Source: Cyclobacterium xiamenense (GTDB lineage Bacteria > Bacteroidota > Bacteroidia > Cytophagales > Cyclobacteriaceae). Taken from it: a DNA stretch of 64,000 bases. The position numbers were made by a program, and so were the translations under genes. The stretch spans positions 62,001 through 126,000 of the forward strand of contig NZ_WIOK01000017.1 in NCBI RefSeq assembly GCF_009467825.1. Reading direction: 5' to 3'. Positions 1 to 64,000 of this stretch are shown here, piece by piece; within the stretch, counting starts at the first letter, position 1, and the number at the start of each line of letters is the position of its first letter. The notes beneath the pieces are model-generated. The model did no database searches. It had not been told where the DNA came from and was given only the letters and a program-made list of their open reading frames with translations.

Positions 1-852
1 TGTGATCAGGTGATGGTGGTAGGAGGGGTGGATAACTACCAATTTTCCAGGCAAATTCTAAACGATAAAAAGGAAGGTTTTTTGGAATTGGTGGAGGCAA
101 CCCCCCGGAATACCGCTGCCGCCATTGCCTTTGCTGCGTTTTCATTGCCTTCCGATTCGGTCATGCTCGTAACACCTTCGGATCATTTAATAGGGGATCA
201 GGCCAATTACGAAGGTGCACTCGCTGAGGCAGTACGCCTTGCGGAGCAGGGTTTTCTGGTGACCTTTGGTTTGAAACCCACCCGGGCCGATACCGGATTT
301 GGGTACATCGAACACGAAGGAAACGAGGTGCTGAGCTTCCGCGAAAAGCCCAATGAACGGACTGCTCAGGGATTTTTGGAGAAAGGCAATTTTCTATGGA
401 ATAGTGGCATGTTTTGTTTTTCGGCGGGCACCTACCTTCAAGAGCTTCAGCTCCACGAACCCGAAGTTTTCGAAAAGTCCCGGAAAGCGCTTGATGCAGC
501 ATCAAAAGGGTTTTTGCCCTTGGACTTGAGCCGTGAAATCCCATCCATTAGTGTGGATTATGCGGTAATGGAAAAATCCGATAAAATAAAAGTTGTCCCC
601 TCCAGTTTTTCCTGGTCAGATATGGGATCTTACGAAGCCTTGTTCGATTACTTTCCGGAAAACAGCAAGGAGCGCCATGGAAAAAACCTGGTGCTGGGTG
701 CAGGTAGCAAACACGTGGAATTTTTGGGTGTGGAGGATGTGATTTTGGTGGAGACACCGGACGCCATTTTGGTACTGAACCGGGCGCAGGCACAGGATGT
801 TAAAAAGATTTACGAGAAATTAGAAAAAGAAAATCCGGGATTGGTAAATTAA
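1..852 (+). CDS. manC: Mannose-1-phosphate guanylyltransferase, 5'-truncated by window edge
   Basis: Makes GDP-mannose from mannose-1-phosphate and GTP in the cytosol, the precursor for the GDP-fucose branch encoded by the next two genes. The reading frame is open to base 1 (Cys-Asp-Gln-Val-Met), so the true start and the N-terminal nucleotide-binding loop lie outside the window. Visible family motifs are TPRNTAAAIAFAA, the metal-binding segment VTPSDHLI, TGFGYIE, FREKP, LWNSGMF and SWSDMGSYEAL near the C-terminus. There is no C-terminal cupin (phosphomannose isomerase) domain, so this is the monofunctional short form. The next gene starts 7 nt downstream, consistent with one operon. Identification is from motifs and context and is secure; only the start is unknown. 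Confidence 0.95.
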   Translation, partial: CDQVMVVGGVDNYQFSRQILNDKKEGFLELVEATPRNTAAAIAFAAFSLPSDSVMLVTPSDHLIGDQANYEGALAEAVRLAEQGFLVTFGLKPTRADTGFGYIEHEGNEVLSFREKPNERTAQGFLEKGNFLWNSGMFCFSAGTYLQELQLHEPEVFEKSRKALDAASKGFLPLDLSREIPSISVDYAVMEKSDKIKVVPSSFSWSDMGSYEALFDYFPENSKERHGKNLVLGAGSKHVEFLGVEDVILVETPDAILVLNRAQAQDVKKIYEKLEKENPGLVN

Positions 853-859
853 TAGTCAG

Positions 860-1810
860 ATGCACAAGCATAGTAAAATATACATCGCAGGACACAAAGG
901 AATGGTAGGGGCTGCCATCTGGAGAAATCTGGAAAAAAAAGGGTACCAGCAATTGATTGGGGTAAGCCGACAAGAGTTGGATTTAAAAAATCAAACCGAG
1001 GTAAGCCGCTTTTTTGCGCAGGAAAAGCCATCGGTAGTGATCGATGCCGCAGCCAAAGTAGGTGGGATTTTGGCGAATAACAACCATCCCTATCCCTTTT
1101 TGATGGACAATTTGGTTATTCAAAACAACCTGATTGAGTCTTCCCTGGAAGCCGGTGTCGAAAAGTTTATTTTTCTTGGAAGTTCCTGCATATACCCCAA
1201 AATGGCGGAACAGCCGCTTCGGGAAGAGGCCTTGCTTACCGGCTCCCTCGAGCCGACCAATCAATGGTACGCGCTGGCAAAGATTGCGGGTGTGAAAGCC
1301 TGCGAGGCCATACGGAAGCAATACCAAAAGGACTACGTAAGTCTAATGCCCACCAATCTCTACGGACCCTTTGATAATTTCGACCTGGAGACCTCGCATG
1401 TGCTGCCCGCGATGATTCGGAAATTTCACGAAGCGAAGGAGGCGGGTGATCAGCCCGTCAAACTCTGGGGATCCGGGACACCTCTTCGGGAATTTTTGCA
1501 CGTGGACGACATGGCGGAGGCCGTTTGTTTTGCCATAGAAACCACCTTTTCCGAAAATCTATACAATGTAGGCACCGGGGAAGACTTGACGATTCGTGCC
1601 CTTGCGGAGTTGATTCAGAAAATCACGGGGCACCGGGGCGACATCATTTGGGACAGCAGTAAACCGGACGGGACCCCCAGGAAGCTAATGGACGTTTCCA
1701 AAATGACACAAGCTGGCTGGAAGGCGAGCATCGGTTTGGAAGAGGGAATCAAGTCAACGTACCAATGGTTTCTAGAGAATCAAGCTACGTTTAAAGAAGT
1801 AAAGATTTAA
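860..1810 (+). CDS. fcl: GDP-L-fucose synthase
   Basis: A short-chain dehydrogenase/reductase that epimerises and reduces GDP-4-keto-6-deoxymannose to GDP-L-fucose with NADPH. The 316-residue length is normal. The N-terminal Rossmann motif is AGHKGMVGAAI (residues 10-20), and the catalytic pair is Tyr137/Lys141 in WYALAK. The active-site segment SSCIYPK and the substrate-loop segment REFLHVDDMAEA are also visible. The ATG at 860 lies 7 nt after the manC stop, so the two are probably co-transcribed. Together with manC and gmd it indicates that the exported polysaccharide, or another glycan, contains L-fucose. Confidence 0.97.
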   Translation: MHKHSKIYIAGHKGMVGAAIWRNLEKKGYQQLIGVSRQELDLKNQTEVSRFFAQEKPSVVIDAAAKVGGILANNNHPYPFLMDNLVIQNNLIESSLEAGVEKFIFLGSSCIYPKMAEQPLREEALLTGSLEPTNQWYALAKIAGVKACEAIRKQYQKDYVSLMPTNLYGPFDNFDLETSHVLPAMIRKFHEAKEAGDQPVKLWGSGTPLREFLHVDDMAEAVCFAIETTFSENLYNVGTGEDLTIRALAELIQKITGHRGDIIWDSSKPDGTPRKLMDVSKMTQAGWKASIGLEEGIKSTYQWFLENQATFKEVKI

Positions 1811-1979
1811 AGGGTCACCATGTACCGCAGAGTTCAACAAAGCGTACCATTGCTTAACTATTGAATAAAGCCTGAGTGAAACACTGCGTAAACCCCATGT
1901 AACTTAAAAAGTTAAACAAAAATAAAACCACCGTGCTGCGCTGAGTCCAACTTAGTGTACCACGGTGAAACTTAAGACC
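1811..1979. repeat. Intergenic cluster of three degenerate ~32-nt repeat units
   Basis: The 169 nt between fcl and gmd hold no gene. They contain three imperfect copies of one motif. One copy begins near 1818 (CCATGTACCGCAGAGTTCAA then AGCGTACCA), a second near 1871 (CTGAGTGAAACACTGCGTAA) and a third near 1931-1974 (CTGAGTCCAACTTAGTGTAC then CACGGTGAAACTTA). The third copy is bracketed by an inverted repeat, CACCGTG at 1929-1935 and CACGGTG at 1961-1967, which could fold as a hairpin. No function can be read from the sequence. Similar short degenerate intergenic strings occur in other Bacteroidota genomes, but I could not search for them here. Confidence 0.5.
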
Positions 1980-3119
1980 ATGAAAACAGCATTAATCACA
2001 GGAATTACCGGTCAGGACGGGGCTTACCTCGCCGAATTACTACTATCCAAAGGCTACACGGTACATGGAGTCAAACGAAGAGCCTCTCTTTTTAATACGG
2101 ATAGGATTGACCATTTGTATCAGGATCCGCACGATGACAACAAGCGATTGTTTTTGCATTACGGGGATTTGACAGATTCGATGAACCTGACACGGATCAT
2201 CCAGGAAACCAAACCGGATGAAATCTACAACCTGGCTGCCATGAGCCACGTGAAGGTGAGTTTTGATACGCCGGAATATACGGCAAATGCCGATGGTATT
2301 GGCACGCTTCGGATATTGGAAGCGGTTCGTTTGCTGGGCATGGAAAAAACGACCAAGGTCTACCAAGCTTCGACTTCCGAATTGTACGGACTGGTGCAGG
2401 CAGTACCCCAATCCGAATCCACGCCCTTCTATCCCCGATCCCCCTATGCCGTTGCCAAGCTGTACGGCTATTGGATCACGGTCAACTACCGGGAGGCCTA
2501 TGGCATGTATGCGTGTAACGGGATCTTATTCAACCACGAGTCGCCGTTGAGAGGGGAGACCTTTGTTACCCGTAAGATTACCCGTGCGGTGGCGAAGATA
2601 GCCTTGGGGCTTCAGCGTGACCTGTACATGGGCAACCTGGATGCAAAGCGAGATTGGGGGCATGCCAAGGATTACGTAGATGCCATGTGGCGCATCCTGC
2701 AGCAGGACGAGCCAGAAGATTACGTCATTGCTACGGGCGTGACCACCAAAGTGAGGGATTTTATTAAAATGGCTTTTGAAGAGGTGGGCTTTACGCTGTC
2801 TTTCGAGGGTGAAGGAATAGACGAGAAGGGTATCCTGGCAGACATCGACAAGGAAAAAGCCTTTGATATACTTGGAACTTCTCACTTTAAAGTAAAGAAG
2901 GGCGACGTGCTAGTCAAGGTTGACCCGGCTTATTTCCGGCCAACCGAAGTTGATTTGCTTATTGGTGATCCGACCAAAGCGATGACCAAGCTCGGCTGGA
3001 AACCGAAGTATGATTTGAAGATGCTGGTGGAGGACATGGTCCTTTCGGATGTAAATTTATTCAAGCGCGACATCCATTTGTTGAAAGGTGGGCACAAAGT
3101 GCTGAACCAGGCGGAGTAG
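1980..3119 (+). CDS. gmd: GDP-mannose 4,6-dehydratase
   Basis: Converts GDP-D-mannose to GDP-4-keto-6-deoxy-D-mannose, the substrate of Fcl, in the cytosol. The 379-residue product has the NADP-binding motif [14 protein letters not shown] at its N-terminus. It also has the STSELYG active-site segment, the catalytic YAVAK, and [16 protein letters not shown] and [14 protein letters not shown], all typical of Gmd. An upstream in-frame GTG at 1965 would add five residues, but the family normally starts at the MKTALITG motif, so the ATG at 1980 is preferred. The gene order fcl-gmd, with a repeat-filled spacer between them, is unusual because the pair is often adjacent or reversed. A strong terminator follows. 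Confidence 0.97.
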
Positions 3120-3137
3120 TCCACCGAAACGTACCAG

Positions 3138-3187
3138 AAAAGCAAAGGAGGAACCAGTAATCGATTCCTCCTTTGCTTTTTTTATTT
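3138..3187 (+). terminator. Rho-independent terminator after gmd
   Basis: A perfect 16-bp inverted repeat (3138-3153 and 3165-3180, core GCAAAGGAGGAA / TTCCTCCTTTGC) with an 11-nt loop, running directly into T-rich sequence. It lies 18 nt after the gmd stop and separates the GDP-sugar genes from the export/assembly genes. Confidence 0.9.
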
Positions 3188-3190
3188 CGT

Positions 3191-3720
3191 TCGTTCGCAA
3201 TCGCCTCTCGTTCGGTGACGTTCGCAAATACGGAAACGCAGGTTAGGCGCTTGTTATTAGTAGCGTCCAAAAGACAGAGGATACGTCTGCTTGTAGTAAT
3301 GCCGTTTTCTATGCGGAGCCTGGCTGTCGCCTTACTACTATCGATCGACCGAATCGGAAAAAGGGGAGCGGGGAGGAACCGGAACTTCGAATCGGATCAC
3401 GCGTGTTCGCCCATCTCGCTTGGGTGGAATCGAAAGAAATGATTAGATTTGTGGCTTAATTTATCCGGGGCTCGGAAGTACGAGAAGGGGGCAGTACGTA
3501 TGCAGCTGGAAATCAGAAAATCCCAGGATACGGCCGCTTTTTTTGAGTAGCCAGCTTTCAACGTTACCTCAGCGGTTTCGGGAGGGTAAAAGGTGTAAAC
3601 GCCAGGATGATCGCATCAATGCTCCCGTCAACTCGTCCGCAGGCTGTGGCTGAGGAGGCGAAGCTGTATCCGGTAAGACAAATCGATCTTTTTAGTACCC
3701 TAAAAAAATTACAGTAGCGC
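3191..3720 (+). other. 530-nt gap upstream of the export gene, no recognisable gene
   Basis: No ORF here resembles a protein family; the longest open frame (3173-3442) overlaps the terminator and has shadow-like composition. A possible Bacteroidota-type promoter is TAGATTTG at 3444-3451 (fits TAnnTTTG) with TTG at 3420-3422, 21 nt upstream. That would give a leader of about 265 nt before the ATG at 3721. The long leader could house post-initiation control such as antitermination, but no NusG/UpxY-like gene or clear hairpin switch is visible, so this is inference only. Confidence 0.3.
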
Positions 3721-6330
3721 ATGCAAATTACTCGTTTGTTTCTGACCCGATTTTTATTGATTTTAGTGTTGCTGGTTCACACCGGAATTCTCCTTGCCCA
3801 ATCTTTGCAGGATATTCAAAAAGTGAGAGCAGACGACCTTTCTGATGCACAAATAGAACAATTGATTAAAAGAGCTGAAGCATCGGGAATGAACGAGCAG
3901 CAACTTATTGCGGTTGCTCGCGAAAGGGGCTTACCGATGAGCGAAATTTCTAAACTGCAGCAGCGAATAGCGTCGTTACGGAGTGGGAGCAGAACTACCG
4001 GCAGTCGTACGACGAACGGGAACAATCAAGCCAGACAAATAGGGGAAAGTGAGAACGATAGTATTTTTGAGGGGATAGCGGAGCAGGATCCGTTTTCTGA
4101 TTTGACGCCCAAACAGAAACAAATTTTCGGGTATACACTCTTTTACAACCGCGAACTCAACTTTAATCCGAGCTTAAATATCCCGACCCCTCCTGACTAT
4201 ATTATTGGTGGGGGAGATCAGTTATTGATAGACGTGTATGGTGCTTCCCAGCAGTCTTACGAGTTGACGGTGAATCCTGAAGGGAGTATTTTCGTTCCAA
4301 ACATCGGGCCCATTAAGGTGGCCGGGGCTACCATCGCTGCAGCTACCTCTCGAATTAAATCTGCAATGCAGCAAATTTATTCAGGCTTGGGGGGATCTGA
4401 CCCAAATACTTTTATGGAACTTAGGCTGGGTAACATAAGGACGGTATCCGTAGCCTTGGTTGGAGAACTTAATCAGCCTGGAAACTACAAGTTGCCATCA
4501 TTCGCTTCCCCTTTCAACGCGCTTTTTGCTGCGGGGGGGCCGAACGAAAACGGTTCTTTCCGACACATTCAGGTTTATCGAGACAACAAACTGCTTACAG
4601 AAATCGATGTTTACGATTTTTTAGTCAAAGGCGAGCAATCCACGACAAACACACTCAGAGACAACGATGTGATTATTGTTCCTCCTGTCAGAAACAGGGT
4701 TGAAGTAGTGGGCTCTGTCCGTAGGCAGGGTCTTTTTGAGATCAAATCGGGAGAAAATTTATCGGACCTTATAAGCTACGCAGGTGGGTTTAAAGCGGAA
4801 GCATACAAGGAACGCGTCACCCTTACTCGCATCACAGCTAGTGAACGGAAGGTGGAGGATGTAGATGCCGATAGTTTTACCGATTTTGTTCCTCAGGACG
4901 GAGATAGCTACAGGGTTGGCGAAATACTAAATCGGTTTATTAACAGAGTGCAGGTTTCAGGCGCTTTGATGCGGCCGGGAACTTTCTCATTGAGTCCGGA
5001 TATGAAGATTAGCGACCTCATAGAAAAAGCAAACGGGCTAAGGGAGGACGCTTTTCTAAACAGAGCTACCTTATATCGGATGCAACCGGATTTCTCTCTT
5101 GAAATCATCTCATTGGATCTTGAGGCAATAATGAGTGGGGCAGGTCAAGATATGGTATTGCAGCGGGAAGACGTTCTGCATATCGCTAGCATATACGATA
5201 TTCGGGAGGAATACTTTGTGAAAATTTCTGGAGAAGTTAATAATCCGGGATCTTTTCCTTTTGGCGAAAATATGACCGTGGCTGATTTGGTGATGCGATC
5301 TGGAGGCTTCAAGGAATCAGCAAGCGCCTCACAAATAGAAATAGCCAGAAGGGTGAAAAGTGAGGAGGACGGTAAGTTGGCGGATATTATCCGTATAGAG
5401 ATCGACAGGGATTTAAAACTGAATGCAGAGAGTGCGGAAATGGAATTGCTACCTTTTGATCACGTGATTGTCCGAAGAAGCCCTGGATTTCAACGGGAAA
5501 AATTGGTACGGGTGGAAGGCGAAGTGAACTATCCGGGTGAATATGCCATCTCGCGTGCAAACGAGCGAATTTCGGACCTACTGAATAGATCCGGAGGTCT
5601 AAACCCTTTTGCATACGCTAAAGGGGCAACATTAATAAGGAGAAATGAATTTTACGACGTTCCAAGTGATCAGGATATTGAACGGAAAAATTTAACCTCG
5701 GTACGGAAAAATATTTTGAGTGGTGATTCCGATCGTTCAGAATTTGATAAAATTTTATTGGAAAAAATTAGCGAGGAGATTGAAGAAAAAGAAATCGACC
5801 AAGCCGATATTGAAGGGAATTTGTTGTCGGATGAATTCAGAAAAAAGACCTTAGAAACCTTTGTTGAAAGAGATTCTGTAGATTTTGAAATTAAAACGAT
5901 GGAAATGGTCGGGATTGATTTAGCCGCGATTTTGCGAGATCCCGGTGGGCCGAATGACCTAATTCTTCAGGAGGGCGACGTGCTATCGATACCAAAAGAG
6001 CTTCAAACCGTTCGTATGCGAGGAGAGGTATTGTATCCAACCTCTGCGAGGTACCGCGAGAAATCGGGTTTTAAGGATTACATTTCCAGAGCGGGTGGAT
6101 TTACCAGTAGGTCTCACAGAGGAAGATCATATGTCGTGTATGCAAATGGCGATGTTCAACGAACGAAGCGGTTTTTGTTCATCAATGTGTATCCTACCAT
6201 GGAACCGGGAGCTGAAATAATCGTACCCAAAAAACCCATACGTGAATCCATGAGTGTTCAGGGTTGGGTAGGGCTGGCAACAAGTTTGGCTACTTTGGTG
6301 ATTTTAATTGACAGGTTGGGTACCAACTAA
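3721..6330 (+). CDS. Outer-membrane polysaccharide export protein (Wza-like, six SLBB domains)
   Basis: Forms the outer-membrane or periplasmic conduit for the polysaccharide. The 869-residue protein begins with a signal peptide (residues 1-27, ending LLAQ), so the ATG at 3721 fits. A Poly_export domain starts near residue 157 (DYIIGGGDQLLIDVYG). Six SLBB-type repeats of the form V.GEV..PG...  begin near residues 245, 327, 410, 500, 596 and 764. A charged, coiled-coil-like stretch lies at about 655-720, and a hydrophobic C-terminal helix (LATSLATLVILI) may be membrane-anchored as in Wza. This long multi-SLBB form is common in Bacteroidota and far larger than E. coli Wza. The Wzz-like gene follows 20 nt downstream. 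Confidence 0.93.
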   Translation: MQITRLFLTRFLLILVLLVHTGILLAQSLQDIQKVRADDLSDAQIEQLIKRAEASGMNEQQLIAVARERGLPMSEISKLQQRIASLRSGSRTTGSRTTNGNNQARQIGESENDSIFEGIAEQDPFSDLTPKQKQIFGYTLFYNRELNFNPSLNIPTPPDYIIGGGDQLLIDVYGASQQSYELTVNPEGSIFVPNIGPIKVAGATIAAATSRIKSAMQQIYSGLGGSDPNTFMELRLGNIRTVSVALVGELNQPGNYKLPSFASPFNALFAAGGPNENGSFRHIQVYRDNKLLTEIDVYDFLVKGEQSTTNTLRDNDVIIVPPVRNRVEVVGSVRRQGLFEIKSGENLSDLISYAGGFKAEAYKERVTLTRITASERKVEDVDADSFTDFVPQDGDSYRVGEILNRFINRVQVSGALMRPGTFSLSPDMKISDLIEKANGLREDAFLNRATLYRMQPDFSLEIISLDLEAIMSGAGQDMVLQREDVLHIASIYDIREEYFVKISGEVNNPGSFPFGENMTVADLVMRSGGFKESASASQIEIARRVKSEEDGKLADIIRIEIDRDLKLNAESAEMELLPFDHVIVRRSPGFQREKLVRVEGEVNYPGEYAISRANERISDLLNRSGGLNPFAYAKGATLIRRNEFYDVPSDQDIERKNLTSVRKNILSGDSDRSEFDKILLEKISEEIEEKEIDQADIEGNLLSDEFRKKTLETFVERDSVDFEIKTMEMVGIDLAAILRDPGGPNDLILQEGDVLSIPKELQTVRMRGEVLYPTSARYREKSGFKDYISRAGGFTSRSHRGRSYVVYANGDVQRTKRFLFINVYPTMEPGAEIIVPKKPIRESMSVQGWVGLATSLATLVILIDRLGTN

Positions 6331-6350
6331 ATAATTTTTCACATTTGGCA

Positions 6351-7463
6351 ATGGAAAAAACAACGACGTCGAACAACAGAACAAACGATGAAATAGATCT
6401 TTTAGCTCTAGCCAAAACAGCGTGGAGACAGCGAAGGAAAGTACTAATTATTGTATGTGGGTTTATTTTGGTTGGGCTATTTTTCGCTATTTTTTCCCCG
6501 AAAGACTTCACTGCTTCTTCTACTTTTGTTCCGCAAACCGCTGATTCTAACAAAGCGGCAGGTTCTTTGGGTGGTTTGGCTTCGCTGGCTGGCATCAATT
6601 TAGGGGCAATGGGTGGAGGAGCTGAAATACCTCCTACACTTTACCCCAAAATTGTTTCGTCGGTAACCTTTAGAAAGACGTTACTGGACGCTAAATTCAA
6701 CGTTGAAGGACTAATTGACCAAGTTTCTTATCGGGAATACTTTGAAGAGATTCATTCCCCGGGACTGTTGGGAAGTTTGAAAAAGTACACCGTTGGTTTA
6801 CCCGGGGTTATACTCAAAGCACTTAAGGAGAAGCCGGATACCACGATCATCCAAAGCGAGCAAGGGTTAATTCGGATCTCTCAGGATGAGTTCGAACACT
6901 TTAAAAGATTAGAAAGTCAGCTTTCCGTAGTTCCTAATGAAAAAGAGGGTTTTGTCACATTATCCTTTGTACTTCCCGAGCCTTTAATGGCAGCTCAGAT
7001 GTCCAAATATGCACAAGAGCTATTGCAGCGGGAAGTTATTGCGTATAAGATTTCGAATGCAAGGGAGCAATTAAAGTTTACTGAAGAGCGCTTCCAGGAG
7101 AAAAAGAAAGAATTTGAAGAAATTCAAGCACGACTAGCGGACTTTAAGGACAGGAATCAAAATATAGCATCGGCTACTGTCCAAAATCAATTGCAACGCC
7201 TTGAGGCGGAGTACAACTTTTCGTTTAATATCTACAACGAACTAGCTAAACAATTGGAACAGGCCAGGCTACAGGTAGCTAAGGATACTCCCATTTTTTC
7301 TGTAATTCAGCCCGTCACTGTTCCGACGGAGAAGTCAGGGCCAAAACGCCTGCTAATCTTGGTGATCTTTACCTTTTTGGGTGCCATACTTGGATTGGGA
7401 TATGTGTTTGGAGCTGAGTTTTTGAAGGGGCTTAGAGAACAGTGGGAGCGGACCGAGGATTAG
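6351..7463 (+). CDS. Wzz-type chain-length determinant / polysaccharide co-polymerase
   Basis: An inner-membrane protein that sets polymer chain length and couples polymerisation to export. It has the standard layout: a short cytosolic N-terminus, TM1 at about residues 30-49 (VLIIVCGFILVGLFFAIF), a large periplasmic region with coiled-coil helices (REQLKFTEERFQEKKKEFEE) and TM2 near residues 330-352 preceded by a Pro-rich PVTVPTEKSGPKR segment. There is no tyrosine-kinase domain. A TTG six nt upstream would add two residues, but the ATG at 6351 is preferred. The length (370 aa) is normal for the family. Confidence 0.92.
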   Translation: MEKTTTSNNRTNDEIDLLALAKTAWRQRRKVLIIVCGFILVGLFFAIFSPKDFTASSTFVPQTADSNKAAGSLGGLASLAGINLGAMGGGAEIPPTLYPKIVSSVTFRKTLLDAKFNVEGLIDQVSYREYFEEIHSPGLLGSLKKYTVGLPGVILKALKEKPDTTIIQSEQGLIRISQDEFEHFKRLESQLSVVPNEKEGFVTLSFVLPEPLMAAQMSKYAQELLQREVIAYKISNAREQLKFTEERFQEKKKEFEEIQARLADFKDRNQNIASATVQNQLQRLEAEYNFSFNIYNELAKQLEQARLQVAKDTPIFSVIQPVTVPTEKSGPKRLLILVIFTFLGAILGLGYVFGAEFLKGLREQWERTED

Positions 7464-7773
7464 CTATCCATAAGGCTCATGTACCGGGTAAATAATCACC
7501 CCGGTAAATTTTGGCGGGAATAGGCAGGTTTACAATCGTTAAAAAGACGGAGCGGATGTCCGAAGAGCATTCGCCGTTTTGATTCATTCACGCTACTCCC
7601 AAGTGTTAGCAAAGCTAACCCGTATCGAATCCGAAAAGAACGAATGATTTTGGCGTTTTATGAAAGTCTAGTGATTTAAAAATTGGTAAATGTGATTTAG
7701 GATTAATTCACGGCCAAGTAAAATTCCGGTTTTTGAAAAGTAATTAGCTTGGTTTCAAATAGAAATAGATTTT
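7464..7773 (+). other. 310-nt intergenic region with two small dyads
   Basis: No gene is visible. There are two short inverted repeats: ACCGGG/CCCGGT at 7483-7488 and 7500-7505, just after the wzz stop, and GTTAGC-aaa-GCTAAC at 7605-7619. The first could be a weak terminator, although no clear T-run follows. The second could be an operator. The sequence turns AT-rich towards the MurA-like start, which suggests a promoter for the assembly block, but no good TAnnTTTG match was found. Confidence 0.3.
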
Positions 7774-9039
7774 ATGAGTAACAACCTTATAGCGGATAGC
7801 CGTCCACTTAAAGTTTCTAAAGGCACACTAGCGGGCAGGGTAAAGCTTAGTGGGGCGAAGAACAGTGCATTACGACTACTGGCAGCCTCTATATTGACCG
7901 ATAGGGAGATTCGTTTGTCGAATTTTCCCAACGGCTTATTGGACATTCAAGTACATTTGGAAATGCTGGAGGTTTTAGGTAAGAGCTTTGTTTGTGAGGG
8001 GGATAGGGTGGTTATCCGCCAAAACGGCATGCTTAAAACTGAACTAACCTGGCAAAAACGATCTATACGAAATACCCTCTTAATTTTGGGAGCGCTAACC
8101 ACCAGGTATGGTGAAGGAAGGGTGCCGTTGCCCGGCGGTTGCAAGCTTGGGGAACGTAAATACGATATTCATGTGATGCTTTTGGAGCGCCTTGGAGCAA
8201 AGGTTTGGGAAGAAGGAGATTTTCTGTGTGCCCGGGTTGGTAGCGACGGTGTATTAACGGGAAATGATATCTATTTACCCATTAGGTCTACTGGAGCTAC
8301 TGAAAATGCGATCTTATGCGGAGTCTTGGCGAGAGGAACTACCAACATATGGAATCCCCATATTCGTCCCGAAATACTAGATTTAATCCAGATGCTGAAC
8401 AATATGGGTGCTGAAATAACCGTATTTGGTCAGAAATGTATCGTTATTGAGGGAAAAAAGGAACTTCGGGGTGTAGAACATGAGGTAATTCCCGACAATA
8501 TGGAGGCGCTTACCTGGGCTATCGGATCTGTAATTACCAATGGAGATGTTGAAATCCTCAATTTCCCTAAAAATCACCTGGATGTACCGCTTGTTTTCCT
8601 GAAGGAAAGTGGCATGAAAATGTATGAAGGGAAGGATTCGGTAATTGTTAAGGGAGGGACTCCCTATCCCTTGGAAATCAGTACAGGCCCCTATCCGGGA
8701 ATTAACTCCGATATGCAGCCGCTATTGGCTGTATACGGGGCAATGTGCGATGGCGTGTCCAAGATCGTTGACCTTCGATTTCCAGGGAGATATGCCTACG
8801 CAGAAGAACTGGGAAAAATGGGGGTAGATTTTGATGTTCAGGGCGACTTGCTGGTCATCCATGGAGGAAAACCACTCACAGGTACTTCAGTAGAAGCGCT
8901 TGATTTGAGGGCAGGGATAGCACTGCTGTTGGCAGGGTTAACGGCTGAAGGGGAAACAATTATTGAAAATGCCTGGCAGATTCATAGGGGATACGAAAAC
9001 TTACAACTGAAACTCCAGGGATTAGGCGTAACTATTTAA
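7774..9039 (+). CDS. MurA-like UDP-GlcNAc 1-carboxyvinyltransferase (EPS-locus paralogue)
   Basis: An EPSP-synthase-fold enzyme that transfers enolpyruvate from PEP to the 3-OH of a UDP-amino sugar. The 421-residue length is normal. Catalytic residues appear intact: Lys29-Asn30 (GAKNS), Cys123 in LPGGCKLG (the fosfomycin-target Cys), Asp313 in NSDMQ, Arg339 (GRYAYAEEL) and the late DLRAG arginine. The sequence differs from the usual Bacteroidota housekeeping MurA, and it sits in an EPS assembly block with a MurB-like gene two genes downstream. Inference: the pair makes a UDP-sugar with a lactyl ether (UDP-MurNAc or an analogue) for the polysaccharide. It could instead be a relocated housekeeping murA; only a genome-wide count of murA copies would tell. 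Confidence 0.85.
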   Translation: MSNNLIADSRPLKVSKGTLAGRVKLSGAKNSALRLLAASILTDREIRLSNFPNGLLDIQVHLEMLEVLGKSFVCEGDRVVIRQNGMLKTELTWQKRSIRNTLLILGALTTRYGEGRVPLPGGCKLGERKYDIHVMLLERLGAKVWEEGDFLCARVGSDGVLTGNDIYLPIRSTGATENAILCGVLARGTTNIWNPHIRPEILDLIQMLNNMGAEITVFGQKCIVIEGKKELRGVEHEVIPDNMEALTWAIGSVITNGDVEILNFPKNHLDVPLVFLKESGMKMYEGKDSVIVKGGTPYPLEISTGPYPGINSDMQPLLAVYGAMCDGVSKIVDLRFPGRYAYAEELGKMGVDFDVQGDLLVIHGGKPLTGTSVEALDLRAGIALLLAGLTAEGETIIENAWQIHRGYENLQLKLQGLGVTI

Positions 9040-9056
9040 ATACTTGCATTGAAATT

Positions 9057-9572
9057 GTGCGTTCGGTAATAAACATCTTCAAAAAAGAAAGGAGCCGGAA
9101 TGGCTCCTTTCTTTACGATTTTTTTCTGAATCCAAGATACAGGGTTTTATTAAATTACCGAATGGGTGTACATATTAAAAACAGCGCCATTCCATGTAAG
9201 GGTGTATTGCGTAATTACCTTCGATTCAGAATGCTAGCTAAATGGAATTGTGATATTTCTTATTCATCCTTTATCGGCAAAAATCTCCATATGCCTCATC
9301 CTATTGGGATTGTCATTGGAGATGGCGTGGTTATCCATGATGATGTCACAATTTTTCAAAATGTGACTTTGGGGAGCCATGGAAAAAATAGTAAAGATCT
9401 AAAATACCCGACAATAGGGAAAAGCGTGAAGATTTATGCAGGTGCAGTTATCATTGGAGGAGTATCAATTGGAGAAGGAGCAGTAATTGGTGCTAATTCG
9501 GTAGTGAATAGCAACGTACCACCATTTTCGGTTATTGTAGGTGTTCCGGGAAGAATTGTTGCTCCCAAATGA
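9057..9572 (+). CDS. Serine acetyltransferase-like hexapeptide O-acetyltransferase
   Basis: A left-handed beta-helix acyltransferase of the serine-acetyltransferase/WcaB type, 171 residues, probably O-acetylating a sugar in the repeat unit. Hexapeptide repeats run from about residue 75 (IGKNLHMPHPIGIVIGDGVVI) to the C-terminal VIVGVPGRIV. The acetyl-CoA/catalytic His region is HPIGIVIGD and NVTLGSHGK. The start is GTG at 9057; the first ATG would remove the conserved N-terminal helix region. It overlaps the next gene by 4 nt (ATGA), which implies translational coupling. True serine acetylation for cysteine synthesis is unlikely given the short N-terminus and EPS context. Confidence 0.85.
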   Translation: MRSVINIFKKERSRNGSFLYDFFLNPRYRVLLNYRMGVHIKNSAIPCKGVLRNYLRFRMLAKWNCDISYSSFIGKNLHMPHPIGIVIGDGVVIHDDVTIFQNVTLGSHGKNSKDLKYPTIGKSVKIYAGAVIIGGVSIGEGAVIGANSVVNSNVPPFSVIVGVPGRIVAPK

Positions 9573-10858
9573 AAGGATTCCTAAGTGATGTCTTTCGGGT
9601 AGGGGTCTCGAAAATCATTATCATAACCTCTGGATTCGTCACGTCTATTGTTGTAGCCAGGGCATTGGGTCCAGAAAAAAATGGAATCATTACTTCGCTG
9701 TTAGTTTATCCCACCATTTTTATGACAGTCGGGTCGTTGGGGGTGAGGCAATCGGTAACCTTTCTGTTGGGTAAAGAAAAGTATTCGGAGCGAAACCTAA
9801 AGGAAGCGCTGTTTCAAATCTGGATTTTGACGTCGGTTGTTTCAACGATTCTGTGTTTTTCCTTAATTTATTTTTTTAGTAGAACACATAAGGAGCTTTC
9901 GTTGATCGTGCTTGCGGTAGCTCCGATTACCTTCAGTTTATTCAATACCTATTGTTCAGGTATTTATTTGGGCAAGAATAAAATCAGCGAGTTTAACGCG
10001 ATAAACTGGATCCCAGCCGCAGTGACCACGGCCTTTTCATTTTTATTTCTCGTGATCTTTAAATCAGGTATCGATGGGTACCTGATTTCTGTTTTTTTAG
10101 GCCAATCCATCATGTTTTTGATCTTGTTTTTCCGCGTTCAGTTTATTGAGTTTTTTACGTTGAAGATAACGAAGAGTATCCTCAAAGATTTGACTGGTTT
10201 AGGTCTTGTTTATGCAGTATCCTTACTCGTTATAAATTTGAATTACCAACTCGATATTATAATCCTGGAGCATTTGAGTTCTGATTTTGAGATCGGCATC
10301 TACTCTAAAGGAGCAAATGTGGTCCAGTATCTGTGGCAAATACCGATGCTTTTTAGTACGATCGTTTTTGCCAGGAGTAGCATTTCAAAAAACAGTTTCG
10401 CTTTTTCGTTAAAAGTTGCCCAATTGCTGCGAATCTCATTGTTGGTTATTGGCGGCCTTTCTTTGGTATTGCTGCTGTTGTCGGATTGGGTGATTTTAGG
10501 GATGTATGGATCGGCCTTTATAGAAAGCGGCCCAGTGTTGAGATTGCTTTTACCTGGAGTACTAATTTTAACGCTCTTTAAAGTAATGAACATGGACCTG
10601 GCAGGTAGAGGAAGACCCTGGGTATCGATGAAGGCGATGGTTCCGGCATTGGGGGTTAATGTTATTCTGAATATGGTACTCGTTCCTGACTATGGTGCCA
10701 AGGGTGCCGCCTTTGCTTCGACAGTTAGTTATTCAGTTGCTGGCTTACTGTTTCTTTGGTTCTACAACAGAGAAGTTCGGATTGGGATTAAGGAAATACT
10801 GCGAATTAGAAAGACGGATTTTGACCCTTTTAGGGGGATGTTAAATAGATTAAAATAA
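9569..10858 (+). CDS. Wzx-type polysaccharide flippase (MATE/MOP superfamily)
   Basis: An integral membrane protein that flips undecaprenyl-linked repeat units across the inner membrane. The 429-residue protein is hydrophobic throughout, with about 12 or more predicted membrane segments. Family-typical features are the N-terminal GVSKIIIITSGFVTSIVVARALGP and the late VPDYGAKGAAFASTVSYS, which resembles the NP.yGa.GAa.at..s motif of RfbX/Wzx proteins. It overlaps the acetyltransferase gene by 4 nt and is followed immediately (TAA then ATG) by the MurB-like gene. Confidence 0.9.
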   Translation: MKGFLSDVFRVGVSKIIIITSGFVTSIVVARALGPEKNGIITSLLVYPTIFMTVGSLGVRQSVTFLLGKEKYSERNLKEALFQIWILTSVVSTILCFSLIYFFSRTHKELSLIVLAVAPITFSLFNTYCSGIYLGKNKISEFNAINWIPAAVTTAFSFLFLVIFKSGIDGYLISVFLGQSIMFLILFFRVQFIEFFTLKITKSILKDLTGLGLVYAVSLLVINLNYQLDIIILEHLSSDFEIGIYSKGANVVQYLWQIPMLFSTIVFARSSISKNSFAFSLKVAQLLRISLLVIGGLSLVLLLLSDWVILGMYGSAFIESGPVLRLLLPGVLILTLFKVMNMDLAGRGRPWVSMKAMVPALGVNVILNMVLVPDYGAKGAAFASTVSYSVAGLLFLWFYNREVRIGIKEILRIRKTDFDPFRGMLNRLK

Positions 10859-11716
10859 ATGAGAGTGTTTGATAATTTCGACTTAACGAATTACAATTCC
10901 TTCAAGATATATTCAAGATGCAGGCGGGCATTTTTTCCAGATTCTGACAGCGATATCCAGCATCTTTTTTCTACTAAAAAGAATTACATTCTTTTAGGAT
11001 CGGGGCACAATGTCATTCTTTCTAAATCTTACTACGAAGATGATTTTATTATTTTCAATGGTAATTTTTCGAAAATCGAATTGGCGGCGGACTATGACAT
11101 AATTGAGGCACAGGCGGGGGCGAGCATGTATGATTTAAGTCTCTATGCGCTAGATAAGGGGTTGACGGGTCTGGAAATTTTCTTTGATATCCCCAGTTCA
11201 TTGGGAGGCGCCGTAGTAATGAATGCCGGCGCAAGTGGTGAGGAAATCAAGGATGTTTTGCTAAAAGTGAAGTACTTGGATTTGCAAACCATGGAAGTCA
11301 ATGAAATCAAAAAGGAAGATATCGATTTTCAATACCGGAATAGTTTTTTTCAAAAGAATACGGATAAAATTATTTTGAGTGCTTCATTAAAGCTCACCCA
11401 AGGAGATAAACGTGCGATTCAATCGAAAATGGACCTGATTAAAGAACAAAGGTGGAAAAAGCAGCCCAGGGACCTACCCAACGCTGGAAGCGTGTTCAAA
11501 AGGCCGAAGGGGTTCTATGTGGGAGCAATCATTGATGAATTAAAATTGAAAGGAATGACAAAGGGAGGAGCGAAAATTTCTGAAAAGCATGGTGGATTTA
11601 TTGTTAATCAGGGTAATGCAACAGGAAGCGATATCCTGGAACTAATTGTAGAGATTAAGCATAGAGTAAATGAAAAATTTGGAATCGATTTAGAAGTTGA
11701 GCAGAGAATCATTTAA
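10859..11716 (+). CDS. MurB-like UDP-N-acetylenolpyruvoylglucosamine reductase (EPS-locus paralogue)
   Basis: A FAD-dependent reductase of the VAO/PCMH fold that would reduce an enolpyruvyl sugar to the lactyl ether with NADPH. The 285-residue length fits the short type-II MurB. FAD-binding segments are LGSGHNVILS and SSLGGAVVMNAGASG. Catalytic residues look intact: the Tyr-Arg pair in FQYRNSFF, the proton-donor Ser211 in NAGSVFKRP and the C-terminal Glu281 (EVEQRII). The substrate-loop motif KISEKHGGFIVNQGNATGSD is also present. Its position between the flippase and a glycosyltransferase, two genes from a MurA-like enzyme, argues for a role in EPS precursor synthesis rather than cell wall. 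The start codon abuts the wzx stop. Confidence 0.88.
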   Translation: MRVFDNFDLTNYNSFKIYSRCRRAFFPDSDSDIQHLFSTKKNYILLGSGHNVILSKSYYEDDFIIFNGNFSKIELAADYDIIEAQAGASMYDLSLYALDKGLTGLEIFFDIPSSLGGAVVMNAGASGEEIKDVLLKVKYLDLQTMEVNEIKKEDIDFQYRNSFFQKNTDKIILSASLKLTQGDKRAIQSKMDLIKEQRWKKQPRDLPNAGSVFKRPKGFYVGAIIDELKLKGMTKGGAKISEKHGGFIVNQGNATGSDILELIVEIKHRVNEKFGIDLEVEQRII

Positions 11717-11721
11717 ATTAG

Positions 11722-12681
11722 ATGTTGGTCAGCATTATTTCCGTATTTTACAACAGAGAAAAATTCGTCGATTTTTCAGTAAATAGTTTGATTAACCAAA
11801 CTTACCAGAATCTTGAGATCGTTTTGTGTGACGATGGTTCCTCTGATGGTACCCTGGAAGAATTGAAAAAGTTTGAAGCATTGGACCCGAGGGTTACGGT
11901 ATTGCATCATTCCAATAGAGGGTTTACAAACTCCATTCGCAGGGCAGTAGCTGCATCAAACGGAGCATTCATTGCAATCCACGGTTCCGGGGATCTCTCT
12001 CATCCGGATAGAATCCAAAAGCAGCAAGATTTTTTATCCAAAAATCCATCGGTTGGGGTAGTAGGATGCTTGTTTGAAAGGGACGACTTGATTCTAAATA
12101 GAAAGGTGGTTGTAGGAAGGCAAAAAGGAGGGGATGTGCTCAGTAACATTTGCGTAAGTCATGGAGAAGTGATGTTTAGGAAGGATATATATGATGCAGT
12201 CGGTGGATATAGGCCTTTTTTTTATTTTTCTCAGGATAGAGATTTATGGCTAAGAATGTCCTTGCTGTGCAAAATTGACTTTATTCCTGAAGTATTGTAC
12301 ACCGCATATACGAGAAGTGACGGCGTCACTGGTAGTGCTTATAGCAGAGCTATTCAATTGTATTTCGCTGAGATATCGAAACAGATGTACGAAATGAGGG
12401 TGAGAAATGGTTGGGATTTTATCGATAAGTTTGGCGGTAATGCATGGGTATTCAAACGTAGGTCCAAGCGCCTCGGAAATGAATTGATAAAGCACGCTCT
12501 CTGGGCTTTTCGCCAAGGCAACAAAGCGGAATCTTTCAAAATAATTGAACTGGCCAAAGGAGAGTCGGGTGCGGGTTTTATTCATTTAGTTGCTTTTATG
12601 ATCCTTTTTTTAGGAAAATTTGAAAATGGGCCCGCTTTTTTGTCACGCATGTTAAATGTGAAACGGAGGCTTATTAAATGA
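11722..12681 (+). CDS. Glycosyltransferase family 2
   Basis: A GT-A fold transferase that adds a sugar to the lipid-linked repeat unit at the cytosolic face. The N-terminal domain is typical: VSIISVFYNREKF, LINQTYQNLEI, LCDDGSSDGT. The metal-binding DxD position reads HGSGDLSHPDRI, so the first Asp of the usual D-D pair is replaced (SGD). Catalytic metal use may therefore differ. It ends with basic residues (RMLNVKRRLIK) and overlaps the polymerase gene by 4 nt (ATGA). The sugar and linkage cannot be read from sequence. Confidence 0.9.
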   Translation: MLVSIISVFYNREKFVDFSVNSLINQTYQNLEIVLCDDGSSDGTLEELKKFEALDPRVTVLHHSNRGFTNSIRRAVAASNGAFIAIHGSGDLSHPDRIQKQQDFLSKNPSVGVVGCLFERDDLILNRKVVVGRQKGGDVLSNICVSHGEVMFRKDIYDAVGGYRPFFYFSQDRDLWLRMSLLCKIDFIPEVLYTAYTRSDGVTGSAYSRAIQLYFAEISKQMYEMRVRNGWDFIDKFGGNAWVFKRRSKRLGNELIKHALWAFRQGNKAESFKIIELAKGESGAGFIHLVAFMILFLGKFENGPAFLSRMLNVKRRLIK

Positions 12682-13979
12682 ATCGATTGATAATTCGAAG
12701 GGAAAGAGTGGAGGTTTTCCTTGTTCTTATACTGTTATTCTTTGCCATATACCTTCCACCAGTTAGATTTTTAAAGTTTTCTCCGGAATACTTATTGATT
12801 GTTGGCTTTCTAGTCTGGCTTTTTATTCACCTAAAAACCTTAAAATATGCTCTCACGACTAGAGGGATCTTCGTGTTTTTTTTAACCTTTTCCCTTATTG
12901 TGTATTACTTATTTTTGAGAGAATATCTAAGCTCTGGAGTTAAAGATATTGGTTTCCAACAACTGTATTGGGTTAAGCAACTGAGGTTTTTGGTTAATAT
13001 ACTTCTAATTTCGCTCCCCTTTTCGTTAATTTTCTATAGGCGCAATTGGACGATCGATAAACTATTGGAAGCTTTCGTCGTTTTGGGAATTGTTCAGTCG
13101 GTTTTTGCCGTTGTAATGCTAGCCATACCGGGGCTAAAGGAGTATGTCACCGATCAGTTTCTAGATTTGCAGTTTATGTTCGACCAAAAGGGCGAGTTGT
13201 TGCTCTTTAGAATTTATGGACTATCGTCCGAGTACCTATTTACCTATCCGATTTTTCAAGGCATGGTCTTAATGATTATATTTACTATGGTGGCGCAGGG
13301 AGTTTATAAATATATCTGGTTCGTCCCCATCATATTGATTAGTATCGTGTTTAATGCGAGAATTGGTCTGGTAGCTCTTCCAATTATTCTTTTCGTTTAT
13401 TTTATTTTTACGCTAAGGAAATCTGATGAGTCGGTTAGTTTTTCGAAATTCATAAAAATTTCTTTCGCGATACTGGTTGCAGTTCTATTGTTGGTTGTTA
13501 GTATATCCTTATTTATTGATCCTGAGATCTTTACCTACATGGTCTTACGAGGATTGGAATCTAACACCAGTGGTGCCAATCACTGGGATAACTTATTTCA
13601 ACGCATGATCGTCCTCCCGGATAGTATACAGGGGATAATTTTTGGGGAAGGTCGATACTTATACGGGAATGTTTACGATGTGCAATCAGATATTGGATAC
13701 ATTAATGATTTGTTGTTTGGAGGTGTTTTTTATATTGTTGTTTATTTTTCGTTAATTTTGTATTTGCTTTTCAATAAGTTTAGCAGTTTTTCCAGAATTA
13801 ATAAAGTATTATTTGCTTCGGTATTTTTATACATCATCGTTTGTAACTACAAAGGCCCCTTACTTGTGAATAATGGATTTTTGAGGGCAGTACTTATCGT
13901 TTTATTTCTTCACCATTTAAATAGTAGAGATGAATCAGAATCCACTGATTTCTATAATCACAGTCTGTTACAACAGTGA
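12678..13979 (+). CDS. Wzy-type O-antigen/EPS polymerase
   Basis: A 433-residue polytopic membrane protein, about 10-12 hydrophobic segments, with a large soluble loop at about residues 280-340 (GLESNTSGANHWDNLFQRM). Size, topology and position in the cluster match Wzy/O-antigen ligase (PF04932-like) proteins, although these are poorly conserved, so the call rests on topology and context. The last 50 nt overlap the next glycosyltransferase gene in another frame, a long overlap for this locus, so the final 16 residues (ending HSLLQQ) are encoded by shared DNA. Confidence 0.8.
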   Translation: MNRLIIRRERVEVFLVLILLFFAIYLPPVRFLKFSPEYLLIVGFLVWLFIHLKTLKYALTTRGIFVFFLTFSLIVYYLFLREYLSSGVKDIGFQQLYWVKQLRFLVNILLISLPFSLIFYRRNWTIDKLLEAFVVLGIVQSVFAVVMLAIPGLKEYVTDQFLDLQFMFDQKGELLLFRIYGLSSEYLFTYPIFQGMVLMIIFTMVAQGVYKYIWFVPIILISIVFNARIGLVALPIILFVYFIFTLRKSDESVSFSKFIKISFAILVAVLLLVVSISLFIDPEIFTYMVLRGLESNTSGANHWDNLFQRMIVLPDSIQGIIFGEGRYLYGNVYDVQSDIGYINDLLFGGVFYIVVYFSLILYLLFNKFSSFSRINKVLFASVFLYIIVCNYKGPLLVNNGFLRAVLIVLFLHHLNSRDESESTDFYNHSLLQQ

Positions 13980-14763
13980 AAAGTATATCGATGACGCATT
14001 TTCATCTATTTTAAACCAAACCTATAGTAACTTCGAGTACATACTAATAGATGGCTCTTCTACGGATGGTACGCTCTCGAAAGCTCGTGCATTCAAGAAC
14101 CTGCTGCACCAGGATTTTACGATAGTTTCAGAAAAAGACGATGGTATTTACGATGCCATGAATAAGGGCATTGAGCTGGCAAAAGGAGAGTTGATTTGTA
14201 TTTTAAATAGCGATGACTTTTTTGTTCCAGAATCCCTACAGCGATATGTGGAATGTTACCGGGGCCATAACTGCGCAGATAATTTAATTATTGTAGGGGA
14301 TGCGCACAGGGTTGATAGAAATGGGGAAATCAGCTATTTACGTAGAAATACACTTTCTATACTCGAGCAACAAATTGAATTTACGATGCCGCTGGTGCAT
14401 CCGGCTTTTTGTGTACATACAAATGTATATAAGAAATTAGTGGGACTATTTAATGTGTCAGTTAAGCTGATCGCCGATTACGATTTTACTTACAAGGCAT
14501 ATAAATCTGGTGAGGTAGAATTTGCATTTGTAAATTCTGTCACTGTGAACATGAGAGAAGGTGGAGTCTCCGATGTTTTTGATCTCGGGTTAATTTGGGA
14601 CCGAACCGCGGCTAGATTTACCGTAAGAAAGCACTACCAAAATGCCGCAAAAAATTTTCTATTATGTGCTCGGTTTTACACAGAAGAAGTTTTAAGGCAG
14701 TTTCTCAAAAAATATTTCAGAAAAACAAAGTTATTGAAAACCAACCGTAAGCATGATTCATAA
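13930..14763 (+). CDS. Glycosyltransferase family 2 (WcaA/WcaE-like)
   Basis: A GT2 enzyme of 277 residues. It has the conserved ISIITVCYNSEKYI start, ILIDGSSTDGT, KDDGIYDAMNKGI (diagnostic of the colanic-acid WcaE-like subgroup) and LNSDDFF as the metal-binding motif. The GT domain begins at residue 7, so the ATG at 13930 must be close to the true start and the 50-nt overlap with the polymerase gene is real. The C-terminus is basic (RKTKLLKTNRKHDS), which suggests membrane association. It overlaps the next gene by 11 nt. Confidence 0.9.
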   Translation: MNQNPLISIITVCYNSEKYIDDAFSSILNQTYSNFEYILIDGSSTDGTLSKARAFKNLLHQDFTIVSEKDDGIYDAMNKGIELAKGELICILNSDDFFVPESLQRYVECYRGHNCADNLIIVGDAHRVDRNGEISYLRRNTLSILEQQIEFTMPLVHPAFCVHTNVYKKLVGLFNVSVKLIADYDFTYKAYKSGEVEFAFVNSVTVNMREGGVSDVFDLGLIWDRTAARFTVRKHYQNAAKNFLLCARFYTEEVLRQFLKKYFRKTKLLKTNRKHDS

Positions 14764-15961
14764 TTTACGATTTTTGATTCCGGATGACCTTAAGCAGCGG
14801 CTTCTCTATCCGGGATATTATTGGTCTGTTGTTAAATCGAAGTTCGATAATAGGTATTTTAGTGGTCTAGAAATCATTAGTGCTGGTTACAAAAATGAGT
14901 TTGGGGGGTATTTTAATTTGCCGATCGGAAACAAGCTCGGAGATGTACTATTTCAAGGAACCGATCAAACTGCATCTTCCTGGCCTCCTAAAGGTGAATT
15001 GGCAATATGTATCAGGGAAAGTGGAGCTACGGACGCCAGAACGTTGGCCTATTCACGAGCTTGGAATTGGCAACAAGGGGCTTTTTTAAGATGGTTTTCC
15101 GAAGATTTGCTATGTTTTAATGACTACGATAGCAATACAAAGACGTATTGCGTGAAGATCATGGATAAGCAAGGACGACTGGTTCGGCAAATTGATTCCC
15201 CCCTTGGTGCAATTGACTTTTCTGGAAGTGTTGGTGTATCCTATTCCTTCGAGAGGTTGGCTATTCTTCGAGAGGATTATGGCTATTTTGCAAAAGAACT
15301 GTCAAATGAGCGGGAAATCCTCACTGAACCGATTGCTTTTAGCTTGGTCGATCTCAACTCCGGTGGTTTGGTCCATCGTGTTAGTTTTGATGATTTAAGA
15401 GATATAACTGAAGTTCAACCGGAAAATGATAAAGTAAATCATTTTGAGTTCAGTCCAGACGGAAAAAAAGTAGCTTATTTATATAGGTATTGGGTGGATC
15501 AAGTAAAGATTACAAAAATGATGGTCTTTGATCTTGAGAAAAAGTCCCATACAGTGATCGGAAATGAAAAGTTTTATTCTCACTTTTGCTGGATAGATAC
15601 TGAGCAAATTCTTGTCTTCGGCCAACTCGAAGAAGAAAATAAATTCTTTGTGATAAACTGTGTTTCTCAGAAAAAGTTTATTCCTGATTTTTTTGTTCCC
15701 CCCCATGACTCCCATCCAGCGACAAAGACTGGAAAACGAATAGTCTTTGACAGTTACCCAAGTTTTTTTAGAAAGTCAAATATTCTTGTAGTCGATACCG
15801 TTAACGGAACGCGTACTTCTATTGGCAGGTACCTACACCACCCTACATTTAGAGGAGTGAATAGAGTAGACCATCATCCCAGGTTTAACCAGGATGAACG
15901 GAGGGTGTATATCGACCTTCCTCTTGGTAGAGAACGTAAGTTTGGTGTGATTCAATTATGA
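14753..15961 (+). CDS. Predicted cytosolic beta-propeller protein of the EPS cluster, function unknown
   Basis: A 402-residue protein with no signal peptide and no membrane segment. It shows repeated beta-rich blades reminiscent of TolB/WD40-like propellers: FEFSPDGKKVAYLYRYW, SHFCWIDTEQILVFG, HPATKTGKRIVFDSYPS and the terminal DHHPRFNQDERRVYIDLPLG. The motif AWNWQQGAFLRWF near residue 105 looks like a conserved family signature, and I recall similar strings in uncharacterised EPS-locus proteins. It sits between two glycosyltransferases with short overlaps at both ends (11 nt and 4 nt, ATGA), so it is co-translated with them. It may be a scaffold or a divergent sugar-modifying enzyme; no catalytic motif is evident. 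Confidence 0.7.
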   Translation: MIHNLRFLIPDDLKQRLLYPGYYWSVVKSKFDNRYFSGLEIISAGYKNEFGGYFNLPIGNKLGDVLFQGTDQTASSWPPKGELAICIRESGATDARTLAYSRAWNWQQGAFLRWFSEDLLCFNDYDSNTKTYCVKIMDKQGRLVRQIDSPLGAIDFSGSVGVSYSFERLAILREDYGYFAKELSNEREILTEPIAFSLVDLNSGGLVHRVSFDDLRDITEVQPENDKVNHFEFSPDGKKVAYLYRYWVDQVKITKMMVFDLEKKSHTVIGNEKFYSHFCWIDTEQILVFGQLEEENKFFVINCVSQKKFIPDFFVPPHDSHPATKTGKRIVFDSYPSFFRKSNILVVDTVNGTRTSIGRYLHHPTFRGVNRVDHHPRFNQDERRVYIDLPLGRERKFGVIQL

Positions 15962-16800
15962 GGGTATCGATCGTATTGGCCTGTAGGGATAATCGAGGGA
16001 GTCTGAAAATGACTGTAAAGTCGATTTTGAGGCAGAGTTATAAAGAGTTTGAGCTTATTATCGTTGATGATGGGTCCAAAATACCGATTCATATAAGTTT
16101 ATCGGATATTTCGGACCCGAGAATAAGGATTTATCGAATCGATGGTCAGGGGCTTGGAGCAGCGTTGAACTATGGTATTTCGAAAAGTACAGGAGACTAC
16201 ATTGCGCGTATAGATGACGATGATTTGATGGATCCACAAAGAATTCAAAAGCAAGTAAGTTTTCTGGATAATAACCGCCGTACGGTGTGTGTGGGAACTC
16301 AGTTGTGGTTTAAATCCGGAGGCAGGTATAAAGCGGTCAGGAGATTCCCGGTGAAAAATGATGCCATTTTGGACGATTTGTTGCGGCTTAAATTTAGCAT
16401 TGCTCACTGCGCCGTTATGTATCGGAGGAGTGCCTTCGAGGCGGTGGGGGGATACCGAATTTTAGGTGGAGGCCAAGATCTGGATTTGTTTCTTCAATTC
16501 AGTAAGGTCGGCGAACTTGCGAACCTGGATGAATTTCTCACCTATTATAACCTTTCCCTTAGCGGATTGTCCGTTCGGGCGCCGAAAAATAAATACAAAG
16601 CCTATTTGTTTGCATTGAATTCAATAGCAAATGATTCCAGGTTTGTAACCCATCGAAGCGAAATTTCCGGGACGATTAATGTGGTTTTAACCAAATTGAG
16701 TTCAAGATCAAACTATTTGTTTGCTACAAAGCGTTTTTTTTTGATTTGGGGTGTTTGGTTGTTTGGAAAGAATATTGCTTCGAATTTGAAAGTAAACTAA
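15958..16800 (+). CDS. Glycosyltransferase family 2
   Basis: A 280-residue GT-A transferase with VSIVLACRDNRG, IIVDDGSK, the metal motif IDDDDLMDPQRI and GGYRILGGGQDLDLFLQF (the ED-like acceptor loop reads QD). It overlaps the propeller gene by 4 nt (ATGA) and abuts the next gene (TAA then ATG). A hydrophobic patch near the C-terminus (FLIWGVWLFG) may bind the membrane. Specificity is unknown. Confidence 0.9.
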   Translation: MRVSIVLACRDNRGSLKMTVKSILRQSYKEFELIIVDDGSKIPIHISLSDISDPRIRIYRIDGQGLGAALNYGISKSTGDYIARIDDDDLMDPQRIQKQVSFLDNNRRTVCVGTQLWFKSGGRYKAVRRFPVKNDAILDDLLRLKFSIAHCAVMYRRSAFEAVGGYRILGGGQDLDLFLQFSKVGELANLDEFLTYYNLSLSGLSVRAPKNKYKAYLFALNSIANDSRFVTHRSEISGTINVVLTKLSSRSNYLFATKRFFLIWGVWLFGKNIASNLKVN

Positions 16801-17529
16801 ATGTCAATGGAATTTTTTGACTACACGATTAAAGAAGTGCTCCCCTCACGCTTGCAGGGAGGAAAAACTATCATCCATACACTCAATCCCCATTCATTTT
16901 GTATCGCCAAGACAGATAGATTGTTTAAGGAATCACTTTTGAGCGCTGATTATTTGATACCAGATGGCGTGGGTATTGTTCTGGCGGTAAGAATTCTATT
17001 TGGAAAGAAAATTAAGAAGGTATCGGGATCTGATCTTCACGCACATGTTCTGCAAGTGGCCAATGATAATTCGCTGAGAGTTTTTTACCTGGGGGCATCG
17101 GAAAGTACGTTACTAAAAATCAAGGAAAAGGTGAATCTTGAGCATCCAAATATCGAAGTTGGCTGCTATAGTCCACCTTACAAAAATGAATTTGACCCCG
17201 AAGATAACCGTTTGATGCGCGAAAAAATCAACGGGTTTAAGACGGACGTGTTGTTTGTAGGGATGACTGCTCCGAAACAAGAAAAGTGGATTTACGAAAA
17301 TATTCAAAGCCTCAATGTACTATTTGCTTCGGGAATTGGGGCAGTATTCGATTTTTACGCAGGGACCGTAAAAAGACCGTCTCAGTTTTGGATAAAAATG
17401 GGTCTGGAATGGTTACCAAGACTTTTTAGAGAACCTAAACGACTGTGGAAAAGAAACTTTCATTCGACTCCCGAGTTTTTGTTTGATATTATCAAGGAGA
17501 AAATTACGCCTACGTCCCGTTCCAACTAG
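16801..17529 (+). CDS. WecG/TagA/CpsF-family glycosyltransferase (GT26)
   Basis: Transfers a UDP-activated sugar (in known members ManNAc or ManNAcA) to the undecaprenyl-linked first sugar. The 242-residue protein carries the full family signature: TLNPHSFCIA, ADYLIPDGVGIV, FYLGAS, VGMTAPKQEKW, GIGAVFDFYAGTVKRPSQF and GLEWLPRLFREPKRLWKR. It is the last gene of the + strand EPS block. No initiating phosphoglycosyltransferase (WcaJ/WecA type) occurs in the window, so chain initiation must be encoded elsewhere or upstream of base 1. Confidence 0.93.
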   Translation: MSMEFFDYTIKEVLPSRLQGGKTIIHTLNPHSFCIAKTDRLFKESLLSADYLIPDGVGIVLAVRILFGKKIKKVSGSDLHAHVLQVANDNSLRVFYLGASESTLLKIKEKVNLEHPNIEVGCYSPPYKNEFDPEDNRLMREKINGFKTDVLFVGMTAPKQEKWIYENIQSLNVLFASGIGAVFDFYAGTVKRPSQFWIKMGLEWLPRLFREPKRLWKRNFHSTPEFLFDIIKEKITPTSRSN

Positions 17530-17642
17530 TTGGTTGGCATTTTCCGTGTAGTTTATCGGCAAGCACTTTACCGTAATAGGAAAGCCTGCGGGGCAACAAA
17601 TCTCAACTATGATGCGGGTTTTGGGTTGAATTTTTTGTTAGG

Positions 17643-18890
17643 TTACCCCCTCCTCAATTCAATCACCGTAATTTCCGGCCAGATGCCTACCCGCCCCGAG
17701 AAGGCATGGAAGCCGAAGCCCCGATTGACGTACAGGTATTTTCCGGCTTCCGCTACCAATCCGGCCCAATTGGGATACCGGTATTGGGCGGGACTCCAAC
17801 GAAAAAGGGGCGTTTCTATCCCAAATTGCATGCCATGGGTGTGCCCACTCAGGGTCAAGTGAATGTTTTTTGGATGCTTTTTGACCTGCTCGTCCCAGTG
17901 GGAAGGATCGTGCGAAAGCAAAATTTTAAACTCTTCCTCAGCTACACCCGACAGGGATTTTTCGAGGTCTCCCTTGGACTGAAACCCAACTCCCCAGTTT
18001 TCTACGCCCAATAGGCGGATCCGCTGCGCGCCTTTTTCCAGCACCCTGTTTTCATCCAGCAGTAGGTCGTATCCCAGGTCTTTGTGCTTTTGCTTTAGCT
18101 GTTCAAAATTTGCCCGCTTCGCCTCCGGACTGGGCCAGGATGAATAGTCCCCATAATCGTGATTACCCAGGATGGAGTACTGCCCGAACGGCGCACGAAT
18201 TTGCGCAAATGCCTCCAACATGGGTTCGATCTCATCCGCCCGGTGATTTACCAGATCCCCGGTAAATACAAAAAGATCCGATTTTTGCGATGCCGCAAGT
18301 GCTGCCCCCTTTTTTACCGCTTCCATATCGGTAAAACTTCCCGCATGAATGTCCGATAGCTGGGTAATGGTAAAGCCGTCAAAAGCTTCCGGTAAGTCGG
18401 GAAAATAGATGGTTTTTCGGATGGTTCGGAAATCGTATTTGCCTTTAACTATCCCATAAACAAACCCCGTGAATGGGATAACTGCCGCACTGAACGCAAG
18501 CTGACTTATAAACTTTCTTCGTCCCGGATAAACGCCACCATCATCCGAAGAAAGCCCAGCCGAAAAATACGACCAGGTAGCACTCAATCCACGGAAAATG
18601 TCCTCCCCAAACAAAAAGGCGATCACCGTTAGCTGCGTGACCGAAATGGTGAGAAATAAATTCAGCGATTGCTGAGAGGTTGGCGAGATTTTCCCTTCCT
18701 GCATAATCCGGAAAAATGTAAGGCCGATCCACAAACTGATGCCTCCAGAAACCAGCCAATAGGCGAATTTCCCCCTGGAAGCCCATGCTACGGGCAGCAG
18801 GGTTTTCACTCCCTGGTAGACGTACCAATTTAAGAAAAACAGTACAGCCAGTACAATGAAAATGATAACGATGCCACCCACTTTTGTCAT
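17643..18890 (-). CDS. Membrane-anchored calcineurin-like metallophosphoesterase
   Basis: A YaeI/YkuE-type phosphoesterase of 415 residues. The N-terminal half has about four membrane helices (IVIIFIVLAVLFFLNWYVY, FAYWLVSGGISLWIGLTFF, LFLTISVTQLTVIAFLF) and a further hydrophobic stretch after RRKFISQLAFS. The catalytic domain carries every metal motif: LSDIHAG, TGDLVN, GNHDYG, LLSHDP and SGHTHGMQ. In relatives the substrate may be a lipid phosphate; here it is unknown. It is convergent with the EPS block and reads from an 88-nt gap after the Anbu operon. ATG at 18890. Confidence 0.92.
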   Translation of the reverse strand: MTKVGGIVIIFIVLAVLFFLNWYVYQGVKTLLPVAWASRGKFAYWLVSGGISLWIGLTFFRIMQEGKISPTSQQSLNLFLTISVTQLTVIAFLFGEDIFRGLSATWSYFSAGLSSDDGGVYPGRRKFISQLAFSAAVIPFTGFVYGIVKGKYDFRTIRKTIYFPDLPEAFDGFTITQLSDIHAGSFTDMEAVKKGAALAASQKSDLFVFTGDLVNHRADEIEPMLEAFAQIRAPFGQYSILGNHDYGDYSSWPSPEAKRANFEQLKQKHKDLGYDLLLDENRVLEKGAQRIRLLGVENWGVGFQSKGDLEKSLSGVAEEEFKILLSHDPSHWDEQVKKHPKNIHLTLSGHTHGMQFGIETPLFRWSPAQYRYPNWAGLVAEAGKYLYVNRGFGFHAFSGRVGIWPEITVIELRRG

Positions 18891-18978
18891 GTTTTTTTAT
18901 GTTACCCTAATTAATCGCAAACGGAAAGAAAAGGTTTGGTATTCGACTGAAAAAGCAGAAAGTATTGGATTTGTGCTC

Positions 18979-19836
18979 CTACAAGGCCTGAATACGTACG
19001 GTGGCATGCATGGAAGGTTCCTGCAGTTGATCGCCACCAAAGCTTCCATGCACCGGCAGGGTGTTTTGCGGGAGAAAGCTACAGGCAAGGGGAATATAGT
19101 GTTCGTCCGTCATCAGGCCCAGACTGGGGTCCAGTCCAACCCAGCCCGCACCCGGTAGATAGGTCTCTACCCAGGCGTGAAGTTCGTGTCCTTCCTCCAA
19201 TTCCGGGTTAAAGGCATAGCCGCTCACAAATCGGGCAGCCAGCCCCAGATGCCGGAGGATTTCGATCAACATCCAGGACAGGTCTCTACAGGATCCTTTA
19301 CCGGCAGCAAAGGTATAATCCGCTTCCCATAGGTTTTCTTCTTCCCGGATAATGTGCTGCCAATCGGCGTGGATGGAGGCATTGAGGCCGGTTAGAAAAC
19401 CAATGGGATCCCGAGAGGTTAATTTTGCCAATCCGTATTTCTGTAGCAGTGCATTATTGCTATGGTTTAGATAGGCTTGGAGCAGCGGCATATCGGCTTC
19501 CGGGTAGGAAAAGGGTGTTTCGGCTTCCGGATCCAATTGATCAATGAACGATTGATCCACCAAAAATAAAAAGGGATTAAATGGGGTATGAATGGACTCA
19601 AAAGAGGTTCGAATGTGTAAGCGGTCGGTTTCTTTTGCAAACCATACCTGGAAAAATGGATTGCCCTCCAGGCTGTACCGTTCATTTATGCCGGCGGGTT
19701 CGGGTTGGATGTGGAGCCTGAAATCATGAATTTTCAGGTAGTTTCGTTGCAGTGGGCGAAGAAAGATACGGTGTGGGTTGAGTCCAACCTGCTGATGGTA
19801 ATCGTAACTGGTGTCGTGTTGAATTTGTAGACGCAT
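18979..19836 (-). CDS. Transglutaminase-like cysteine peptidase of the Anbu operon
   Basis: A 285-residue protein of the bacterial transglutaminase-like family (COG1305 type) with an N-terminal beta domain (MRLQIQHDTSYDY...) and a papain-fold core. The triad is visible as Cys183 (KGSCRDLSW), His220 (ELHAWVE) and Asp236 (GLDPSLG). A TTG at 19884 would extend it by 16 residues, but the ATG at 19836 matches the usual family N-terminus. It lies 60 nt downstream of the Anbu gene. In the described Anbu neighbourhood this enzyme is predicted to cleave or make amide bonds on a peptide tag. No signal peptide is seen. Confidence 0.9.
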   Translation of the reverse strand: MRLQIQHDTSYDYHQQVGLNPHRIFLRPLQRNYLKIHDFRLHIQPEPAGINERYSLEGNPFFQVWFAKETDRLHIRTSFESIHTPFNPFLFLVDQSFIDQLDPEAETPFSYPEADMPLLQAYLNHSNNALLQKYGLAKLTSRDPIGFLTGLNASIHADWQHIIREEENLWEADYTFAAGKGSCRDLSWMLIEILRHLGLAARFVSGYAFNPELEEGHELHAWVETYLPGAGWVGLDPSLGLMTDEHYIPLACSFLPQNTLPVHGSFGGDQLQEPSMHATVRIQAL

Positions 19837-19896
19837 CGTGTATTCGTTAAAGGGTACGGAAAACCCGGCATCTGTGGAATTCAAATGGGGTGAAAT

Positions 19897-20637
19897 CTAC
19901 TCGCTTTCTTCGATTTCTTCGTGAAAAAAGGCTTTTTTCAATATATCGGCCGGTAGTTTATGGATGGCCTCTTTTAGCGAATTGTTCCAAAACTCGGACA
20001 AATGATTCAGTTCGTGCTGCTCAAAGCGATTTTCTATGACATGGTAACTGTCGTTTTCCAAAATGACGGTATCAATGGGGTAATCGACATCGTTGGCACT
20101 GATTCGGGTAGCATCAAAGGCCAGAAAGGCACTTTTCAAGGCAAAATAAAGCGGCTCTTCGTATTTCAGGGACCGGCGCAGTACTGGATTTCCAAATCCC
20201 GTGTTGCCGATGATCACAAAGGGTGTTCCCTGCCGTATTTCAATCCAATTTCCCTGTGGATACAACAGATACAGCTTGGGCTCACTGTCTTCTTCCAACT
20301 GCCCCCCGATGATCGAATAGAGGTTGAACGAGAAACCGGATTTTTCCAGTGAGTCCATGTCTTCTTCCGCCACCCGCTTGACTTGATCCGCAAAGCCATT
20401 GACTGCTTTGTATAATTTATCGAAGGAATCGTCTTCCTTTTCGATGAGTTCTCCAAAGTAGGTGATGGCCTTGTCACGAACCGACCGAAGGCCGGAAGTC
20501 ATGATAAAGAAGGAGTGCCTTTTTTTATTGACGGTGTATAATTTTTTCGAGGTGGTGGTTTCGTTTCCGGACGTGATTCTGGTGTCTGATAAGCCAACGA
20601 TCCCGTGCTTCGTCTTAATTCCAATACAAAATGTCAT
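19897..20637 (-). CDS. Anbu, proteasome beta-subunit-like peptidase
   Basis: An Ntn-hydrolase of the 20S-proteasome superfamily (ancestral beta subunit, COG3484 type), 246 residues. The N-terminus reads MTFCIGIKTKHGIVGLSDTR: Thr2 would become the N-terminal nucleophile after Met removal, and the GIVGLSDTR strand is the Anbu counterpart of the beta-subunit S1-S2 region. The conserved IIGNTGFGNPVL and SANDVDYPIDTVI segments are also present. It starts with a 4-nt ATGA overlap with the alpha-E gene. Anbu assembles into oligomeric rings or spirals in characterised species, with unknown physiological substrates. The acidic C-terminus (HEEIEESE) is notable. Confidence 0.92.
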   Translation of the reverse strand: MTFCIGIKTKHGIVGLSDTRITSGNETTTSKKLYTVNKKRHSFFIMTSGLRSVRDKAITYFGELIEKEDDSFDKLYKAVNGFADQVKRVAEEDMDSLEKSGFSFNLYSIIGGQLEEDSEPKLYLLYPQGNWIEIRQGTPFVIIGNTGFGNPVLRRSLKYEEPLYFALKSAFLAFDATRISANDVDYPIDTVILENDSYHVIENRFEQHELNHLSEFWNNSLKEAIHKLPADILKKAFFHEEIEESE

Positions 20638-21614
20638 CCTTGCTCCATAGTTTGGCTTACAAAGTTATCTTTTATTTGGAAATAATTATCGTTTATCTGA
20701 TTCGATATGTGATTGATTTTTACTTGAAGGTGTTCCAGGTATTCGTGGAGTCCGGTACTGATGATGTCGTTGACATCGTCAAACTCCAATTTGGATCGAA
20801 GCTCTCCCATGGATTTTTCGGCCCGGTTGGAAAAGCCCGAGCCGTTTGTTCCGGAAATCTTAAAAAGACTTTGCTCGGCCTCACGGAGGCAGAAAAACAC
20901 GGAACGGGGGAAATATTGGTTCAACACCAAAAACTCCACTACACCGGAAGGGTCGATGGTACCGTAAAGCCTGCGGTAGGTATTAAAGGCTGTGACCGAT
21001 TTCAACAGGGCCATCCAGTGAAGGAAGTCCAGCGGAGATCCCACCTCTTTGGGGGAGGGAAGGAGGATATGGTATTTGACATCCAAAATACGCGACGTTT
21101 TGTCCGCCCGCTCCAGGTATTGGCCTAGTTGGCGAAAATACCAGCCTTCTGTCCGGGCGACGGTACTATCTGCAATGCCGTAAAGTAACAGTATTTGCGA
21201 TTTGACCGACTCGAAAAAAACCCTTGGATCTTCTTTTTTCCAGACTTTACCTTCAGAGCCGCGTTTTACAAAATGATAGGCTTCGTTCAGTTTCTCCCAG
21301 GTTTCCTTGGTCAGGTTTTCCCGAATCATGCGGGCATTTTCCCGTGCTTTGCTGACCGAAGAAATGAGGGAGTTGGGATTATCCGCATCAAAAGCCAGAA
21401 AATAGATGACTTCCTGCATGTCGTAATTTTGATTCTTTGCCTGGTAAAGCGCTTTGTCTCCGGTAGCTAAAATCAGAGGCTCCCATTGTTCCTTCAGGTC
21501 TCCGGGAAGATCCAGCATCAGGTTGAAATTTACGTCGATAAAACGGGCATAGTTTTCTGCTCTCTCCAGGTACCTGCCCAGCCAGTAAATGGAATTTGCT
21601 ACTCTACTTAACAT
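20634..21614 (-). CDS. Alpha-E domain protein (Anbu operon)
   Basis: A 326-residue all-alpha protein of the COG2307 alpha-E family. The start is diagnostic: MLSRVANSIYWLGRYLERAENYAR. Other recognisable segments are GWYFRQLGQYLERADKTSR, which repeats the E-R-A theme, and FLVLNQYFPRSVFFCLREAE. The biochemical function is unknown. It always travels with a circularly permuted ATP-grasp, with which it is thought to form a peptide-ligase complex. It lies 15 nt after the ATP-grasp stop and overlaps Anbu by 4 nt, so all three are one transcription unit. Confidence 0.93.
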   Translation of the reverse strand: MLSRVANSIYWLGRYLERAENYARFIDVNFNLMLDLPGDLKEQWEPLILATGDKALYQAKNQNYDMQEVIYFLAFDADNPNSLISSVSKARENARMIRENLTKETWEKLNEAYHFVKRGSEGKVWKKEDPRVFFESVKSQILLLYGIADSTVARTEGWYFRQLGQYLERADKTSRILDVKYHILLPSPKEVGSPLDFLHWMALLKSVTAFNTYRRLYGTIDPSGVVEFLVLNQYFPRSVFFCLREAEQSLFKISGTNGSGFSNRAEKSMGELRSKLEFDDVNDIISTGLHEYLEHLQVKINHISNQINDNYFQIKDNFVSQTMEQG

Positions 21615-21629
21615 AATGGTTGTTGTTGG

Positions 21630-23057
21630 TTAGTACAATACCCAGGTGTCTTTGCTTCCCCCACCCTGAGAACTATTGACGACCAGCGATCCTTTTTTCA
21701 GGGCTACCCGGGTGAGCGCACCTGGAATCACTTCGATCTCTTTCCCGTACAGAATGTACGGCCGTAAATCCACGTGTCTCCCCTCGATGGATTTGTTGTC
21801 GATGATGGAAGGGACCGTAGAAAGCGATAACGTGGGTTGGGCGATGTAGTTGGTGGGGTTATCCTGTATTAATTTTCGGAAACGTTCGTGTTCTTCGGAA
21901 TCGGCTTTTGGTCCAATGAGCATGCCGTATCCCCCGGCAGCATTGGTTTCCTTGACCACCAGATCGGCAATGTTGTCCAGAACGTATTCTCTGTCCGCTT
22001 TTTCCCGGCAGAGATAGGTAGGGACGTTTTTTAATATGGGTTCCTCCTTGAGGTAATACCGAATGATTCTGGGGACATAGGCATAAACGGCCTTGTCATC
22101 GGCCACGCCGGTACCCGGTGCATTTGCCAGGGCCACGTTGCCTGCTTTGTAGGCTTCAAATAGCCCAGGTACACCCAGCATGGAATCCGGATTAAAGGCC
22201 AGGGGGTCCAGGAACGTGTCATCGATTCGCCGGTACAGGACATCGATTTGTTCCAGGCCTTTGGTGGTCTGCATGTACACCTTTTTGTTTTCCACCAGCA
22301 GATCCATTCCCGATACCAATTCCACCCCCATTTGCTGTGCCAGGTACGAATGCTCGAAGTAAGCAGAATTGTAAACCCCCGGCGTTAGCACCCCGATCAC
22401 TGGTTTGGGCTTTTCCGACAGGAATTGCAGCATTTCCAAAAGCTTGGTGCTGTAATCCGAGACAGGGCGTACGCCCAGGCTATTGAAGAGTTCCGGAAAG
22501 GCCCTTTTGATGATTTCCCGGCTTTCCAGCATGTAAGACACGCCCGAAGGACAGCGCAGGTTATCTTCGAGTACGTAAAAATCCCCATCTTTGTCTCTGA
22601 CCAGGTCGGTACCGGTAATGTGGCACCAAATGCCTTTGGGAGGAGTGAGGCCCTTGCAGGGCTCCAAATAATCTTTACTCCCCAAAATGAGATCCCTTGG
22701 AATCACTTCGTCCGCAAAGATTTTTTGCTCGTTGTAAATGTCCTGCAGGAATAGATTCAAGGCATCAATTCGCTGTTTCAGGCCGTCTTCGAGGATTTTC
22801 CATTCGTTTGCGGGAATGATTCGGGGAATGATGTCCAGGTGTAAAATTTTTTCCAGCCCCTCTTTGTCGTGGTACACGTTGAACGTCATACCCATGGCCA
22901 TTTGCGCTTTGTCAGCCGAATACTGTAGGTGACTAAGTTTTTTGGCAGAGATGCTTTGAATGTAGTTGCCAAATCGACTGTAGTGCGGTCTCAGTTCCCG
23001 TTCGTTTCGGTACATTTCATCGTAAAAGCCGTGTTGGTTGTTGTGGATTACCTTCAT
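21630..23057 (-). CDS. Circularly permuted ATP-grasp ligase (Anbu operon)
   Basis: A 475-residue COG2308-type ATP-grasp predicted to form amide bonds with ATP, perhaps making or attaching a short peptide tag. Visible motifs in order are YVLEDNLRCPSGVSYML, DVLYRRIDDTFLDPL, NAPGTGVADDKAVYAYVP, VVKETNAAGGYGM (nucleotide-binding glycine loop), HVDLRPYILYG and the C-terminal NSSQGGGSKDTWVL. It is the first gene of the operon, reading from ATG 23057 out of a dyad-rich upstream region. Family assignment is secure; its true substrates are not known. Confidence 0.93.
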   Translation of the reverse strand: MKVIHNNQHGFYDEMYRNERELRPHYSRFGNYIQSISAKKLSHLQYSADKAQMAMGMTFNVYHDKEGLEKILHLDIIPRIIPANEWKILEDGLKQRIDALNLFLQDIYNEQKIFADEVIPRDLILGSKDYLEPCKGLTPPKGIWCHITGTDLVRDKDGDFYVLEDNLRCPSGVSYMLESREIIKRAFPELFNSLGVRPVSDYSTKLLEMLQFLSEKPKPVIGVLTPGVYNSAYFEHSYLAQQMGVELVSGMDLLVENKKVYMQTTKGLEQIDVLYRRIDDTFLDPLAFNPDSMLGVPGLFEAYKAGNVALANAPGTGVADDKAVYAYVPRIIRYYLKEEPILKNVPTYLCREKADREYVLDNIADLVVKETNAAGGYGMLIGPKADSEEHERFRKLIQDNPTNYIAQPTLSLSTVPSIIDNKSIEGRHVDLRPYILYGKEIEVIPGALTRVALKKGSLVVNSSQGGGSKDTWVLY

Positions 23058-23100
23058 TGGTATGGATTGGTATCGACTTAAATTCTCGTTTCTAAAAACA

Positions 23101-23160
23101 ATTAGCTGAATAATCTAATCAAAGATTAGCATAATTGCAATTATTTCCGGCTATTCAGTT
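23101..23160 (-). promoter_or_regulatory. Nested palindromes upstream of the Anbu operon
   Basis: Three inverted repeats within 60 nt: CTAATC-aaa-GATTAG (23115-23129), the perfect 14-bp palindrome ATAATTGCAATTAT (23131-23144) and outer arms CTGAATA/TATTCAG (23106-23112 and 23152-23158). They lie 44-103 nt upstream of the ATP-grasp start and could be operator sites or a structured leader. No consensus promoter was found with confidence. Confidence 0.4.
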
Positions 23161-23204
23161 AAAATTTTTACATAACACGCTCTTTTTTTAGTTAAAAAAG
23201 TAAT

Positions 23205-23333
23205 TACTCCCCTCGGACAGGCCCTTACTGATTCTTCCCGGCCAACCAGAGCAGGAAGGCATATTCCATGGCCAATTCTTTTAAAGCCCTGAAGCGCCCG
23301 CTCGCACCTCCGTACCCTGCGTCCATGTTGGTG
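23205..23333 (-). pseudogene. 3'-terminal fragment of the S9 peptidase gene (direct-repeat copy 1)
   Basis: A 129-bp copy of 25004-25132, offset by 1799 nt, with only two mismatches (23288 and 23314). It encodes the last ~35 codons of the neighbouring peptidase, its stop and 20 nt beyond. The mismatch at 23314 turns the catalytic His codon of the GHGG motif into Tyr, so this copy is the non-functional relic. Similarity ends abruptly at both borders. Together with copy 2 it brackets the ATPase gene, the pattern expected from insertion at a gene's 3' end or recombination between peptidase alleles. There is no start codon or promoter. Confidence 0.9.
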
Positions 23334-23458
23334 GCAGAGGCTTGCGGGCATTTCTTTAGGTTTCGCTGATACGTAGTTTTCCGCAAGTGAGCTCGGGGGA
23401 ATACATTCGTGGATTTGGATACGTGATTACGGCTGTGGTATCTGTTTAGGCTTTTATT
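23334..23458. other. Spacer between repeat copy 1 and the ATPase gene
   Basis: No gene is visible in these 125 nt. Together with 23058-23333 it makes a 401-nt gene-free stretch that holds the Anbu upstream palindromes, the peptidase fragment and this spacer. No terminator hairpin was recognised after the ATPase stop. Confidence 0.4.
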
Positions 23459-24769
23459 TTACAGATCATCCAGGGAGTATCCCTTGTAAAGAATCTGATA
23501 ATCAATAAATTTAAGCAGCAGGCGCTCGGATTTTTTCTTTACCTTTTCCAGGCGTATGGCGTTTTTGTTTCGCTTGACTTCAGCGAATAATACGTTTTTA
23601 GTCATTTCATTAATTGCGACGATGTCTATTTCATTTTCACTATTTTTTTCCCAATACGTTCCTAAAAGGTTGAATTTTTTTTCAGATTTTAACCGTTCAA
23701 TAAAATACCTTTCCAGTGTTTTCCCACTAAAAGTAGAATAATCTCGTTTTACGATCTCCAAAATATATTCCAGATTTCCAGCCTCTATGGCACTACGGTT
23801 TTTATAAATAAATCTAAACCAAAAACGTAAAAAGTTATCCTCTATCGTGTACTTAACCGACCGACTAGTTGGTTTGGCCAAAATCGGTCGCACTTTTTTT
23901 ATAATTCCATATTCATTCTCTAACCTTTCCAAAAAACCTCCTGTCTGCATTTCCATGATGGACTCTATTTCTACCCTTGAAGTCTTTCCACTGGAAATCA
24001 ATGAAAGAATGGAAAAATAATTTCCATATTCTTTACCAAACTCCTCAATGAGGATGTTTTTCCCTTCGTCCAGGAAAAGTGAGCCTTCTGAGATTACTTC
24101 CTGCAGTATTTTTTTTTCGGTAAATGCATTCCGTTGTACCAGAAGTTCAATGTATTTTGGGACGCCTCCTGTAATCATAAAAAATGCCAAAAGGTCTTCG
24201 TTGGAAAAATTAGGGTGAAAGTCTCCAAGGATTTTTTTTTGAGTGGGGATATCAAATGCTTTTAGGTGAATACGTTGCGTAGCTCTGCCAAATAATGGTT
24301 CTTTTGCGTTTTCAAATATACGGGTCATCATGGAGTAGATGGAGCCGCATAAAATCAAATTGATTTTACTTTCATTTTTGCAGTTATCCCAGGTGCGTTG
24401 CATTTCAGAGAATACCGAAGGGTTAACTGAACTAAATTCCTGGAACTCATCAATAATGAGCGTAAAATGGCGTTCTTTTGAAACATTCATCAAAAAACTA
24501 AATAATCCGGTAAAAGTTTTTATTTCACCAAATATCGGAATAGCAAGTTTTTGTTTGATTTCTTCAGCGAATTCCAAACAAAGCAACGCTTCATTTTTTT
24601 TGGCAATGAAGAAATAAAGAAAAATATCCGTTTTATAGGCTTCTAATAGGAGACTTGTTTTACCCATTCTTCTTCGTCCCACCATGAAGGTCATTTGAGC
24701 AGATTGGACTGCAGACGCTTGTACCCTCCTCAGAATACTTAATTCGCTATCTCTATTGTAAAACAACAT
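23459..24769 (-). CDS. Archaeal-type AAA/STAND ATPase with C-terminal DUF234 (PD-(D/E)xK-like) domain
   Basis: A 436-residue protein with an N-terminal P-loop NTPase: Walker A VGRRRMGKTSLLLEAY (about residues 31-46) and Walker B TLIIDEFQEF (about 104-113). A winged-helix-like middle region follows. The C-terminal domain is DUF234-like, with a nuclease-type signature: NEIDIVAINEMTKNVLFAEVKRNK, i.e. D...ExK as in PD-(D/E)xK enzymes. The role is unknown; the family is patchily distributed and often isolated. The gene is visibly more AT-rich than its neighbours, stands alone between 129-bp direct repeats, and is preceded by two tandem palindromes. These point to horizontal acquisition. A defence or toxin function is possible but only inferred. 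Confidence 0.85.
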   Translation of the reverse strand: MLFYNRDSELSILRRVQASAVQSAQMTFMVGRRRMGKTSLLLEAYKTDIFLYFFIAKKNEALLCLEFAEEIKQKLAIPIFGEIKTFTGLFSFLMNVSKERHFTLIIDEFQEFSSVNPSVFSEMQRTWDNCKNESKINLILCGSIYSMMTRIFENAKEPLFGRATQRIHLKAFDIPTQKKILGDFHPNFSNEDLLAFFMITGGVPKYIELLVQRNAFTEKKILQEVISEGSLFLDEGKNILIEEFGKEYGNYFSILSLISSGKTSRVEIESIMEMQTGGFLERLENEYGIIKKVRPILAKPTSRSVKYTIEDNFLRFWFRFIYKNRSAIEAGNLEYILEIVKRDYSTFSGKTLERYFIERLKSEKKFNLLGTYWEKNSENEIDIVAINEMTKNVLFAEVKRNKNAIRLEKVKKKSERLLLKFIDYQILYKGYSLDDL

Positions 24770-24777
24770 AAATTATC

Positions 24778-24806
24778 GTAATTGAAATTACCGTAATTTG
24801 AATTAC
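24778..24806 (-). promoter_or_regulatory. Two tandem 14-bp palindromes just upstream of the ATPase start
   Basis: GTAATTGAAATTAC (24778-24791) and GTAATTTGAATTAC (24793-24806) are near-identical dyads whose centres are 15 nt apart, starting 9 nt upstream of the ATPase ATG. The whole block also forms a larger dyad (TCGTAATT ... AATTACGA). Placement over the expected transcription or translation start suggests an operator, perhaps for autoregulation; this is inference. Confidence 0.5.
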
Positions 24807-25003
24807 GAAAAAAAGATACGATAAATTTCCTTTGCAAGCAATAGGCCTTACCGATCGGCAGGATTTCACCCGCTTTTTTTCAGAATTGATTTGAAAAAAG
24901 AGGAGTGGAGGAAAGCTTTGCCTACCACAGCTCTGCCGGAGACAATTTCCCGCATGTAAATGGTTTGCAGAACAGGGTGTCCGGGTAGTTCCAACACAAC
25001 CAG

Positions 25004-25132
25004 TACTCCCCTCGGACAGGCCCTTACTGATTCTTCCCGGCCAACCAGAGCAGGAAGGCATATTCCATGGCCAATTCTTTTAAAGCTCTGAAGCGCCCGC
25101 TCGCACCTCCGTGCCCTGCGTCCATGTTGGTG
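25004..25132 (-). repeat. Direct-repeat copy 2 (functional 3' end of the S9 peptidase gene)
   Basis: A 129-nt segment that matches 23205-23333 at 127 positions. It covers the final codons of the intact peptidase, the stop at 25024-25026 and 20 nt downstream. It keeps the catalytic His codon. It marks the other boundary of the ~1.8-kb segment carrying the ATPase gene. Confidence 0.9.
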
Positions 25133-27126
25133 TGCAGAAGTAATAAGGAGTCATTGCTGCGCAGGGCGCGTAATTTTGCGACCCATTTGGTGGGTTCCCA
25201 GTATTGAACCTGACTGTCGTGAAGCCCGGATGTCACCAATAAGTGGGGGTAGTTTTGTGCTTTCACGTTGTCATAGGGGGAATACGACCGGATATAGTCG
25301 TAAAAAACCTTGTCCTTCGGGTTTCCCCATTCGTCAAACTCACCAGTCGTCAAGGGAATGCTTTCATCCAACATGGTGGTAAGTACATCGACGAACGGTA
25401 CCGCAGCAATGGCACCAAAGAATAGGTCGGGCCGCAGATTAATCACCGCACCGACAAGCAATCCACCTGCGCTTCCGCCCATGGCGAAGAGCTTTTTTGG
25501 ATGCACGTATTTTTCCCGGATGAGTAGCTCACCGCAAGCGATAAAATCGGTAAAGGTATTTTTCTTTTGCAGCATTTTTCCATCTTCGTACCAGTGCCGG
25601 CCCATCTCCTGTCCACCTCGTACATGTGCGATGGCAACTACGAATCCCCGGTCCAGCAGGCTCAGTCTGCTGGAGCTAAAGTACGGGTCCGAACTCAATC
25701 CATAGGCTCCATAGCCGTATAAAAGCAAGGGGTTTTCTCCTGTTTTGGAAAAAAGGTCCTTTTTGTAAACCAGGGAAATGGGAATTTCCTGCCCATCTTC
25801 GGCGGGTGCCCAAATGCGTTCGGATTGATACGCTTCCGGATCGTGACCGCCGACTACCTCTTGTTGTTTCATGAGCGTCTTCTCCCGGCTATCCATATGG
25901 TAGTCGTAGATGGAAGAGGGGGTGGTGAGGGAATTGTAGCCATAGCGGAGAATCTCTGTATAGTACTCCGGATTCGTTCCGATCCATACCGAGTAGGCAG
26001 GGTCTTGCATTCGGATGTAGTGTTTCCGATCTCCATCCCAGGTGCGGATTTCCAGGCGGGTCAGGCCATTGAACCGGTTAGCGATGACCAGGTGGTGTTT
26101 GAAGACATCAAATTCTTCCAACAATACATTTTCACGTGCCGGCACCAGTTCCTTCCAATGGGCTTTGTTCGGCGTCGATAGCGGGGCGGTTACCAGTTTG
26201 AAATTGGTGGCTCCGTCTGCATTTGTCAGGATAACGAACCGATCCTCGTGGTGCTCTACTTCGTATTCCAGATCTTTTTCTCGAGGCTGAATGAGCGTCC
26301 AGACTCCGTCCGACTGGTCCGCTGGCAGGTACCTGAATTCCGAAGAGACGGTACTTTGACTGGCAAGGAAAAGGAACTTTCCTGATTTGGATTTTTGGAT
26401 ACGAACGGTAAATTTCTCGTCTGTTTCCTCAAATACCAATTCGTCTTCGGCCTGGCTTTGGCCGAGTACGTGCTTGTATACCTTGTTAGACCGCAGGGTC
26501 TGCGGATCCTGCTGTGCGTAAAAGAGGGTTTTATTGTCACTTGCCCAGGCCATATTTCCGGTAACTTCGGTTAATTTTTCCGGAAACGTCTGCCCCGAGT
26601 GAAGGTCCTTGAAGTAAATCGTGTAAATCCTTCGGCCTACTGCATCGGCAGCATAGGCCAAGAGCCGGGTGTTTTCCGAGACAGCCAGGGCATTTACCTG
26701 CAGGTATTCCTTATCTGCTGCCAGCTCATTGACGTTCAAAACGATCTGCTCGTCGGCCATCAATGCCTCTTTTTTTCGGCAGTAGATCGGGTATTCTTTT
26801 CCGGCTTCAAATCGTTGGTAGTAATAATACCCGTTCTTAAAATACGGTACGCTGGCGTCATCGTCTTTAATCCGGCGTTTCATTTCCTGAAAAAGGGTTG
26901 CCTGCAAGGGTTCGGTAGCTGCCAGGCAGTGCGATTTGAACGCGTTTTCCGCTTTCAGATAGGCCTGTACTTCCGGATTTTCCCGTTCGTTCATCCAATA
27001 GTAGTTGTCTATGCGGGAATCGGAATGGTAGTCGATGGTTTTTGGTATAATCGCAGCTATAGGGGCTTCCAAGGATGATGGTGTTTTCATTTTCTGGGAT
27101 GTTATTTTTTTTTCACTTTGTCGCAT
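25024..27126 (-). CDS. S9 family prolyl oligopeptidase / oligopeptidase B-like
   Basis: A serine peptidase of 700 residues with an N-terminal seven-bladed propeller and a C-terminal alpha/beta-hydrolase domain. The triad is Ser552 (GGSAGG), Asp637 (LHDSQVQYWEP) and His672 (DAGHGGASGR). The arrangement NYYWMNERENPEVQAYLKAEN at the N-terminus is typical of oligopeptidase B (PtrB). Two ATGs are possible, at 27126 and 27090; the second removes a basic 12-residue extension. No clear signal peptide is seen with either start, so it is probably cytosolic or periplasm-associated by unknown means. The 3' end is duplicated beyond the ATPase gene. Confidence 0.93.
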   Translation of the reverse strand: MRQSEKKITSQKMKTPSSLEAPIAAIIPKTIDYHSDSRIDNYYWMNERENPEVQAYLKAENAFKSHCLAATEPLQATLFQEMKRRIKDDDASVPYFKNGYYYYQRFEAGKEYPIYCRKKEALMADEQIVLNVNELAADKEYLQVNALAVSENTRLLAYAADAVGRRIYTIYFKDLHSGQTFPEKLTEVTGNMAWASDNKTLFYAQQDPQTLRSNKVYKHVLGQSQAEDELVFEETDEKFTVRIQKSKSGKFLFLASQSTVSSEFRYLPADQSDGVWTLIQPREKDLEYEVEHHEDRFVILTNADGATNFKLVTAPLSTPNKAHWKELVPARENVLLEEFDVFKHHLVIANRFNGLTRLEIRTWDGDRKHYIRMQDPAYSVWIGTNPEYYTEILRYGYNSLTTPSSIYDYHMDSREKTLMKQQEVVGGHDPEAYQSERIWAPAEDGQEIPISLVYKKDLFSKTGENPLLLYGYGAYGLSSDPYFSSSRLSLLDRGFVVAIAHVRGGQEMGRHWYEDGKMLQKKNTFTDFIACGELLIREKYVHPKKLFAMGGSAGGLLVGAVINLRPDLFFGAIAAVPFVDVLTTMLDESIPLTTGEFDEWGNPKDKVFYDYIRSYSPYDNVKAQNYPHLLVTSGLHDSQVQYWEPTKWVAKLRALRSNDSLLLLHTNMDAGHGGASGRFRALKELAMEYAFLLWLAGKNQ

Positions 27127-27219
27127 GCCGAATAAAAAATTATTCGGATAATTACATATATTGGTGGGCTTTGATGCATTTATTTCACACGCTATGTAAC
27201 CTATTTAACGCACAAAAGT

Positions 27220-27636
27220 ATGGGATTAATTAAAGAATTCAAGGATTTTGCTGTAAGGGGCAATGTCGTCGACCTGGCAGTGGCGGTCATTATGGGCGGC
27301 GCCTTTGGAAAGGTGGTGTCGTCGCTGGTAAATGACATCCTGATGCCACCGCTTGGTTTGCTACTCGGAGGAGTTGACTTCAAGGATTTGATGGTCGTGC
27401 TCAAAGAGGCCTATGTGGATCCCGCAGGTGTGGAAATCGCAGCTGTTACGATCAATTATGGCAACTTTATCCAGTTTATTGTGGATTTCACGCTGGTAGC
27501 CCTGGCCGTGTTTTTGCTGGTAAAGTTGATCAATAACCTGAAGAGAAAAGAAGAGGCAGCACCTACCCCTCCTCCGCCAACCGTCAACAAAACCGAGGTA
27601 CTGCTGGAAGAAATCCGGGATCTTTTGAAGAAATAG
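27220..27636 (+). CDS. mscL: Large-conductance mechanosensitive channel MscL
   Basis: An inner-membrane tension-gated channel that releases solutes on hypo-osmotic shock. 138 residues, normal length. The N-terminal amphipathic helix and TM1 are diagnostic: [38 protein letters not shown]2 is [25 protein letters not shown], followed by a Pro-rich linker and a C-terminal helix ([15 protein letters not shown]). It is a single gene, divergent from the peptidase and followed by its own terminator. Confidence 0.98.
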
Positions 27637-27643
27637 AGCAGCG

Positions 27644-27676
27644 GCCGCCCGGTTATTCGGGTGGCTTCGCTTTTTT
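27644..27676 (+). terminator. Terminator after mscL
   Basis: GCCGCCCG (27644-27651) pairs with CGGGTGGC (27658-27665, one G-U pair) around a GTTATT loop; TTCG then TTTTTT (27671-27676) follows. It lies 7 nt beyond the mscL stop. Confidence 0.8.
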
Positions 27677-27681
27677 GTGCC

Positions 27682-29787
27682 TTATCGGTTAAACTGATAC
27701 CTCAGTTGAATGGTGGTTTCTGTGACCTCGCTGCCCGGGATTTCCTGAAGCCCGGAACCGATCCCTTCCCGGTTGGTGTAGCTGGTTTTTGCCCACCTCG
27801 CCCAGCAGGTCAACTGCCGGCTGATCTTGTATTTGGCGAGCAAATAGTACCGCATACCTTGTCCGAAAAAGCTGGGAACAGAGAAGGCCCATAGCACGTT
27901 TTTTTCAAAAAGAAACTGTCGGTTTTCAAAATCGTCGGTATCAAAAAGCGAGATCCTTCCGCTGAAGTTGAACCTGTTTATTGTGCCCGAAAGGTCCTGA
28001 AAGATCGCATACCCCCGGGTGGTGCGGCCGTTAATTAAAAAGGAGCTAAGCTGGATTCGGGTTTTTGCTTGCCACCAGGGGGTCGGTTGGTAAGTGAGGT
28101 TCCAGGCGAAGTTTCGTCGCTTTCCTTCCATCAGGAGGTATTGATTTGCTGGTTGTTCGTCGGACAGCAGGTTTCTGCTTTTCCGCTCCTCCCGCCATTG
28201 TGCGAATAAAACCAGGGATTTATTGGGTGTGTAGGTAAAGCGGCTTAGCCATTCGCTGCCCGAGGAGGGGGCGTATGCCCGAAACCGCAGCCAGGGGAAG
28301 GAGAAGTGGTCATAATAGGCGGACCAGCTGATTTTTCGTGAGGGTTTATAGTTCATTCCCATGTAAAATCCCTCTTCATTGATCGGCCGGGATCCTTCGG
28401 AAAAAGCATTCCCGTAAAATGAATGGAAGTTTCGGTCAAAATTTCGCCACACCAGCGAAAAATCCAGCTGCCGGCTTAAACTACTCATGATACCAACGAC
28501 AGATCCGCTTCCTCTGCTTTTCGAAAGGGCCGATTCGGCAAATAGGTAGTGGTTGGAAAAATTATACGAGAGGTACAGGCTACCAATGGCATTTTGATCG
28601 CCTCTGAATTCAAATTGATTGTAGATGCGGGCCCGTGGCAGCAAGGGTTGACTGTACCGGGTATGCAAAAAATTCACCCCTGCCTGAAGGCCATTTGTCC
28701 GGTTTTTGTAATGAACATTTCCGCCAATATTTTGCTTTCGGGCCTGTGCTTTTTTTTGAATTTCGCTCTCCGTACGGTGGTATCCCGAAAGAACCAAGGA
28801 GGACAAATAGCTATCGGATGCCTCGAGGCTGTCTTGCAGTAGTTGTACGTTCGCATTTCTTGGCGCGGAAGAATACATGGCGGTCCAGGCCAGGTTTCCG
28901 CTGGTAACAGTGGCCGCGGCCCCCCGGAAAAAGCCGGTTTCCAAGACCGAAGTGTATGGCCGGAGGCCCAGTGAGCTTCTTCTTACAGTGGCCACGGTTT
29001 CTGCCCCTTTGCCTACCGAAAACCCGGCCCCAAATACGAGCCCCTGCCCAAATTGTAGCTGGTAATCTCCCAACGTAAAGGTTTGTAGCGCCCCTTTATT
29101 GTACAGGGTGTAGTGAAGGGACAGAAAATCCATCCCATACCGTCTGCTGTCCGTATCCCAGGTGAAGGGTTCGCCAGCGTCTTTTTCGGCAGTGAGCCCT
29201 ACGCTAAAGTCGCCTGGTTGCTGCAGCCGTAGACGGACGTACACATCGTTTGGATCGCCCAGGTACCGGCTGCTTAAGGTGCCGTTGGATAGGGTATCCG
29301 GAGGGCTGAATCCTTTCCGGGTTTGCCAGATTCGGCGCTGACGAACAATGAAATAGGCGTTTTCCGCATTTTTAAGACGCCTTACGCCCGGGGGACTTAG
29401 TGGGATTGGATCGGACTTTAAAACGACAAAGGGCAGCATCTTACCGATCGTTTCCAGATCCCATTCCGGAATGGCCTGTAGCTCGTAGACCGACAGCAGC
29501 GGACCAAACGTGTCACGGTAGCCGATAAAGGACTCCACCTGTAGTGGCGTCAGGATGGAAAGGGATTGGAGTTGTTCGGCAGTTACCTGTTGCAAATTCA
29601 GCGGGCTGAGGTGCACTTGCAGCAGGCTTTCGTACAGGTCTTCGTAATCAATGTCTTCGTCCTGAAAGGCGAAGCGCTCTTCCATAAAGGCTTCGATATC
29701 CAGTTCGCTGTCCGTAGGCGTTTGGGCGCTGAGCGATTGCAGTCCCCAGACCAGGGAGATACCCGGGATGAGTACGAAGGGTTTCAC
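27682..29787 (-). CDS. Helix-hairpin-helix outer-membrane beta-barrel protein
   Basis: A Bacteroidota-type protein of about 701 residues. A signal peptide (VKPFVLIPGISLVWGLQSLSAQ) is followed by an acidic stretch, then a ComEA-like helix-hairpin-helix pair (LNLQQVTAEQLQSLSILTPLQVESFIGYRD and VYELQAIPEWDLETIGKML). The rest (from about residue 120) has alternating beta strands rich in aromatic residues and ends in Arg-Tyr-Gln-Phe-Asn-Arg, as in an outer-membrane barrel. The start chosen is GTG at 29787, which overlaps the preceding gene's stop in a GTGA arrangement; the frame is open further upstream without a signal-like start. The function is unknown; the HhH domain in an exported barrel is odd because the fold usually binds DNA. 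Confidence 0.8.
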   Translation of the reverse strand: MKPFVLIPGISLVWGLQSLSAQTPTDSELDIEAFMEERFAFQDEDIDYEDLYESLLQVHLSPLNLQQVTAEQLQSLSILTPLQVESFIGYRDTFGPLLSVYELQAIPEWDLETIGKMLPFVVLKSDPIPLSPPGVRRLKNAENAYFIVRQRRIWQTRKGFSPPDTLSNGTLSSRYLGDPNDVYVRLRLQQPGDFSVGLTAEKDAGEPFTWDTDSRRYGMDFLSLHYTLYNKGALQTFTLGDYQLQFGQGLVFGAGFSVGKGAETVATVRRSSLGLRPYTSVLETGFFRGAAATVTSGNLAWTAMYSSAPRNANVQLLQDSLEASDSYLSSLVLSGYHRTESEIQKKAQARKQNIGGNVHYKNRTNGLQAGVNFLHTRYSQPLLPRARIYNQFEFRGDQNAIGSLYLSYNFSNHYLFAESALSKSRGSGSVVGIMSSLSRQLDFSLVWRNFDRNFHSFYGNAFSEGSRPINEEGFYMGMNYKPSRKISWSAYYDHFSFPWLRFRAYAPSSGSEWLSRFTYTPNKSLVLFAQWREERKSRNLLSDEQPANQYLLMEGKRRNFAWNLTYQPTPWWQAKTRIQLSSFLINGRTTRGYAIFQDLSGTINRFNFSGRISLFDTDDFENRQFLFEKNVLWAFSVPSFFGQGMRYYLLAKYKISRQLTCWARWAKTSYTNREGIGSGLQEIPGSEVTETTIQLRYQFNR

Positions 29788-30617
29788 GGGGCAGTCAGGT
29801 TGTAGGTAAAAGAAAAGTGATGGGTAAAGCCCAGGAGGAAATTGCGACTCATGGCGTAGTCGATTTGGTACCTTCGGGGTTTGAAACCAATACCAAAAAA
29901 CAGGTTGTTGGGCCGGGTATTGATACCGGTTCGGGCCCATAGCTTTTGCTGAAAGCTGTAGGCAACACCCGCCTTAAACTGTGCGGGACTGAGCAGCTCC
30001 TTTTCGGATTCAAAATTGACCAGTAGGTTTTCGGAAGGGCGGTAGGAAATACCCGCTTTCACGGTGGTTGGTAGGTAATCGCTGCTTGCCTGGCTGATTG
30101 CCGCCCGGGTAAGGTTGTATGCATGGGCGCCGAAAAATAATCCTGGAAGTAGTTCGGCCGTACCCCCCAGTTCGATCACCGGGCGTGCACTTCTTCCAAA
30201 ACCTTCGATATTCGTTTGAAAATAGCTGATTTTTAGCCCCAAACTGGCCAATCCCAACTGATTGGCGATGCCCAGACCGATTTGCTGTTGGTTAAACAGC
30301 GTACCTCCAAAGTTGGAAACACCGATACCCAGGTTCCCGATTTTTTTGGTTGGAATTACCAGACCCGTGGAGACAGTGGTTAGCTCGTTTAATCCCAGTC
30401 GGTGATCATAGCCGGCAAAGGCCTGTATGGTTTCTTCGGCCTTTCCCAAGGCGCCAATATTATTAAAAACCGCCCAGGGATCGCTCAACGTTACGCTGGC
30501 ATTCCCCATGCCCATACTGATGGCTCCTTTTGGATAATGGTCCATGCTGTTTTGCGGCCAGGCATTCCAGGTGATCCGGAAAGAAAAAAAGAATGCTATC
30601 AAAATCCATTTCACCAT
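29784..30617 (-). CDS. PorQ/PorV-like outer-membrane beta-barrel protein
   Basis: A 277-residue exported protein. The signal peptide is MVKWILIAFFFSFRITWNAWPQ. Next comes the family motif of PorV/PorQ and FadL-like proteins, SMGMGNASVTLSDPWAVFNNIGAL. The remainder is beta-rich with repeated G.G-type strands and ends FTHHFSFTYNLTAP. PorV/PorQ proteins take part in type IX secretion, but this may be only a structural relative. The ATG at 30617 is preferred over an upstream TTG at 30644. It is coupled to the next gene by a GTGA overlap. Confidence 0.75.
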   Translation of the reverse strand: MVKWILIAFFFSFRITWNAWPQNSMDHYPKGAISMGMGNASVTLSDPWAVFNNIGALGKAEETIQAFAGYDHRLGLNELTTVSTGLVIPTKKIGNLGIGVSNFGGTLFNQQQIGLGIANQLGLASLGLKISYFQTNIEGFGRSARPVIELGGTAELLPGLFFGAHAYNLTRAAISQASSDYLPTTVKAGISYRPSENLLVNFESEKELLSPAQFKAGVAYSFQQKLWARTGINTRPNNLFFGIGFKPRRYQIDYAMSRNFLLGFTHHFSFTYNLTAP

Positions 30618-30697
30618 GGGAATAAAAGTTGGGAGAAACACCAATTGATAACCTAATATAATGCAAAAAAATGTAATTTAACAACAAAAAAATAATT

Positions 30698-32155
30698 TTA
30701 TAAAGGAGCCCGAACGTTGATGAAAAAGTTTCCGGTTCCGGCATTGTTGAAGGAATATTCAAAGCGAAAAACGGTGTCGTAAATACCAATAAGGTCCAGA
30801 CCCAACCCATATCCGGAAAGGTAGCGGTTGGTCAATCGGGCGTTTTCTGGAATTCGGTTGGCATCCCTGACAAATCCCTGATCGAAATTCGCACTTACGT
30901 ACAGCTGGAAGGGAATCACCGAAAACTCTTCAATGGGCATAAAATCGGAAATATCGAAGGCGATATTCAGCAATTCGTACCGGAGGCTGTTTTTATGTAC
31001 GATGGTTTGTTGGCCTTCAATCACATTCACTTCATAGCCCCGAAAAAAGTCCGGACGGTAGCCAATCCCTCTGACCAGTGTATAGGGTTGACGCGTGCTG
31101 AAAAAGGCAGACCCCGAAATTCCGGTGGCAAAGTGAACCTTTTTACCCAGTCGGGTATAGGTACTGGCGAGCACGGAAAACTCGGTTTCACTAATGTCGT
31201 CTCCCGAAAACAGCCCATATTGCGTCAGACTCAGGTCCAGCAAGGTGCCTTCCGTCGCGTAGGCCACATTGTCCCGGTTGTCGTGGCGGTACCGGTAGGT
31301 GGCCATAAAATATTTCAGTCGCTGACTGCCGTGGGTAAAGTAATTCGGATTCTGCTCCAGTACGTCCGCATGGATCCGGGTGTTGTGAAAGCCTGCCGTC
31401 AGGTAGTGGATGTTGTAGAAACTGCCGCGAAAACTATAGGTTAGGAAGGCATTGAGGGTTTTCCGAAGGACATCCTCAGCCTCGTTTCGGTAAAAAAACT
31501 GTTTGTTCTCAATGGATCGTATGGGGATGTTTTTGTTAGTAAAATAATTGAATTTTGCGGCCAACCCATGGAGCTGATTTTTGTCCAGGTAGGGAATGCT
31601 GTAGTTAAGGTCTACCGCCTGGGTAAAGCCCAGTTGCCCGATGACACGTAACTTTTCGTTTCTTCCGCCCACGTTGTTGTGGTCCAGCTTTACGCCGTAG
31701 TTGACCCGGGAAAAATCCCTTCCCTGGTTGATCCACCATTCGGAAAAATTTCGGTCGGCCAGGTTAAAAATCAGGCTCGGTAAAATGTACCACCGTTCTT
31801 TTAATGATACGAGCAATTCTACCTGTTCATCGGCAACAAACAAGGGAGTCAACGTGGCCGTCGTAAACAATTGTAGGTTGTAGATTTTTTTTTCATCGGC
31901 CAAAAGCAATTCCACAAATGCCTCCCAATCGTAGGTCACGCCCGTTTCGATATCCATTTCCCTCAAAATGATATTTCGTCGGGTTTTTTCGTTTCCTACT
32001 ACAAAGATGTTATTGACCGTGACCCGCTCGGGAGGGTTGATTTGTCCGGAAGGATCTTCTGCCGGAATCTGCTGCGCCGGCAGGGAAAGACTCAGCAAGC
32101 AGCTGGCCGCGCAGAAAATCAGGAACTGGAAGAAAATGAAGGGTCGGTACGTCAA
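30698..32155 (-). CDS. Omp85/BamA-superfamily outer-membrane protein
   Basis: A 485-residue protein with signal peptide (ending SLPAQ), one POTRA-like domain (VTVNNIFVVGNEKTRRNIILREMDIETG) and a C-terminal 16-strand-type barrel containing the Omp85 L6 motif as FFRGYE and the preceding LVRGIGY. Only one POTRA is present, so it is not BamA itself and is closer to short Omp85/patatin-associated or TamA-like barrels. The start must be TTG at 32155: the frame has a stop 27 nt upstream and no ATG before the signal peptide. It probably opens the three-gene outer-membrane cluster, 80 nt upstream of the PorQ-like gene. Confidence 0.85.
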   Translation of the reverse strand: MTYRPFIFFQFLIFCAASCLLSLSLPAQQIPAEDPSGQINPPERVTVNNIFVVGNEKTRRNIILREMDIETGVTYDWEAFVELLLADEKKIYNLQLFTTATLTPLFVADEQVELLVSLKERWYILPSLIFNLADRNFSEWWINQGRDFSRVNYGVKLDHNNVGGRNEKLRVIGQLGFTQAVDLNYSIPYLDKNQLHGLAAKFNYFTNKNIPIRSIENKQFFYRNEAEDVLRKTLNAFLTYSFRGSFYNIHYLTAGFHNTRIHADVLEQNPNYFTHGSQRLKYFMATYRYRHDNRDNVAYATEGTLLDLSLTQYGLFSGDDISETEFSVLASTYTRLGKKVHFATGISGSAFFSTRQPYTLVRGIGYRPDFFRGYEVNVIEGQQTIVHKNSLRYELLNIAFDISDFMPIEEFSVIPFQLYVSANFDQGFVRDANRIPENARLTNRYLSGYGLGLDLIGIYDTVFRFEYSFNNAGTGNFFINVRAPL

Positions 32156-32231
32156 AACAACCGGGGTTTTTGTAAAGGTTTACAGAACTTAAATCACTAA
32201 TTTTAACTTATTAGAAGTAAATACGATACTT

Positions 32232-32453
32232 GTGAATAAAATAGCTAAGAAAATCGCCATTTTTCCTATTTTGATTTACCAATACGCACTATCTCCATTG
32301 TTTCCAAGATCTTGCCGGTATTATCCGACCTGCAGCCAGTACACCAAAGAAGCAATCCTGAAACACGGCGTGTTCAAGGGAGGCTGGCTTGGAATCAAGC
32401 GGATTGGACGCTGTCATCCTTGGGGAGGGCAGGGCCACGATCCGGTGCCTTGA
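32232..32453 (+). CDS. yidD: Membrane protein insertion efficiency factor YidD
   Basis: A small (73-residue) amphipathic inner-membrane-associated protein that aids YidC-dependent insertion. It has the complete family motif set: [23 protein letters not shown] (Cys-rich) and [17 protein letters not shown]. It starts at GTG 32232. It is divergent from the Omp85-like gene and convergent with lgt, whose stop lies 11 nt away. Confidence 0.96.
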
Positions 32454-32464
32454 TGTTTTCCGGA

Positions 32465-33562
32465 TTAAGCGGTCGTTTTTTTGGATTTTAAGGAATAGAG
32501 GATTAGCCCTATCCCGGCCAGTACCAGCGGTATACTCAAGGCCTGTCCCATATTGAAGGCCAGGTTATCCTCGAAGTCCACCTGATTCTCTTTGAAAAAT
32601 TCCCAAACAAAGCGCATGCCGAATACCGACACGAGAAATAATCCCAGAAGCAGTCCTTCGGGAACGGCCGATTTGTACCGTTGCCAACCCAGGTACAGGA
32701 ACACGAAAATCAGAAAGTAGGTGAGCGCCTCGTAGATCTGCGTGGGGTGCTTTGCTATGCCAAAGGTTTTGACTACCGCGAGGTAATGGTCGCTTTTTTC
32801 GGTGATTTCCATGTTTAACGGAGCCTCGGGGTCCTCGGCCATGTACTTTTTTGAACTACCGAAGCGCGTAAGGGCATACTTGACGTCTCTTTCCAAGACG
32901 GAGGCAAGGTTGCTTTCATCGAATCCGCCTTTACTGATCTGTATGTCGATGTTTACCGGTACCCTACCGTTTCCCGCTAACTCGTTCTGACGGTTTTCCG
33001 GTTTGTAGGCAGTGATGGATTCAATGGGGAGGTTCATCGTACCCAGTATTTCTTCCACATCGCGGGCAAAAACGAATCCACTGTCACTACCGGTGGGTTT
33101 TCCGCCAATTTCAGAGTTCATCAGGTTACCGATTCGAATCAAGGCTCCAGTCAGCGCAACGACGATTACGATTCGGTCTACCACCCACAAATACGATTGC
33201 CCAGGCGTTTTTTTTGCGTAGAGCCAAAGAGCAAATAGAATACCAATGGCGGCGCCGTGGCTGGCAAGTCCGCCCTCCCAAACTTTAAGGATGTCAATGG
33301 GGTTACTCAGGTAGCGCGCAGGTTCGTAAAACAATACATGTCCGAGTCGTGCTCCTAGAATGGTTGCCACCACCATGTAAATGGTCAGTCGATCCACAAG
33401 CTGCTCGTCTTGGCCTTCTTTCCTGAAAAAGTGCACCATGATTTGCTGGGAAATAATGAATCCCAGCGCAAAAAGCAGGCTATACCACCTAAGCCGATCA
33501 AATCCCGAAAAAACAGCGGGGTTTGGGCTCCAAACCACGTAATACAAAATGCTATTGATCAT
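32465..33562 (-). CDS. lgt: Prolipoprotein diacylglyceryl transferase Lgt
   Basis: Transfers diacylglycerol to the lipobox Cys of prelipoproteins in the inner membrane. 365 residues, longer than the ~280-290 typical of E. coli. The signature is ASHGAAIGILFALWLYAKK and the Arg/Asn-rich RIGNLMNSEIGGKPT, with the late HPTQIYEAL. The extra length is an insert of about 80 residues between these (ARDVEEILGT through DHYLAVVKT), seen in other Bacteroidota Lgt proteins. It is the last gene of the acpP-fabF-rnc-nadE-lgt run, 26 nt after nadE. Confidence 0.96.
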   Translation of the reverse strand: MINSILYYVVWSPNPAVFSGFDRLRWYSLLFALGFIISQQIMVHFFRKEGQDEQLVDRLTIYMVVATILGARLGHVLFYEPARYLSNPIDILKVWEGGLASHGAAIGILFALWLYAKKTPGQSYLWVVDRIVIVVALTGALIRIGNLMNSEIGGKPTGSDSGFVFARDVEEILGTMNLPIESITAYKPENRQNELAGNGRVPVNIDIQISKGGFDESNLASVLERDVKYALTRFGSSKKYMAEDPEAPLNMEITEKSDHYLAVVKTFGIAKHPTQIYEALTYFLIFVFLYLGWQRYKSAVPEGLLLGLFLVSVFGMRFVWEFFKENQVDFEDNLAFNMGQALSIPLVLAGIGLILYSLKSKKTTA

Positions 33563-33588
33563 TGCGTTTCATTATTTTTTGCTATCGC

Positions 33589-35451
33589 CTAGTTATCATC
33601 CGCTAAATTCTGCATCTCTTCAAGTTCTTTTCGGTAGCCTCCCGATAAAATAGGAAAACGGTACCAGGTTTTTGGATCAACGTTGAATTCATCCAGGTGA
33701 AAGGAGGGGGCCAGCCGCTCTCTTTTCCATTGGTTTCGGGACCACAGGCTAAAGAATTTGGCAATGTACCTTTTTAATACAGACGATTCAAGAGAAAGTT
33801 CTTCTTTCAGGATCAGGTACGTATCCACCGGAGAGCGCCGGTCACGAATGGCCTGCCGTTCGATGGCGGTAAGGATCGAATAGGGCATCAGGTCTTCTTC
33901 ATCCGTCTGCCGCGATTCCAGGGGGCGTAGTTCCGCCGAAGGCTGCAGCGCATTTACCGCGTTTAGTCCGGAATACCCCAGTGTTTTCTCTGCCCACCGA
34001 AGCCATTGCAAGATAAAGTCTTTTGGAACTGCGGCTATCGGTGAAATGCTGCCGCTCGTATCTCCATCCATGGTGGTATATCCCACATCCCCCTCACTAC
34101 GGTTAGAGGTACTCAGCAGCAGGGCCTGTTTGATATTTGTCAACATCCAAATAATGGGCGATCGAGCCCGGGCCTGGATGTTTTGCAGGGCGATATCGTC
34201 CCTCTGCCATTCCAGCGATCGTCCCAAGGCGGCTTCGATTTTTTGCGTATATCCGGCCACTTCCTCGTCAATGGACCACTGATAAAACGTGGCGCCCAGA
34301 CTGTCGGCCAGGGTTTTTGCGCTATGCAGGGTGTCCGGGGAGGAATTGCGCGTACGTTGGTAGGCTGTAGTCAGCAGTTTGCCTACGATATCCGGTAGAC
34401 TACTTTTGGGATCAATATCATCGCTGCGGTGAATTTTTTTCAGAAAAAGGGGCGTTCCCAGGCAATCGATGCCTCGTTTTACCATTTCGGCCACCAATAC
34501 GGCAATGGTGGAGGAATCTGCCCCACCGCTCAGGGAAAGGACAAAGCCCTTGCTACGGCTTTTTCGCAGGTAGTCAAACAGCGCCAGAGAAACTGCCGCC
34601 GTGAATTCTTCGTTTTTGTTGTGTCGGCTTCGGTACCCGGGTTGACTTGGCGCTTCTTCCGGGGAAAATTGAATGGGGACCAACTGGAAATCCTGAAAGG
34701 ACAACAAGGGATTTTTGTATAAGATTTTGCCCCTGTCGGCAAAGAGAATTTCTCCGTCAAAGATCATCCTGCCACTTTCGTTGCCCAGCAGGTTGATGTA
34801 AAAATAGGCGGCGTTCAGGGATTTCGAACTTTCTTTTACGAGTATCTCCCGTTGTTCGCTTTTGCCCATGGCAAAATGGCTGGCACTGGGGTTGAAAATC
34901 AGCTCAACCTTTCGGTCTTTTAGGCGATAGCCGGGGCGCTGGGCACCTCTCCAGGCATCTTCGCATATCTCAAATCCGTAGCGAATGCCTTTTTTTTCGA
35001 ATACCAGGTCGCCAAAGGGGACGGCGACGCCGTTGCAATCGAACTGCGTGAGTTCTCCCGCTTTCCAGGGGGTAAACCAGCGGCACTCGTAATGCACCCC
35101 GTCAATGGCCAGAAATTGTTTGGGAACAATTCCCAGTATTTTTTGGTCTTCCAGTACTGCCATGCAGTTGTAAAGCTGGTTGTTTAGCCGACAGGGTAGC
35201 CCCAGGCAGACGGTTAGCTGCCGGGTAAGCGGCAGGATTTTTTGCAGGTAGGCAAGGGCTTTTTTTGGGTACCAATGACTCAAAAAGAGGTCCTCACTCC
35301 CATATCCCGTAATACTCAGTTCCGGGAAACACAGCAAGTCTACCTGTAGTTCTTTTGCTTTTTGGATGGCTTGTTCGATGGTATCTTTATTTCCCTCCCA
35401 ATCCAATGGCGTTTGATTCAGGGTAGCACCGGCAATGTGTAAGTGAGGCAT
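33589..35451 (-). CDS. nadE: Glutamine-dependent NAD+ synthetase
   Basis: Amidates deamido-NAD to NAD+ using glutamine. Of 620 residues, the N-terminal nitrilase-type amidase carries the triad Glu44 (CFPELSITGY), Lys110 (VPKQF) and Cys162 (EICEDAW). The C-terminal synthetase has the P-loop SLSGGADSS and the substrate segment STSNRSEGDVGYTTMDGD. Both domains look intact, so ammonia channelling from glutamine is expected. It lies 35 nt after rnc and 26 nt before lgt in the same strand run. Confidence 0.97.
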   Translation of the reverse strand: MPHLHIAGATLNQTPLDWEGNKDTIEQAIQKAKELQVDLLCFPELSITGYGSEDLFLSHWYPKKALAYLQKILPLTRQLTVCLGLPCRLNNQLYNCMAVLEDQKILGIVPKQFLAIDGVHYECRWFTPWKAGELTQFDCNGVAVPFGDLVFEKKGIRYGFEICEDAWRGAQRPGYRLKDRKVELIFNPSASHFAMGKSEQREILVKESSKSLNAAYFYINLLGNESGRMIFDGEILFADRGKILYKNPLLSFQDFQLVPIQFSPEEAPSQPGYRSRHNKNEEFTAAVSLALFDYLRKSRSKGFVLSLSGGADSSTIAVLVAEMVKRGIDCLGTPLFLKKIHRSDDIDPKSSLPDIVGKLLTTAYQRTRNSSPDTLHSAKTLADSLGATFYQWSIDEEVAGYTQKIEAALGRSLEWQRDDIALQNIQARARSPIIWMLTNIKQALLLSTSNRSEGDVGYTTMDGDTSGSISPIAAVPKDFILQWLRWAEKTLGYSGLNAVNALQPSAELRPLESRQTDEEDLMPYSILTAIERQAIRDRRSPVDTYLILKEELSLESSVLKRYIAKFFSLWSRNQWKRERLAPSFHLDEFNVDPKTWYRFPILSGGYRKELEEMQNLADDN

Positions 35452-35486
35452 ACGTAATTTTTCTATTCCCTTCGGGACTTGCGTGA

Positions 35487-36230
35487 TTACAGGATAAGGT
35501 GAAGCTTTTCACAGGCTATTTTGGCAGCCTCTTGTTCTGCTTTTTTCTTGGTCGAACCCTTGCCTTCGGAAAAAGAAGATCCACCTATCGTGAGTTCTAC
35601 CGTAAATTCTTTGAACCGCTGGCTGCCTGCTACAGACTTTAACACAAAATCGACCTCCTTGTTGTCTCGCTGAGACCATTCGATAATTTTACTTTTAAAA
35701 TTGGTCGTCGTGGTAATGATGTTGTCCAAATCAAAGAAGGGGATAATCAACCGTTCGTAGACGAATCTTCGGCAGAAATAATACCCTCTATCCAGATAAA
35801 CAGCGCCGATCAGCGCTTCCAAGGTGTCTCCATAGAGGGATTTAAAGGAATAGGGAACCTTCCCATCCATTTCGGTTTCGACTATTTTTGGAAGTCCAAT
35901 TTTTTGTCCTACCTGGTTCAGGGATTCACGGTTTACGATGCGGGAGCGTGTTTCGGTAAGGAAACCCTCGTCCCGGTAGGGAAATTTTTGAAATAAATAT
36001 TCTGCGACCACGGTACCCAGCACCGCATCGCCAAGGTATTCCAGGCGTTCGTTGCTGATTTTTACTCCCGATTTTATTTCCTTGGAAGCGGATGCATGCC
36101 GAAAGGCAAGCCGGTAGAGCGATAAGTTTAAAGGCCTGCTACCCACCATGTTCTTTATAGCGGAAGCAAGCCTTTTGTCTTTCTTATCGTACGTTAGCTC
36201 CTGAATCCGGAGCAACCGAAGTACTTTCAA
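35487..36230 (-). CDS. rnc: Ribonuclease III
   Basis: A double-strand-specific endoribonuclease for rRNA and mRNA processing. 247 residues with the RNase III signature NERLEYLGDAVLGTVVAEYLF, catalytic acidic residues in SLYGDTLEALIGAVYLDRG and a C-terminal dsRBD (FKEFTVELTIGGSSFSEGKGSTKKKAEQEAAKIA). The start is TTG at 36230, 2 nt after the fabF stop; no ATG occurs before the conserved IKNMVG region. The order acpP-fabF-rnc is widespread in bacteria. Confidence 0.95.
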   Translation of the reverse strand: MKVLRLLRIQELTYDKKDKRLASAIKNMVGSRPLNLSLYRLAFRHASASKEIKSGVKISNERLEYLGDAVLGTVVAEYLFQKFPYRDEGFLTETRSRIVNRESLNQVGQKIGLPKIVETEMDGKVPYSFKSLYGDTLEALIGAVYLDRGYYFCRRFVYERLIIPFFDLDNIITTTTNFKSKIIEWSQRDNKEVDFVLKSVAGSQRFKEFTVELTIGGSSFSEGKGSTKKKAEQEAAKIACEKLHLIL

Positions 36231-36232
36231 AT

Positions 36233-37486
36233 TTATTCCTGGATTTTTTTGAAGATGATGGAACAGTTGTGTCCGCCAAATCCAAACGTGTTACTCAGAG
36301 CGATCGTCACCTCTCGCTCCTGGGCCTGATTGAACGTTAGGTTTAATTTTCCATCCACTTCGGTGTCATCGGTAAAATGATTGATCGTGGGGGGAATGAG
36401 GTTGTATTTCATGGCCATGATGCAAGCAATGGCTTCCACAGCTCCGGCTGCACCCAAAAGATGCCCCGTCATGGACTTGGTGCTGCTGATATTCAAGTTG
36501 TACGCGTGATCGCCAAAGATCTTTTGAATGGCTTTTACTTCACTCAGGTCTCCCAATGGCGTAGAGGTACCGTGCACGTTGATGTAATCCACCGCATCGG
36601 CAGAAATTCCCGCATCTTCCAGGGCAAATTTCATAACGTTAGCAGCTCCTCGTCCTTCCGGATGGGGAGCGGTGATGTGATAGGCATCGCCTGTCATGCC
36701 TCCTCCGATGAGTTCGGCATAGATGTTGGCGCCTCGGGCCTTCGCATGTTCGTATTCTTCCAGGATAAGCGCTCCGGCTCCTTCTCCCAGCACAAAGCCA
36801 TCCCTGTCCTTGTCAAAGGGTCGGGACGCGGTGGCCGGGTCGTCGTTGCGCTGAGAGAGTGCTTTCAGGGCATTGAAACCACCCACACCCGCCTCGGTAA
36901 CAGCTGCCTCGGAGCCCCCTGAGATGAAAATGTCTGCTTTTCCAAGGCGGATATAATTAAACGCGTCAATCAATGCATTGGTAGCAGAGGCGCATGCCGA
37001 TACCGTGGCAAAGTTTGGGCCTTGAAAACCGTATTTTATGGAAATAAAGCCAGCGGCAATATCGGCGATCATCTTAGGGATGAAAAAGGGATTAAACCGG
37101 GGGGTCCCATCCCCGTTAACAAAATCCGTCACCTCGTCCTGAAAGGTCTTTAATCCACCGATGCCGGATCCCCAAATCACCCCGGATCGGGCGAGGTCGA
37201 TGCTGTCCAGGTCAATACCCGAATCGTTCATCGCTTCTTCTACCGCCACCATGGCATATTGCGTATAAGGATCTATTTTTCTTGCTTCTTTTCTGTCTAG
37301 AAATTGCGCGATATCCAGGTTTTTTACCTCGCAGGCAAATTGGGTTTTGAATTGAGAGGCATCAAAACGGGTAATAGGCGCGGCACCACTTACACCCGTT
37401 GACAAGCCCTTCCAAAATTCCGGAACGGTATTGCCAATGGGTGTAAGGGCACCTAAACCTGTTACTACAACTCTTCTTAAATTCAT
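36233..37486 (-). CDS. fabF: Beta-ketoacyl-ACP synthase II
   Basis: Elongating condensing enzyme of type II fatty acid synthesis. 417 residues, normal. The Cys-His-His triad is visible: Cys165 (TVSACASATN), His in NVHGTSTPLGD and His in KSMTGHLLGAAG; the C-terminal NTFGFGGHNCS loop is also standard. It lies 19 nt after acpP. Confidence 0.97.
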   Translation of the reverse strand: MNLRRVVVTGLGALTPIGNTVPEFWKGLSTGVSGAAPITRFDASQFKTQFACEVKNLDIAQFLDRKEARKIDPYTQYAMVAVEEAMNDSGIDLDSIDLARSGVIWGSGIGGLKTFQDEVTDFVNGDGTPRFNPFFIPKMIADIAAGFISIKYGFQGPNFATVSACASATNALIDAFNYIRLGKADIFISGGSEAAVTEAGVGGFNALKALSQRNDDPATASRPFDKDRDGFVLGEGAGALILEEYEHAKARGANIYAELIGGGMTGDAYHITAPHPEGRGAANVMKFALEDAGISADAVDYINVHGTSTPLGDLSEVKAIQKIFGDHAYNLNISSTKSMTGHLLGAAGAVEAIACIMAMKYNLIPPTINHFTDDTEVDGKLNLTFNQAQEREVTIALSNTFGFGGHNCSIIFKKIQE

Positions 37487-37505
37487 AAATGATTTTAAGT
37501 ATGGG

Positions 37506-37742
37506 TTATTTTACGTTAGCTTCCAAATAGCTAACCGCCTGGCCAACCGTACCGATCTGTTCAGCCTGGTCATCCGGAATGGAAATGTTGAATTCCTTTT
37601 CAAATTCCATGATAAGCTCTACTGTATCTAGAGAATCGGCCCCAAGGTCATTGGTAAAGCTCGCTTCGGGAGTGACTTCAGATTCTTCGACGCCTAACTT
37701 ATCAACGATAATGGCTTTTACTTTTTGTGCAATTTCAGACAT
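37506..37742 (-). CDS. acpP: Acyl carrier protein
   Basis: A 78-residue acidic carrier protein. The phosphopantetheine attachment Ser37 lies in the conserved [16 protein letters not shown]. It is first in the run acpP-fabF-rnc-nadE-lgt, reading from a 148-nt AT-rich divergent promoter region shared with the IPExxxVDY gene. Confidence 0.98.
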
Positions 37743-37862
37743 TTTGTGATCAGTTTAGTTTAAACACTCCGCAAAGAAAATTATTTAAAACCTTAATGTC
37801 AAAAAAAAAGACAAACTAAATTAAGAACTTTCCCTCAGAGATAGAAGTTGAAATAAAATTTT

Positions 37863-37870
37863 TAACTTTG
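37863..37870 (+). promoter_or_regulatory. Putative -7 element TAACTTTG upstream of IPExxxVDY-pyk
   Basis: TAACTTTG exactly fits the Bacteroidota -7 consensus TAnnTTTG and lies 21 nt before the ATG at 37891 in an AT-rich region. The -33 TTG is at 37848-37850, which is too close, so the -33 box is weak or absent. Confidence 0.45.
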
Positions 37871-37890
37871 TTTTTTTAAATTCTTCCTGA

Positions 37891-38319
37891 ATGAAGAAAA
37901 GCAAACTTCATGTTGAAACCTCGTTTGATTTTGATCTTTTAGGCCTTGTAGCCCCTTTAAAGGACTATAAATTGGCTTGGCTGATCAATCAATCGTTGGG
38001 GATTAATTTAAAAAAAACAGCGGATTATCAGATGGAATTTCTTCGCCAGCCGGATTTAATTATTTCTCAATTTATACTGGAAAAAGAGCATGGATTCGTG
38101 CAGTTGCTGAGAAACAAGTCGTACCCGGTCGGCGGACACTCCCGGTACCTGGTGCCGGAACTCCGGAGCATGGATTACTTTTTGGTCTGCCAGGACTTTA
38201 CCTTTGAAGTGGATTTAAATACGTATATTGACGGCCTTTCCGGAGTGAATGGGATTCAGAGCATCGTGAAAATTGATATCAACAAGTTAAAATCAAAAGA
38301 AAACCTGTTAACAAATTAA
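37891..38319 (+). CDS. IPExxxVDY family protein
   Basis: A 142-residue cytosolic protein of a Bacteroidota-specific family of unknown function, characteristically encoded directly upstream of pyruvate kinase. The family hallmark appears here as VPELRSMDY (about residues 88-96). It begins MKKSKLHVETSFDFDLLGLV and ends in a basic tail. It lies 12 nt before pyk, so it is co-transcribed and may regulate or accompany glycolysis; this is inference from conserved neighbourhood only. Confidence 0.93.
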   Translation: MKKSKLHVETSFDFDLLGLVAPLKDYKLAWLINQSLGINLKKTADYQMEFLRQPDLIISQFILEKEHGFVQLLRNKSYPVGGHSRYLVPELRSMDYFLVCQDFTFEVDLNTYIDGLSGVNGIQSIVKIDINKLKSKENLLTN

Positions 38320-38331
38320 ATATAACTAGAA

Positions 38332-39762
38332 ATGAGAGTACCTATTTTTAATAAAACCAAAATATTAGCTACCATAGGACCTGCCAGCAATACCAAAGAA
38401 ACCATCACCGAGCTGGTGATGGCGGGAGCTGATATTTTCCGGTTAAACTTCTCCCATGGCGATCATAGCATTCATGCAGACGTGGTCAAAACGATCCGTG
38501 AATTAAATGCGGAAATGCCATTCAATATTGGGATTCTACAGGACCTTCAGGGGCCCAAAATCCGTGTGGGAGAAGTGGAAAATAACGGGGTACTCATCAA
38601 ACAAGGGGATCCGATTACCATTACCAACGAGCCGGTTATGGGAAATGCGTCGCTTGTCAGTACCGTTTACCAAAACCTGCCCAATGACGTGGTGCAAGGA
38701 GACCGCATTTTGATTGACGACGGTAACCTTGAACTGGTGGTTTTGAGAACCGACGGGAAAAACGTGGATTGCACGGTTGTGCATGGGGGGATTTTAAAAT
38801 CCAGAAAAGGGATCAACCTCCCGAATACAAAAATAAGCGCCCCCTCACTGACGGAGAAAGACCTGATAGACCTGGAATTTGGTCTGGAACACGAAGTGGA
38901 TTGGATCGCCCTTTCCTTTGTTCGCACCGCGGACGATATCCTGGACCTCCGGGAAAGAATCAGCAATGCAGGGAAAAGCTGTAAAATCGTTGCGAAAATT
39001 GAAAAGCCCGAAGCCCTGGAAAATATTGACGCCATTATTCAGGCCACTGATGCCATCATGGTTGCCCGAGGCGACCTGGGTGTAGAGGTACCGATGGAGA
39101 TTGTTCCCCTTTGGCAAAAGCGAATGGTGGAGAAATGCAAATTGGCTTGCAAGCCCGTGATTATTGCGACTCAAATGATGGAGAGCATGATCGTAAATCC
39201 CCGTCCTACCCGTGCAGAGACCAACGACGTGGCCAGTGCAGTGCTGGACGGTGCAGATGCGGTCATGTTATCCGCTGAGACCGCATCAGGTAAATTTCCC
39301 ATAGCCGCAGTAAAGGCCATGAGTAGCATCATTGATCACATTGAGGTCAATGCGGACATTTACCACAACCTGTACAAAATACCTGAGGATACCGATAGCT
39401 ACTTGAGCAATAACCTCTTGCTCATGGCCAGCAGGCTATCCAGAAACGTGAAGGCTAAGGCCATCGTGGGCATTACCACCTCGGGTTTTACAGCCTTCCG
39501 GCTTTCCTCGCACCGTCCTTCTGCAGGTATTTTTGTCTTTACCCGAAACAAAAAGCTGCTGACCCAATTAAGTTTGGTTTGGGGCGTTCGTGCCTATTAT
39601 TACGACAACAGCGAGTCCACGGATGCCACATTCCTGGACATTCAGGACAAGCTGAAGGAGGAAAATCATGTAAGTGAAGGAGATATCATCATCAATACGG
39701 CCAGCATGCCGCTGAAAGCCAAAGGAAGAACCAACATGATGAAACTACACGTTGTGGAATAA
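38332..39762 (+). CDS. pyk: Pyruvate kinase
   Basis: Converts PEP and ADP to pyruvate and ATP. 476 residues, normal for type-II short Pyk. Motifs: TKILATIGPASNTKE, RLNFSHG, LQDLQGPKIRVGE, KIEKPEALENIDAI, MVARGDLGVEVP, TQMMESMIVNPRPTRAETNDVASAVLDGADAVMLSAETA and a C-terminal allosteric domain. A terminator follows. Confidence 0.98.
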   Translation: MRVPIFNKTKILATIGPASNTKETITELVMAGADIFRLNFSHGDHSIHADVVKTIRELNAEMPFNIGILQDLQGPKIRVGEVENNGVLIKQGDPITITNEPVMGNASLVSTVYQNLPNDVVQGDRILIDDGNLELVVLRTDGKNVDCTVVHGGILKSRKGINLPNTKISAPSLTEKDLIDLEFGLEHEVDWIALSFVRTADDILDLRERISNAGKSCKIVAKIEKPEALENIDAIIQATDAIMVARGDLGVEVPMEIVPLWQKRMVEKCKLACKPVIIATQMMESMIVNPRPTRAETNDVASAVLDGADAVMLSAETASGKFPIAAVKAMSSIIDHIEVNADIYHNLYKIPEDTDSYLSNNLLLMASRLSRNVKAKAIVGITTSGFTAFRLSSHRPSAGIFVFTRNKKLLTQLSLVWGVRAYYYDNSESTDATFLDIQDKLKEENHVSEGDIIINTASMPLKAKGRTNMMKLHVVE

Positions 39763-39813
39763 TACAGGCCGTTTCCTAGCAGAAAGCATTCCCGGTGTAC
39801 CGGACTTGCACAC

Positions 39814-39855
39814 AAAAACCGTTTTGGCTGGTTCCGAAGCGGTTTTTGTTGTTTT
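39814..39855 (+). terminator. Bidirectional terminator between pyk and rqcH
   Basis: AAAAACCG (39814-39821) pairs with CGGTTTTT (39840-39847), extended by TTTTGG/CCGAAG with G-U pairs, then GTTGTTTT. It lies between two convergent genes and has T-rich runs in both directions. Confidence 0.8.
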
Positions 39856-39859
39856 ATGC

Positions 39860-41425
39860 TCAGCGCTCTTCCGGGCCTTCAGGAGGCACCATGAGGACCT
39901 TTTCCTTGTCGACCATCACTGCACCCGGTGCGGAGCCTTTGACCTTCCGCACATATTTACACGGAGTGTACATGACTGCGGCCAGGCCGGATGTTTTGCT
40001 TTTGGAATAATAGGCAGCCAGGGATGCCGCGCGCTCCAGTACGGGAGCGGGTAGTTGTTTGCCGGATTGATTCTTGATAATGACATGCGAGCCGGCTACG
40101 TCCTTCGCATGCAACCACAAATCGTCTTTCCATACATACCTTCGGAGCAATTCGTCATTCGAACGTGCAGATTTCCCTACCCATACTTCATAGCCAAGCA
40201 CTTCAAAACGCTTGAAAGGCAATCGTTCCGACCTGGTCCGGTCTACCGTGCGTTCCTCGGACTTGACAAACGCTTTGAGCGACCGAAAATCCTGTACCGA
40301 GGCCAGTTCCGCTGTTTCCTGCTCCAGGTTGGACAATAGGGCTTCTTTTCGTGCCAGATTTTGGCGTACCTGTTCGAATTCTATCTTTTTATTTTTGCTT
40401 TTCCGGTACAGGTTTTCCGCATGCTTTTGCGGACTCTGCCCCCGTTTGAGGCTGATTTCTATTGTTTTGTTGGAATAAAAATCGAATAATGCGACTTTTT
40501 CCGAACCGGCTGGAATCTGGTGCAAGTTGGCCATGATGATGTCTGCCAGTTGGCTCGGTGAGGCTTCGGCTTCCATAGCCGCTAATTTATCGCGCGTTTT
40601 TTGGATGTAGCTCTCCGTTTTTTTTCGCTGATCTGCCAATGAACGCATCAGTTGGTTTTTTTGCTGCTCAAAAGCTTGCCGAACCACCGCTTTTTGGTAA
40701 TACAGGTTAGCCGCCGCTATGGGGTCCGTGGTGGTGTCCAGGGGGTTTTCACAGGGTAGTAAGGTCAGTCGGTATTGCTCCTCTTCCCGATAGATCGAAA
40801 ACAGCGGGCTTTCCAACAGGTCCAGCAACTCGCGCATTAGCCGAAAACGGCTTTCCAGGCTGGCGGCAAGGTAGCCTTTTTCTTTCAACCAGGTCCTGGG
40901 TAGTTTGCCGAGCGTCGGGAGAAACGCGGAAGCATTACCCTCCAGGGAAGCGAATCGGTCCCAATCCAGCGATAAGGGTTTTTCAAGGTCCGAAACGAAT
41001 ACCTGTAGGTCTTCTACCAAGTCCTTTCGGAACAGTCGCTGCGGGTGCTCCTGAAGGGAAGCAAAAAGGAGGATATTGGACCGGCTGCCATGCATCTTAA
41101 ACAGGAGCAGCTTTCCGGATTCGAACTCAACGTAAAAAGCTCTTTCAAAGGAGAGCAGGTGGACCCTGCGGACCGTTTGCCCAATGAGCTCTGGAAACAA
41201 GTCGACGTTGTTTTTTTTACTTCTTCGAAAATCTTCCGGAAAACTCAGGCAGGGAGTTGCGGGAAGGAGCAGTGCCCGAATAAAGAACGGAGGAGCGGTA
41301 ACGGATGTGAATTCCATTACCAATTCGTCTTTGTTTTGAGAAAAACAGGCACCCAATGTCCGGCCTCTGGCCGTCGACTCCAATGCCGGACATAGAAAGC
41401 GGAAAAAATGGTAGTTTAGGTGCAT
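39860..41425 (-). CDS. rqcH: RqcH-type NFACT protein
   Basis: A NEMF/Tae2/RqcH family protein expected to bind stalled 50S-peptidyl-tRNA complexes and direct alanine tailing. 521 residues with a divergent N-terminal NFACT-N domain, a coiled-coil middle (EQQKNQLMRSLADQRKKTESY) and the C-terminal NFACT-R (DUF814) domain: VWVGKSARSNDELLRRYVWKDDLWLHAKDVAGSHVII. The R-domain active region (WLHA.D..G.H) is intact. It begins at ATG 41425, 1 nt after the MBL gene stop, and is last in a tight five-gene run. Confidence 0.9.
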   Translation of the reverse strand: MHLNYHFFRFLCPALESTARGRTLGACFSQNKDELVMEFTSVTAPPFFIRALLLPATPCLSFPEDFRRSKKNNVDLFPELIGQTVRRVHLLSFERAFYVEFESGKLLLFKMHGSRSNILLFASLQEHPQRLFRKDLVEDLQVFVSDLEKPLSLDWDRFASLEGNASAFLPTLGKLPRTWLKEKGYLAASLESRFRLMRELLDLLESPLFSIYREEEQYRLTLLPCENPLDTTTDPIAAANLYYQKAVVRQAFEQQKNQLMRSLADQRKKTESYIQKTRDKLAAMEAEASPSQLADIIMANLHQIPAGSEKVALFDFYSNKTIEISLKRGQSPQKHAENLYRKSKNKKIEFEQVRQNLARKEALLSNLEQETAELASVQDFRSLKAFVKSEERTVDRTRSERLPFKRFEVLGYEVWVGKSARSNDELLRRYVWKDDLWLHAKDVAGSHVIIKNQSGKQLPAPVLERAASLAAYYSKSKTSGLAAVMYTPCKYVRKVKGSAPGAVMVDKEKVLMVPPEGPEER

Positions 41426-41426
41426 G

Positions 41427-42188
41427 TCAGGAATGGATTTTCAACCCGTCGTAGGCCAGGTTTACGTTTTTGGGTAACTCTTCCTGTATTCGCTGGTGCA
41501 TGCCCATTCGGTGGCTAATATGGGTAAGGTAAGCGGTTTCCGGGCCGATTTTTTCGATAAAGGCAAGGGCTTCTTCCAGGGTAAAGTGGGAGATATGGGG
41601 CTGGATTTGTAGGGCGTTAACGACCAGTACTTTTGTCCCTATGATCTTGTCAATTTCTTCGGGCGCGATGTAGTTGGCATCCGTAATGTAGGTAAAATCG
41701 GCTATGCGAAAGCCGAATACCGGTAGTTTGTGGTGCATCACCTCAATGGGAATAAACCGAATGCCCATTACATCAAACGGCAGGTTGCCTATTTCGTTGA
41801 TCAGCACACGTGGGATTCCCGGGTACTTGTTCTTTGCAAAGACGTACGAAAACTCGGTTTTGATTTGGTTGAGAACCCGAGGGCTTCCGTAAAGCGGGAT
41901 ATCGGTCTGTTGACTGAAATTAAACGGCCGGATATCATCCAGACCAGCGGTATGGTCTTTGTGTTCGTGGGTGTAGACGACTGCATCTAACCGGGGAACG
42001 GACTCCCGAAGCATTTGCATACGAAAATCCGGTCCGGTATCAATGACAATGCTTTTTCCATCTTTTTCCAGGTGCAACGATGTTCGCAGGCGCTTGTCAC
42101 GAAAATCCAACGACTGGCACACCTCACAATGGCAACCGATGACGGGGACTCCCTGGGATGTTCCGGTTCCTAAAAATGTGAGCTTCAA
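41427..42188 (-). CDS. PhnP-like MBL-fold metallohydrolase
   Basis: A 253-residue metallo-beta-lactamase-fold hydrolase. The N-terminal zinc-type segment GTGTSQGVPVIGCHCEVCQS resembles PhnP, and the dinuclear metal site is THEHKDHTAGLD, with later ligands VIDTGPDF, VMHHKL and THISHRMG. PhnP acts on cyclic phosphodiesters; the Bacteroidota relatives have unknown substrates. It overlaps the downstream-named 92-aa gene by 4 nt. Confidence 0.9.
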   Translation of the reverse strand: MKLTFLGTGTSQGVPVIGCHCEVCQSLDFRDKRLRTSLHLEKDGKSIVIDTGPDFRMQMLRESVPRLDAVVYTHEHKDHTAGLDDIRPFNFSQQTDIPLYGSPRVLNQIKTEFSYVFAKNKYPGIPRVLINEIGNLPFDVMGIRFIPIEVMHHKLPVFGFRIADFTYITDANYIAPEEIDKIIGTKVLVVNALQIQPHISHFTLEEALAFIEKIGPETAYLTHISHRMGMHQRIQEELPKNVNLAYDGLKIHS

Positions 42189-42463
42189 AGTTTGAGTTCC
42201 GTTTGTTTGAGTTCGGTAAGAAAATCCTGCTGTTTTTGGTTGGCGAAGGATTTGGGATTGAAATCCAGGGTCTTCAAAATATCGATCAAAGCATTGATTT
42301 TCCCTTCCAGCGTGAAGTACTTATTGATAATGACGATTTTTGTATCTTTCAAAATGCAATATCCGGACTTAAAATTTCCTTTTTCGTACCGCAGGTGGTA
42401 CTCTGAGGCAGCAAAAACATCTTCCAGCTTATCCAAATAGCTTTTGGTATACTTAACGGGCAT
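42185..42463 (-). CDS. Conserved hypothetical protein, 92 aa
   Basis: A small soluble protein with alternating charged and hydrophobic residues; no signal peptide or membrane segment. The sequence YHLRYEKGNFKSGYCILKDTKIVIINKYFTLEGKI looks like a conserved beta-rich core, followed by helices. I do not recognise a characterised family; the composition suggests a short Bacteroidota-restricted protein. It lies 1 nt after a response-regulator gene and overlaps the MBL gene by 4 nt, so it is translated from the same mRNA. Confidence 0.75.
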   Translation of the reverse strand: MPVKYTKSYLDKLEDVFAASEYHLRYEKGNFKSGYCILKDTKIVIINKYFTLEGKINALIDILKTLDFNPKSFANQKQQDFLTELKQTELKL

Positions 42464-42464
42464 T

Positions 42465-42845
42465 TCAGTTGTCGATGTGCTTTTTCACCGTGGCAAGCAG
42501 CAGGTCGTAGTCAAGGGGTTTTTGAACGTAATCATTTAGTCCTGCTTTTTTAAAATCATCCAGGGTATAATTTTTATAATTGCCGGTAATGGCAATGATG
42601 GGGATGGTCGATTTTTCCGGATCGGAAAGCTTCCGTATCGCTTTGGTGCAGGAGATTCCATCCATCACGGGCATGTTGATGTCCATAAGGATTAGGTCAA
42701 AATTTTCCTTTCCCAACCTGTCTAAAACCTGTTGACCGTTTTTGACCGCCGTGATGTGAAAGTTTTCGAATAACAATACATTCTTGGTCAAGTTAATAAT
42801 CACGGAGCTGTCTTCGGCCACCAGTACTTTTTTGGGTTCATTCAT
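42465..42845 (-). CDS. Single-domain response regulator (CheY-like)
   Basis: A 126-residue receiver domain only. It has the acidic pair (Glu11-Asp12), phospho-acceptor Asp55 in LILMDINMP, Thr/Ser switch (AITGN) and Lys in VQKPLD. The ATG at 42845 is preferred; an upstream start would add nine residues inside the preceding gene. It overlaps the RR-Hpt gene by 8 nt. No output domain, so it probably works by protein-protein contact or as a phosphate sink. Confidence 0.92.
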   Translation of the reverse strand: MNEPKKVLVAEDSSVIINLTKNVLLFENFHITAVKNGQQVLDRLGKENFDLILMDINMPVMDGISCTKAIRKLSDPEKSTIPIIAITGNYKNYTLDDFKKAGLNDYVQKPLDYDLLLATVKKHIDN

Positions 42846-43596
42846 ATTTCGAAAAGATTTTGTCGTTCTCAATAATTCGCTGGTAGGTTTTTAAACCTGA
42901 TTCCAAACAGGCCATATCCGCCTTTATATCCGCCAAATTGGACTGTTTGATTTTTTTTTCAAATCCCGCTGTGGCCCTGTATATCGCCAACACGCCCAAA
43001 GTACCTGAATTTCCTTTTAATATGTGAAGTTTTTCTCCAATTTCATCAAATTTTTTTAAATCCGCCAAAAATTTTATCTCTTCGGTCAAATTTTTTGCTT
43101 CTTCAAGAAAATCAATATAAACGGATTTTATGTTTTCGATGCTGTGGTACTTGAGCAGTTGCCGGATAACGGCTTCATTCAATTCGGAATATTCCTCCGA
43201 ATTTTTGTCATCCGCCAACGAACTGCTCATATCGGGCTGCAAATGAAAATGAATCGTTTCGAGCAAATCTTTTGGTTTTACCGGCTTGGCAATGAAATCA
43301 TCAAACCCGGTGGACAAAAAATAATCCCGATCTCCTTGATTGGAATAGGCCGAAATGGCGATTACCGGGATATTGGTGATGTCCTCTTCCCGGATGATTT
43401 TCAAACAGGAAATGCCGTCCAACTTGGGCATTTGTATGTCCATCAACACGATGTCATAGTTATTTCGTTTCAGTAGTTCGATCGCTTCTACGCCATCCGA
43501 AGCCGAATCAAAAAAATAGTTGTGTCCAATTACATTTTCGAATACCCTTCGGTTCAGTGCGTTGTCGTCTACGATCAGGACTTTTTTGTTTTTCAT
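42838..43596 (-). CDS. Response regulator fused to a histidine phosphotransfer (Hpt) domain
   Basis: 252 residues. Receiver domain at about 1-118 with phospho-acceptor Asp53 (VLMDIQMP) and KPVKPKD; Hpt domain at about 140-250 with phospho-His191 in KLHILKGNSGTLG. No kinase domain is present and no histidine kinase gene is nearby, so an unlinked hybrid kinase must feed it. It opens the operon that continues with the single receiver, the 92-aa protein, MBL hydrolase and RqcH. ATG at 43596. Confidence 0.92.
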   Translation of the reverse strand: MKNKKVLIVDDNALNRRVFENVIGHNYFFDSASDGVEAIELLKRNNYDIVLMDIQMPKLDGISCLKIIREEDITNIPVIAISAYSNQGDRDYFLSTGFDDFIAKPVKPKDLLETIHFHLQPDMSSSLADDKNSEEYSELNEAVIRQLLKYHSIENIKSVYIDFLEEAKNLTEEIKFLADLKKFDEIGEKLHILKGNSGTLGVLAIYRATAGFEKKIKQSNLADIKADMACLESGLKTYQRIIENDKIFSKYE

Positions 43597-43628
43597 GAGT
43601 GAAATTCCTTAACTTCGAGTTTCTAGCT

Positions 43629-43636
43629 TAGGTTTG
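43629..43636 (+). promoter_or_regulatory. Putative -7 element TAGGTTTG directly upstream of miaA
   Basis: TAGGTTTG exactly matches TAnnTTTG and ends 7 nt before the GTG start at 43644, which would place transcription start at or next to the start codon (near-leaderless mRNA). No clear -33 TTG is present 17-23 nt upstream. Confidence 0.4.
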
Positions 43637-43643
43637 ACAGATA

Positions 43644-44576
43644 GTGAAGCGCTCCAATCATATTCTTTTGGTCATTGCCGGTCCAACAGCAGTAGGCAAA
43701 ACTGATTTGTGCATAAATTTAGCCAAAAAATTTAATACTGCGATAATTTCGGCTGATAGTAGACAATTTTTTCGGGAAATGGATATAGGGACTGCTAAGC
43801 CCGGAAAAGATGTCCTGGCGCAGGTAACGCATTATTTTATTGGCAATAAGTCCATTCACCAGCCCTACGATGTACGGGATTTTGAGCAGGACGCCCTGGA
43901 TATGATGGAACGTTTGTTCAAGGAGCATGAGCTGCTAATCCTTACCGGAGGCTCCGGACTGTACCTGGATGCGCTGGTAAAAGGTCTGGATGAAATGCCC
44001 AGCATCGATCCGGAAATTAGGGATAAGCTCAATTGTGAGTACCGGCAGTTTGGACTACCCTACCTACAGCAACAACTGGCCCTCCTGGACCCGGCTTACT
44101 ACCAGCAGGTGGATTTGCAAAACCCCCAACGACTTATCCGGGCTCTCGAAGTGTGCCTGGGTACCGGCCGACCGTATAGTGATTTCCGTAAGAAGCGGAA
44201 ATCACCGAGATTTTTTCGCAGCATTAAAATTGCGCTAGATCGCGAGCGGCAAGAACTCTACGATAGGATCGATCGGCGAATGGATGAAATGATTCGCCAG
44301 GGACTTTTTTCCGAAGCAGAAAGCTTGTATCCTTACCGCCACCTCAATGCGCTCCAAACGGTGGGGTACAAAGAAGTCTTTGGCTTTCTGGAAGGCAGCT
44401 ACGACAGGGAAGAAGCCGTCAGGCTGTTAAAACGAAACTCTAGAAGATACGCCAAGCGGCAACTCACCTGGTTCAGAAAAGATCCGGATTACACATGGTT
44501 TCACCCCAATGACTGGGAGCAGATGCTGCAGTGGATCGGCGACCGTGTTAAAGAGGGTGATGACCAAAAAGACTAG
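43644..44576 (+). CDS. miaA: tRNA dimethylallyltransferase MiaA
   Basis: Prenylates A37 of tRNAs that read UNN codons. 310 residues, normal. Motifs: P-loop VIAGPTAVGKTDL, ISADSRQFFREMDIGTAKP, the substrate segment LILTGGSGLYLDALV, and LNALQTVGYKEVFGFLEG followed by the basic RNA-binding RNSRRYAKRQLTWFRK. Start is GTG at 43644. The last 29 nt overlap a convergent gene. Confidence 0.97.
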   Translation: MKRSNHILLVIAGPTAVGKTDLCINLAKKFNTAIISADSRQFFREMDIGTAKPGKDVLAQVTHYFIGNKSIHQPYDVRDFEQDALDMMERLFKEHELLILTGGSGLYLDALVKGLDEMPSIDPEIRDKLNCEYRQFGLPYLQQQLALLDPAYYQQVDLQNPQRLIRALEVCLGTGRPYSDFRKKRKSPRFFRSIKIALDRERQELYDRIDRRMDEMIRQGLFSEAESLYPYRHLNALQTVGYKEVFGFLEGSYDREEAVRLLKRNSRRYAKRQLTWFRKDPDYTWFHPNDWEQMLQWIGDRVKEGDDQKD

Positions 44577-44916
44577 CAACGAAGGAATAGGGTTTGGTAC
44601 CGATCAAGTTGTTGTATTCGTAGCGGGTTCTTTTCGCGCGACCCAATACCTCCTTGAGCGATTCCATTTCCGCTTTCTCGGCTGGATTACTCGTCGATTT
44701 AGCAGCGAAACGAAGCAGTCTTTCCAGCGAGTCCAATCCTCCGCCCTCCGGGTTTTGCTCTGTTAGCTTCAGCCAGCTACCGTCCCGCACACGCGAGACC
44801 AGCGTCTCCCAGTCCAGGGAAAACGCTCGTTTTTTCTGTCGCAGGTTTTGATGCACCAGCAGGACAAATAAAAACACAAAACCACCCAGCGTGATGAAAA
44901 TCGGTACAAAGCCCAT
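44548..44916 (-). CDS. Hypothetical single-pass membrane protein, 122 aa
   Basis: An N-terminal membrane helix (VPIFITLGGFVFLFVLLVHQNL) is followed by a mostly helical, charged cytosolic part ending KPYSFVASLFGHHPL. The family is unknown to me. It starts 1 nt after the pfkA stop, so it is probably co-transcribed with it, and its 3' end overlaps miaA by 29 nt on the opposite strand. Confidence 0.7.
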   Translation of the reverse strand: MGFVPIFITLGGFVFLFVLLVHQNLRQKKRAFSLDWETLVSRVRDGSWLKLTEQNPEGGGLDSLERLLRFAAKSTSNPAEKAEMESLKEVLGRAKRTRYEYNNLIGTKPYSFVASLFGHHPL

Positions 44917-44917
44917 A

Positions 44918-45892
44918 CTATATACTTAACAGTTCCTGAAGCCTCAGGTACTCCTCCTTCAGGGGTTTGCTTTTGGTAATGCATTCTTCAAAGGGCGTAT
45001 AGACAACCTGATCGTTGATAATTCCAGCCATGCAGTTTGACTGCCCATTGATCAGGCCCTCAACAGCGGCCATGCCACTACGACTTCCCAGAATCCGGTC
45101 TTTGGCTGTGGGACTACCGCCTCGTTGTATATGACCCAATGTGGTGACTTTAAACTCTTTGTCCTCACCCTTAAATTCGGATTTTACGCGTTCCATGATA
45201 TCCGCAGCCCCGCCTTCTTCGTCGCCTTCTGCTACGACGACGATGCTGGACGTTTTAGACTTCCGCAGGCCCTTTAGGGACTTTACCACGTCGTGAATGG
45301 TCGTGGTGGTTTCCGGGACCATCACCAGCTCGGCACCTCCGCCGATTCCGCATTCAATGGCTATGTACCCGCTGTCCCTTCCCATCACTTCTACAAAAAA
45401 GATGCGGTCGTGTGCCGCAGCCGTGTCTCGTATTTTGTCGATGGCTTCCAGGGCTGTATTTACCGCCGTATCGAAGCCAATGGTATAGTCGGTGCCGTAA
45501 ATGTCGTTATCAATGGTGCCCGGACAACCTACCGTCGGGATGCCAAACTCTTCATAGAATATTTTGGCTCCCGTAAAGGTCCCGTCACCACCGATGGCAA
45601 CCAGGCCATCGATGCCGTGTTTGCTGAGTTCCTCAAAGGCTTTTTTTCTCCCTTCCTTGGTTCTGAATTCCTCGCTGCGAGCCGATTTCAAGATGGTACC
45701 GCCTCGTTGCAAAATATTGCTAACCGACTGGGACTGCATTTTTTTGATGTTGCCGTTGATCATGCCATCATACCCATACATGATGCTGTACACATCCAGT
45801 TCATGGTATATTCCTGTCCTCACGACGGCCCTTACACAGGCATTCATTCCGGGAGAATCTCCTCCTGAGGTAAAAACTGCGATTTTTTTCAT
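44918..45892 (-). CDS. pfkA: ATP-dependent 6-phosphofructokinase
   Basis: Phosphorylates fructose-6-phosphate in glycolysis. 324 residues. Motifs: FTSGGDSPGMNACVR at the N-terminus, AIGGDGTFTGA, PGTIDNDIYGTDYTIGFDTA, and LGHIQRGGSPTAKDRILG. An upstream frame would add 40 residues without conserved sequence; the ATG at 45892 begins at the family N-terminus. The Gly at the ADP/ATP-selectivity site (GGDGT) indicates ATP rather than PPi use. Confidence 0.97.
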   Translation of the reverse strand: MKKIAVFTSGGDSPGMNACVRAVVRTGIYHELDVYSIMYGYDGMINGNIKKMQSQSVSNILQRGGTILKSARSEEFRTKEGRKKAFEELSKHGIDGLVAIGGDGTFTGAKIFYEEFGIPTVGCPGTIDNDIYGTDYTIGFDTAVNTALEAIDKIRDTAAAHDRIFFVEVMGRDSGYIAIECGIGGGAELVMVPETTTTIHDVVKSLKGLRKSKTSSIVVVAEGDEEGGAADIMERVKSEFKGEDKEFKVTTLGHIQRGGSPTAKDRILGSRSGMAAVEGLINGQSNCMAGIINDQVVYTPFEECITKSKPLKEEYLRLQELLSI

Positions 45893-46011
45893 AGGTACAT
45901 TTCCGTTTTTGGTGACTTTCGGATAAACGATCGGCATAGGGCTGCCCGGTATACCGATCCGGTTCAGCTTATAAAAATAAAGAAATAAGCCCAATACCTT
46001 CGCATGAGACA

Positions 46012-46040
46012 AAGAAAGGATGGAAAAAATCCATCCTTTC
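46012..46040 (-). terminator. Terminator after typA
   Basis: Perfect 10-bp inverted repeat GAAAGGATGG (46014-46023) / CCATCCTTTC (46031-46040), with an extra A-T pair and A5 loop, just beyond the typA stop on the minus strand, with a short T-run (TTTG) after it. Confidence 0.75.
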
Positions 46041-46050
46041 GTTTTTGTGC

Positions 46051-47859
46051 TTATGCATTTTGCATCTTCGAAGCGCGGTTCCGTTCGTTTTCGTCCAGGT
46101 GGATCTTACGCATTCGGATACTTTTTGGCGTGATTTCCAGGTATTCGTCCTTCTGAATGTACTCCATGGACTCCTCCAACGAAAATTTCCTGGCAGGAGC
46201 AATTCTTGTATTGGTATCCGAACCGGAAGCCCTCATGTTGGTCAACTGTTTTCCTTTTTGAACATTCACGACAATGTCGTTGTCTCTGGAGTGCTCACCA
46301 ATTACCTGTCCGGTATACAATTCTTCGCCGGGATCCACAAAAAACGTACCCCTGTCCTGCAGTTTATCAATGGCATAGGCCGTACATTGTCCGGCATCCA
46401 TAGAGATAAGGGAGCCGTTTATCCGTCCGGGAATGGTCCCTTTAAAAGGTTCGTAAGCGGAAAAACGGTGATTCATAATGGCCTCGCCCTGTGTAGCCGT
46501 GAGTACATTATTTCTGAGGCCAATCAATCCCCTGGAAGGAATTTTAAATTCCAAATGCTGCAAATCCCCTTTCGGCTCCATGACCAGCAATTCGCCCTTC
46601 CGTTGGGTAGCCAATTCGATCACTTTACCCGCCGAAGTTTCGGGAACGTCCACAAACAGGGTCTCTATCGGCTCGCATTTTACGCCGTCGATGGTTTTGT
46701 AGATTACCTGTGGTTGCCCCACCTGCAATTCATAACCCTCTCGACGCATGGTCTCAATCAAAACCGACAAGTGCAAAATACCCCTGCCGTAAACCAAAAA
46801 CTTATCTTCGCTATCCGTTGGCTCCACCCGCAGGGCGAGGTTTTTCTCTGTTTCTTTGATCAACCTGTCCCGAAGGTGTCGGGAGGTCACAAACTTACCC
46901 TCTTTTCCAAAAAAGGGCGAGTTGTTGATCGTGAAAAGCATGTTCATGGTGGGCTCGTCAATGGAAATACGTGGCAATGGCTCGGGATTTTCCAGATCCG
47001 CCAGGGTGTCTCCAATCTCAAAACCTTCAATGCCAGTGATGGCACAAATATCTCCGGTTTGTACTTCGGTGGCCTTTACTTTCCCCAAGCCCTCGAATAC
47101 GTGCACTTCTTTTACCTTTACCCGCTTGGTGCTTCCATCGGCTTTGCAAAGCGCATACTGCTGCCCTTCTTTGATTAGGCCCCTTTTAACCCGTCCAATG
47201 GCTATACGCCCCACAAAATTGGAGTAGTCCAGCGAAGTGATTTGCATTTGGGTGGTGCCTTCCTCGATTTTTGGCTCTGGAATGTATTTGACAATGGCAT
47301 CCAATAGAGGAAGGATGGAGTCGGTAGGGTTTTTCCAATCGGGGCCCATCCAGTTATTTTTTGCCGAACCGTACAGGGTGTGGAATTCCAATTGTTCCTC
47401 CGTGGCATCCAGGTTAAACATCAGGTCGAATACCGCCTCGTGAACTTCATCCGGACGGCAGTTTTCTTTATCTACTTTGTTGACAACCACGATGGGTGTA
47501 AGACCAAGTTCCAGCGCTTTCCCCAGTACGAATCGGGTTTGGGGCATGGGGCCTTCAAAGGCATCAACCAGCAGGATTACTCCATCGGCCATCTTTAGGA
47601 CACGCTCTACTTCCCCTCCAAAGTCGGCGTGACCGGGAGTGTCAATGATGTTAATCTTGATATCTTTATACCTCACGGAAACGTTTTTGGAAAGAATGGT
47701 AATGCCTCTTTCCCGTTCCAGGTCGTTGTTGTCCAAAATCAGATCATCAAACTGTTGATTTTCCCTGAAAATTTTTGAGACATGGATGATTTTGTCCACC
47801 AGGGTCGTTTTTCCATGGTCAACGTGTGCGATGATCGCAATATTACGGATACTCTGCAT
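46051..47859 (-). CDS. typA: GTPase TypA/BipA
   Basis: A ribosome-associated translational GTPase linked to stress and 50S assembly. 602 residues. G-domain motifs: [14 protein letters not shown] (G1), RERGITI (G2), [11 protein letters not shown] (G3), NKVDKENCR (G4). C-terminal EF-G-like and CTD segments follow, for example [22 protein letters not shown] and [26 protein letters not shown]. An upstream frame adds seven residues; the ATG at 47859 matches the family start. Confidence 0.97.
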
Positions 47860-47877
47860 GTTAATTAAATTAAGTTG

Positions 47878-47885
47878 CAAAAGTA
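47878..47885 (-). promoter_or_regulatory. Putative -7 element upstream of typA
   Basis: On the minus strand the bases read TACTTTTG, a fit to TAnnTTTG, 18 nt before the typA ATG. The -33 box is not obvious. Confidence 0.35.
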
Positions 47886-47976
47886 CAAATAATATTTTGA
47901 AAAAGGAGGATTTGTTTCGATAGATAATAATTTGTTAACGGCTAATTACCAGTGCCACAGGCGATCCTTCCAAATC

Positions 47977-48423
47977 CTACCGAAGCTCAAATGGACGACT
48001 TTTAAAAACCACGTGCGTTCCAGGGTAAGCCACTTCCAAACTATTCTCGGCAGTTACCAGGATCAGGTTTGGGCGAAACGAGGTGCTGGCCTCAAAGGAT
48101 GCTTTTCCTCGATTGCTGAAAATACCACTGTTGTTCGCAATTTCACCCAGTTTTTTGACTCCCTGCTCAGGTGTATCAATCCATACCAGGTAGTGTTTCT
48201 TGGGAGGACTCAAGCGTTCGGGAAGTGCCAGATGCGAGACATTTAAAGCTACCTCATAGGTTCCGTCCTTCGCTTTGGTGACTTTCGCTTCGGGATGGGC
48301 CGCAGGAACTACCCGTGAAACGGGGAAGGTGATTTTCGTAGAACACGCAGTAAAGCCCGCAATCAGCAGCGTAAAAACAATGAATTTCCATACCGGGACG
48401 TCTAACGCAAATGCAGGTTTCAT
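47977..48423 (-). CDS. Putative lipoprotein, 148 aa
   Basis: The N-terminus has a hydrophobic segment and a lipobox-like FTACS, so Cys27 may be lipidated, although the signal is preceded by about ten residues before the hydrophobic core. The mature domain (about residues 40-148) is beta-rich; LALPERLSPPKKHYLVWIDTPEQGVKKLGEI resembles the C-terminal domain of anti-sigma-K-like proteins. Function unknown. It is isolated between typA and the GH31 gene. Confidence 0.65.
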   Translation of the reverse strand: MKPAFALDVPVWKFIVFTLLIAGFTACSTKITFPVSRVVPAAHPEAKVTKAKDGTYEVALNVSHLALPERLSPPKKHYLVWIDTPEQGVKKLGEIANNSGIFSNRGKASFEASTSFRPNLILVTAENSLEVAYPGTHVVFKSRPFELR

Positions 48424-48535
48424 AAAGCAAAAGATAAAGTAAATAATACGTTCATGTACTGTACCAACACCGATACGTACGAATTAGTTACAATAAACAC
48501 GCATTTTTGGTAAACCGGCCCGTTTTCATACAGGA

Positions 48536-50689
48536 TCATTCCTCCAAGCTCATGAACTTCCAACGTACCTTTCCAATGGTATTGGGTTTTCCTTTGGAAG
48601 CAGGCGAAAGCGTACCTTTCCAGTTTCCTTGCCCATCCTTCTCCACTTTCAATTCCCTCCAGGTAAAGTTACCGTTTTCGAAGTCAAAGGAGTAGCCATC
48701 GTCGTCGTAGTACCAATAGGTAGCGGCTTCCTTGCCGTAGTGCCGGATTTCCAGGTCTACCCGTTTATTCGGTCCGGGTGCATGCAGCCTTGGTTCCATC
48801 AAGGGAATGAGGCTGCCCTCGCGTACAAATACGGGGATCTGGTCCAGGCGCGACCGGACCTCGATGATTTCACCGTTGCCTACATAGCGGCCATCGTAAA
48901 AGTCGTACCAGTTACCTTTTGGCAGCAGCACGCTTCGGGAAGTATCACCCGCAAAAAAGGGTGCAACCAGCAGCGAAGGACCGGCCATGTACTGGTCTTT
49001 TATTTCGCTTTTAATCGCCTCCTCGTAAGGATTGGATTCCAAGTCCATGGAAACCTTGGGCTCGCCGATTGGTTTTGCCTCTACGAAGCCCGGTTCCAGA
49101 TTCATGCCCCGAAAGGGAGGAATCCCCTCGAAATGATACTGTGCAAAACTGGAATACCAGTAAGGGATCATCTGCATCCGCAATAGGGCCATGGCTTTTA
49201 CTTCTTCTTCTACCTCTGGATAGGTCCAGGGCTTTGTTCCGCTGGCCCAGGCGTTTATCATGGCCATGGGAGAAAACACGACCGTTTGGAATCTCCTGAG
49301 CCATTCTTCGGCCGTATCTGACGCCCGCGCTTCCGGTGTCCATAGCAAGCCCGAATAGCCGCTATTGATCAATGCCGTGATGAAATCCCGGTGGTTGTAG
49401 TAATCGTTGTAAAGAACGTAGGGAAAAGAGACGCCGCCGCCGTTGGAAGCCCTTACCAATCCCCAGGTGCGGCGGTTCTGCTCCCGAAAGAGCTGTGCGC
49501 TTTGTTTTTGGACGAGTAGTCCATACGTTTGACGCAATTGTTCGGCCGCAAGGCCGGAGGGAAAGGTGGCTACATCGGGCCAAAGCCAGCGATCGTATCC
49601 GTCTACCTCATCTATTTTGTAGCCACCCACGCCAATTTCTACATGATCGCGTGTAAAGTTTTCCCAATAAATCTGCTGTGCCGCTGGCATGCTGAGATCG
49701 GGTACCGCTCCCGCCCAAACGGTGTGACTGCCGTAATAGGGTGTAAGGCTGTTGTAAAACGTAGCATCCGGAGAAACGTAGGGGTTCATCCAGAGATTTA
49801 AACTGACACCCTTCTCTTCTAGGGTTTTGACCAGTTGCGCCGGATTGGGAAACCGTACCGGATCCCAGGCAAAGGTGTTGGGGTAGGATTTGCTTTGCCA
49901 GCCGGGCTCCAGCCCGACAAAATCCAGGGGAAAGCCCCGGGCTTCAAATTCATCCACTTCCCGGACTACCTCTTCCTGGCTGTACAAGCGGTGTACCCGC
50001 TGGGTAAAGCCCAGTCCCCAGCGGGGAGGCAACGCCCCCCCGCCATTGAGTAGATTAAACCGTTGGATGGCTTCCAGTGCAGTCGGGCCAGCAAACACAT
50101 AAACGGTAACCCCGGCCGCCGGCACCATTACTTCTACCGCGTCGGAATAGGGGCTTGCCGTCCATTTGGAGTCCGTGTTGCGGTCGCGCGCTTCCGGCGG
50201 GTCATCGCTATCCAGCCGGGAGGCCGACCCGGCATAGACGTCCAGGTAGCGAGCCGAGTTCACAAACACACCGTATCCCCGGTCCGAGACATAAAACGGG
50301 ACAGGGGCATGGGTTCTTCCGTTATCTGTTCCGCCGTAATGGTCCACATGAAGTCGCAAGATCCGTCCGCGCTGGTGTACCGTCTTGAAATTTAGGCCAA
50401 AACCAAAAAGCTGTTCGCCCCGTTCCAGCGGGAATCGTAAATAGGTGTTTCCATCCCGCTGAATTCCGGTAATTTCTCCTTGGTTCAGCGGGAACGCTTC
50501 GGCCCCCAATTTTTCCAAGGCAGCCAGTTTTGCTTCAGGTTGAGCGGCAGACCATAGATCGTAAGACTCCGGCACGCCGCTGCTGCCTTTCCACACACCC
50601 GGAGCAATGGGTTCCCACTGGATTTCCTGAGAAAAAGTGGGGGGATTGAGTAAAAAAAGCAAAAGTAGGGCAACTGGAAAACGGTTCAT
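48536..50689 (-). CDS. Glycoside hydrolase family 31 (exported alpha-glycosidase)
   Basis: A 717-residue retaining alpha-glycosidase (alpha-glucosidase/alpha-xylosidase class). Signal peptide residues 1-20 (ALLLLFLLNPPTFSQ). The catalytic nucleophile is Asp360 in GGYKIDEVDGY, preceded by LPPRWGLGFTQRVH and followed by GYSGLLWTPEARASD, where the acid/base Asp is expected. A C-terminal beta-sandwich ends the protein. Substrate is not predictable from sequence. It is divergent from the DUF3748 gene across 123 nt. Confidence 0.92.
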   Translation of the reverse strand: MNRFPVALLLLFLLNPPTFSQEIQWEPIAPGVWKGSSGVPESYDLWSAAQPEAKLAALEKLGAEAFPLNQGEITGIQRDGNTYLRFPLERGEQLFGFGLNFKTVHQRGRILRLHVDHYGGTDNGRTHAPVPFYVSDRGYGVFVNSARYLDVYAGSASRLDSDDPPEARDRNTDSKWTASPYSDAVEVMVPAAGVTVYVFAGPTALEAIQRFNLLNGGGALPPRWGLGFTQRVHRLYSQEEVVREVDEFEARGFPLDFVGLEPGWQSKSYPNTFAWDPVRFPNPAQLVKTLEEKGVSLNLWMNPYVSPDATFYNSLTPYYGSHTVWAGAVPDLSMPAAQQIYWENFTRDHVEIGVGGYKIDEVDGYDRWLWPDVATFPSGLAAEQLRQTYGLLVQKQSAQLFREQNRRTWGLVRASNGGGVSFPYVLYNDYYNHRDFITALINSGYSGLLWTPEARASDTAEEWLRRFQTVVFSPMAMINAWASGTKPWTYPEVEEEVKAMALLRMQMIPYWYSSFAQYHFEGIPPFRGMNLEPGFVEAKPIGEPKVSMDLESNPYEEAIKSEIKDQYMAGPSLLVAPFFAGDTSRSVLLPKGNWYDFYDGRYVGNGEIIEVRSRLDQIPVFVREGSLIPLMEPRLHAPGPNKRVDLEIRHYGKEAATYWYYDDDGYSFDFENGNFTWRELKVEKDGQGNWKGTLSPASKGKPNTIGKVRWKFMSLEE

Positions 50690-50812
50690 GGGTTGTGCTT
50701 GATGATGAGCCGGGAAAAATGGTGAAAAATCCCGACTTATGAAACCCCTTTGCTACGAGTAGTACAAATCCTGGCGGCTTTCGTATATTGGTAATCGGTT
50801 TTTTCGTTTCAT

Positions 50813-52189
50813 ATGATACCAAGTTTGCTAAAAGCGTACTCCCTGACAGGACTTTTCCTACTCGCATGTATCCATGCGGGAGCCCGGCAAGAATGGGCGA
50901 TCCGGCAATTGACTCATGACCTCTATAACCACGAATTGGATCACAACCAAAATTTTTCTCCGGATGATCACTGGATAGTCTACGACACCCGGCCCAATCC
51001 ATCCGGAATCGCCCAAAACCAACGCATTGAGCAGGTAAACGTCACCACGGGGCAAATTCAATGCCTGTACCAGGTACCGGAAGCAACTTCTTACGGTCCC
51101 GGGCTGGGGGCGGTCAGCTATCACCCCCGGGAAAATAAGGTGGTGTTTATTCATGGGCTGCCCCATGCCGATTCCCTGAAACCCTATGCGGGACATAGGC
51201 GGTTGGGAAAAATTGTCGACGAAGACGGATCCTATTGGATGGATAGCCGGGATGTGACGGAACCGTTTACGCCCGGAGCTTTGCGTGGCGGCACGCACCG
51301 GCACCACTGGAGTGGAGATGGAAATTGGGTAGGGTTTACCTACAACGACGCGATAATGGTTGATCTGGAAGCGAAAACCGGCAAGGTTCGCGACCTGCGT
51401 ACCCTCGGCGTAGCCAAACGGCTCGGCCCGACGGTTCGGGTGGATCCGGGAGACCCTGGAGAAAATGTACAGGGTAACTGGTTTTCCGTGGTGCTGGTAG
51501 AAGTTGTGCCGGATCCCAAGCCCGGAAGCGGGGAGATAAGCCGAGCGTACAGTGATTGGTGGGTAGGAACCTCCGGCTACCTCAAAGAAGATGGTACCCG
51601 GCAGCTAGCCAGGGCATTTTTAGGGGACATGGTCGGTAGCAATGGAAAGAAATTTACCGAAGTATTCCTCGTGGATATACCGGAGGCGATCGACAACCCC
51701 GGTGAGAAAGGACCGCTGGAGGGCACCGCCGGGAAAATGCCAGCCCCTCCCAAAGGCGCAACGGTACAGCGATTGACCCACACCGAAGACAGAAAATTTC
51801 CGGGGGTGGCTGGCAGCCCCCGACATTGGGTGAGTTCATCCATGGATGGAGCCTATGTAAGTTACCTGGCGAAGGATGAGGACGGGATTGTGCAGGTTTT
51901 CGTCGTGCCGACTGTCGGTGGACACCCCGCTCAGGTGACCCATCACCGCAGCTCCGTGCAGAGCATGGTACGCTGGCACCCATTTCGAAGGGAATTTGTT
52001 TACGTATGCGAGAAAGGACTTTTTATAGGAGAATTAGACGCAGCGGGGAAACCTGGCGTACCAAAAAAAATCAGCCCTGCATTTGAACCTGCACCTTTTT
52101 CGCCGGTATATTCCCGGGATGGCAACCGGCTGGCATTCAACCGCTACGTGGAGGGATACATTCAGGTATTTCTGGCGGATCGACCCTAA
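50813..52189 (+). CDS. DUF3748 (YidR-like) exported beta-propeller protein
   Basis: A 458-residue secreted protein with a signal peptide (ending HAGARQ) and a TolB-like propeller. The N-terminal motif QLTHDLYNHELDHNQNFSPDDHWIVYDTRP is a match to the DUF3748/YidR family. Later propeller blades are HHRSSVQSMVRWHPFRREFVYVCEKG and FSPVYSRDGNRLAFNRY. Function unknown; a sugar- or ligand-binding role is commonly suspected. It reads from ATG 50813 and ends 1 nt before the convergent cytochrome gene. Confidence 0.88.
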   Translation: MIPSLLKAYSLTGLFLLACIHAGARQEWAIRQLTHDLYNHELDHNQNFSPDDHWIVYDTRPNPSGIAQNQRIEQVNVTTGQIQCLYQVPEATSYGPGLGAVSYHPRENKVVFIHGLPHADSLKPYAGHRRLGKIVDEDGSYWMDSRDVTEPFTPGALRGGTHRHHWSGDGNWVGFTYNDAIMVDLEAKTGKVRDLRTLGVAKRLGPTVRVDPGDPGENVQGNWFSVVLVEVVPDPKPGSGEISRAYSDWWVGTSGYLKEDGTRQLARAFLGDMVGSNGKKFTEVFLVDIPEAIDNPGEKGPLEGTAGKMPAPPKGATVQRLTHTEDRKFPGVAGSPRHWVSSSMDGAYVSYLAKDEDGIVQVFVVPTVGGHPAQVTHHRSSVQSMVRWHPFRREFVYVCEKGLFIGELDAAGKPGVPKKISPAFEPAPFSPVYSRDGNRLAFNRYVEGYIQVFLADRP

Positions 52190-52190
52190 T

Positions 52191-52649
52191 TCAGTCCTTC
52201 AGTTCGTACCAGTCAATGTCCGTAAGCGGAGGTCTTCGTCCGGATTTCACCGGGGCATAATTCTCCGCGAGGTAGTCCAGAATTGCTACCTCCTGTTCGC
52301 CCAGGTCCCAAAGGTTTTGTGTTTGTTGCATCCATCGGATCATTTTCTCCCAGCCTTCCCGATCGGCCCGATTTTGGGTGACCAGCTTTGCGGAATGGCA
52401 GGCAGTACAATGGGCAATTACCAGGTGTACGCCCTCGGAGGCAATTAGGCCCGTTGGTGTATGAATACCGTTTTCGATGGCTCCGTCTACGTCATCTACC
52501 GGAAGCGGGGCTTCCGCTTCTCGCATTTCCCCGTCTTTGAGTACGGTTGGTGTCTCGGACGGAAAGAAATAGAATATCAGGCCGGCTAGCACCAATACCA
52601 GGAGGCCGGCACCGATTAGCAGGCGAAGGTTGGCAGGAAGGTGTTGCAT
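52191..52649 (-). CDS. Membrane-anchored monohaem cytochrome c (SorB-like)
   Basis: 152 residues: N-terminal membrane anchor (LLIGAGLLVLVLAGLIFYFF), linker, then a haem-binding CxxCH (Cys81-Cys84-His85, AHCTACHSAK) and downstream Met ligand candidates in WEKMIRWMQQT. It begins 3 nt after the sulfite-oxidase-like gene and is the likely electron acceptor for it, as in SorAB. Confidence 0.9.
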   Translation of the reverse strand: MQHLPANLRLLIGAGLLVLVLAGLIFYFFPSETPTVLKDGEMREAEAPLPVDDVDGAIENGIHTPTGLIASEGVHLVIAHCTACHSAKLVTQNRADREGWEKMIRWMQQTQNLWDLGEQEVAILDYLAENYAPVKSGRRPPLTDIDWYELKD

Positions 52650-52652
52650 GAT

Positions 52653-53882
52653 TTAGGTTATTTTTATAGCGATTCGGTGACAGGCATTGTTCAAGTAGCC
52701 CTTGGGATTCCATCCCGGCGTCAGCATGGGCTGACTGATGCCCTGGCTGTCAGTTGCCTTGGCCCATACTTCGTAGTAGCCCTTTTTAGGAAACGAAATG
52801 TTGGCGTCAAAATGTTGCCAGGCAAATGGGTTGACCGGATCCTGCAGCCGGCAGGGCTGCCAGGTGGCACCAAAATCGATGGAATAGTCGACCGATCGGA
52901 TCTGATTTGCGCCCGCCCAGGCATGTCCTCTCACCGCCAGTTGCTGTTCCGGTCGGAGCATTGCTCCCGACTTTGGGTAGGTAATCAGGGACTTGACCGG
53001 CATGTTTTCAATGATACACATGTTTTCTTTGGAGACTTCCGCTCCTGGCTGAACCGGCTCACAGGGGACCGAATAGGAGGGGGCCGCCATCTTTTCTCCG
53101 TCGTGGACCTTATCCCTGACGGCGAGGCGGTGGATCCATTTACCGGATACCGAAGCCGGGTAACCGGAGGCGATCAACCGAAGCGGATGCCCGTGTGCGA
53201 TGGGAATGTCCGCACCATTCATGGCAAAGGCAAGTAGCGTTTGGTCCTCCATGGCCTTAGCAAGCGGGATGCCTCGCGAGATGGGGTTTTTATTGGGGTC
53301 CCTGCTTAGGTGGCTGTCTTTACCATAGTATCCGATGTATACGGCATTGTCTTTGATTCCCACTTCCTGCAGCACATCCCGCAGCCGGACTCCGGTCCAT
53401 TCCGCACAGGATACTGCACCCACGGTCCATTGGTTGCCTTCCGCAGGAGGGTAGTATTCGCTGCGACCGTTTCCGCCACACTCCAGTACCAACTGATAGG
53501 TATGCGTAGGGAATTGTGTTTTCAATTCCTGCAGGCTAAACGTTTTTTGTTGGGAGACGGACTCTCCGTCGATGGTCAGTGTCCAGGTGGCGGGGTCCAC
53601 TTCTTCGGGAATGATTCCGTTGTTTCGGACAAACATTTTCTCCGCAGGCGTTATGGCCTCGTCAAGTAAATGTGCCTGCGCTTCGATATTCCAGGGTTGA
53701 TCGTTTAGCACGCGCATTTCTTTGTGCTTCCCAAAAAGTTTCTGTGGGTCCTGGTTTTGAGAAAGGGCAAGCGGCAGGTACCCATCCGGGATTGGATAGA
53801 CGCTTTCCATACCTATCCAAGCTGCCAGGTACCCGAGACCGGCATTTTTGATAAATTTTCTTCGATTGAAAGGTTTTTTCAT
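52653..53882 (-). CDS. Sulfite dehydrogenase-like molybdopterin enzyme (SorA/SoxC-like)
   Basis: 409 residues with a twin-arginine signal (NRRKFIKNAGLGYLAAWIG), so folded export by Tat is expected. The molybdenum-ligating Cys135 lies in LECGGNGRSEY. Other family segments are the Pro/Asp-rich GHPLRLIASGYPASVSGKWIHRL and the C-terminal immunoglobulin-like dimer domain. The cytochrome gene follows directly. Oxidises sulfite, or a related compound, in the periplasm by inference from family and partner. Confidence 0.9.
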   Translation of the reverse strand: MKKPFNRRKFIKNAGLGYLAAWIGMESVYPIPDGYLPLALSQNQDPQKLFGKHKEMRVLNDQPWNIEAQAHLLDEAITPAEKMFVRNNGIIPEEVDPATWTLTIDGESVSQQKTFSLQELKTQFPTHTYQLVLECGGNGRSEYYPPAEGNQWTVGAVSCAEWTGVRLRDVLQEVGIKDNAVYIGYYGKDSHLSRDPNKNPISRGIPLAKAMEDQTLLAFAMNGADIPIAHGHPLRLIASGYPASVSGKWIHRLAVRDKVHDGEKMAAPSYSVPCEPVQPGAEVSKENMCIIENMPVKSLITYPKSGAMLRPEQQLAVRGHAWAGANQIRSVDYSIDFGATWQPCRLQDPVNPFAWQHFDANISFPKKGYYEVWAKATDSQGISQPMLTPGWNPKGYLNNACHRIAIKIT

Positions 53883-53960
53883 AAATACCCTGTTTTTCGA
53901 GCAAATTAAGCTTTTTTACTGTTTTTTCAATTCCATACCACCCATTTTTCCCGGTTCTGG

Positions 53961-54659
53961 CTACCCCACATTGAAATAGGCGGCAAGCTCCTCTTTCATG
54001 CGATTTCTGTCGTGCAGGTCCTTTATAACGGCACCTTTTTCCAGGAGTACAATTCGTTCACAAAGTTCTGTCACGTGGTTCAGGTCGTGGCTGGAGATCA
54101 CAAAGGTAACCAGGTGGTCCGTTTTTTCTTTCAGCATGAGCCTTTTCAGCCGAATTTGAGAGCTGGGATCCAGATTTTCGAAGGGTTCGTCCAGGAGTAC
54201 GGCTTCCGGTTGTCCCAAAAGAGCGGCAGCGATACCGACTTTTTTGATATTGCCCTTGGAGAGGTCCCGGATGTACTTATTGCTGCCGAGTATTTCGCCG
54301 TTGAATAGGTCGGTAAATTTATCCAGATGAAGCTGCAGCTCCGCTTCCGATAGCCCATATATCTTTTTCAGGGTGGCAAAGTATTCCTCGGGGCTAAGGT
54401 AGGAGAGCAGCATGTTTTCATCCAGGTAGGCACCAATTTTTGTTTTCCACTGTTCTCCCTGGCTTACGTTTTCTCCGTCGACCAGCACGGCCCCTTCGGT
54501 GGCCCGGACCAGGTCCAGTATGATCCGAAAAAGGGTGGTTTTGCCTGCTCCATTATTTCCCACGAGGCCGAAGCATTGGCCTTTGGGGATTCGGAGATTC
54601 GGGATATCCAGTACCGTCGTGTTTCCATAAACCTTTTTCAACGAGTCTATTTGTATCAT
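53961..54659 (-). CDS. ABC transporter ATP-binding protein
   Basis: 232 residues with Walker A GNNGAGKTTLF, signature LSKGNIKKVGIAAAL, Walker B AVLLDEPFENLDP and an H-loop in VISSHDLNHV. It overlaps the permease gene by 4 nt (ATGA), so the pair forms one exporter. The substrate is unknown. Confidence 0.95.
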   Translation of the reverse strand: MIQIDSLKKVYGNTTVLDIPNLRIPKGQCFGLVGNNGAGKTTLFRIILDLVRATEGAVLVDGENVSQGEQWKTKIGAYLDENMLLSYLSPEEYFATLKKIYGLSEAELQLHLDKFTDLFNGEILGSNKYIRDLSKGNIKKVGIAAALLGQPEAVLLDEPFENLDPSSQIRLKRLMLKEKTDHLVTFVISSHDLNHVTELCERIVLLEKGAVIKDLHDRNRMKEELAAYFNVG

Positions 54660-56143
54660 AACTCCTGACGAAATGCCGATGCGATTTCATATTTCATTTG
54701 GATCACCCGGTCGGTCATCAGGGAGGAAATCCGGCGGAACACCAGCAAGCCAAACGTTCCGGCTGTCCCCAGAGCAGCTAACCCCACATAGTCGTTAAAC
54801 CAATACGAAAAAGGAAGGAAGACCGCATAAGGCGCAACCAGCAGGGGTAGAATGACGAGAACCTGGGAAATACCTACCCCTTCGAAATTAAACATGGAAC
54901 CCTTGTTGAGGTCCATGGGTTTGGGTTTCCAAAGGGCCAGGTAAATGACCAGGTGCATGGTTACACCCAGGTTAAACAAGAAAGTAGCCAAATGAATCAG
55001 CAGCACGTGCCAGCCAAAATACACATAGGGTACCGATAAGATGAAGCAAAGCAAGGATATGCTTGCAAATAGCAGGTATTTTCCGTGCACCAGGGCGCGA
55101 AGCCCATCCCGCTGATGCACGTAAAAATCAAATGCAGGCGAATTCCAGCTTAAAAAAAGCTGTCCGTATTGAATCATAAATATTCCGGTGATAAACGTTC
55201 CCACGAAAATATACACCTTACTAAACCCGGATTCTACCTGGTAGGAAGGATTGCCGTAAAAGATGAGTCCGTACAACAGAAAGACCAGGCATAAGGTCAG
55301 GTAGGTACGGCTTTTTTTATGGCGCATGATCAGCTTCCATTCCAGGTTTGCCACCTCTCCAGCCAAACCAAATCTGGAAAGAAACCCCAGGTCCCGGTCG
55401 GCAAACTGCAGGTGATCACCGGTACTAAGTTCGTCCAGATAAGCGTTTTGGCGGTAGAAAGCGAAACACAAGAAGTAACTCAATATGCCAACGGTAAGCA
55501 ACAGGAAAACCGGCACCGGACTTTCCAACGCAAAGGTGAAAACAGGTTCGAAAAATGCACCCAGGTCAAAAAAAGAAAAATAACTGGAGACAATACTCAG
55601 GAACAACACTGCGGACACGAAAAGCAGGCCCGTCTGGCTGTCTTCAAAGCGCTGTTTGAACCAGAGAATAAACCAATGAATGGACCAACTGGTGAGGACC
55701 ACCGCCAGCAGCCAGGTTGCCGCAGGCACGGCCCCGTACAATGGAAGAATTTCCAATACCGCGAATGGACCGAACACCAGCAAGGCAATGCAGTTGAGTG
55801 GGGAAACGAAACTGCTTCCTAGCAGAAAATGGATAATTCGCGATTTTGAAAGGGGCAAGTGTAGAAAATTTCCCAAACTGATCACGGGCATTTGCTGGAT
55901 AAAATACCGATAAATAAGCTCCAGCAAATAAAAATACAGCAGAGAGCTGTTGATGACCAATACAGCATCGGAAACCCCCATTACCTCTTTCACCAAGGTA
56001 TTCAGCACCAGGCCGATCAAAAACAAATACGCAAGCAAAAACGAGCCAATAACGATGGCAACAATTCCAAAGGCCATGCTTCTTGCAAATGAGCTGCTTC
56101 GTATCCGTTTTAGTAGTTGCAGTCGTATAAGGGTAATCAGCAT
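54656..56143 (-). CDS. ABC transporter permease (DUF5687-like)
   Basis: A 495-residue polytopic protein with about 10-12 membrane segments, of the Bacteroidota permease type that pairs with a lone ATPase. It starts MLITLIRLQLLKRIRSSSFA. The DUF5687 assignment is by recollection of size, topology and gene pairing, so it is moderate. No substrate-binding protein is nearby, as expected for an exporter. Confidence 0.75.
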   Translation of the reverse strand: MLITLIRLQLLKRIRSSSFARSMAFGIVAIVIGSFLLAYLFLIGLVLNTLVKEVMGVSDAVLVINSSLLYFYLLELIYRYFIQQMPVISLGNFLHLPLSKSRIIHFLLGSSFVSPLNCIALLVFGPFAVLEILPLYGAVPAATWLLAVVLTSWSIHWFILWFKQRFEDSQTGLLFVSAVLFLSIVSSYFSFFDLGAFFEPVFTFALESPVPVFLLLTVGILSYFLCFAFYRQNAYLDELSTGDHLQFADRDLGFLSRFGLAGEVANLEWKLIMRHKKSRTYLTLCLVFLLYGLIFYGNPSYQVESGFSKVYIFVGTFITGIFMIQYGQLFLSWNSPAFDFYVHQRDGLRALVHGKYLLFASISLLCFILSVPYVYFGWHVLLIHLATFLFNLGVTMHLVIYLALWKPKPMDLNKGSMFNFEGVGISQVLVILPLLVAPYAVFLPFSYWFNDYVGLAALGTAGTFGLLVFRRISSLMTDRVIQMKYEIASAFRQEL

Positions 56144-56167
56144 AAGGGGCTCGGGTTTATTGGCAGC

Positions 56168-56185
56168 CCTGTCGACTTCGACAGG
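56168..56185. repeat. 18-nt near-perfect palindrome upstream of the GNAT gene
   Basis: CCTGTCGA-ct-TCGACAGG: 8-bp arms with a 2-nt centre, in the divergent region between the permease and GNAT genes. Could be an operator or a REP-like element. Confidence 0.45.
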
Positions 56186-56279
56186 TTTGATTGTCTAAAA
56201 TAGAAAAAAAATACCAAGAGCCGCTAAAAATTTCCCGATTACTGGTAAATAGTGGATCTTTGGAAAGAAATAAATCACC

Positions 56280-57140
56280 ATGGATGCAGCGCTATACATA
56301 CGGCCCATGGGGCTGGAGGACCTGGACCGGGCGATGGCCCTCAAAAATGCAGAGGGTTGGAACCAGACAAGGAAAGATTGGCAGTTTTTTCTTGATCAGA
56401 ACCCAGCGTTATGCCTGGTGGCCGTCGCCAACGGAAAAACCGTGGGCACCGTCACGGCAATAGCCTATCAAAACCGGCTGGCTTGGATTGGGATGATGTT
56501 GGTGGATCGGGAACACCGGCGAAAGGGAATTAGTAGAAAACTGATGCACGAACTGCTGAATCGCCTTTCAGGCATGGAGACCATCAAGCTGGATGCCACC
56601 CCAGAAGGTCAGTTGGTGTACGAAAGTATGGGTTTTGTTAAGGAATATACCCTTTGGAGATACGTGCGGAATCCCGGGGTCTCGGAGCAATCCGGTGAAA
56701 TGCCAGCGGATGTTTTTCCGCTGTCTCGGGACGAACTGCCCCATTTGACGGACTTAGACGCAGCAGTATTCGGCGCAAAAAGGGAGCAGCTGCTGGGCTA
56801 CCTGCTCGATGAATTTCCCGAGGGGGCATGGATCCGAAAACGAGATCGGCGAATCAATGGAATGGTGATTTGCCGGCACGGAAGTAGGTACATTCAGCTG
56901 GGCCCGCTCGTCGCAGAAACCGATGCAGACGCCAAATGCCTGGTTAGGACCGCTCTTCGGCGATTTTCCGATAGGCCACTGGTTTTGGATGTGGCGGCCG
57001 ACAAAAATGAATTTAGGCGTTGGCTCGAGGCACAGGGGTTTGAACAACGACGACCACTGATACGGATGTATTACCGAAGGAATACGCATGCAGGGGTGCC
57101 CGACAAGTATTACCTGATTGCCGGGCCCGAATTGGGCTAG
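56280..57140 (+). CDS. GNAT-family N-acetyltransferase
   Basis: 286 residues, apparently two GNAT-like halves. The first has the acetyl-CoA motif A as MMLVDREHRRKGISRKLMHELL (R/Q-x-x-G-x-G/A type) and VYESMGFVKEYTLWRY. The second half (about 145-286) resembles the C-terminal acetyltransferase domain seen in other two-domain GNATs, without a clear glycine loop. Substrate unknown. ATG at 56280. Confidence 0.88.
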   Translation: MDAALYIRPMGLEDLDRAMALKNAEGWNQTRKDWQFFLDQNPALCLVAVANGKTVGTVTAIAYQNRLAWIGMMLVDREHRRKGISRKLMHELLNRLSGMETIKLDATPEGQLVYESMGFVKEYTLWRYVRNPGVSEQSGEMPADVFPLSRDELPHLTDLDAAVFGAKREQLLGYLLDEFPEGAWIRKRDRRINGMVICRHGSRYIQLGPLVAETDADAKCLVRTALRRFSDRPLVLDVAADKNEFRRWLEAQGFEQRRPLIRMYYRRNTHAGVPDKYYLIAGPELG

Positions 57141-57287
57141 CACTTCAGCCGGGTACGGGTAGCAGCGAAAGGAGCGGATGCAACCGGCTCATTTTACTGG
57201 ATTTATTTTGAATAGGTTAGCAAAAAGTACTGGCTAAAAACCCGCTCAGACGGGATGTAAGTTGGATTAATTTTATAACTTGCGGTA

Positions 57288-58433
57288 ATGGAAAATTTTG
57301 TTGTTTCTGCCAGAAAATACAGACCTTCAGACTTCAAAAGTGTGGTGGGGCAAAGCCACATTACGACAACGCTGAAAAACGCCATAAAAAACGAACATTT
57401 GGCGCAGGCATTTCTTTTTTGCGGTCCCAGAGGCGTAGGTAAAACCACCTGCGCAAGGATTCTGGCCAAAACCATTAACTGCGAAGACCGACTGGAAAAC
57501 GGAGAAGCCTGCAATGCGTGCAGTTCGTGCGAGGCATTTAATTCGAATAGTTCCTTCAATGTGCACGAGTTGGATGCGGCTTCAAACAACACAGTGGACG
57601 ACATGCGCAACCTGGTAGAGCAGGTGCGGTACGTGCCCCAGAGAGGCAAATACAAAATCTACATCATCGATGAGGTTCACATGCTGACCACGCAGGCGTT
57701 CAATGCATTTCTGAAAACCCTGGAGGAGCCGCCAAAACATGCCATCTTTATTCTGGCAACAACGGAAAAGCACAAAATTATTCCGACCATCCTTTCGCGC
57801 TGTCAGATATTTGATTTCAACCGGATTCAGATTCAGGATATCAGCCAACACCTGGCGTACATTTCAAAAGAAGAGGACATTGATTACGAAGAAGAGGCAT
57901 TGCGTCTAATTGCGACCAAAGCGGACGGTGCCCTTCGAGACGCCCTTTCCATTTTTGACCTGATCGTTACCTTTTCCGCAGGGAAAAAGGTTACCTATCA
58001 GGAAACCATCAATAACCTGCACGTACTCGATTACGACTATTACTTCAAAGTAACGGATGCCTTGTTGGAAGAAAGTATATCCAAATCCTTGCTGATTTTT
58101 GATGAAATTCTAAAAAAGGGATTTGACGGGCATAACTTTTTGGTGGGGTTGAGCGAGCATTTTCGGGAGCTGATGGTCTGCAAGGATCCGGATACGGCCC
58201 AGTTGCTTCTAGTGTCGGAATCGGCCAAAAACCGGTACAAGGATCAGTCAAGACAGGCCTCGTTATCGTTTCTCTTGTCGGCACTTTCCATTTGCAATCA
58301 GGCAGATATGTCATATAAGACCAGCAAAAACCAACGCTTGCACGTGGAACTGGTTTTGATGAAACTCGCAAAACTGCCACACGCCATCAATTTGGCCAGT
58401 CTGGCGGAGGATCCGTCAAAAAAAAAAGCGTAA
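57288..58433 (+). CDS. dnaX: DNA polymerase III gamma form (dnaX zero-frame product)
   Basis: Clamp-loader ATPase. The zero-frame product is 381 residues: Walker A CGPRGVGKTTCAR (about 45-57), zinc-module Cys at 65, 75, 78 and 81, DEVHMLTTQAFNAFLKTLEEPP and the SRCQ sensor region. The frame ends Lys-Lys-Lys-Ala-stop immediately after a run of ten A (58418-58427). The downstream DNA stays open in the -1 frame to 59005 with a tau-like C-terminal domain, so the full gene is 57288-59005. A -1 ribosomal frameshift or transcriptional slippage would give about 572 residues. A sequencing error in the homopolymer is an alternative. Confidence 0.93.
   Translation: MENFVVSARKYRPSDFKSVVGQSHITTTLKNAIKNEHLAQAFLFCGPRGVGKTTCARILAKTINCEDRLENGEACNACSSCEAFNSNSSFNVHELDAASNNTVDDMRNLVEQVRYVPQRGKYKIYIIDEVHMLTTQAFNAFLKTLEEPPKHAIFILATTEKHKIIPTILSRCQIFDFNRIQIQDISQHLAYISKEEDIDYEEEALRLIATKADGALRDALSIFDLIVTFSAGKKVTYQETINNLHVLDYDYYFKVTDALLEESISKSLLIFDEILKKGFDGHNFLVGLSEHFRELMVCKDPDTAQLLLVSESAKNRYKDQSRQASLSFLLSALSICNQADMSYKTSKNQRLHVELVLMKLAKLPHAINLASLAEDPSKKKA
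58418..58427 (+). promoter_or_regulatory. A10 slippery run in dnaX (putative recoding site)
   Basis: Ten consecutive A bases. Zero frame reads AAA AAA AAA GCG TAA. Shifting by -1 joins the open frame that runs, without stops, into the downstream domain. Confidence 0.7.
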
Positions 58434-59005
58434 CGGCCGAAAGCCTCACTGCAACCAATCCAGCGCCCGCGCCATCCAATCAGGAATCCCGTTTTTCCGA
58501 ACTAAAGAAATCCATTGCCATTCCTTCCAGCCTGGGCGAAGTGAAGCGGCAGATGAAAGATCGCCCGGTACTGCAGGTTTTGGACGAAACAACACCCGAA
58601 CCGACCCCTTCCGAAGAAAAACCGGCAAACTCCAATCGCTCGATAAGCGAAGCGGAGGTGAAAGGTGTGTTGGAAGAAGTGAAGCAAGCATTTAAGGAAG
58701 GGCATAAAAACATGGAGATGGCGCTTCTACAGCAGCCCTTTGAAGTCCGGCAACAGCAAATCGTGTTTCTTATTCACGGAGGCCTGCAGGAGGATCTTTT
58801 CCCCAAACTCAAACCGGAATTGACGGGCATTTTTCGAAAAAAACTGCAACATCCCGAGGTGGAAGTGAACTTTGAAGTCAAAGCAGACGACCTGGACCCG
58901 GTAAAAAGTCTCTATACCTCTAGTGAGAAACTCGGGTATTTGCTAAAGAAATCGCCGGCGCTTAAGGAATTTAAAAACCGGTTTGGCCTGGAAACTGACT
59001 TTTAA
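58434..59005 (+). CDS. dnaX: dnaX tau-specific C-terminal region (-1 frame)
   Basis: In the -1 frame the DNA from the A-run to 59005 encodes about 190 residues without a stop: a Thr/Ala/Pro-rich linker, then a charged domain with SIAIPSSLGEVKRQMK and EVKGVLEEVKQAFKEGHKNMEMALL, ending FKNRFGLETDF. It resembles the tau C-terminal linker and alpha-binding domain in place and size. An internal ATG at 58541 could start a separate 154-residue protein, but continuity with dnaX and the A10 run favour a frameshifted tau. The stop overlaps the convergent DUF3078 gene by 4 nt. Confidence 0.75.
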
Positions 59006-59985
59006 AAATCGACCCCGATCCCAAAATTGATCAGGTTTTGGAGCTGCACGGCTCTGGAAGATGTACCGTCGTCCTGTTCGATAAAGACACTTTCGTCGTA
59101 GATAACGATGGTCTCAATGCGGGTGGTAATGTATTTGTTAACTTTTAGACTCACGACAGAGTTGAAATTTACCACGGTATTCCCCAGCTTTTCGTAATTT
59201 GAAAATAGGTTTAAATCGGTTCTCCACCGCACATTTTCCATCACCTGAATATCTGCGGTGGAGCCGAGGGAGACCCCGGCTTCTGCCCGTACGCTTTCTC
59301 CGGGCAACACCCCAAATGCGCCCGCCCGGCTTAGAGAATCATCCAGTACGATGGTAAAACGACCGGTAAAGGGGGAAAGAATTACCGAAAATTTCCCTTT
59401 GTTTTCCAGGGACGTCTGGTAGTTTAATCCCGTGGAAGACTGCACATAGCCTGGACTCAGGAAATCAGAAATCCGATTCCGGCTGTCTTGTTCGGCCCCC
59501 GAGGGCCGGAAATACCGGTGTCCCGCCAAAAGCTGCGTTCGTGCATCAATCTGCGTGGAGAGGTATATCTTATCGCTCAACTGTCGACCGTATTTGCTGG
59601 TGAAGATAAAATTATCGTTGGTCTTCCGCGTAGGGAAAGCTCTTCCGGCTTGTCGATTAATTCCGTAGTTTACAGACAGGTTGGTGTCCCAAATGATATT
59701 TTCTTTCTTATAGCTGGCAAAAAGTTGCAAGCCGGTGGTAAAGGCAAAGGAACTTGCGCCCCCTGCTGACCAATTGCTCAAGCTCACTTGTTGCATGCTG
59801 AGGTTGTAATTGCCTCCTTTTTCCCAATAGACGGGTGGAGCTTCCGTCGTGAAGATGAGGGAGTCGCCGCGCATCACCAGTGTATCCCCGCCGATAATCA
59901 CGGTATCGGCCTTGGATAGGTCCTGACTGTAGCCGGTACGGGCAGCACTAAGTAACAACAGAATCAATAAAATCCGGTAAGGCAT
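59002..59985 (-). CDS. DUF3078 family protein (exported)
   Basis: 327 residues: signal peptide (ending YSQ), then the DUF3078 hallmark WEKGGNYNLSMQQVSLSNWSAGGASSFAFTTGL and alternating beta strands to the C-terminal NLINFGIGVDF, as in an outer-membrane barrel. Bacteroidota family of unknown function. Last gene of the M16-OMT-MltD-DUF3078 run, 44 nt after MltD. Confidence 0.88.
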   Translation of the reverse strand: MPYRILLILLLLSAARTGYSQDLSKADTVIIGGDTLVMRGDSLIFTTEAPPVYWEKGGNYNLSMQQVSLSNWSAGGASSFAFTTGLQLFASYKKENIIWDTNLSVNYGINRQAGRAFPTRKTNDNFIFTSKYGRQLSDKIYLSTQIDARTQLLAGHRYFRPSGAEQDSRNRISDFLSPGYVQSSTGLNYQTSLENKGKFSVILSPFTGRFTIVLDDSLSRAGAFGVLPGESVRAEAGVSLGSTADIQVMENVRWRTDLNLFSNYEKLGNTVVNFNSVVSLKVNKYITTRIETIVIYDESVFIEQDDGTSSRAVQLQNLINFGIGVDF

Positions 59986-60029
59986 GGCATTTTTAGGTAA
60001 AGGGCAAATATACGGTCATTTGCGTTGAT

Positions 60030-61604
60030 TTATTTTCTGATTTCGAGTTTTTGTCCCACGGATAGGATATTGTCACTTCCGATCTGATTCCAGGATTTTA
60101 AATCGGCTACGGTCACGCCGTATTTTCTCGAAATGGCATATAGCGTATCTCCCGGCTGCACCAGATGGACCACTAGGCTGGCCGGGGCGGATGGCTCAGG
60201 GTCTGGAGACGGTCGGGTAGTTTTCGGTGGGGTTTCTACGCTGGGTGCCGCTTTCACGGGTACGGCCGCTTGTTTGGCCGCAGGGAGTCGTTGAGGCGCT
60301 GGGGTCAACTTTACCCGGCGGATGGGTTCATTCTTTTTATAGTACTTTCGAAGCCGCAAGACCATGCCAGGAAGCAACTGCTCGTCCCGGTATAGCCGGT
60401 TTTTGGCCATGAGGGAGTGCAGGCGGATGCCGTACAGCTGGGAGATTTCCCAGAGCGTTTCACCCGGCTGCGCAATGTGTTCTTCCGGTTCCCCTTTGCT
60501 TTTTTTTCGTCGGGTATAATAATAACGGCCCGCCTGTACCGGGTCAGAGGGTTTTAGATCGTTTGACCGCCTCAGTTTTCGTTCACTGATCCCAGCCTGA
60601 GCTGCCAGGCGGCGTTGGTCGCTGCTATTAGCTAAAATACCGCGGATGCCGTTGATTTTTATTTCCCGGGGTTGGCGCGCATTGGAGAGGTTTCCACTGA
60701 TCCGGGGAAATCCCCCGGCATTTTGTCGAGAGGGAGCCAGCCCTTCGTTTGTAGCCTGTGGGGTCTCGCTGACAAGGATCGGGCGATTGGGCACAATTCC
60801 GTTGAGAAGGTAAGTCACCACATAGGTGCGGTCGCCGGGAATTCTCCCCTTGCTTGCCCAGGTATTGTACTCCCTGAGGTGATTTTCGCTGACCCCCAGG
60901 GATTTTGCCAGGGTTTTTAGATCGGTGGGTCCCTTTACCGGGTACTCGTGTAGGTAGTCTCCATTGCTGACGACCTGGCCCAACTGGGGCTCAAAGGCGA
61001 TTTTATGGGCAAGAAATTTTTTCAGGTACCAGTACGTTTTCCGGTCCAGGTCCATGGTTCGTTCTCCTTTATGCCTGCCCTTGTAGTAGTTATTTGCTCC
61101 CCCCAGGCCCATTTGGTAGGACACGAGGGTGATGGCCCAGTTGTCGAGGTATCGTTGGTGTTTTTTCAGGTAGCTGGCTGCACCTCTGGTCGCGGATACA
61201 ATGTTTTTGCGTTCATCCACTTCCTGGTCTACACGCAGCAGTACTTCTTCGGCGGTGGCTTGTTTGAATTGCCAAAAGCCGACGGCATTGGAGGTAGAAA
61301 CGGCATCCGAGATAAGGCTGCTTTCCTGAATGACGAGAAATTTAAAGTCCTCCGGAACTCCTTCCTCCCGCAAGACCCGTTCAACGACGGGCAGGTAGAG
61401 ATTTACCCGGTCCAGTTTCGTTTGAAAATGGGAAGGACTCCGGTATTGTGCATTGACCTCTTCCTGAATTTCTCGCTGTAAGCCTGGATCGAGGTGAAGT
61501 GTCATATCTGCAAATCGGATTGTCCGCGGCACCTGCGGTACCTGGCCCATGACGGCATTCAAGGAGCACAGGGTGAAAAATAAACCAACCAAAAATTTTT
61601 TCAT
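60030..61604 (-). CDS. LysM lytic transglycosylase (MltD-like)
   Basis: 524 residues. Signal peptide residues 1-20; an SLT/GH23 domain with catalytic Glu in FLVIQESSLISDAVS followed by NAVGFWQFKQATA and YQMGLGGANNYYKG. Two clear C-terminal LysM repeats (HIAQPGETLWEISQLYGI... and HLVQPGDTLYAISRKYGV...) flank a Pro/Ala-rich linker; two weaker LysM-like segments lie between. Cleaves peptidoglycan in the periplasm. ATG at 61604; a start nine codons upstream is less likely. It lies 10 nt after the O-methyltransferase. Confidence 0.92.
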   Translation of the reverse strand: MKKFLVGLFFTLCSLNAVMGQVPQVPRTIRFADMTLHLDPGLQREIQEEVNAQYRSPSHFQTKLDRVNLYLPVVERVLREEGVPEDFKFLVIQESSLISDAVSTSNAVGFWQFKQATAEEVLLRVDQEVDERKNIVSATRGAASYLKKHQRYLDNWAITLVSYQMGLGGANNYYKGRHKGERTMDLDRKTYWYLKKFLAHKIAFEPQLGQVVSNGDYLHEYPVKGPTDLKTLAKSLGVSENHLREYNTWASKGRIPGDRTYVVTYLLNGIVPNRPILVSETPQATNEGLAPSRQNAGGFPRISGNLSNARQPREIKINGIRGILANSSDQRRLAAQAGISERKLRRSNDLKPSDPVQAGRYYYTRRKKSKGEPEEHIAQPGETLWEISQLYGIRLHSLMAKNRLYRDEQLLPGMVLRLRKYYKKNEPIRRVKLTPAPQRLPAAKQAAVPVKAAPSVETPPKTTRPSPDPEPSAPASLVVHLVQPGDTLYAISRKYGVTVADLKSWNQIGSDNILSVGQKLEIRK

Positions 61605-61614
61605 GATAATAAAA

Positions 61615-62253
61615 TCAGCGCTTTCTAGCAAGGGTAATGCCGTCCCGGATGGGCAAAACCACGTTTTCTACCCGGGGGTCTTCCTGCACTTTTTTGTTGA
61701 ATGCCATAATTGCGGCGGTATCTTTGTCGAGTTTTTTCCGGTTTTCGGCAAGCACTTTGCCCGACCAGAGAATATTATCGGCAACGATCAGGCCTCCGGG
61801 GCGTAGTCGTTCAACGATCAAGTCGTAATAGTTTGTATAGTTTTGTTTGTCTGCGTCAATAAAAACAAAATCAAAACTATCCGTGGAATCGGCCAGCAAA
61901 TCGAGCGCGTGCCCCAGCCGGTAATCGATTTTCTTTTCCAGTCCCGATAGCTTAAAAAAACCCCGGACCATCTCTTCGAGTTCCTCGTTTTTATCCAGGG
62001 TCTGAATCGTTCCACCATCTGAAAGGCCCCGGGCCATACAGATGGTGGCGTAGCCCGTAAAGGTACCGATTTCCAATACCTTCTTTGCACCGGTCATTTT
62101 GACAAGCATCTCCAGAAACTTGCCCTGCAGTGGTCCCGAAAGCATGCGTGGCTTCAGTACTTTCAGGTGTGTTTCCCGGGAAATACGTGCCAGTAATTCG
62201 TCTTCCGGACTGCTGTGTTCCACACAGTAGCTCCATAATTCTTCAGGTATCAT
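61615..62253 (-). CDS. O-methyltransferase (caffeoyl-CoA OMT-type)
   Basis: 212-residue SAM-dependent enzyme. Motif I is VLEIGTFTGYATICMA; the metal/catalytic region is DFVFIDADKQNYTNYYD, and post-motif DNILWSGKV. Small-molecule methylation is likely, substrate unknown. It overlaps the M16 gene by 4 nt (ATGA). Confidence 0.92.
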   Translation of the reverse strand: MIPEELWSYCVEHSSPEDELLARISRETHLKVLKPRMLSGPLQGKFLEMLVKMTGAKKVLEIGTFTGYATICMARGLSDGGTIQTLDKNEELEEMVRGFFKLSGLEKKIDYRLGHALDLLADSTDSFDFVFIDADKQNYTNYYDLIVERLRPGGLIVADNILWSGKVLAENRKKLDKDTAAIMAFNKKVQEDPRVENVVLPIRDGITLARKR

Positions 62254-63485
62254 TGTGGTTTCGGTAAATACGTAAGAAAACTAAATTGCGCTTCATCATA
62301 CACCTCATTCGCTAATTCTTGTAGTTGCTCTGCCGTGCAGGAGCGGATCTTTTTGAAAATAGCCTCCAATGATTCAATATAGCCCTTATCCAACAGGCTT
62401 TTGCCATACACCAGCATGAGTCCGGAATAATTTTCTTCGGCCATGGCCATTTGCCCGATGGTTTGTTCCTTACCCATGTGAAGCTGCAAGGTGCCCAGTT
62501 TCTTTTCCCTGATCTTGCGGATTTCTCGCAGGACGATTCTCCGCGCTTTGGGTCCGGCTTTTTCCTCTGTCCCGTAGAAAATCCCGATAAATCCGGTGTC
62601 GGTGAACGGCTGATAAACCGATTCGATGCTGTACGCCAATCCGTGTTTCTCTCGCAGGGCCATGTTTAGCCGGGAATTCATGCTGGGGCCGCCCAGGATG
62701 TTATTGAGCAGGTATAGCGTAAACCGCCGTTCGTCGTTGAGCGCCAGGGCGGGCTTTCCCAATGCGCAGTGCGCCTGCGTGATTTCTTTGTACTGAATCG
62801 TGGTTCGCGGGGAATAGCCGTTCACCGCCTGCCTTACGGTAGTTCTGCTTGTCGCAGGAACCGCACCAAGCAAAGGTACCAGCGTGCGGAGCGCTTTTTT
62901 AAAACTGATATTGCCCACCACCGAGCAAACGATACGCGAGGTGTCCAGGTGTTGGTCCACAAAGTCGAGGAAATCTTGCTGGCTGAATCGGCTTACGGTG
63001 GATTCCGTTCCCAGAATATTGTAGCCCAGGGAATGGCCAGGAAATAACAAATCGTCGAATTCATCCTGTATGGCGTCGTCTGGAGAGTCCCGGTACATCG
63101 CCATTTCTTCCAGAATTACCTGCCGTTCTTTCTCGATCTGCCTCGGGGGGAAAGTACTATTAAACGTGATGTCGCACAGCAACTCTGCCGCTTTGCTCCA
63201 GTGCTGCTGCAATACGCTGGCATAAAAACAAATTTTTTCTTTGGTCGTGTAGGCGTTTAGTTCCCCTCCGACGGAGTCCAGGCGATTGATGATGTGAAAT
63301 GCTTTTCGTTTTTTGGTGCCTTTGAAGGCCATGTGCTCCCAAAAATGCGCCAGCCCTTCCTGATCTTCTCGTTCGTCCCTGCTTCCAATATCCAGGACGA
63401 ACCCGCAGTGCACCAATCGGGTACTAGTGACTTCCTGATGTACAATTCTGATTCCGTTTGCTAATTCCTTAATCTGGTATACCAT
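62250..63485 (-). CDS. M16 family metallopeptidase
   Basis: 411 residues with the inverted zinc motif HxxEH (His47, Glu50, His51 in HFWEHMAFKG), the downstream zinc Glu region and the conserved C-terminal lobe NILGGPSMNSRLNMALREKHGLAYSIES. Cytosolic: no signal peptide. The ATG at 63485 is preferred to an upstream start that adds 11 residues. First gene of the four-gene run. Confidence 0.94.
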   Translation of the reverse strand: MVYQIKELANGIRIVHQEVTSTRLVHCGFVLDIGSRDEREDQEGLAHFWEHMAFKGTKKRKAFHIINRLDSVGGELNAYTTKEKICFYASVLQQHWSKAAELLCDITFNSTFPPRQIEKERQVILEEMAMYRDSPDDAIQDEFDDLLFPGHSLGYNILGTESTVSRFSQQDFLDFVDQHLDTSRIVCSVVGNISFKKALRTLVPLLGAVPATSRTTVRQAVNGYSPRTTIQYKEITQAHCALGKPALALNDERRFTLYLLNNILGGPSMNSRLNMALREKHGLAYSIESVYQPFTDTGFIGIFYGTEEKAGPKARRIVLREIRKIREKKLGTLQLHMGKEQTIGQMAMAEENYSGLMLVYGKSLLDKGYIESLEAIFKKIRSCTAEQLQELANEVYDEAQFSFLTYLPKPQ

Positions 63486-63542
63486 GCGACGTTTTCCTAA
63501 GTACAAAAATAACAGCAAATATTGGGAAAGAAATCAGAAAAC

Positions 63543-63566
63543 AAAAAAATGCCCCTGGATGGGCAT
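63543..63566 (-). terminator. Terminator for the T9SS-tail gene
   Basis: On the minus strand ATGCCC, a 6-nt loop, GGGCAT, then seven T. It is 126 nt beyond the stop at 63692 and upstream of the M16 gene. Confidence 0.75.
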
Positions 63567-63691
63567 GGAAAGGAAGGGGCCGGGTAAAAGCAACCGATAC
63601 CTATAAATACTAGGCGAACCCGGGGCGATGGAAAAATCCGTACAGCAGGGTTGGGTGAGGCGCAACGAATTGGTCCAACATGCGCCCCCAC

Positions 63692-64000
63692 TTAACGCTG
63701 AATTACTTTTAGGCGCTGTACCTTATCGGCATAGTGAATTTCAAGGATCAATAGGCCTTTGGGAAGCAATTGGATCCATTGACTCAATTCGATCGGCGAA
63801 CCGTTCCATTCGGAGGCCAGCTGCACCGATGTTTCCTGTTCGATGATTTTTATCCGAATGAATTGATCAGAAGGAAGATCGGTACCGGTAAAGATGAGGT
63901 ATAAAGAGCCGTTGTTCGTGGGATTGGGGTAGGCCGTCCAATCGCTGGTTTGGCCCTCCACTGTTGGAATGGCCACGGACAGCGTGGGGCTGTACTCAAA
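63692..64000 (-). CDS. C-terminal end of a type IX-secreted protein (T9SS sorting domain), truncated
   Basis: The frame is open to the window edge (FEYSPTLSV...), so this is the C-terminal ~102 residues of a larger protein. The typical type A sorting domain is visible: a YPNPTNNGSLYLIF segment, a beta-strand body and the terminal KGLLILEIHYADKVQRLKVIQR. This tail is cleaved on secretion and attaches proteins to the cell surface. Confidence 0.85.
   Translation of the reverse strand, partial: FEYSPTLSVAIPTVEGQTSDWTAYPNPTNNGSLYLIFTGTDLPSDQFIRIKIIEQETSVQLASEWNGSPIELSQWIQLLPKGLLILEIHYADKVQRLKVIQR

Follow-up and report, generated by a model that had tools for sequence, protein, structure and literature searches.

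Paired MurA- and MurB-like enzymes in a polysaccharide locus of Cyclobacterium xiamenense, a probable route to a lactyl-ether sugar

Two homologues of the peptidoglycan enzymes MurA and MurB lie inside an extracellular polysaccharide (EPS) locus of Cyclobacterium xiamenense. Do they serve the cell wall, or do they make a sugar for the polysaccharide? The window, as we call the whole stretch of 64,000 nucleotides that was analysed, holds four adjoining open reading frames at positions 7774-11716, all on the + strand, encoding a MurA-like enzyme, a hexapeptide acetyltransferase-like protein, a Wzx-type flippase and a MurB-like enzyme. The sequence-only reading of this DNA had placed the four exactly there, and the Pfam and NCBIfam matches agree with it. 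The locus comprises the following genes:

860..1810, +, GDP-L-fucose synthase-like protein (NF047922 473.4 bits, cut-off 500)
1965..3119, +, GDP-mannose 4,6-dehydratase (TIGR01472 589.8 bits, cut-off 415)
3721..6330, +, Wza-type polysaccharide export protein with SLBB repeats (PF02563, PF10531)
6345..7463, +, Wzz/GNVR chain-length (co-polymerase) protein (PF02706, PF13807)
7774..9039, +, MurA-like enolpyruvyl transferase, EPS clade A (PRK09369 383.5 bits; catalytic residues kept; EPS clade 100/100)
9057..9572, +, hexapeptide (serine-acetyltransferase-like) acyltransferase, optional module member (PF00132; EPS_EpsC 118.3 bits)
9569..10858, +, Wzx-type flippase, subtype linked to the EPS MurA (PF01943)
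10859..11716, +, MurB-like FAD reductase, EPS clade, type-II-like (TIGR00179 217.5 bits; S229/E325/R159 kept; EPS clade 100/97)
11722..12681, +, GT2 glycosyltransferase adjoining MurB, putative transferase for the lactyl sugar (PF00535 97.5 bits)
12678..13979, +, probable Wzy polymerase, from position, length and hydrophobic look only
13930..14763, +, GT2 glycosyltransferase (PF00535; WcaE-like 90.7 bits, under cut-off)
14753..15961, +, 402-aa protein without family match
15958..16800, +, GT2-like glycosyltransferase (NCBIfam EpsE/TuaG-like, under cut-offs)
16801..17529, +, WecG/TagA/CpsF-family glycosyltransferase (TIGR00696 130.5 bits, cut-off 69)

The presence of Wzx, Wza and Wzz-type proteins together with glycosyltransferases (PF01943, PF02563, PF02706, PF00535) identifies a Wzx/Wzy-dependent locus. 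The flippase matches the Polysacc_synt/Wzx family PF01943 at 50.1 bits (cut-off 28.2) and scores 20.4 against MurJ PF03023, under the cut-off of 27.4; EPS_EpsC is the best NCBIfam match of the hexapeptide protein and stays under its cut-off of 150. The putative Wzy has no match in Pfam, NCBIfam or PHROG, and none of the models tried picked out a Wzy; the initiating transferase PF02397 has no match anywhere on the window's contig. From the MurA gene through the TagA-like gene, successive genes are separated by 17, -4, 0, 5, -4, -50, -11, -4 and 0 bases, and since these gaps are so short or overlapping, the run looks co-transcribed.

A single murA and a single murB in the genome would have made these the housekeeping genes. 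The genome (99.99% complete) carries two of each, one pair elsewhere and the other inside the EPS locus, which rules out that reading. The housekeeping MurA has Asp at the catalytic Cys position (PGGD), whereas the EPS MurA retains Cys (PGGC); this difference, together with the MurA and MurB trees, rules out a recent duplication of the housekeeping genes. Distinct housekeeping copies of both enzymes also accompany the EPS ones in all 11 named relatives tested, drawn from the 15 EPS-type named loci with L084, L090, L091 and L092 left out.

Both enzymes keep their chemistry. Residues that the sequence-only reading had called intact indeed map onto the expected E. coli positions, C123/D313/R339 of the MurA-like protein onto C115/D305/R331 and S211/E281 of the MurB-like protein onto S229/E325. 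K22, N23, D49, R91, C115, R120, D305, R331, D369, R371 and R397 are invariant in 25/25 EPS MurA, a set that includes the catalytic and PEP-binding residues (K22, C115, R120, D305, R331, D369, R371, R397). The MurA-like protein exceeds the PRK09369 subfamily cut-off of 297 bits; against the equivalog model TIGR01072 it reaches only 373.8 bits (374.4 in the genome search), under the cut-off of 392.7, as do 10 of the EPS MurA from 11 named relatives, the Kriegella protein alone lying above at 393.9. When the 25 EPS sequences were compared with 30 others (among them housekeeping rows from L001, from six of the non-EPS loci L017-L034, 18 in all, and from the 11 named relatives, with further rows from 10 Firmicutes loci), only six positions were diagnostic: E. 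coli 262, 297, 304, 325, 327 and 329. Four of them, 304, 325, 327 and 329, belong to the sugar pocket or its surroundings, and V327R, E329P and T304S occur in 25/25 EPS MurA and 0/30 others. These pocket changes suggest that the acceptor may differ from UDP-GlcNAc.

The MurB-like protein lies above the TIGR00179 cut-off of 144.5 bits, and R159, S229 and E325 are present in 24/24 EPS MurB. Tyr125 is missing from all 24 but kept in 12/12 housekeeping and 19/19 valid Firmicutes-set MurB. This type-II comparison used 20 of the 65 non-EPS loci L093-L157, including L096, a delta-proteobacterial record, and firm_L110 (601 aa, wrong ORF), which is counted among the 20 'firm' rows of the residue comparison and was removed from the MurB tree. 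The FAD loop of EPS MurB carries G112S in 23/24 and Asp at 109 in 24/24.

The trees place the EPS MurA in one clade (100/100, still 100/99 once the long Sumerlaeota row and eight further rows are taken out) and the EPS MurB in a clade of their own (100/97); in each clade the homologues come from polysaccharide loci in further Bacteroidota and in a single Sumerlaeota contig. Long branches come together in the MurA trees as well as in the MurB tree; in the MurA tree reduced by nine rows, the two longest stems (housekeeping and clade B) stay apart. L092, cut by a contig end, is outside the residue and tree sets, and L090 is a 3-kb contig. The EPS MurA split into two sub-clades that are only about 37% alike and are both paired with the single MurB clade, so acceptor sugars may differ between loci. 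The second MurA of G105 (39% identical to that of the window) was rejected as an EPS relative: its motifs are canonical, and the trees put it together with E. coli MurA (98/79; 91/89).

Across 148 genomes of the family, assessed with second MurA matches in G022, G038, G041, G052 and G129 left out, the 11 genomes with the EPS MurA are exactly those with one particular Wzx subtype (Fisher p 8e-17, uncorrected for relatedness); the count of 11 excludes G105, judged canonical by motif and tree before the Wzx search, and the overlap is 11/12 if it is included. The subtype is sharply bounded, the next match falling to 28% identity. EPS MurB is found in 10 of the 11 genomes with EPS MurA and in 0/137 others. 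The MurA and MurB genes lie within about 3.2 kb of each other in 9 of the 10 family genomes having both (in G031, MurA is on a different contig from MurB-Wzx) and in 14/14 named loci not cut by a contig end, these being from the best 80 of 581 matches. G095 has EPS MurA and Wzx but lacks EPS MurB: either the module can do without the reductase, or the housekeeping MurB takes its place there. The distribution is patchy, the EPS pair being absent from both sampled genomes of the same genus. The sequence-only reading had not remarked on the flippase as part of the conserved module.

The named loci, obtained by a contig scan, are the best 80 of 581 matches, of which 17/80 were used for the housekeeping MurA comparison; further EPS-type loci may therefore exist. 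Since the same neighbours recur in other Bacteroidota, the grouping is more than chance. Aurantibacter crassamenti, Olivibacter sitiensis, Zhouia amylolytica and Psychroserpens burtonensis are among the cultured relatives that carry the module. Outside the family, the Wzx subtype is present in just 7 of the 13 longer named neighbourhoods (from the same best 80 of 581). The slot after MurA varies by locus, holding the hexapeptide protein, sulfotransferase-like proteins or an Asn-synthase-like protein, which is typical of polysaccharide decoration; the hexapeptide cluster is present in 9 of the 27 loci compared, window included, and a GT2 related to the one adjoining MurB lies beside MurB in some other loci as well. 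An even sample of the phylum has EPS MurB with the Wzx subtype in 1/395 genomes, the window's own; the module is therefore rare there, and this sample adds no further test of co-occurrence. No EPS-type MurB was found on plasmids: all 69 records are under 60% identity, the highest being 38.1% among the eight of 69 listed.

We propose that this dedicated MurA-MurB pair supplies a Wzx/Wzy-type extracellular polysaccharide with a lactyl-ether sugar in nucleotide-activated form (probability roughly 0.74). With both chemistries intact, a lactyl-ether sugar is the natural product. The MurA-like enzyme would attach the enolpyruvyl group of PEP to one hydroxyl of a UDP-hexose, and the MurB-like enzyme would turn this enol ether by reduction into a lactyl (1-carboxyethyl) ether, so that the UDP-sugar gains an extra carboxylate. 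After optional O-acetylation by the hexapeptide protein, an adjoining glycosyltransferase (candidate 11722-12681) could put the lactyl sugar into the lipid-linked repeat unit, which the dedicated Wzx subtype would flip for polymerisation and export by Wzy, Wzz and Wza. A 3-O linkage, the (R) configuration and reading of the lactyl sugar by Wzx would be the expected details. The sequence-only reading had proposed a muramic or isomuramic-type sugar destined for the polysaccharide rather than the wall; the polysaccharide role is supported by the separate housekeeping pair, the co-inheritance with Wzx and the distinct clades.

The nearest competing explanation is that the pair makes ordinary UDP-MurNAc for the EPS, the second copy only parting EPS flux from cell-wall flux. 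All catalytic and PEP-site residues are retained, which speaks for it, and no nucleotide-sugar pathway recurs in every locus over the stretches compared, so that under this explanation UDP-GlcNAc or another metabolite of the general pool is the probable acceptor. A UDP-sugar-dehydrogenase cluster (two members Pfam-checked) is near the module in 9/27 loci, and the three such genes of the window's genome are all on other contigs, so that a uronate is no more than a candidate acceptor. The operon also encodes a member of the TagA/WecG-type transferases, a family that acts on GlcNAc/ManNAc lipids in known systems, and G095 would need its housekeeping MurB, which fits a GlcNAc product. However, the consistent replacements at 304, 327 and 329 and the loss of Tyr125 from every EPS MurB argue against it, and the housekeeping pair already supplies MurNAc. 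We thus regard this explanation as clearly less probable, and the lactyl-ether sugar is probably not plain MurNAc; granted the rest of our proposal, we lean towards a UDP-sugar acceptor other than UDP-GlcNAc.

The MurB-like enzyme might instead reduce the other face of the enol ether and yield the (S)-lactyl epimer of isomuramic type. Isomuramic acid is known from the Proteus penneri 62 O-antigen, according to PMC10609480, and the near-invariant FAD-loop changes also speak for this reading, but the proton donor Ser229 and the Glu325/Arg159 pair are retained in 24/24. Conservation of these three residues favours ordinary (R)-lactyl chemistry, which makes an isomuramic product improbable. That the two are spare peptidoglycan enzymes sitting by chance in an EPS locus, as PRK09369 and TIGR00179 scores over cut-off would name them, is very improbable given the tightly packed operon, the conserved neighbourhood, the co-occurrence with a flippase subtype, the absence from both same-genus genomes and the separate clades with an altered pocket. 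Least probable of all is that the EPS of some loci bears a group of enolpyruvyl or pyruvyl type and that the MurB-like protein does something else: G095 has just MurA-like and Wzx, but MurB accompanies the EPS MurA in the ten other family genomes with its active site intact.

The lactyl-ether proposal can be taken one step further, at a little under even odds: the MurA-Wzx-MurB cassette may be a self-contained, portable lactyl-ether route in Bacteroidota glycans, acting on a non-GlcNAc UDP-hexose (for example a UDP-hexuronate read by the invariant Arg327, which is Arg335 in the window enzyme), with a flippase subtype recognising the lipid-linked lactyl sugar.

The EPS pair shares with peptidoglycan MurA/MurB the sequence family, all checked catalytic residues and two consecutive steps, but it forms its own clades, is co-located and co-inherited with an EPS flippase, and its MurA is under the TIGR01072 cut-off with sugar-pocket residues changed. 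NikO of the nikkomycin pathway (PDB 4fqd) is likewise a Cys-type MurA-family enzyme recruited into another pathway and acts on UMP, as stated in PMC6801904. The window enzyme is much nearer MurA (257 bits) than NikO (124.6 bits), and has a MurB partner, of which the accessible account of NikO makes no mention. Lactyl-ether chemistry is already known in bacterial glycans: PMC10609480 and PMC8466920 describe 4-O-lactyl-Glc (Shigella dysenteriae), isomuramic acid (Proteus penneri 62) and 4-O-lactyl-Man (Salinivibrio), end products of the kind proposed here. Sugars of this class have been found chemically, in O-antigens and EPS, and PMC8466920 places the lactyl methyl signal near 1.4 ppm. In the literature searched, seen partly in extract and without many subscription papers, no gene, MurA/MurB-type included, is assigned to a lactyl ether.

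The MurA-Wzx-MurB module is thus a clear genetic candidate for the lactyl-ether step, with its own flippase, and as a marker it would allow lactyl-ether glycans to be predicted from genomes. It would be a case of cell-wall chemistry reused in a surface polysaccharide, and automatic annotation will label its murA and murB as cell-wall enzymes. From the difference at the catalytic position, Cys in the EPS MurA and Asp in the housekeeping one, we predict that fosfomycin hits the former and spares the latter. The Asp-type nature of the housekeeping enzyme is a new observation relative to the sequence-only reading.

The four genes that the sequence-only reading had placed at 7774-11716 were recovered there by Pfam and NCBIfam, which assign them as MurA-like, hexapeptide acyltransferase, Wzx-type flippase and MurB-like. 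They start a tight run of ten genes with intergenic gaps of 17 to -50 bases.

7774-17529: ten-gene run
7774-9039: MurA-like protein
9569-10858: Wzx-type flippase
10859-11716: MurB-like protein
14753-15961: 402-aa protein of the same operon, matched by no Pfam, NCBIfam or PHROG model and conserved (59%) in L065, the closest relative locus

The run also encodes two GT2-family glycosyltransferases (Pfam), a third GT2-like one (NCBIfam) and one of the TagA family; Wza-type and Wzz-type proteins and GDP-fucose genes lie 5' of it. This is a Wzx/Wzy-type polysaccharide (EPS) locus, and no Pfam, NCBIfam or PHROG model matched a Wzy in it. The window MurA is also matched over almost its full length (322 bits) by phrog_25097, a phage family of unknown function in PHROG, so some phages carry MurA-like proteins.

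The sequence-only reading had held that a single murA and a single murB in the genome would make the window copies the housekeeping genes. The genome (5.78 Mb, 99.99% complete) contains two of each, and this objection therefore fails. The other MurA, on contig C92, scores 437 bits and exceeds the cut-off, which the window copy, at 374 bits, does not reach; both MurB exceed the TIGR00179 cut-off (239 bits for the other copy, on contig C34, and 218 bits for the window copy). The window MurA stays under the TIGR01072 equivalog cut-off and exceeds that of PRK09369, while the best match of the window MurB, PRK13905, reaches 254.9 bits, slightly below its cut-off of 259; the catalytic residues exclude neither protein from its family. 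The housekeeping MurB fits PRK00046 (421 bits). Separate housekeeping MurA and MurB were found in 11/11 named relatives tested, which cover 11 of the at least 15 EPS-type loci. Asp stands at the position of Cys115 (E. coli numbering, used throughout) in this genome's housekeeping MurA and in the 17 further Bacteroidota housekeeping rows; all 25 EPS MurA, the window copy and its clade relatives, have Cys there. Two papers give fosfomycin resistance as a property of Cys-to-Asp MurA (PMC6801904, PMC4062475). Fosfomycin might thus block the EPS sugar without stopping wall synthesis.

Residues K22, N23, D49, R91, C115, R120, D305, R331, D369, R371 and R397 are invariant in 25/25 EPS MurA. Only six columns (262, 297, 304, 325, 327 and 329) separate these proteins from the 30 other MurA used. 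Asp305 is part of the glucosamine pocket and Arg91/Val163 of the diphosphate pocket (PMC10500568), and a docking study, hence weak support, lists Ala297, Val327 and Glu329 around ligands docked into 1UAE (PMC10816260). We read EPS MurA as altered in its sugar pocket and unaltered in its chemistry. D123, which we take to contact uracil, is Asp in 24 of the 25 and Glu in one, so that a UDP-sugar is still the likely acceptor. EPS MurB retains R159, S229 and E325 (24/24) and lacks Tyr125 (24/24), which is present in 12/12 housekeeping and 19/19 valid Firmicutes-set MurB; Gly112 of the FAD loop is Ser in 23/24.

EPS MurA forms one clade (support 100/100; 100/99 with nine rows left out), as does EPS MurB (100/97). 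In the tree, EPS MurB falls with the Firmicutes-type set and away from both the E. coli protein and the housekeeping rows; the two kinds of MurB go by the names type I and type II. The MurA and MurB trees drew a tool warning that long branches meet; among the MurA stems, the longest two are those of the housekeeping group and of clade B, and they stayed unjoined. A recent duplication of the housekeeping genes is ruled out by the Asp/Cys contrast, the MurB model fit and the separate clades. Two EPS MurA sub-clades, A and B, are about 37% alike and both pair with one MurB clade, which counts against the pathway proposed below and may point to different acceptors among the loci.

EPS MurA was counted in 11/148 family genomes: clade A in eight (this genome and seven others, 71-82% identity), clade B in three (37-39%). 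A candidate twelfth, G105, turned out canonical. EPS MurB occurs in 10/148 (this genome and nine others, 58-70%), the next-best matches being partial-length at 33-36%. The Wzx subtype of the window (46-57%, E <=1e-60) was found in the same 11 genomes as EPS MurA and in 0/137 others (Fisher 8e-17, kinship between genomes ignored); the next Wzx match in the 148 genomes is 28%. The 11 genomes are spread over 9 genera, and the two sampled genomes of the window's own genus lack the MurA-Wzx-MurB module. In an even sample of the phylum, EPS MurB and the Wzx subtype were each found in 1/395 genomes, the window's own. MurA and MurB lie together in 9/10 family genomes with both, and on separate contigs in G031. 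In the genome G095, a clade-B EPS MurA adjoins the Wzx subtype (locus L075) and EPS MurB is absent, which counts against the proposed pathway.

Named genomes were scanned with the EPS MurB alignment, and the best 80 of 581 matches were kept. These include at least 15 EPS-type loci (48-65% identity), among the matches listed in Aurantibacter, Kriegella, Olivibacter, Pelagihabitans, Flavobacterium, three Winogradskyella, Psychroserpens, Sphingobacterium, Zhouia, Algoriphagus, Pontibacter, Mesonia and a Candidatus Sumerlaeota contig; the remaining listed matches are at <=45%, almost all Bacillota by title, with one delta-proteobacterium. No more than about 3.2 kb separates EPS MurA from EPS MurB in 14/14 untruncated named loci among the matches listed. 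The Wzx subtype (>=50%) is present in 7/13 longer named neighbourhoods (L078, L079, L081, L083, L085, L088, L089); L084 has a 28% relative, L087 a different Wzx-type protein, and no Wzx was recognised in the other four. The tie of MurA to this flippase is thus strict within the family sample and looser outside it. Directly 3' of MurB, many loci carry a GT2 relative or a weakly GT-B-like protein of about 386 aa; the latter occurs in 16/27 loci, its adjacency to MurB not being constant.

The most likely pathway runs from a UDP-hexose through a lactyl ether and a lipid-linked repeat unit to Wzx flipping, polymerisation and export. The MurA-like enzyme would join PEP to the UDP-hexose as an enolpyruvyl ether, which the MurB-like enzyme would reduce to the lactyl ether; the lactyl sugar would then be transferred into the lipid-linked repeat unit, flipped by the dedicated Wzx, and the polysaccharide polymerised and exported. 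We infer the lactyl-ether product along with its linkage and configuration. A common pool sugar is the probable acceptor, since the loci do not all share any one nucleotide-sugar pathway in the stretches analysed; the main rival is that the acceptor is plain UDP-GlcNAc. Lactyl-ether sugars are known from bacterial glycans (PMC10609480, PMC8466920), and NikO offers a precedent as a likewise recruited MurA-family enzyme (PMC6801904). In the paper listings and text passages covered by our literature search, we did not find a MurA/MurB pair assigned to a polysaccharide lactyl ether.

The interval between MurA and Wzx/MurB holds an Asn-synthase-like protein in L084 (1355-3157) and sulfotransferase-like proteins in L069 (6524-7414) and L091 (9138-9995), which suggests alternative decorations; the hexapeptide protein is alongside the sulfotransferase-like one in L091 and absent in L084 and L069. 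In L077, a NusG-like antiterminator gene (13959-14477, opposite strand) lies just upstream of the EPS locus. The 3-kb Candidatus Sumerlaeota contig (L090) carries an EPS-type MurB and a clade-B MurA outside Bacteroidota, in the order MurB-MurA. A MurB-like gene on a Burkholderia cenocepacia J2315 plasmid (NC_011003.1, 83130-83981) is possibly another recruited MurB; its match extends into a carbamoyltransferase gene as well.
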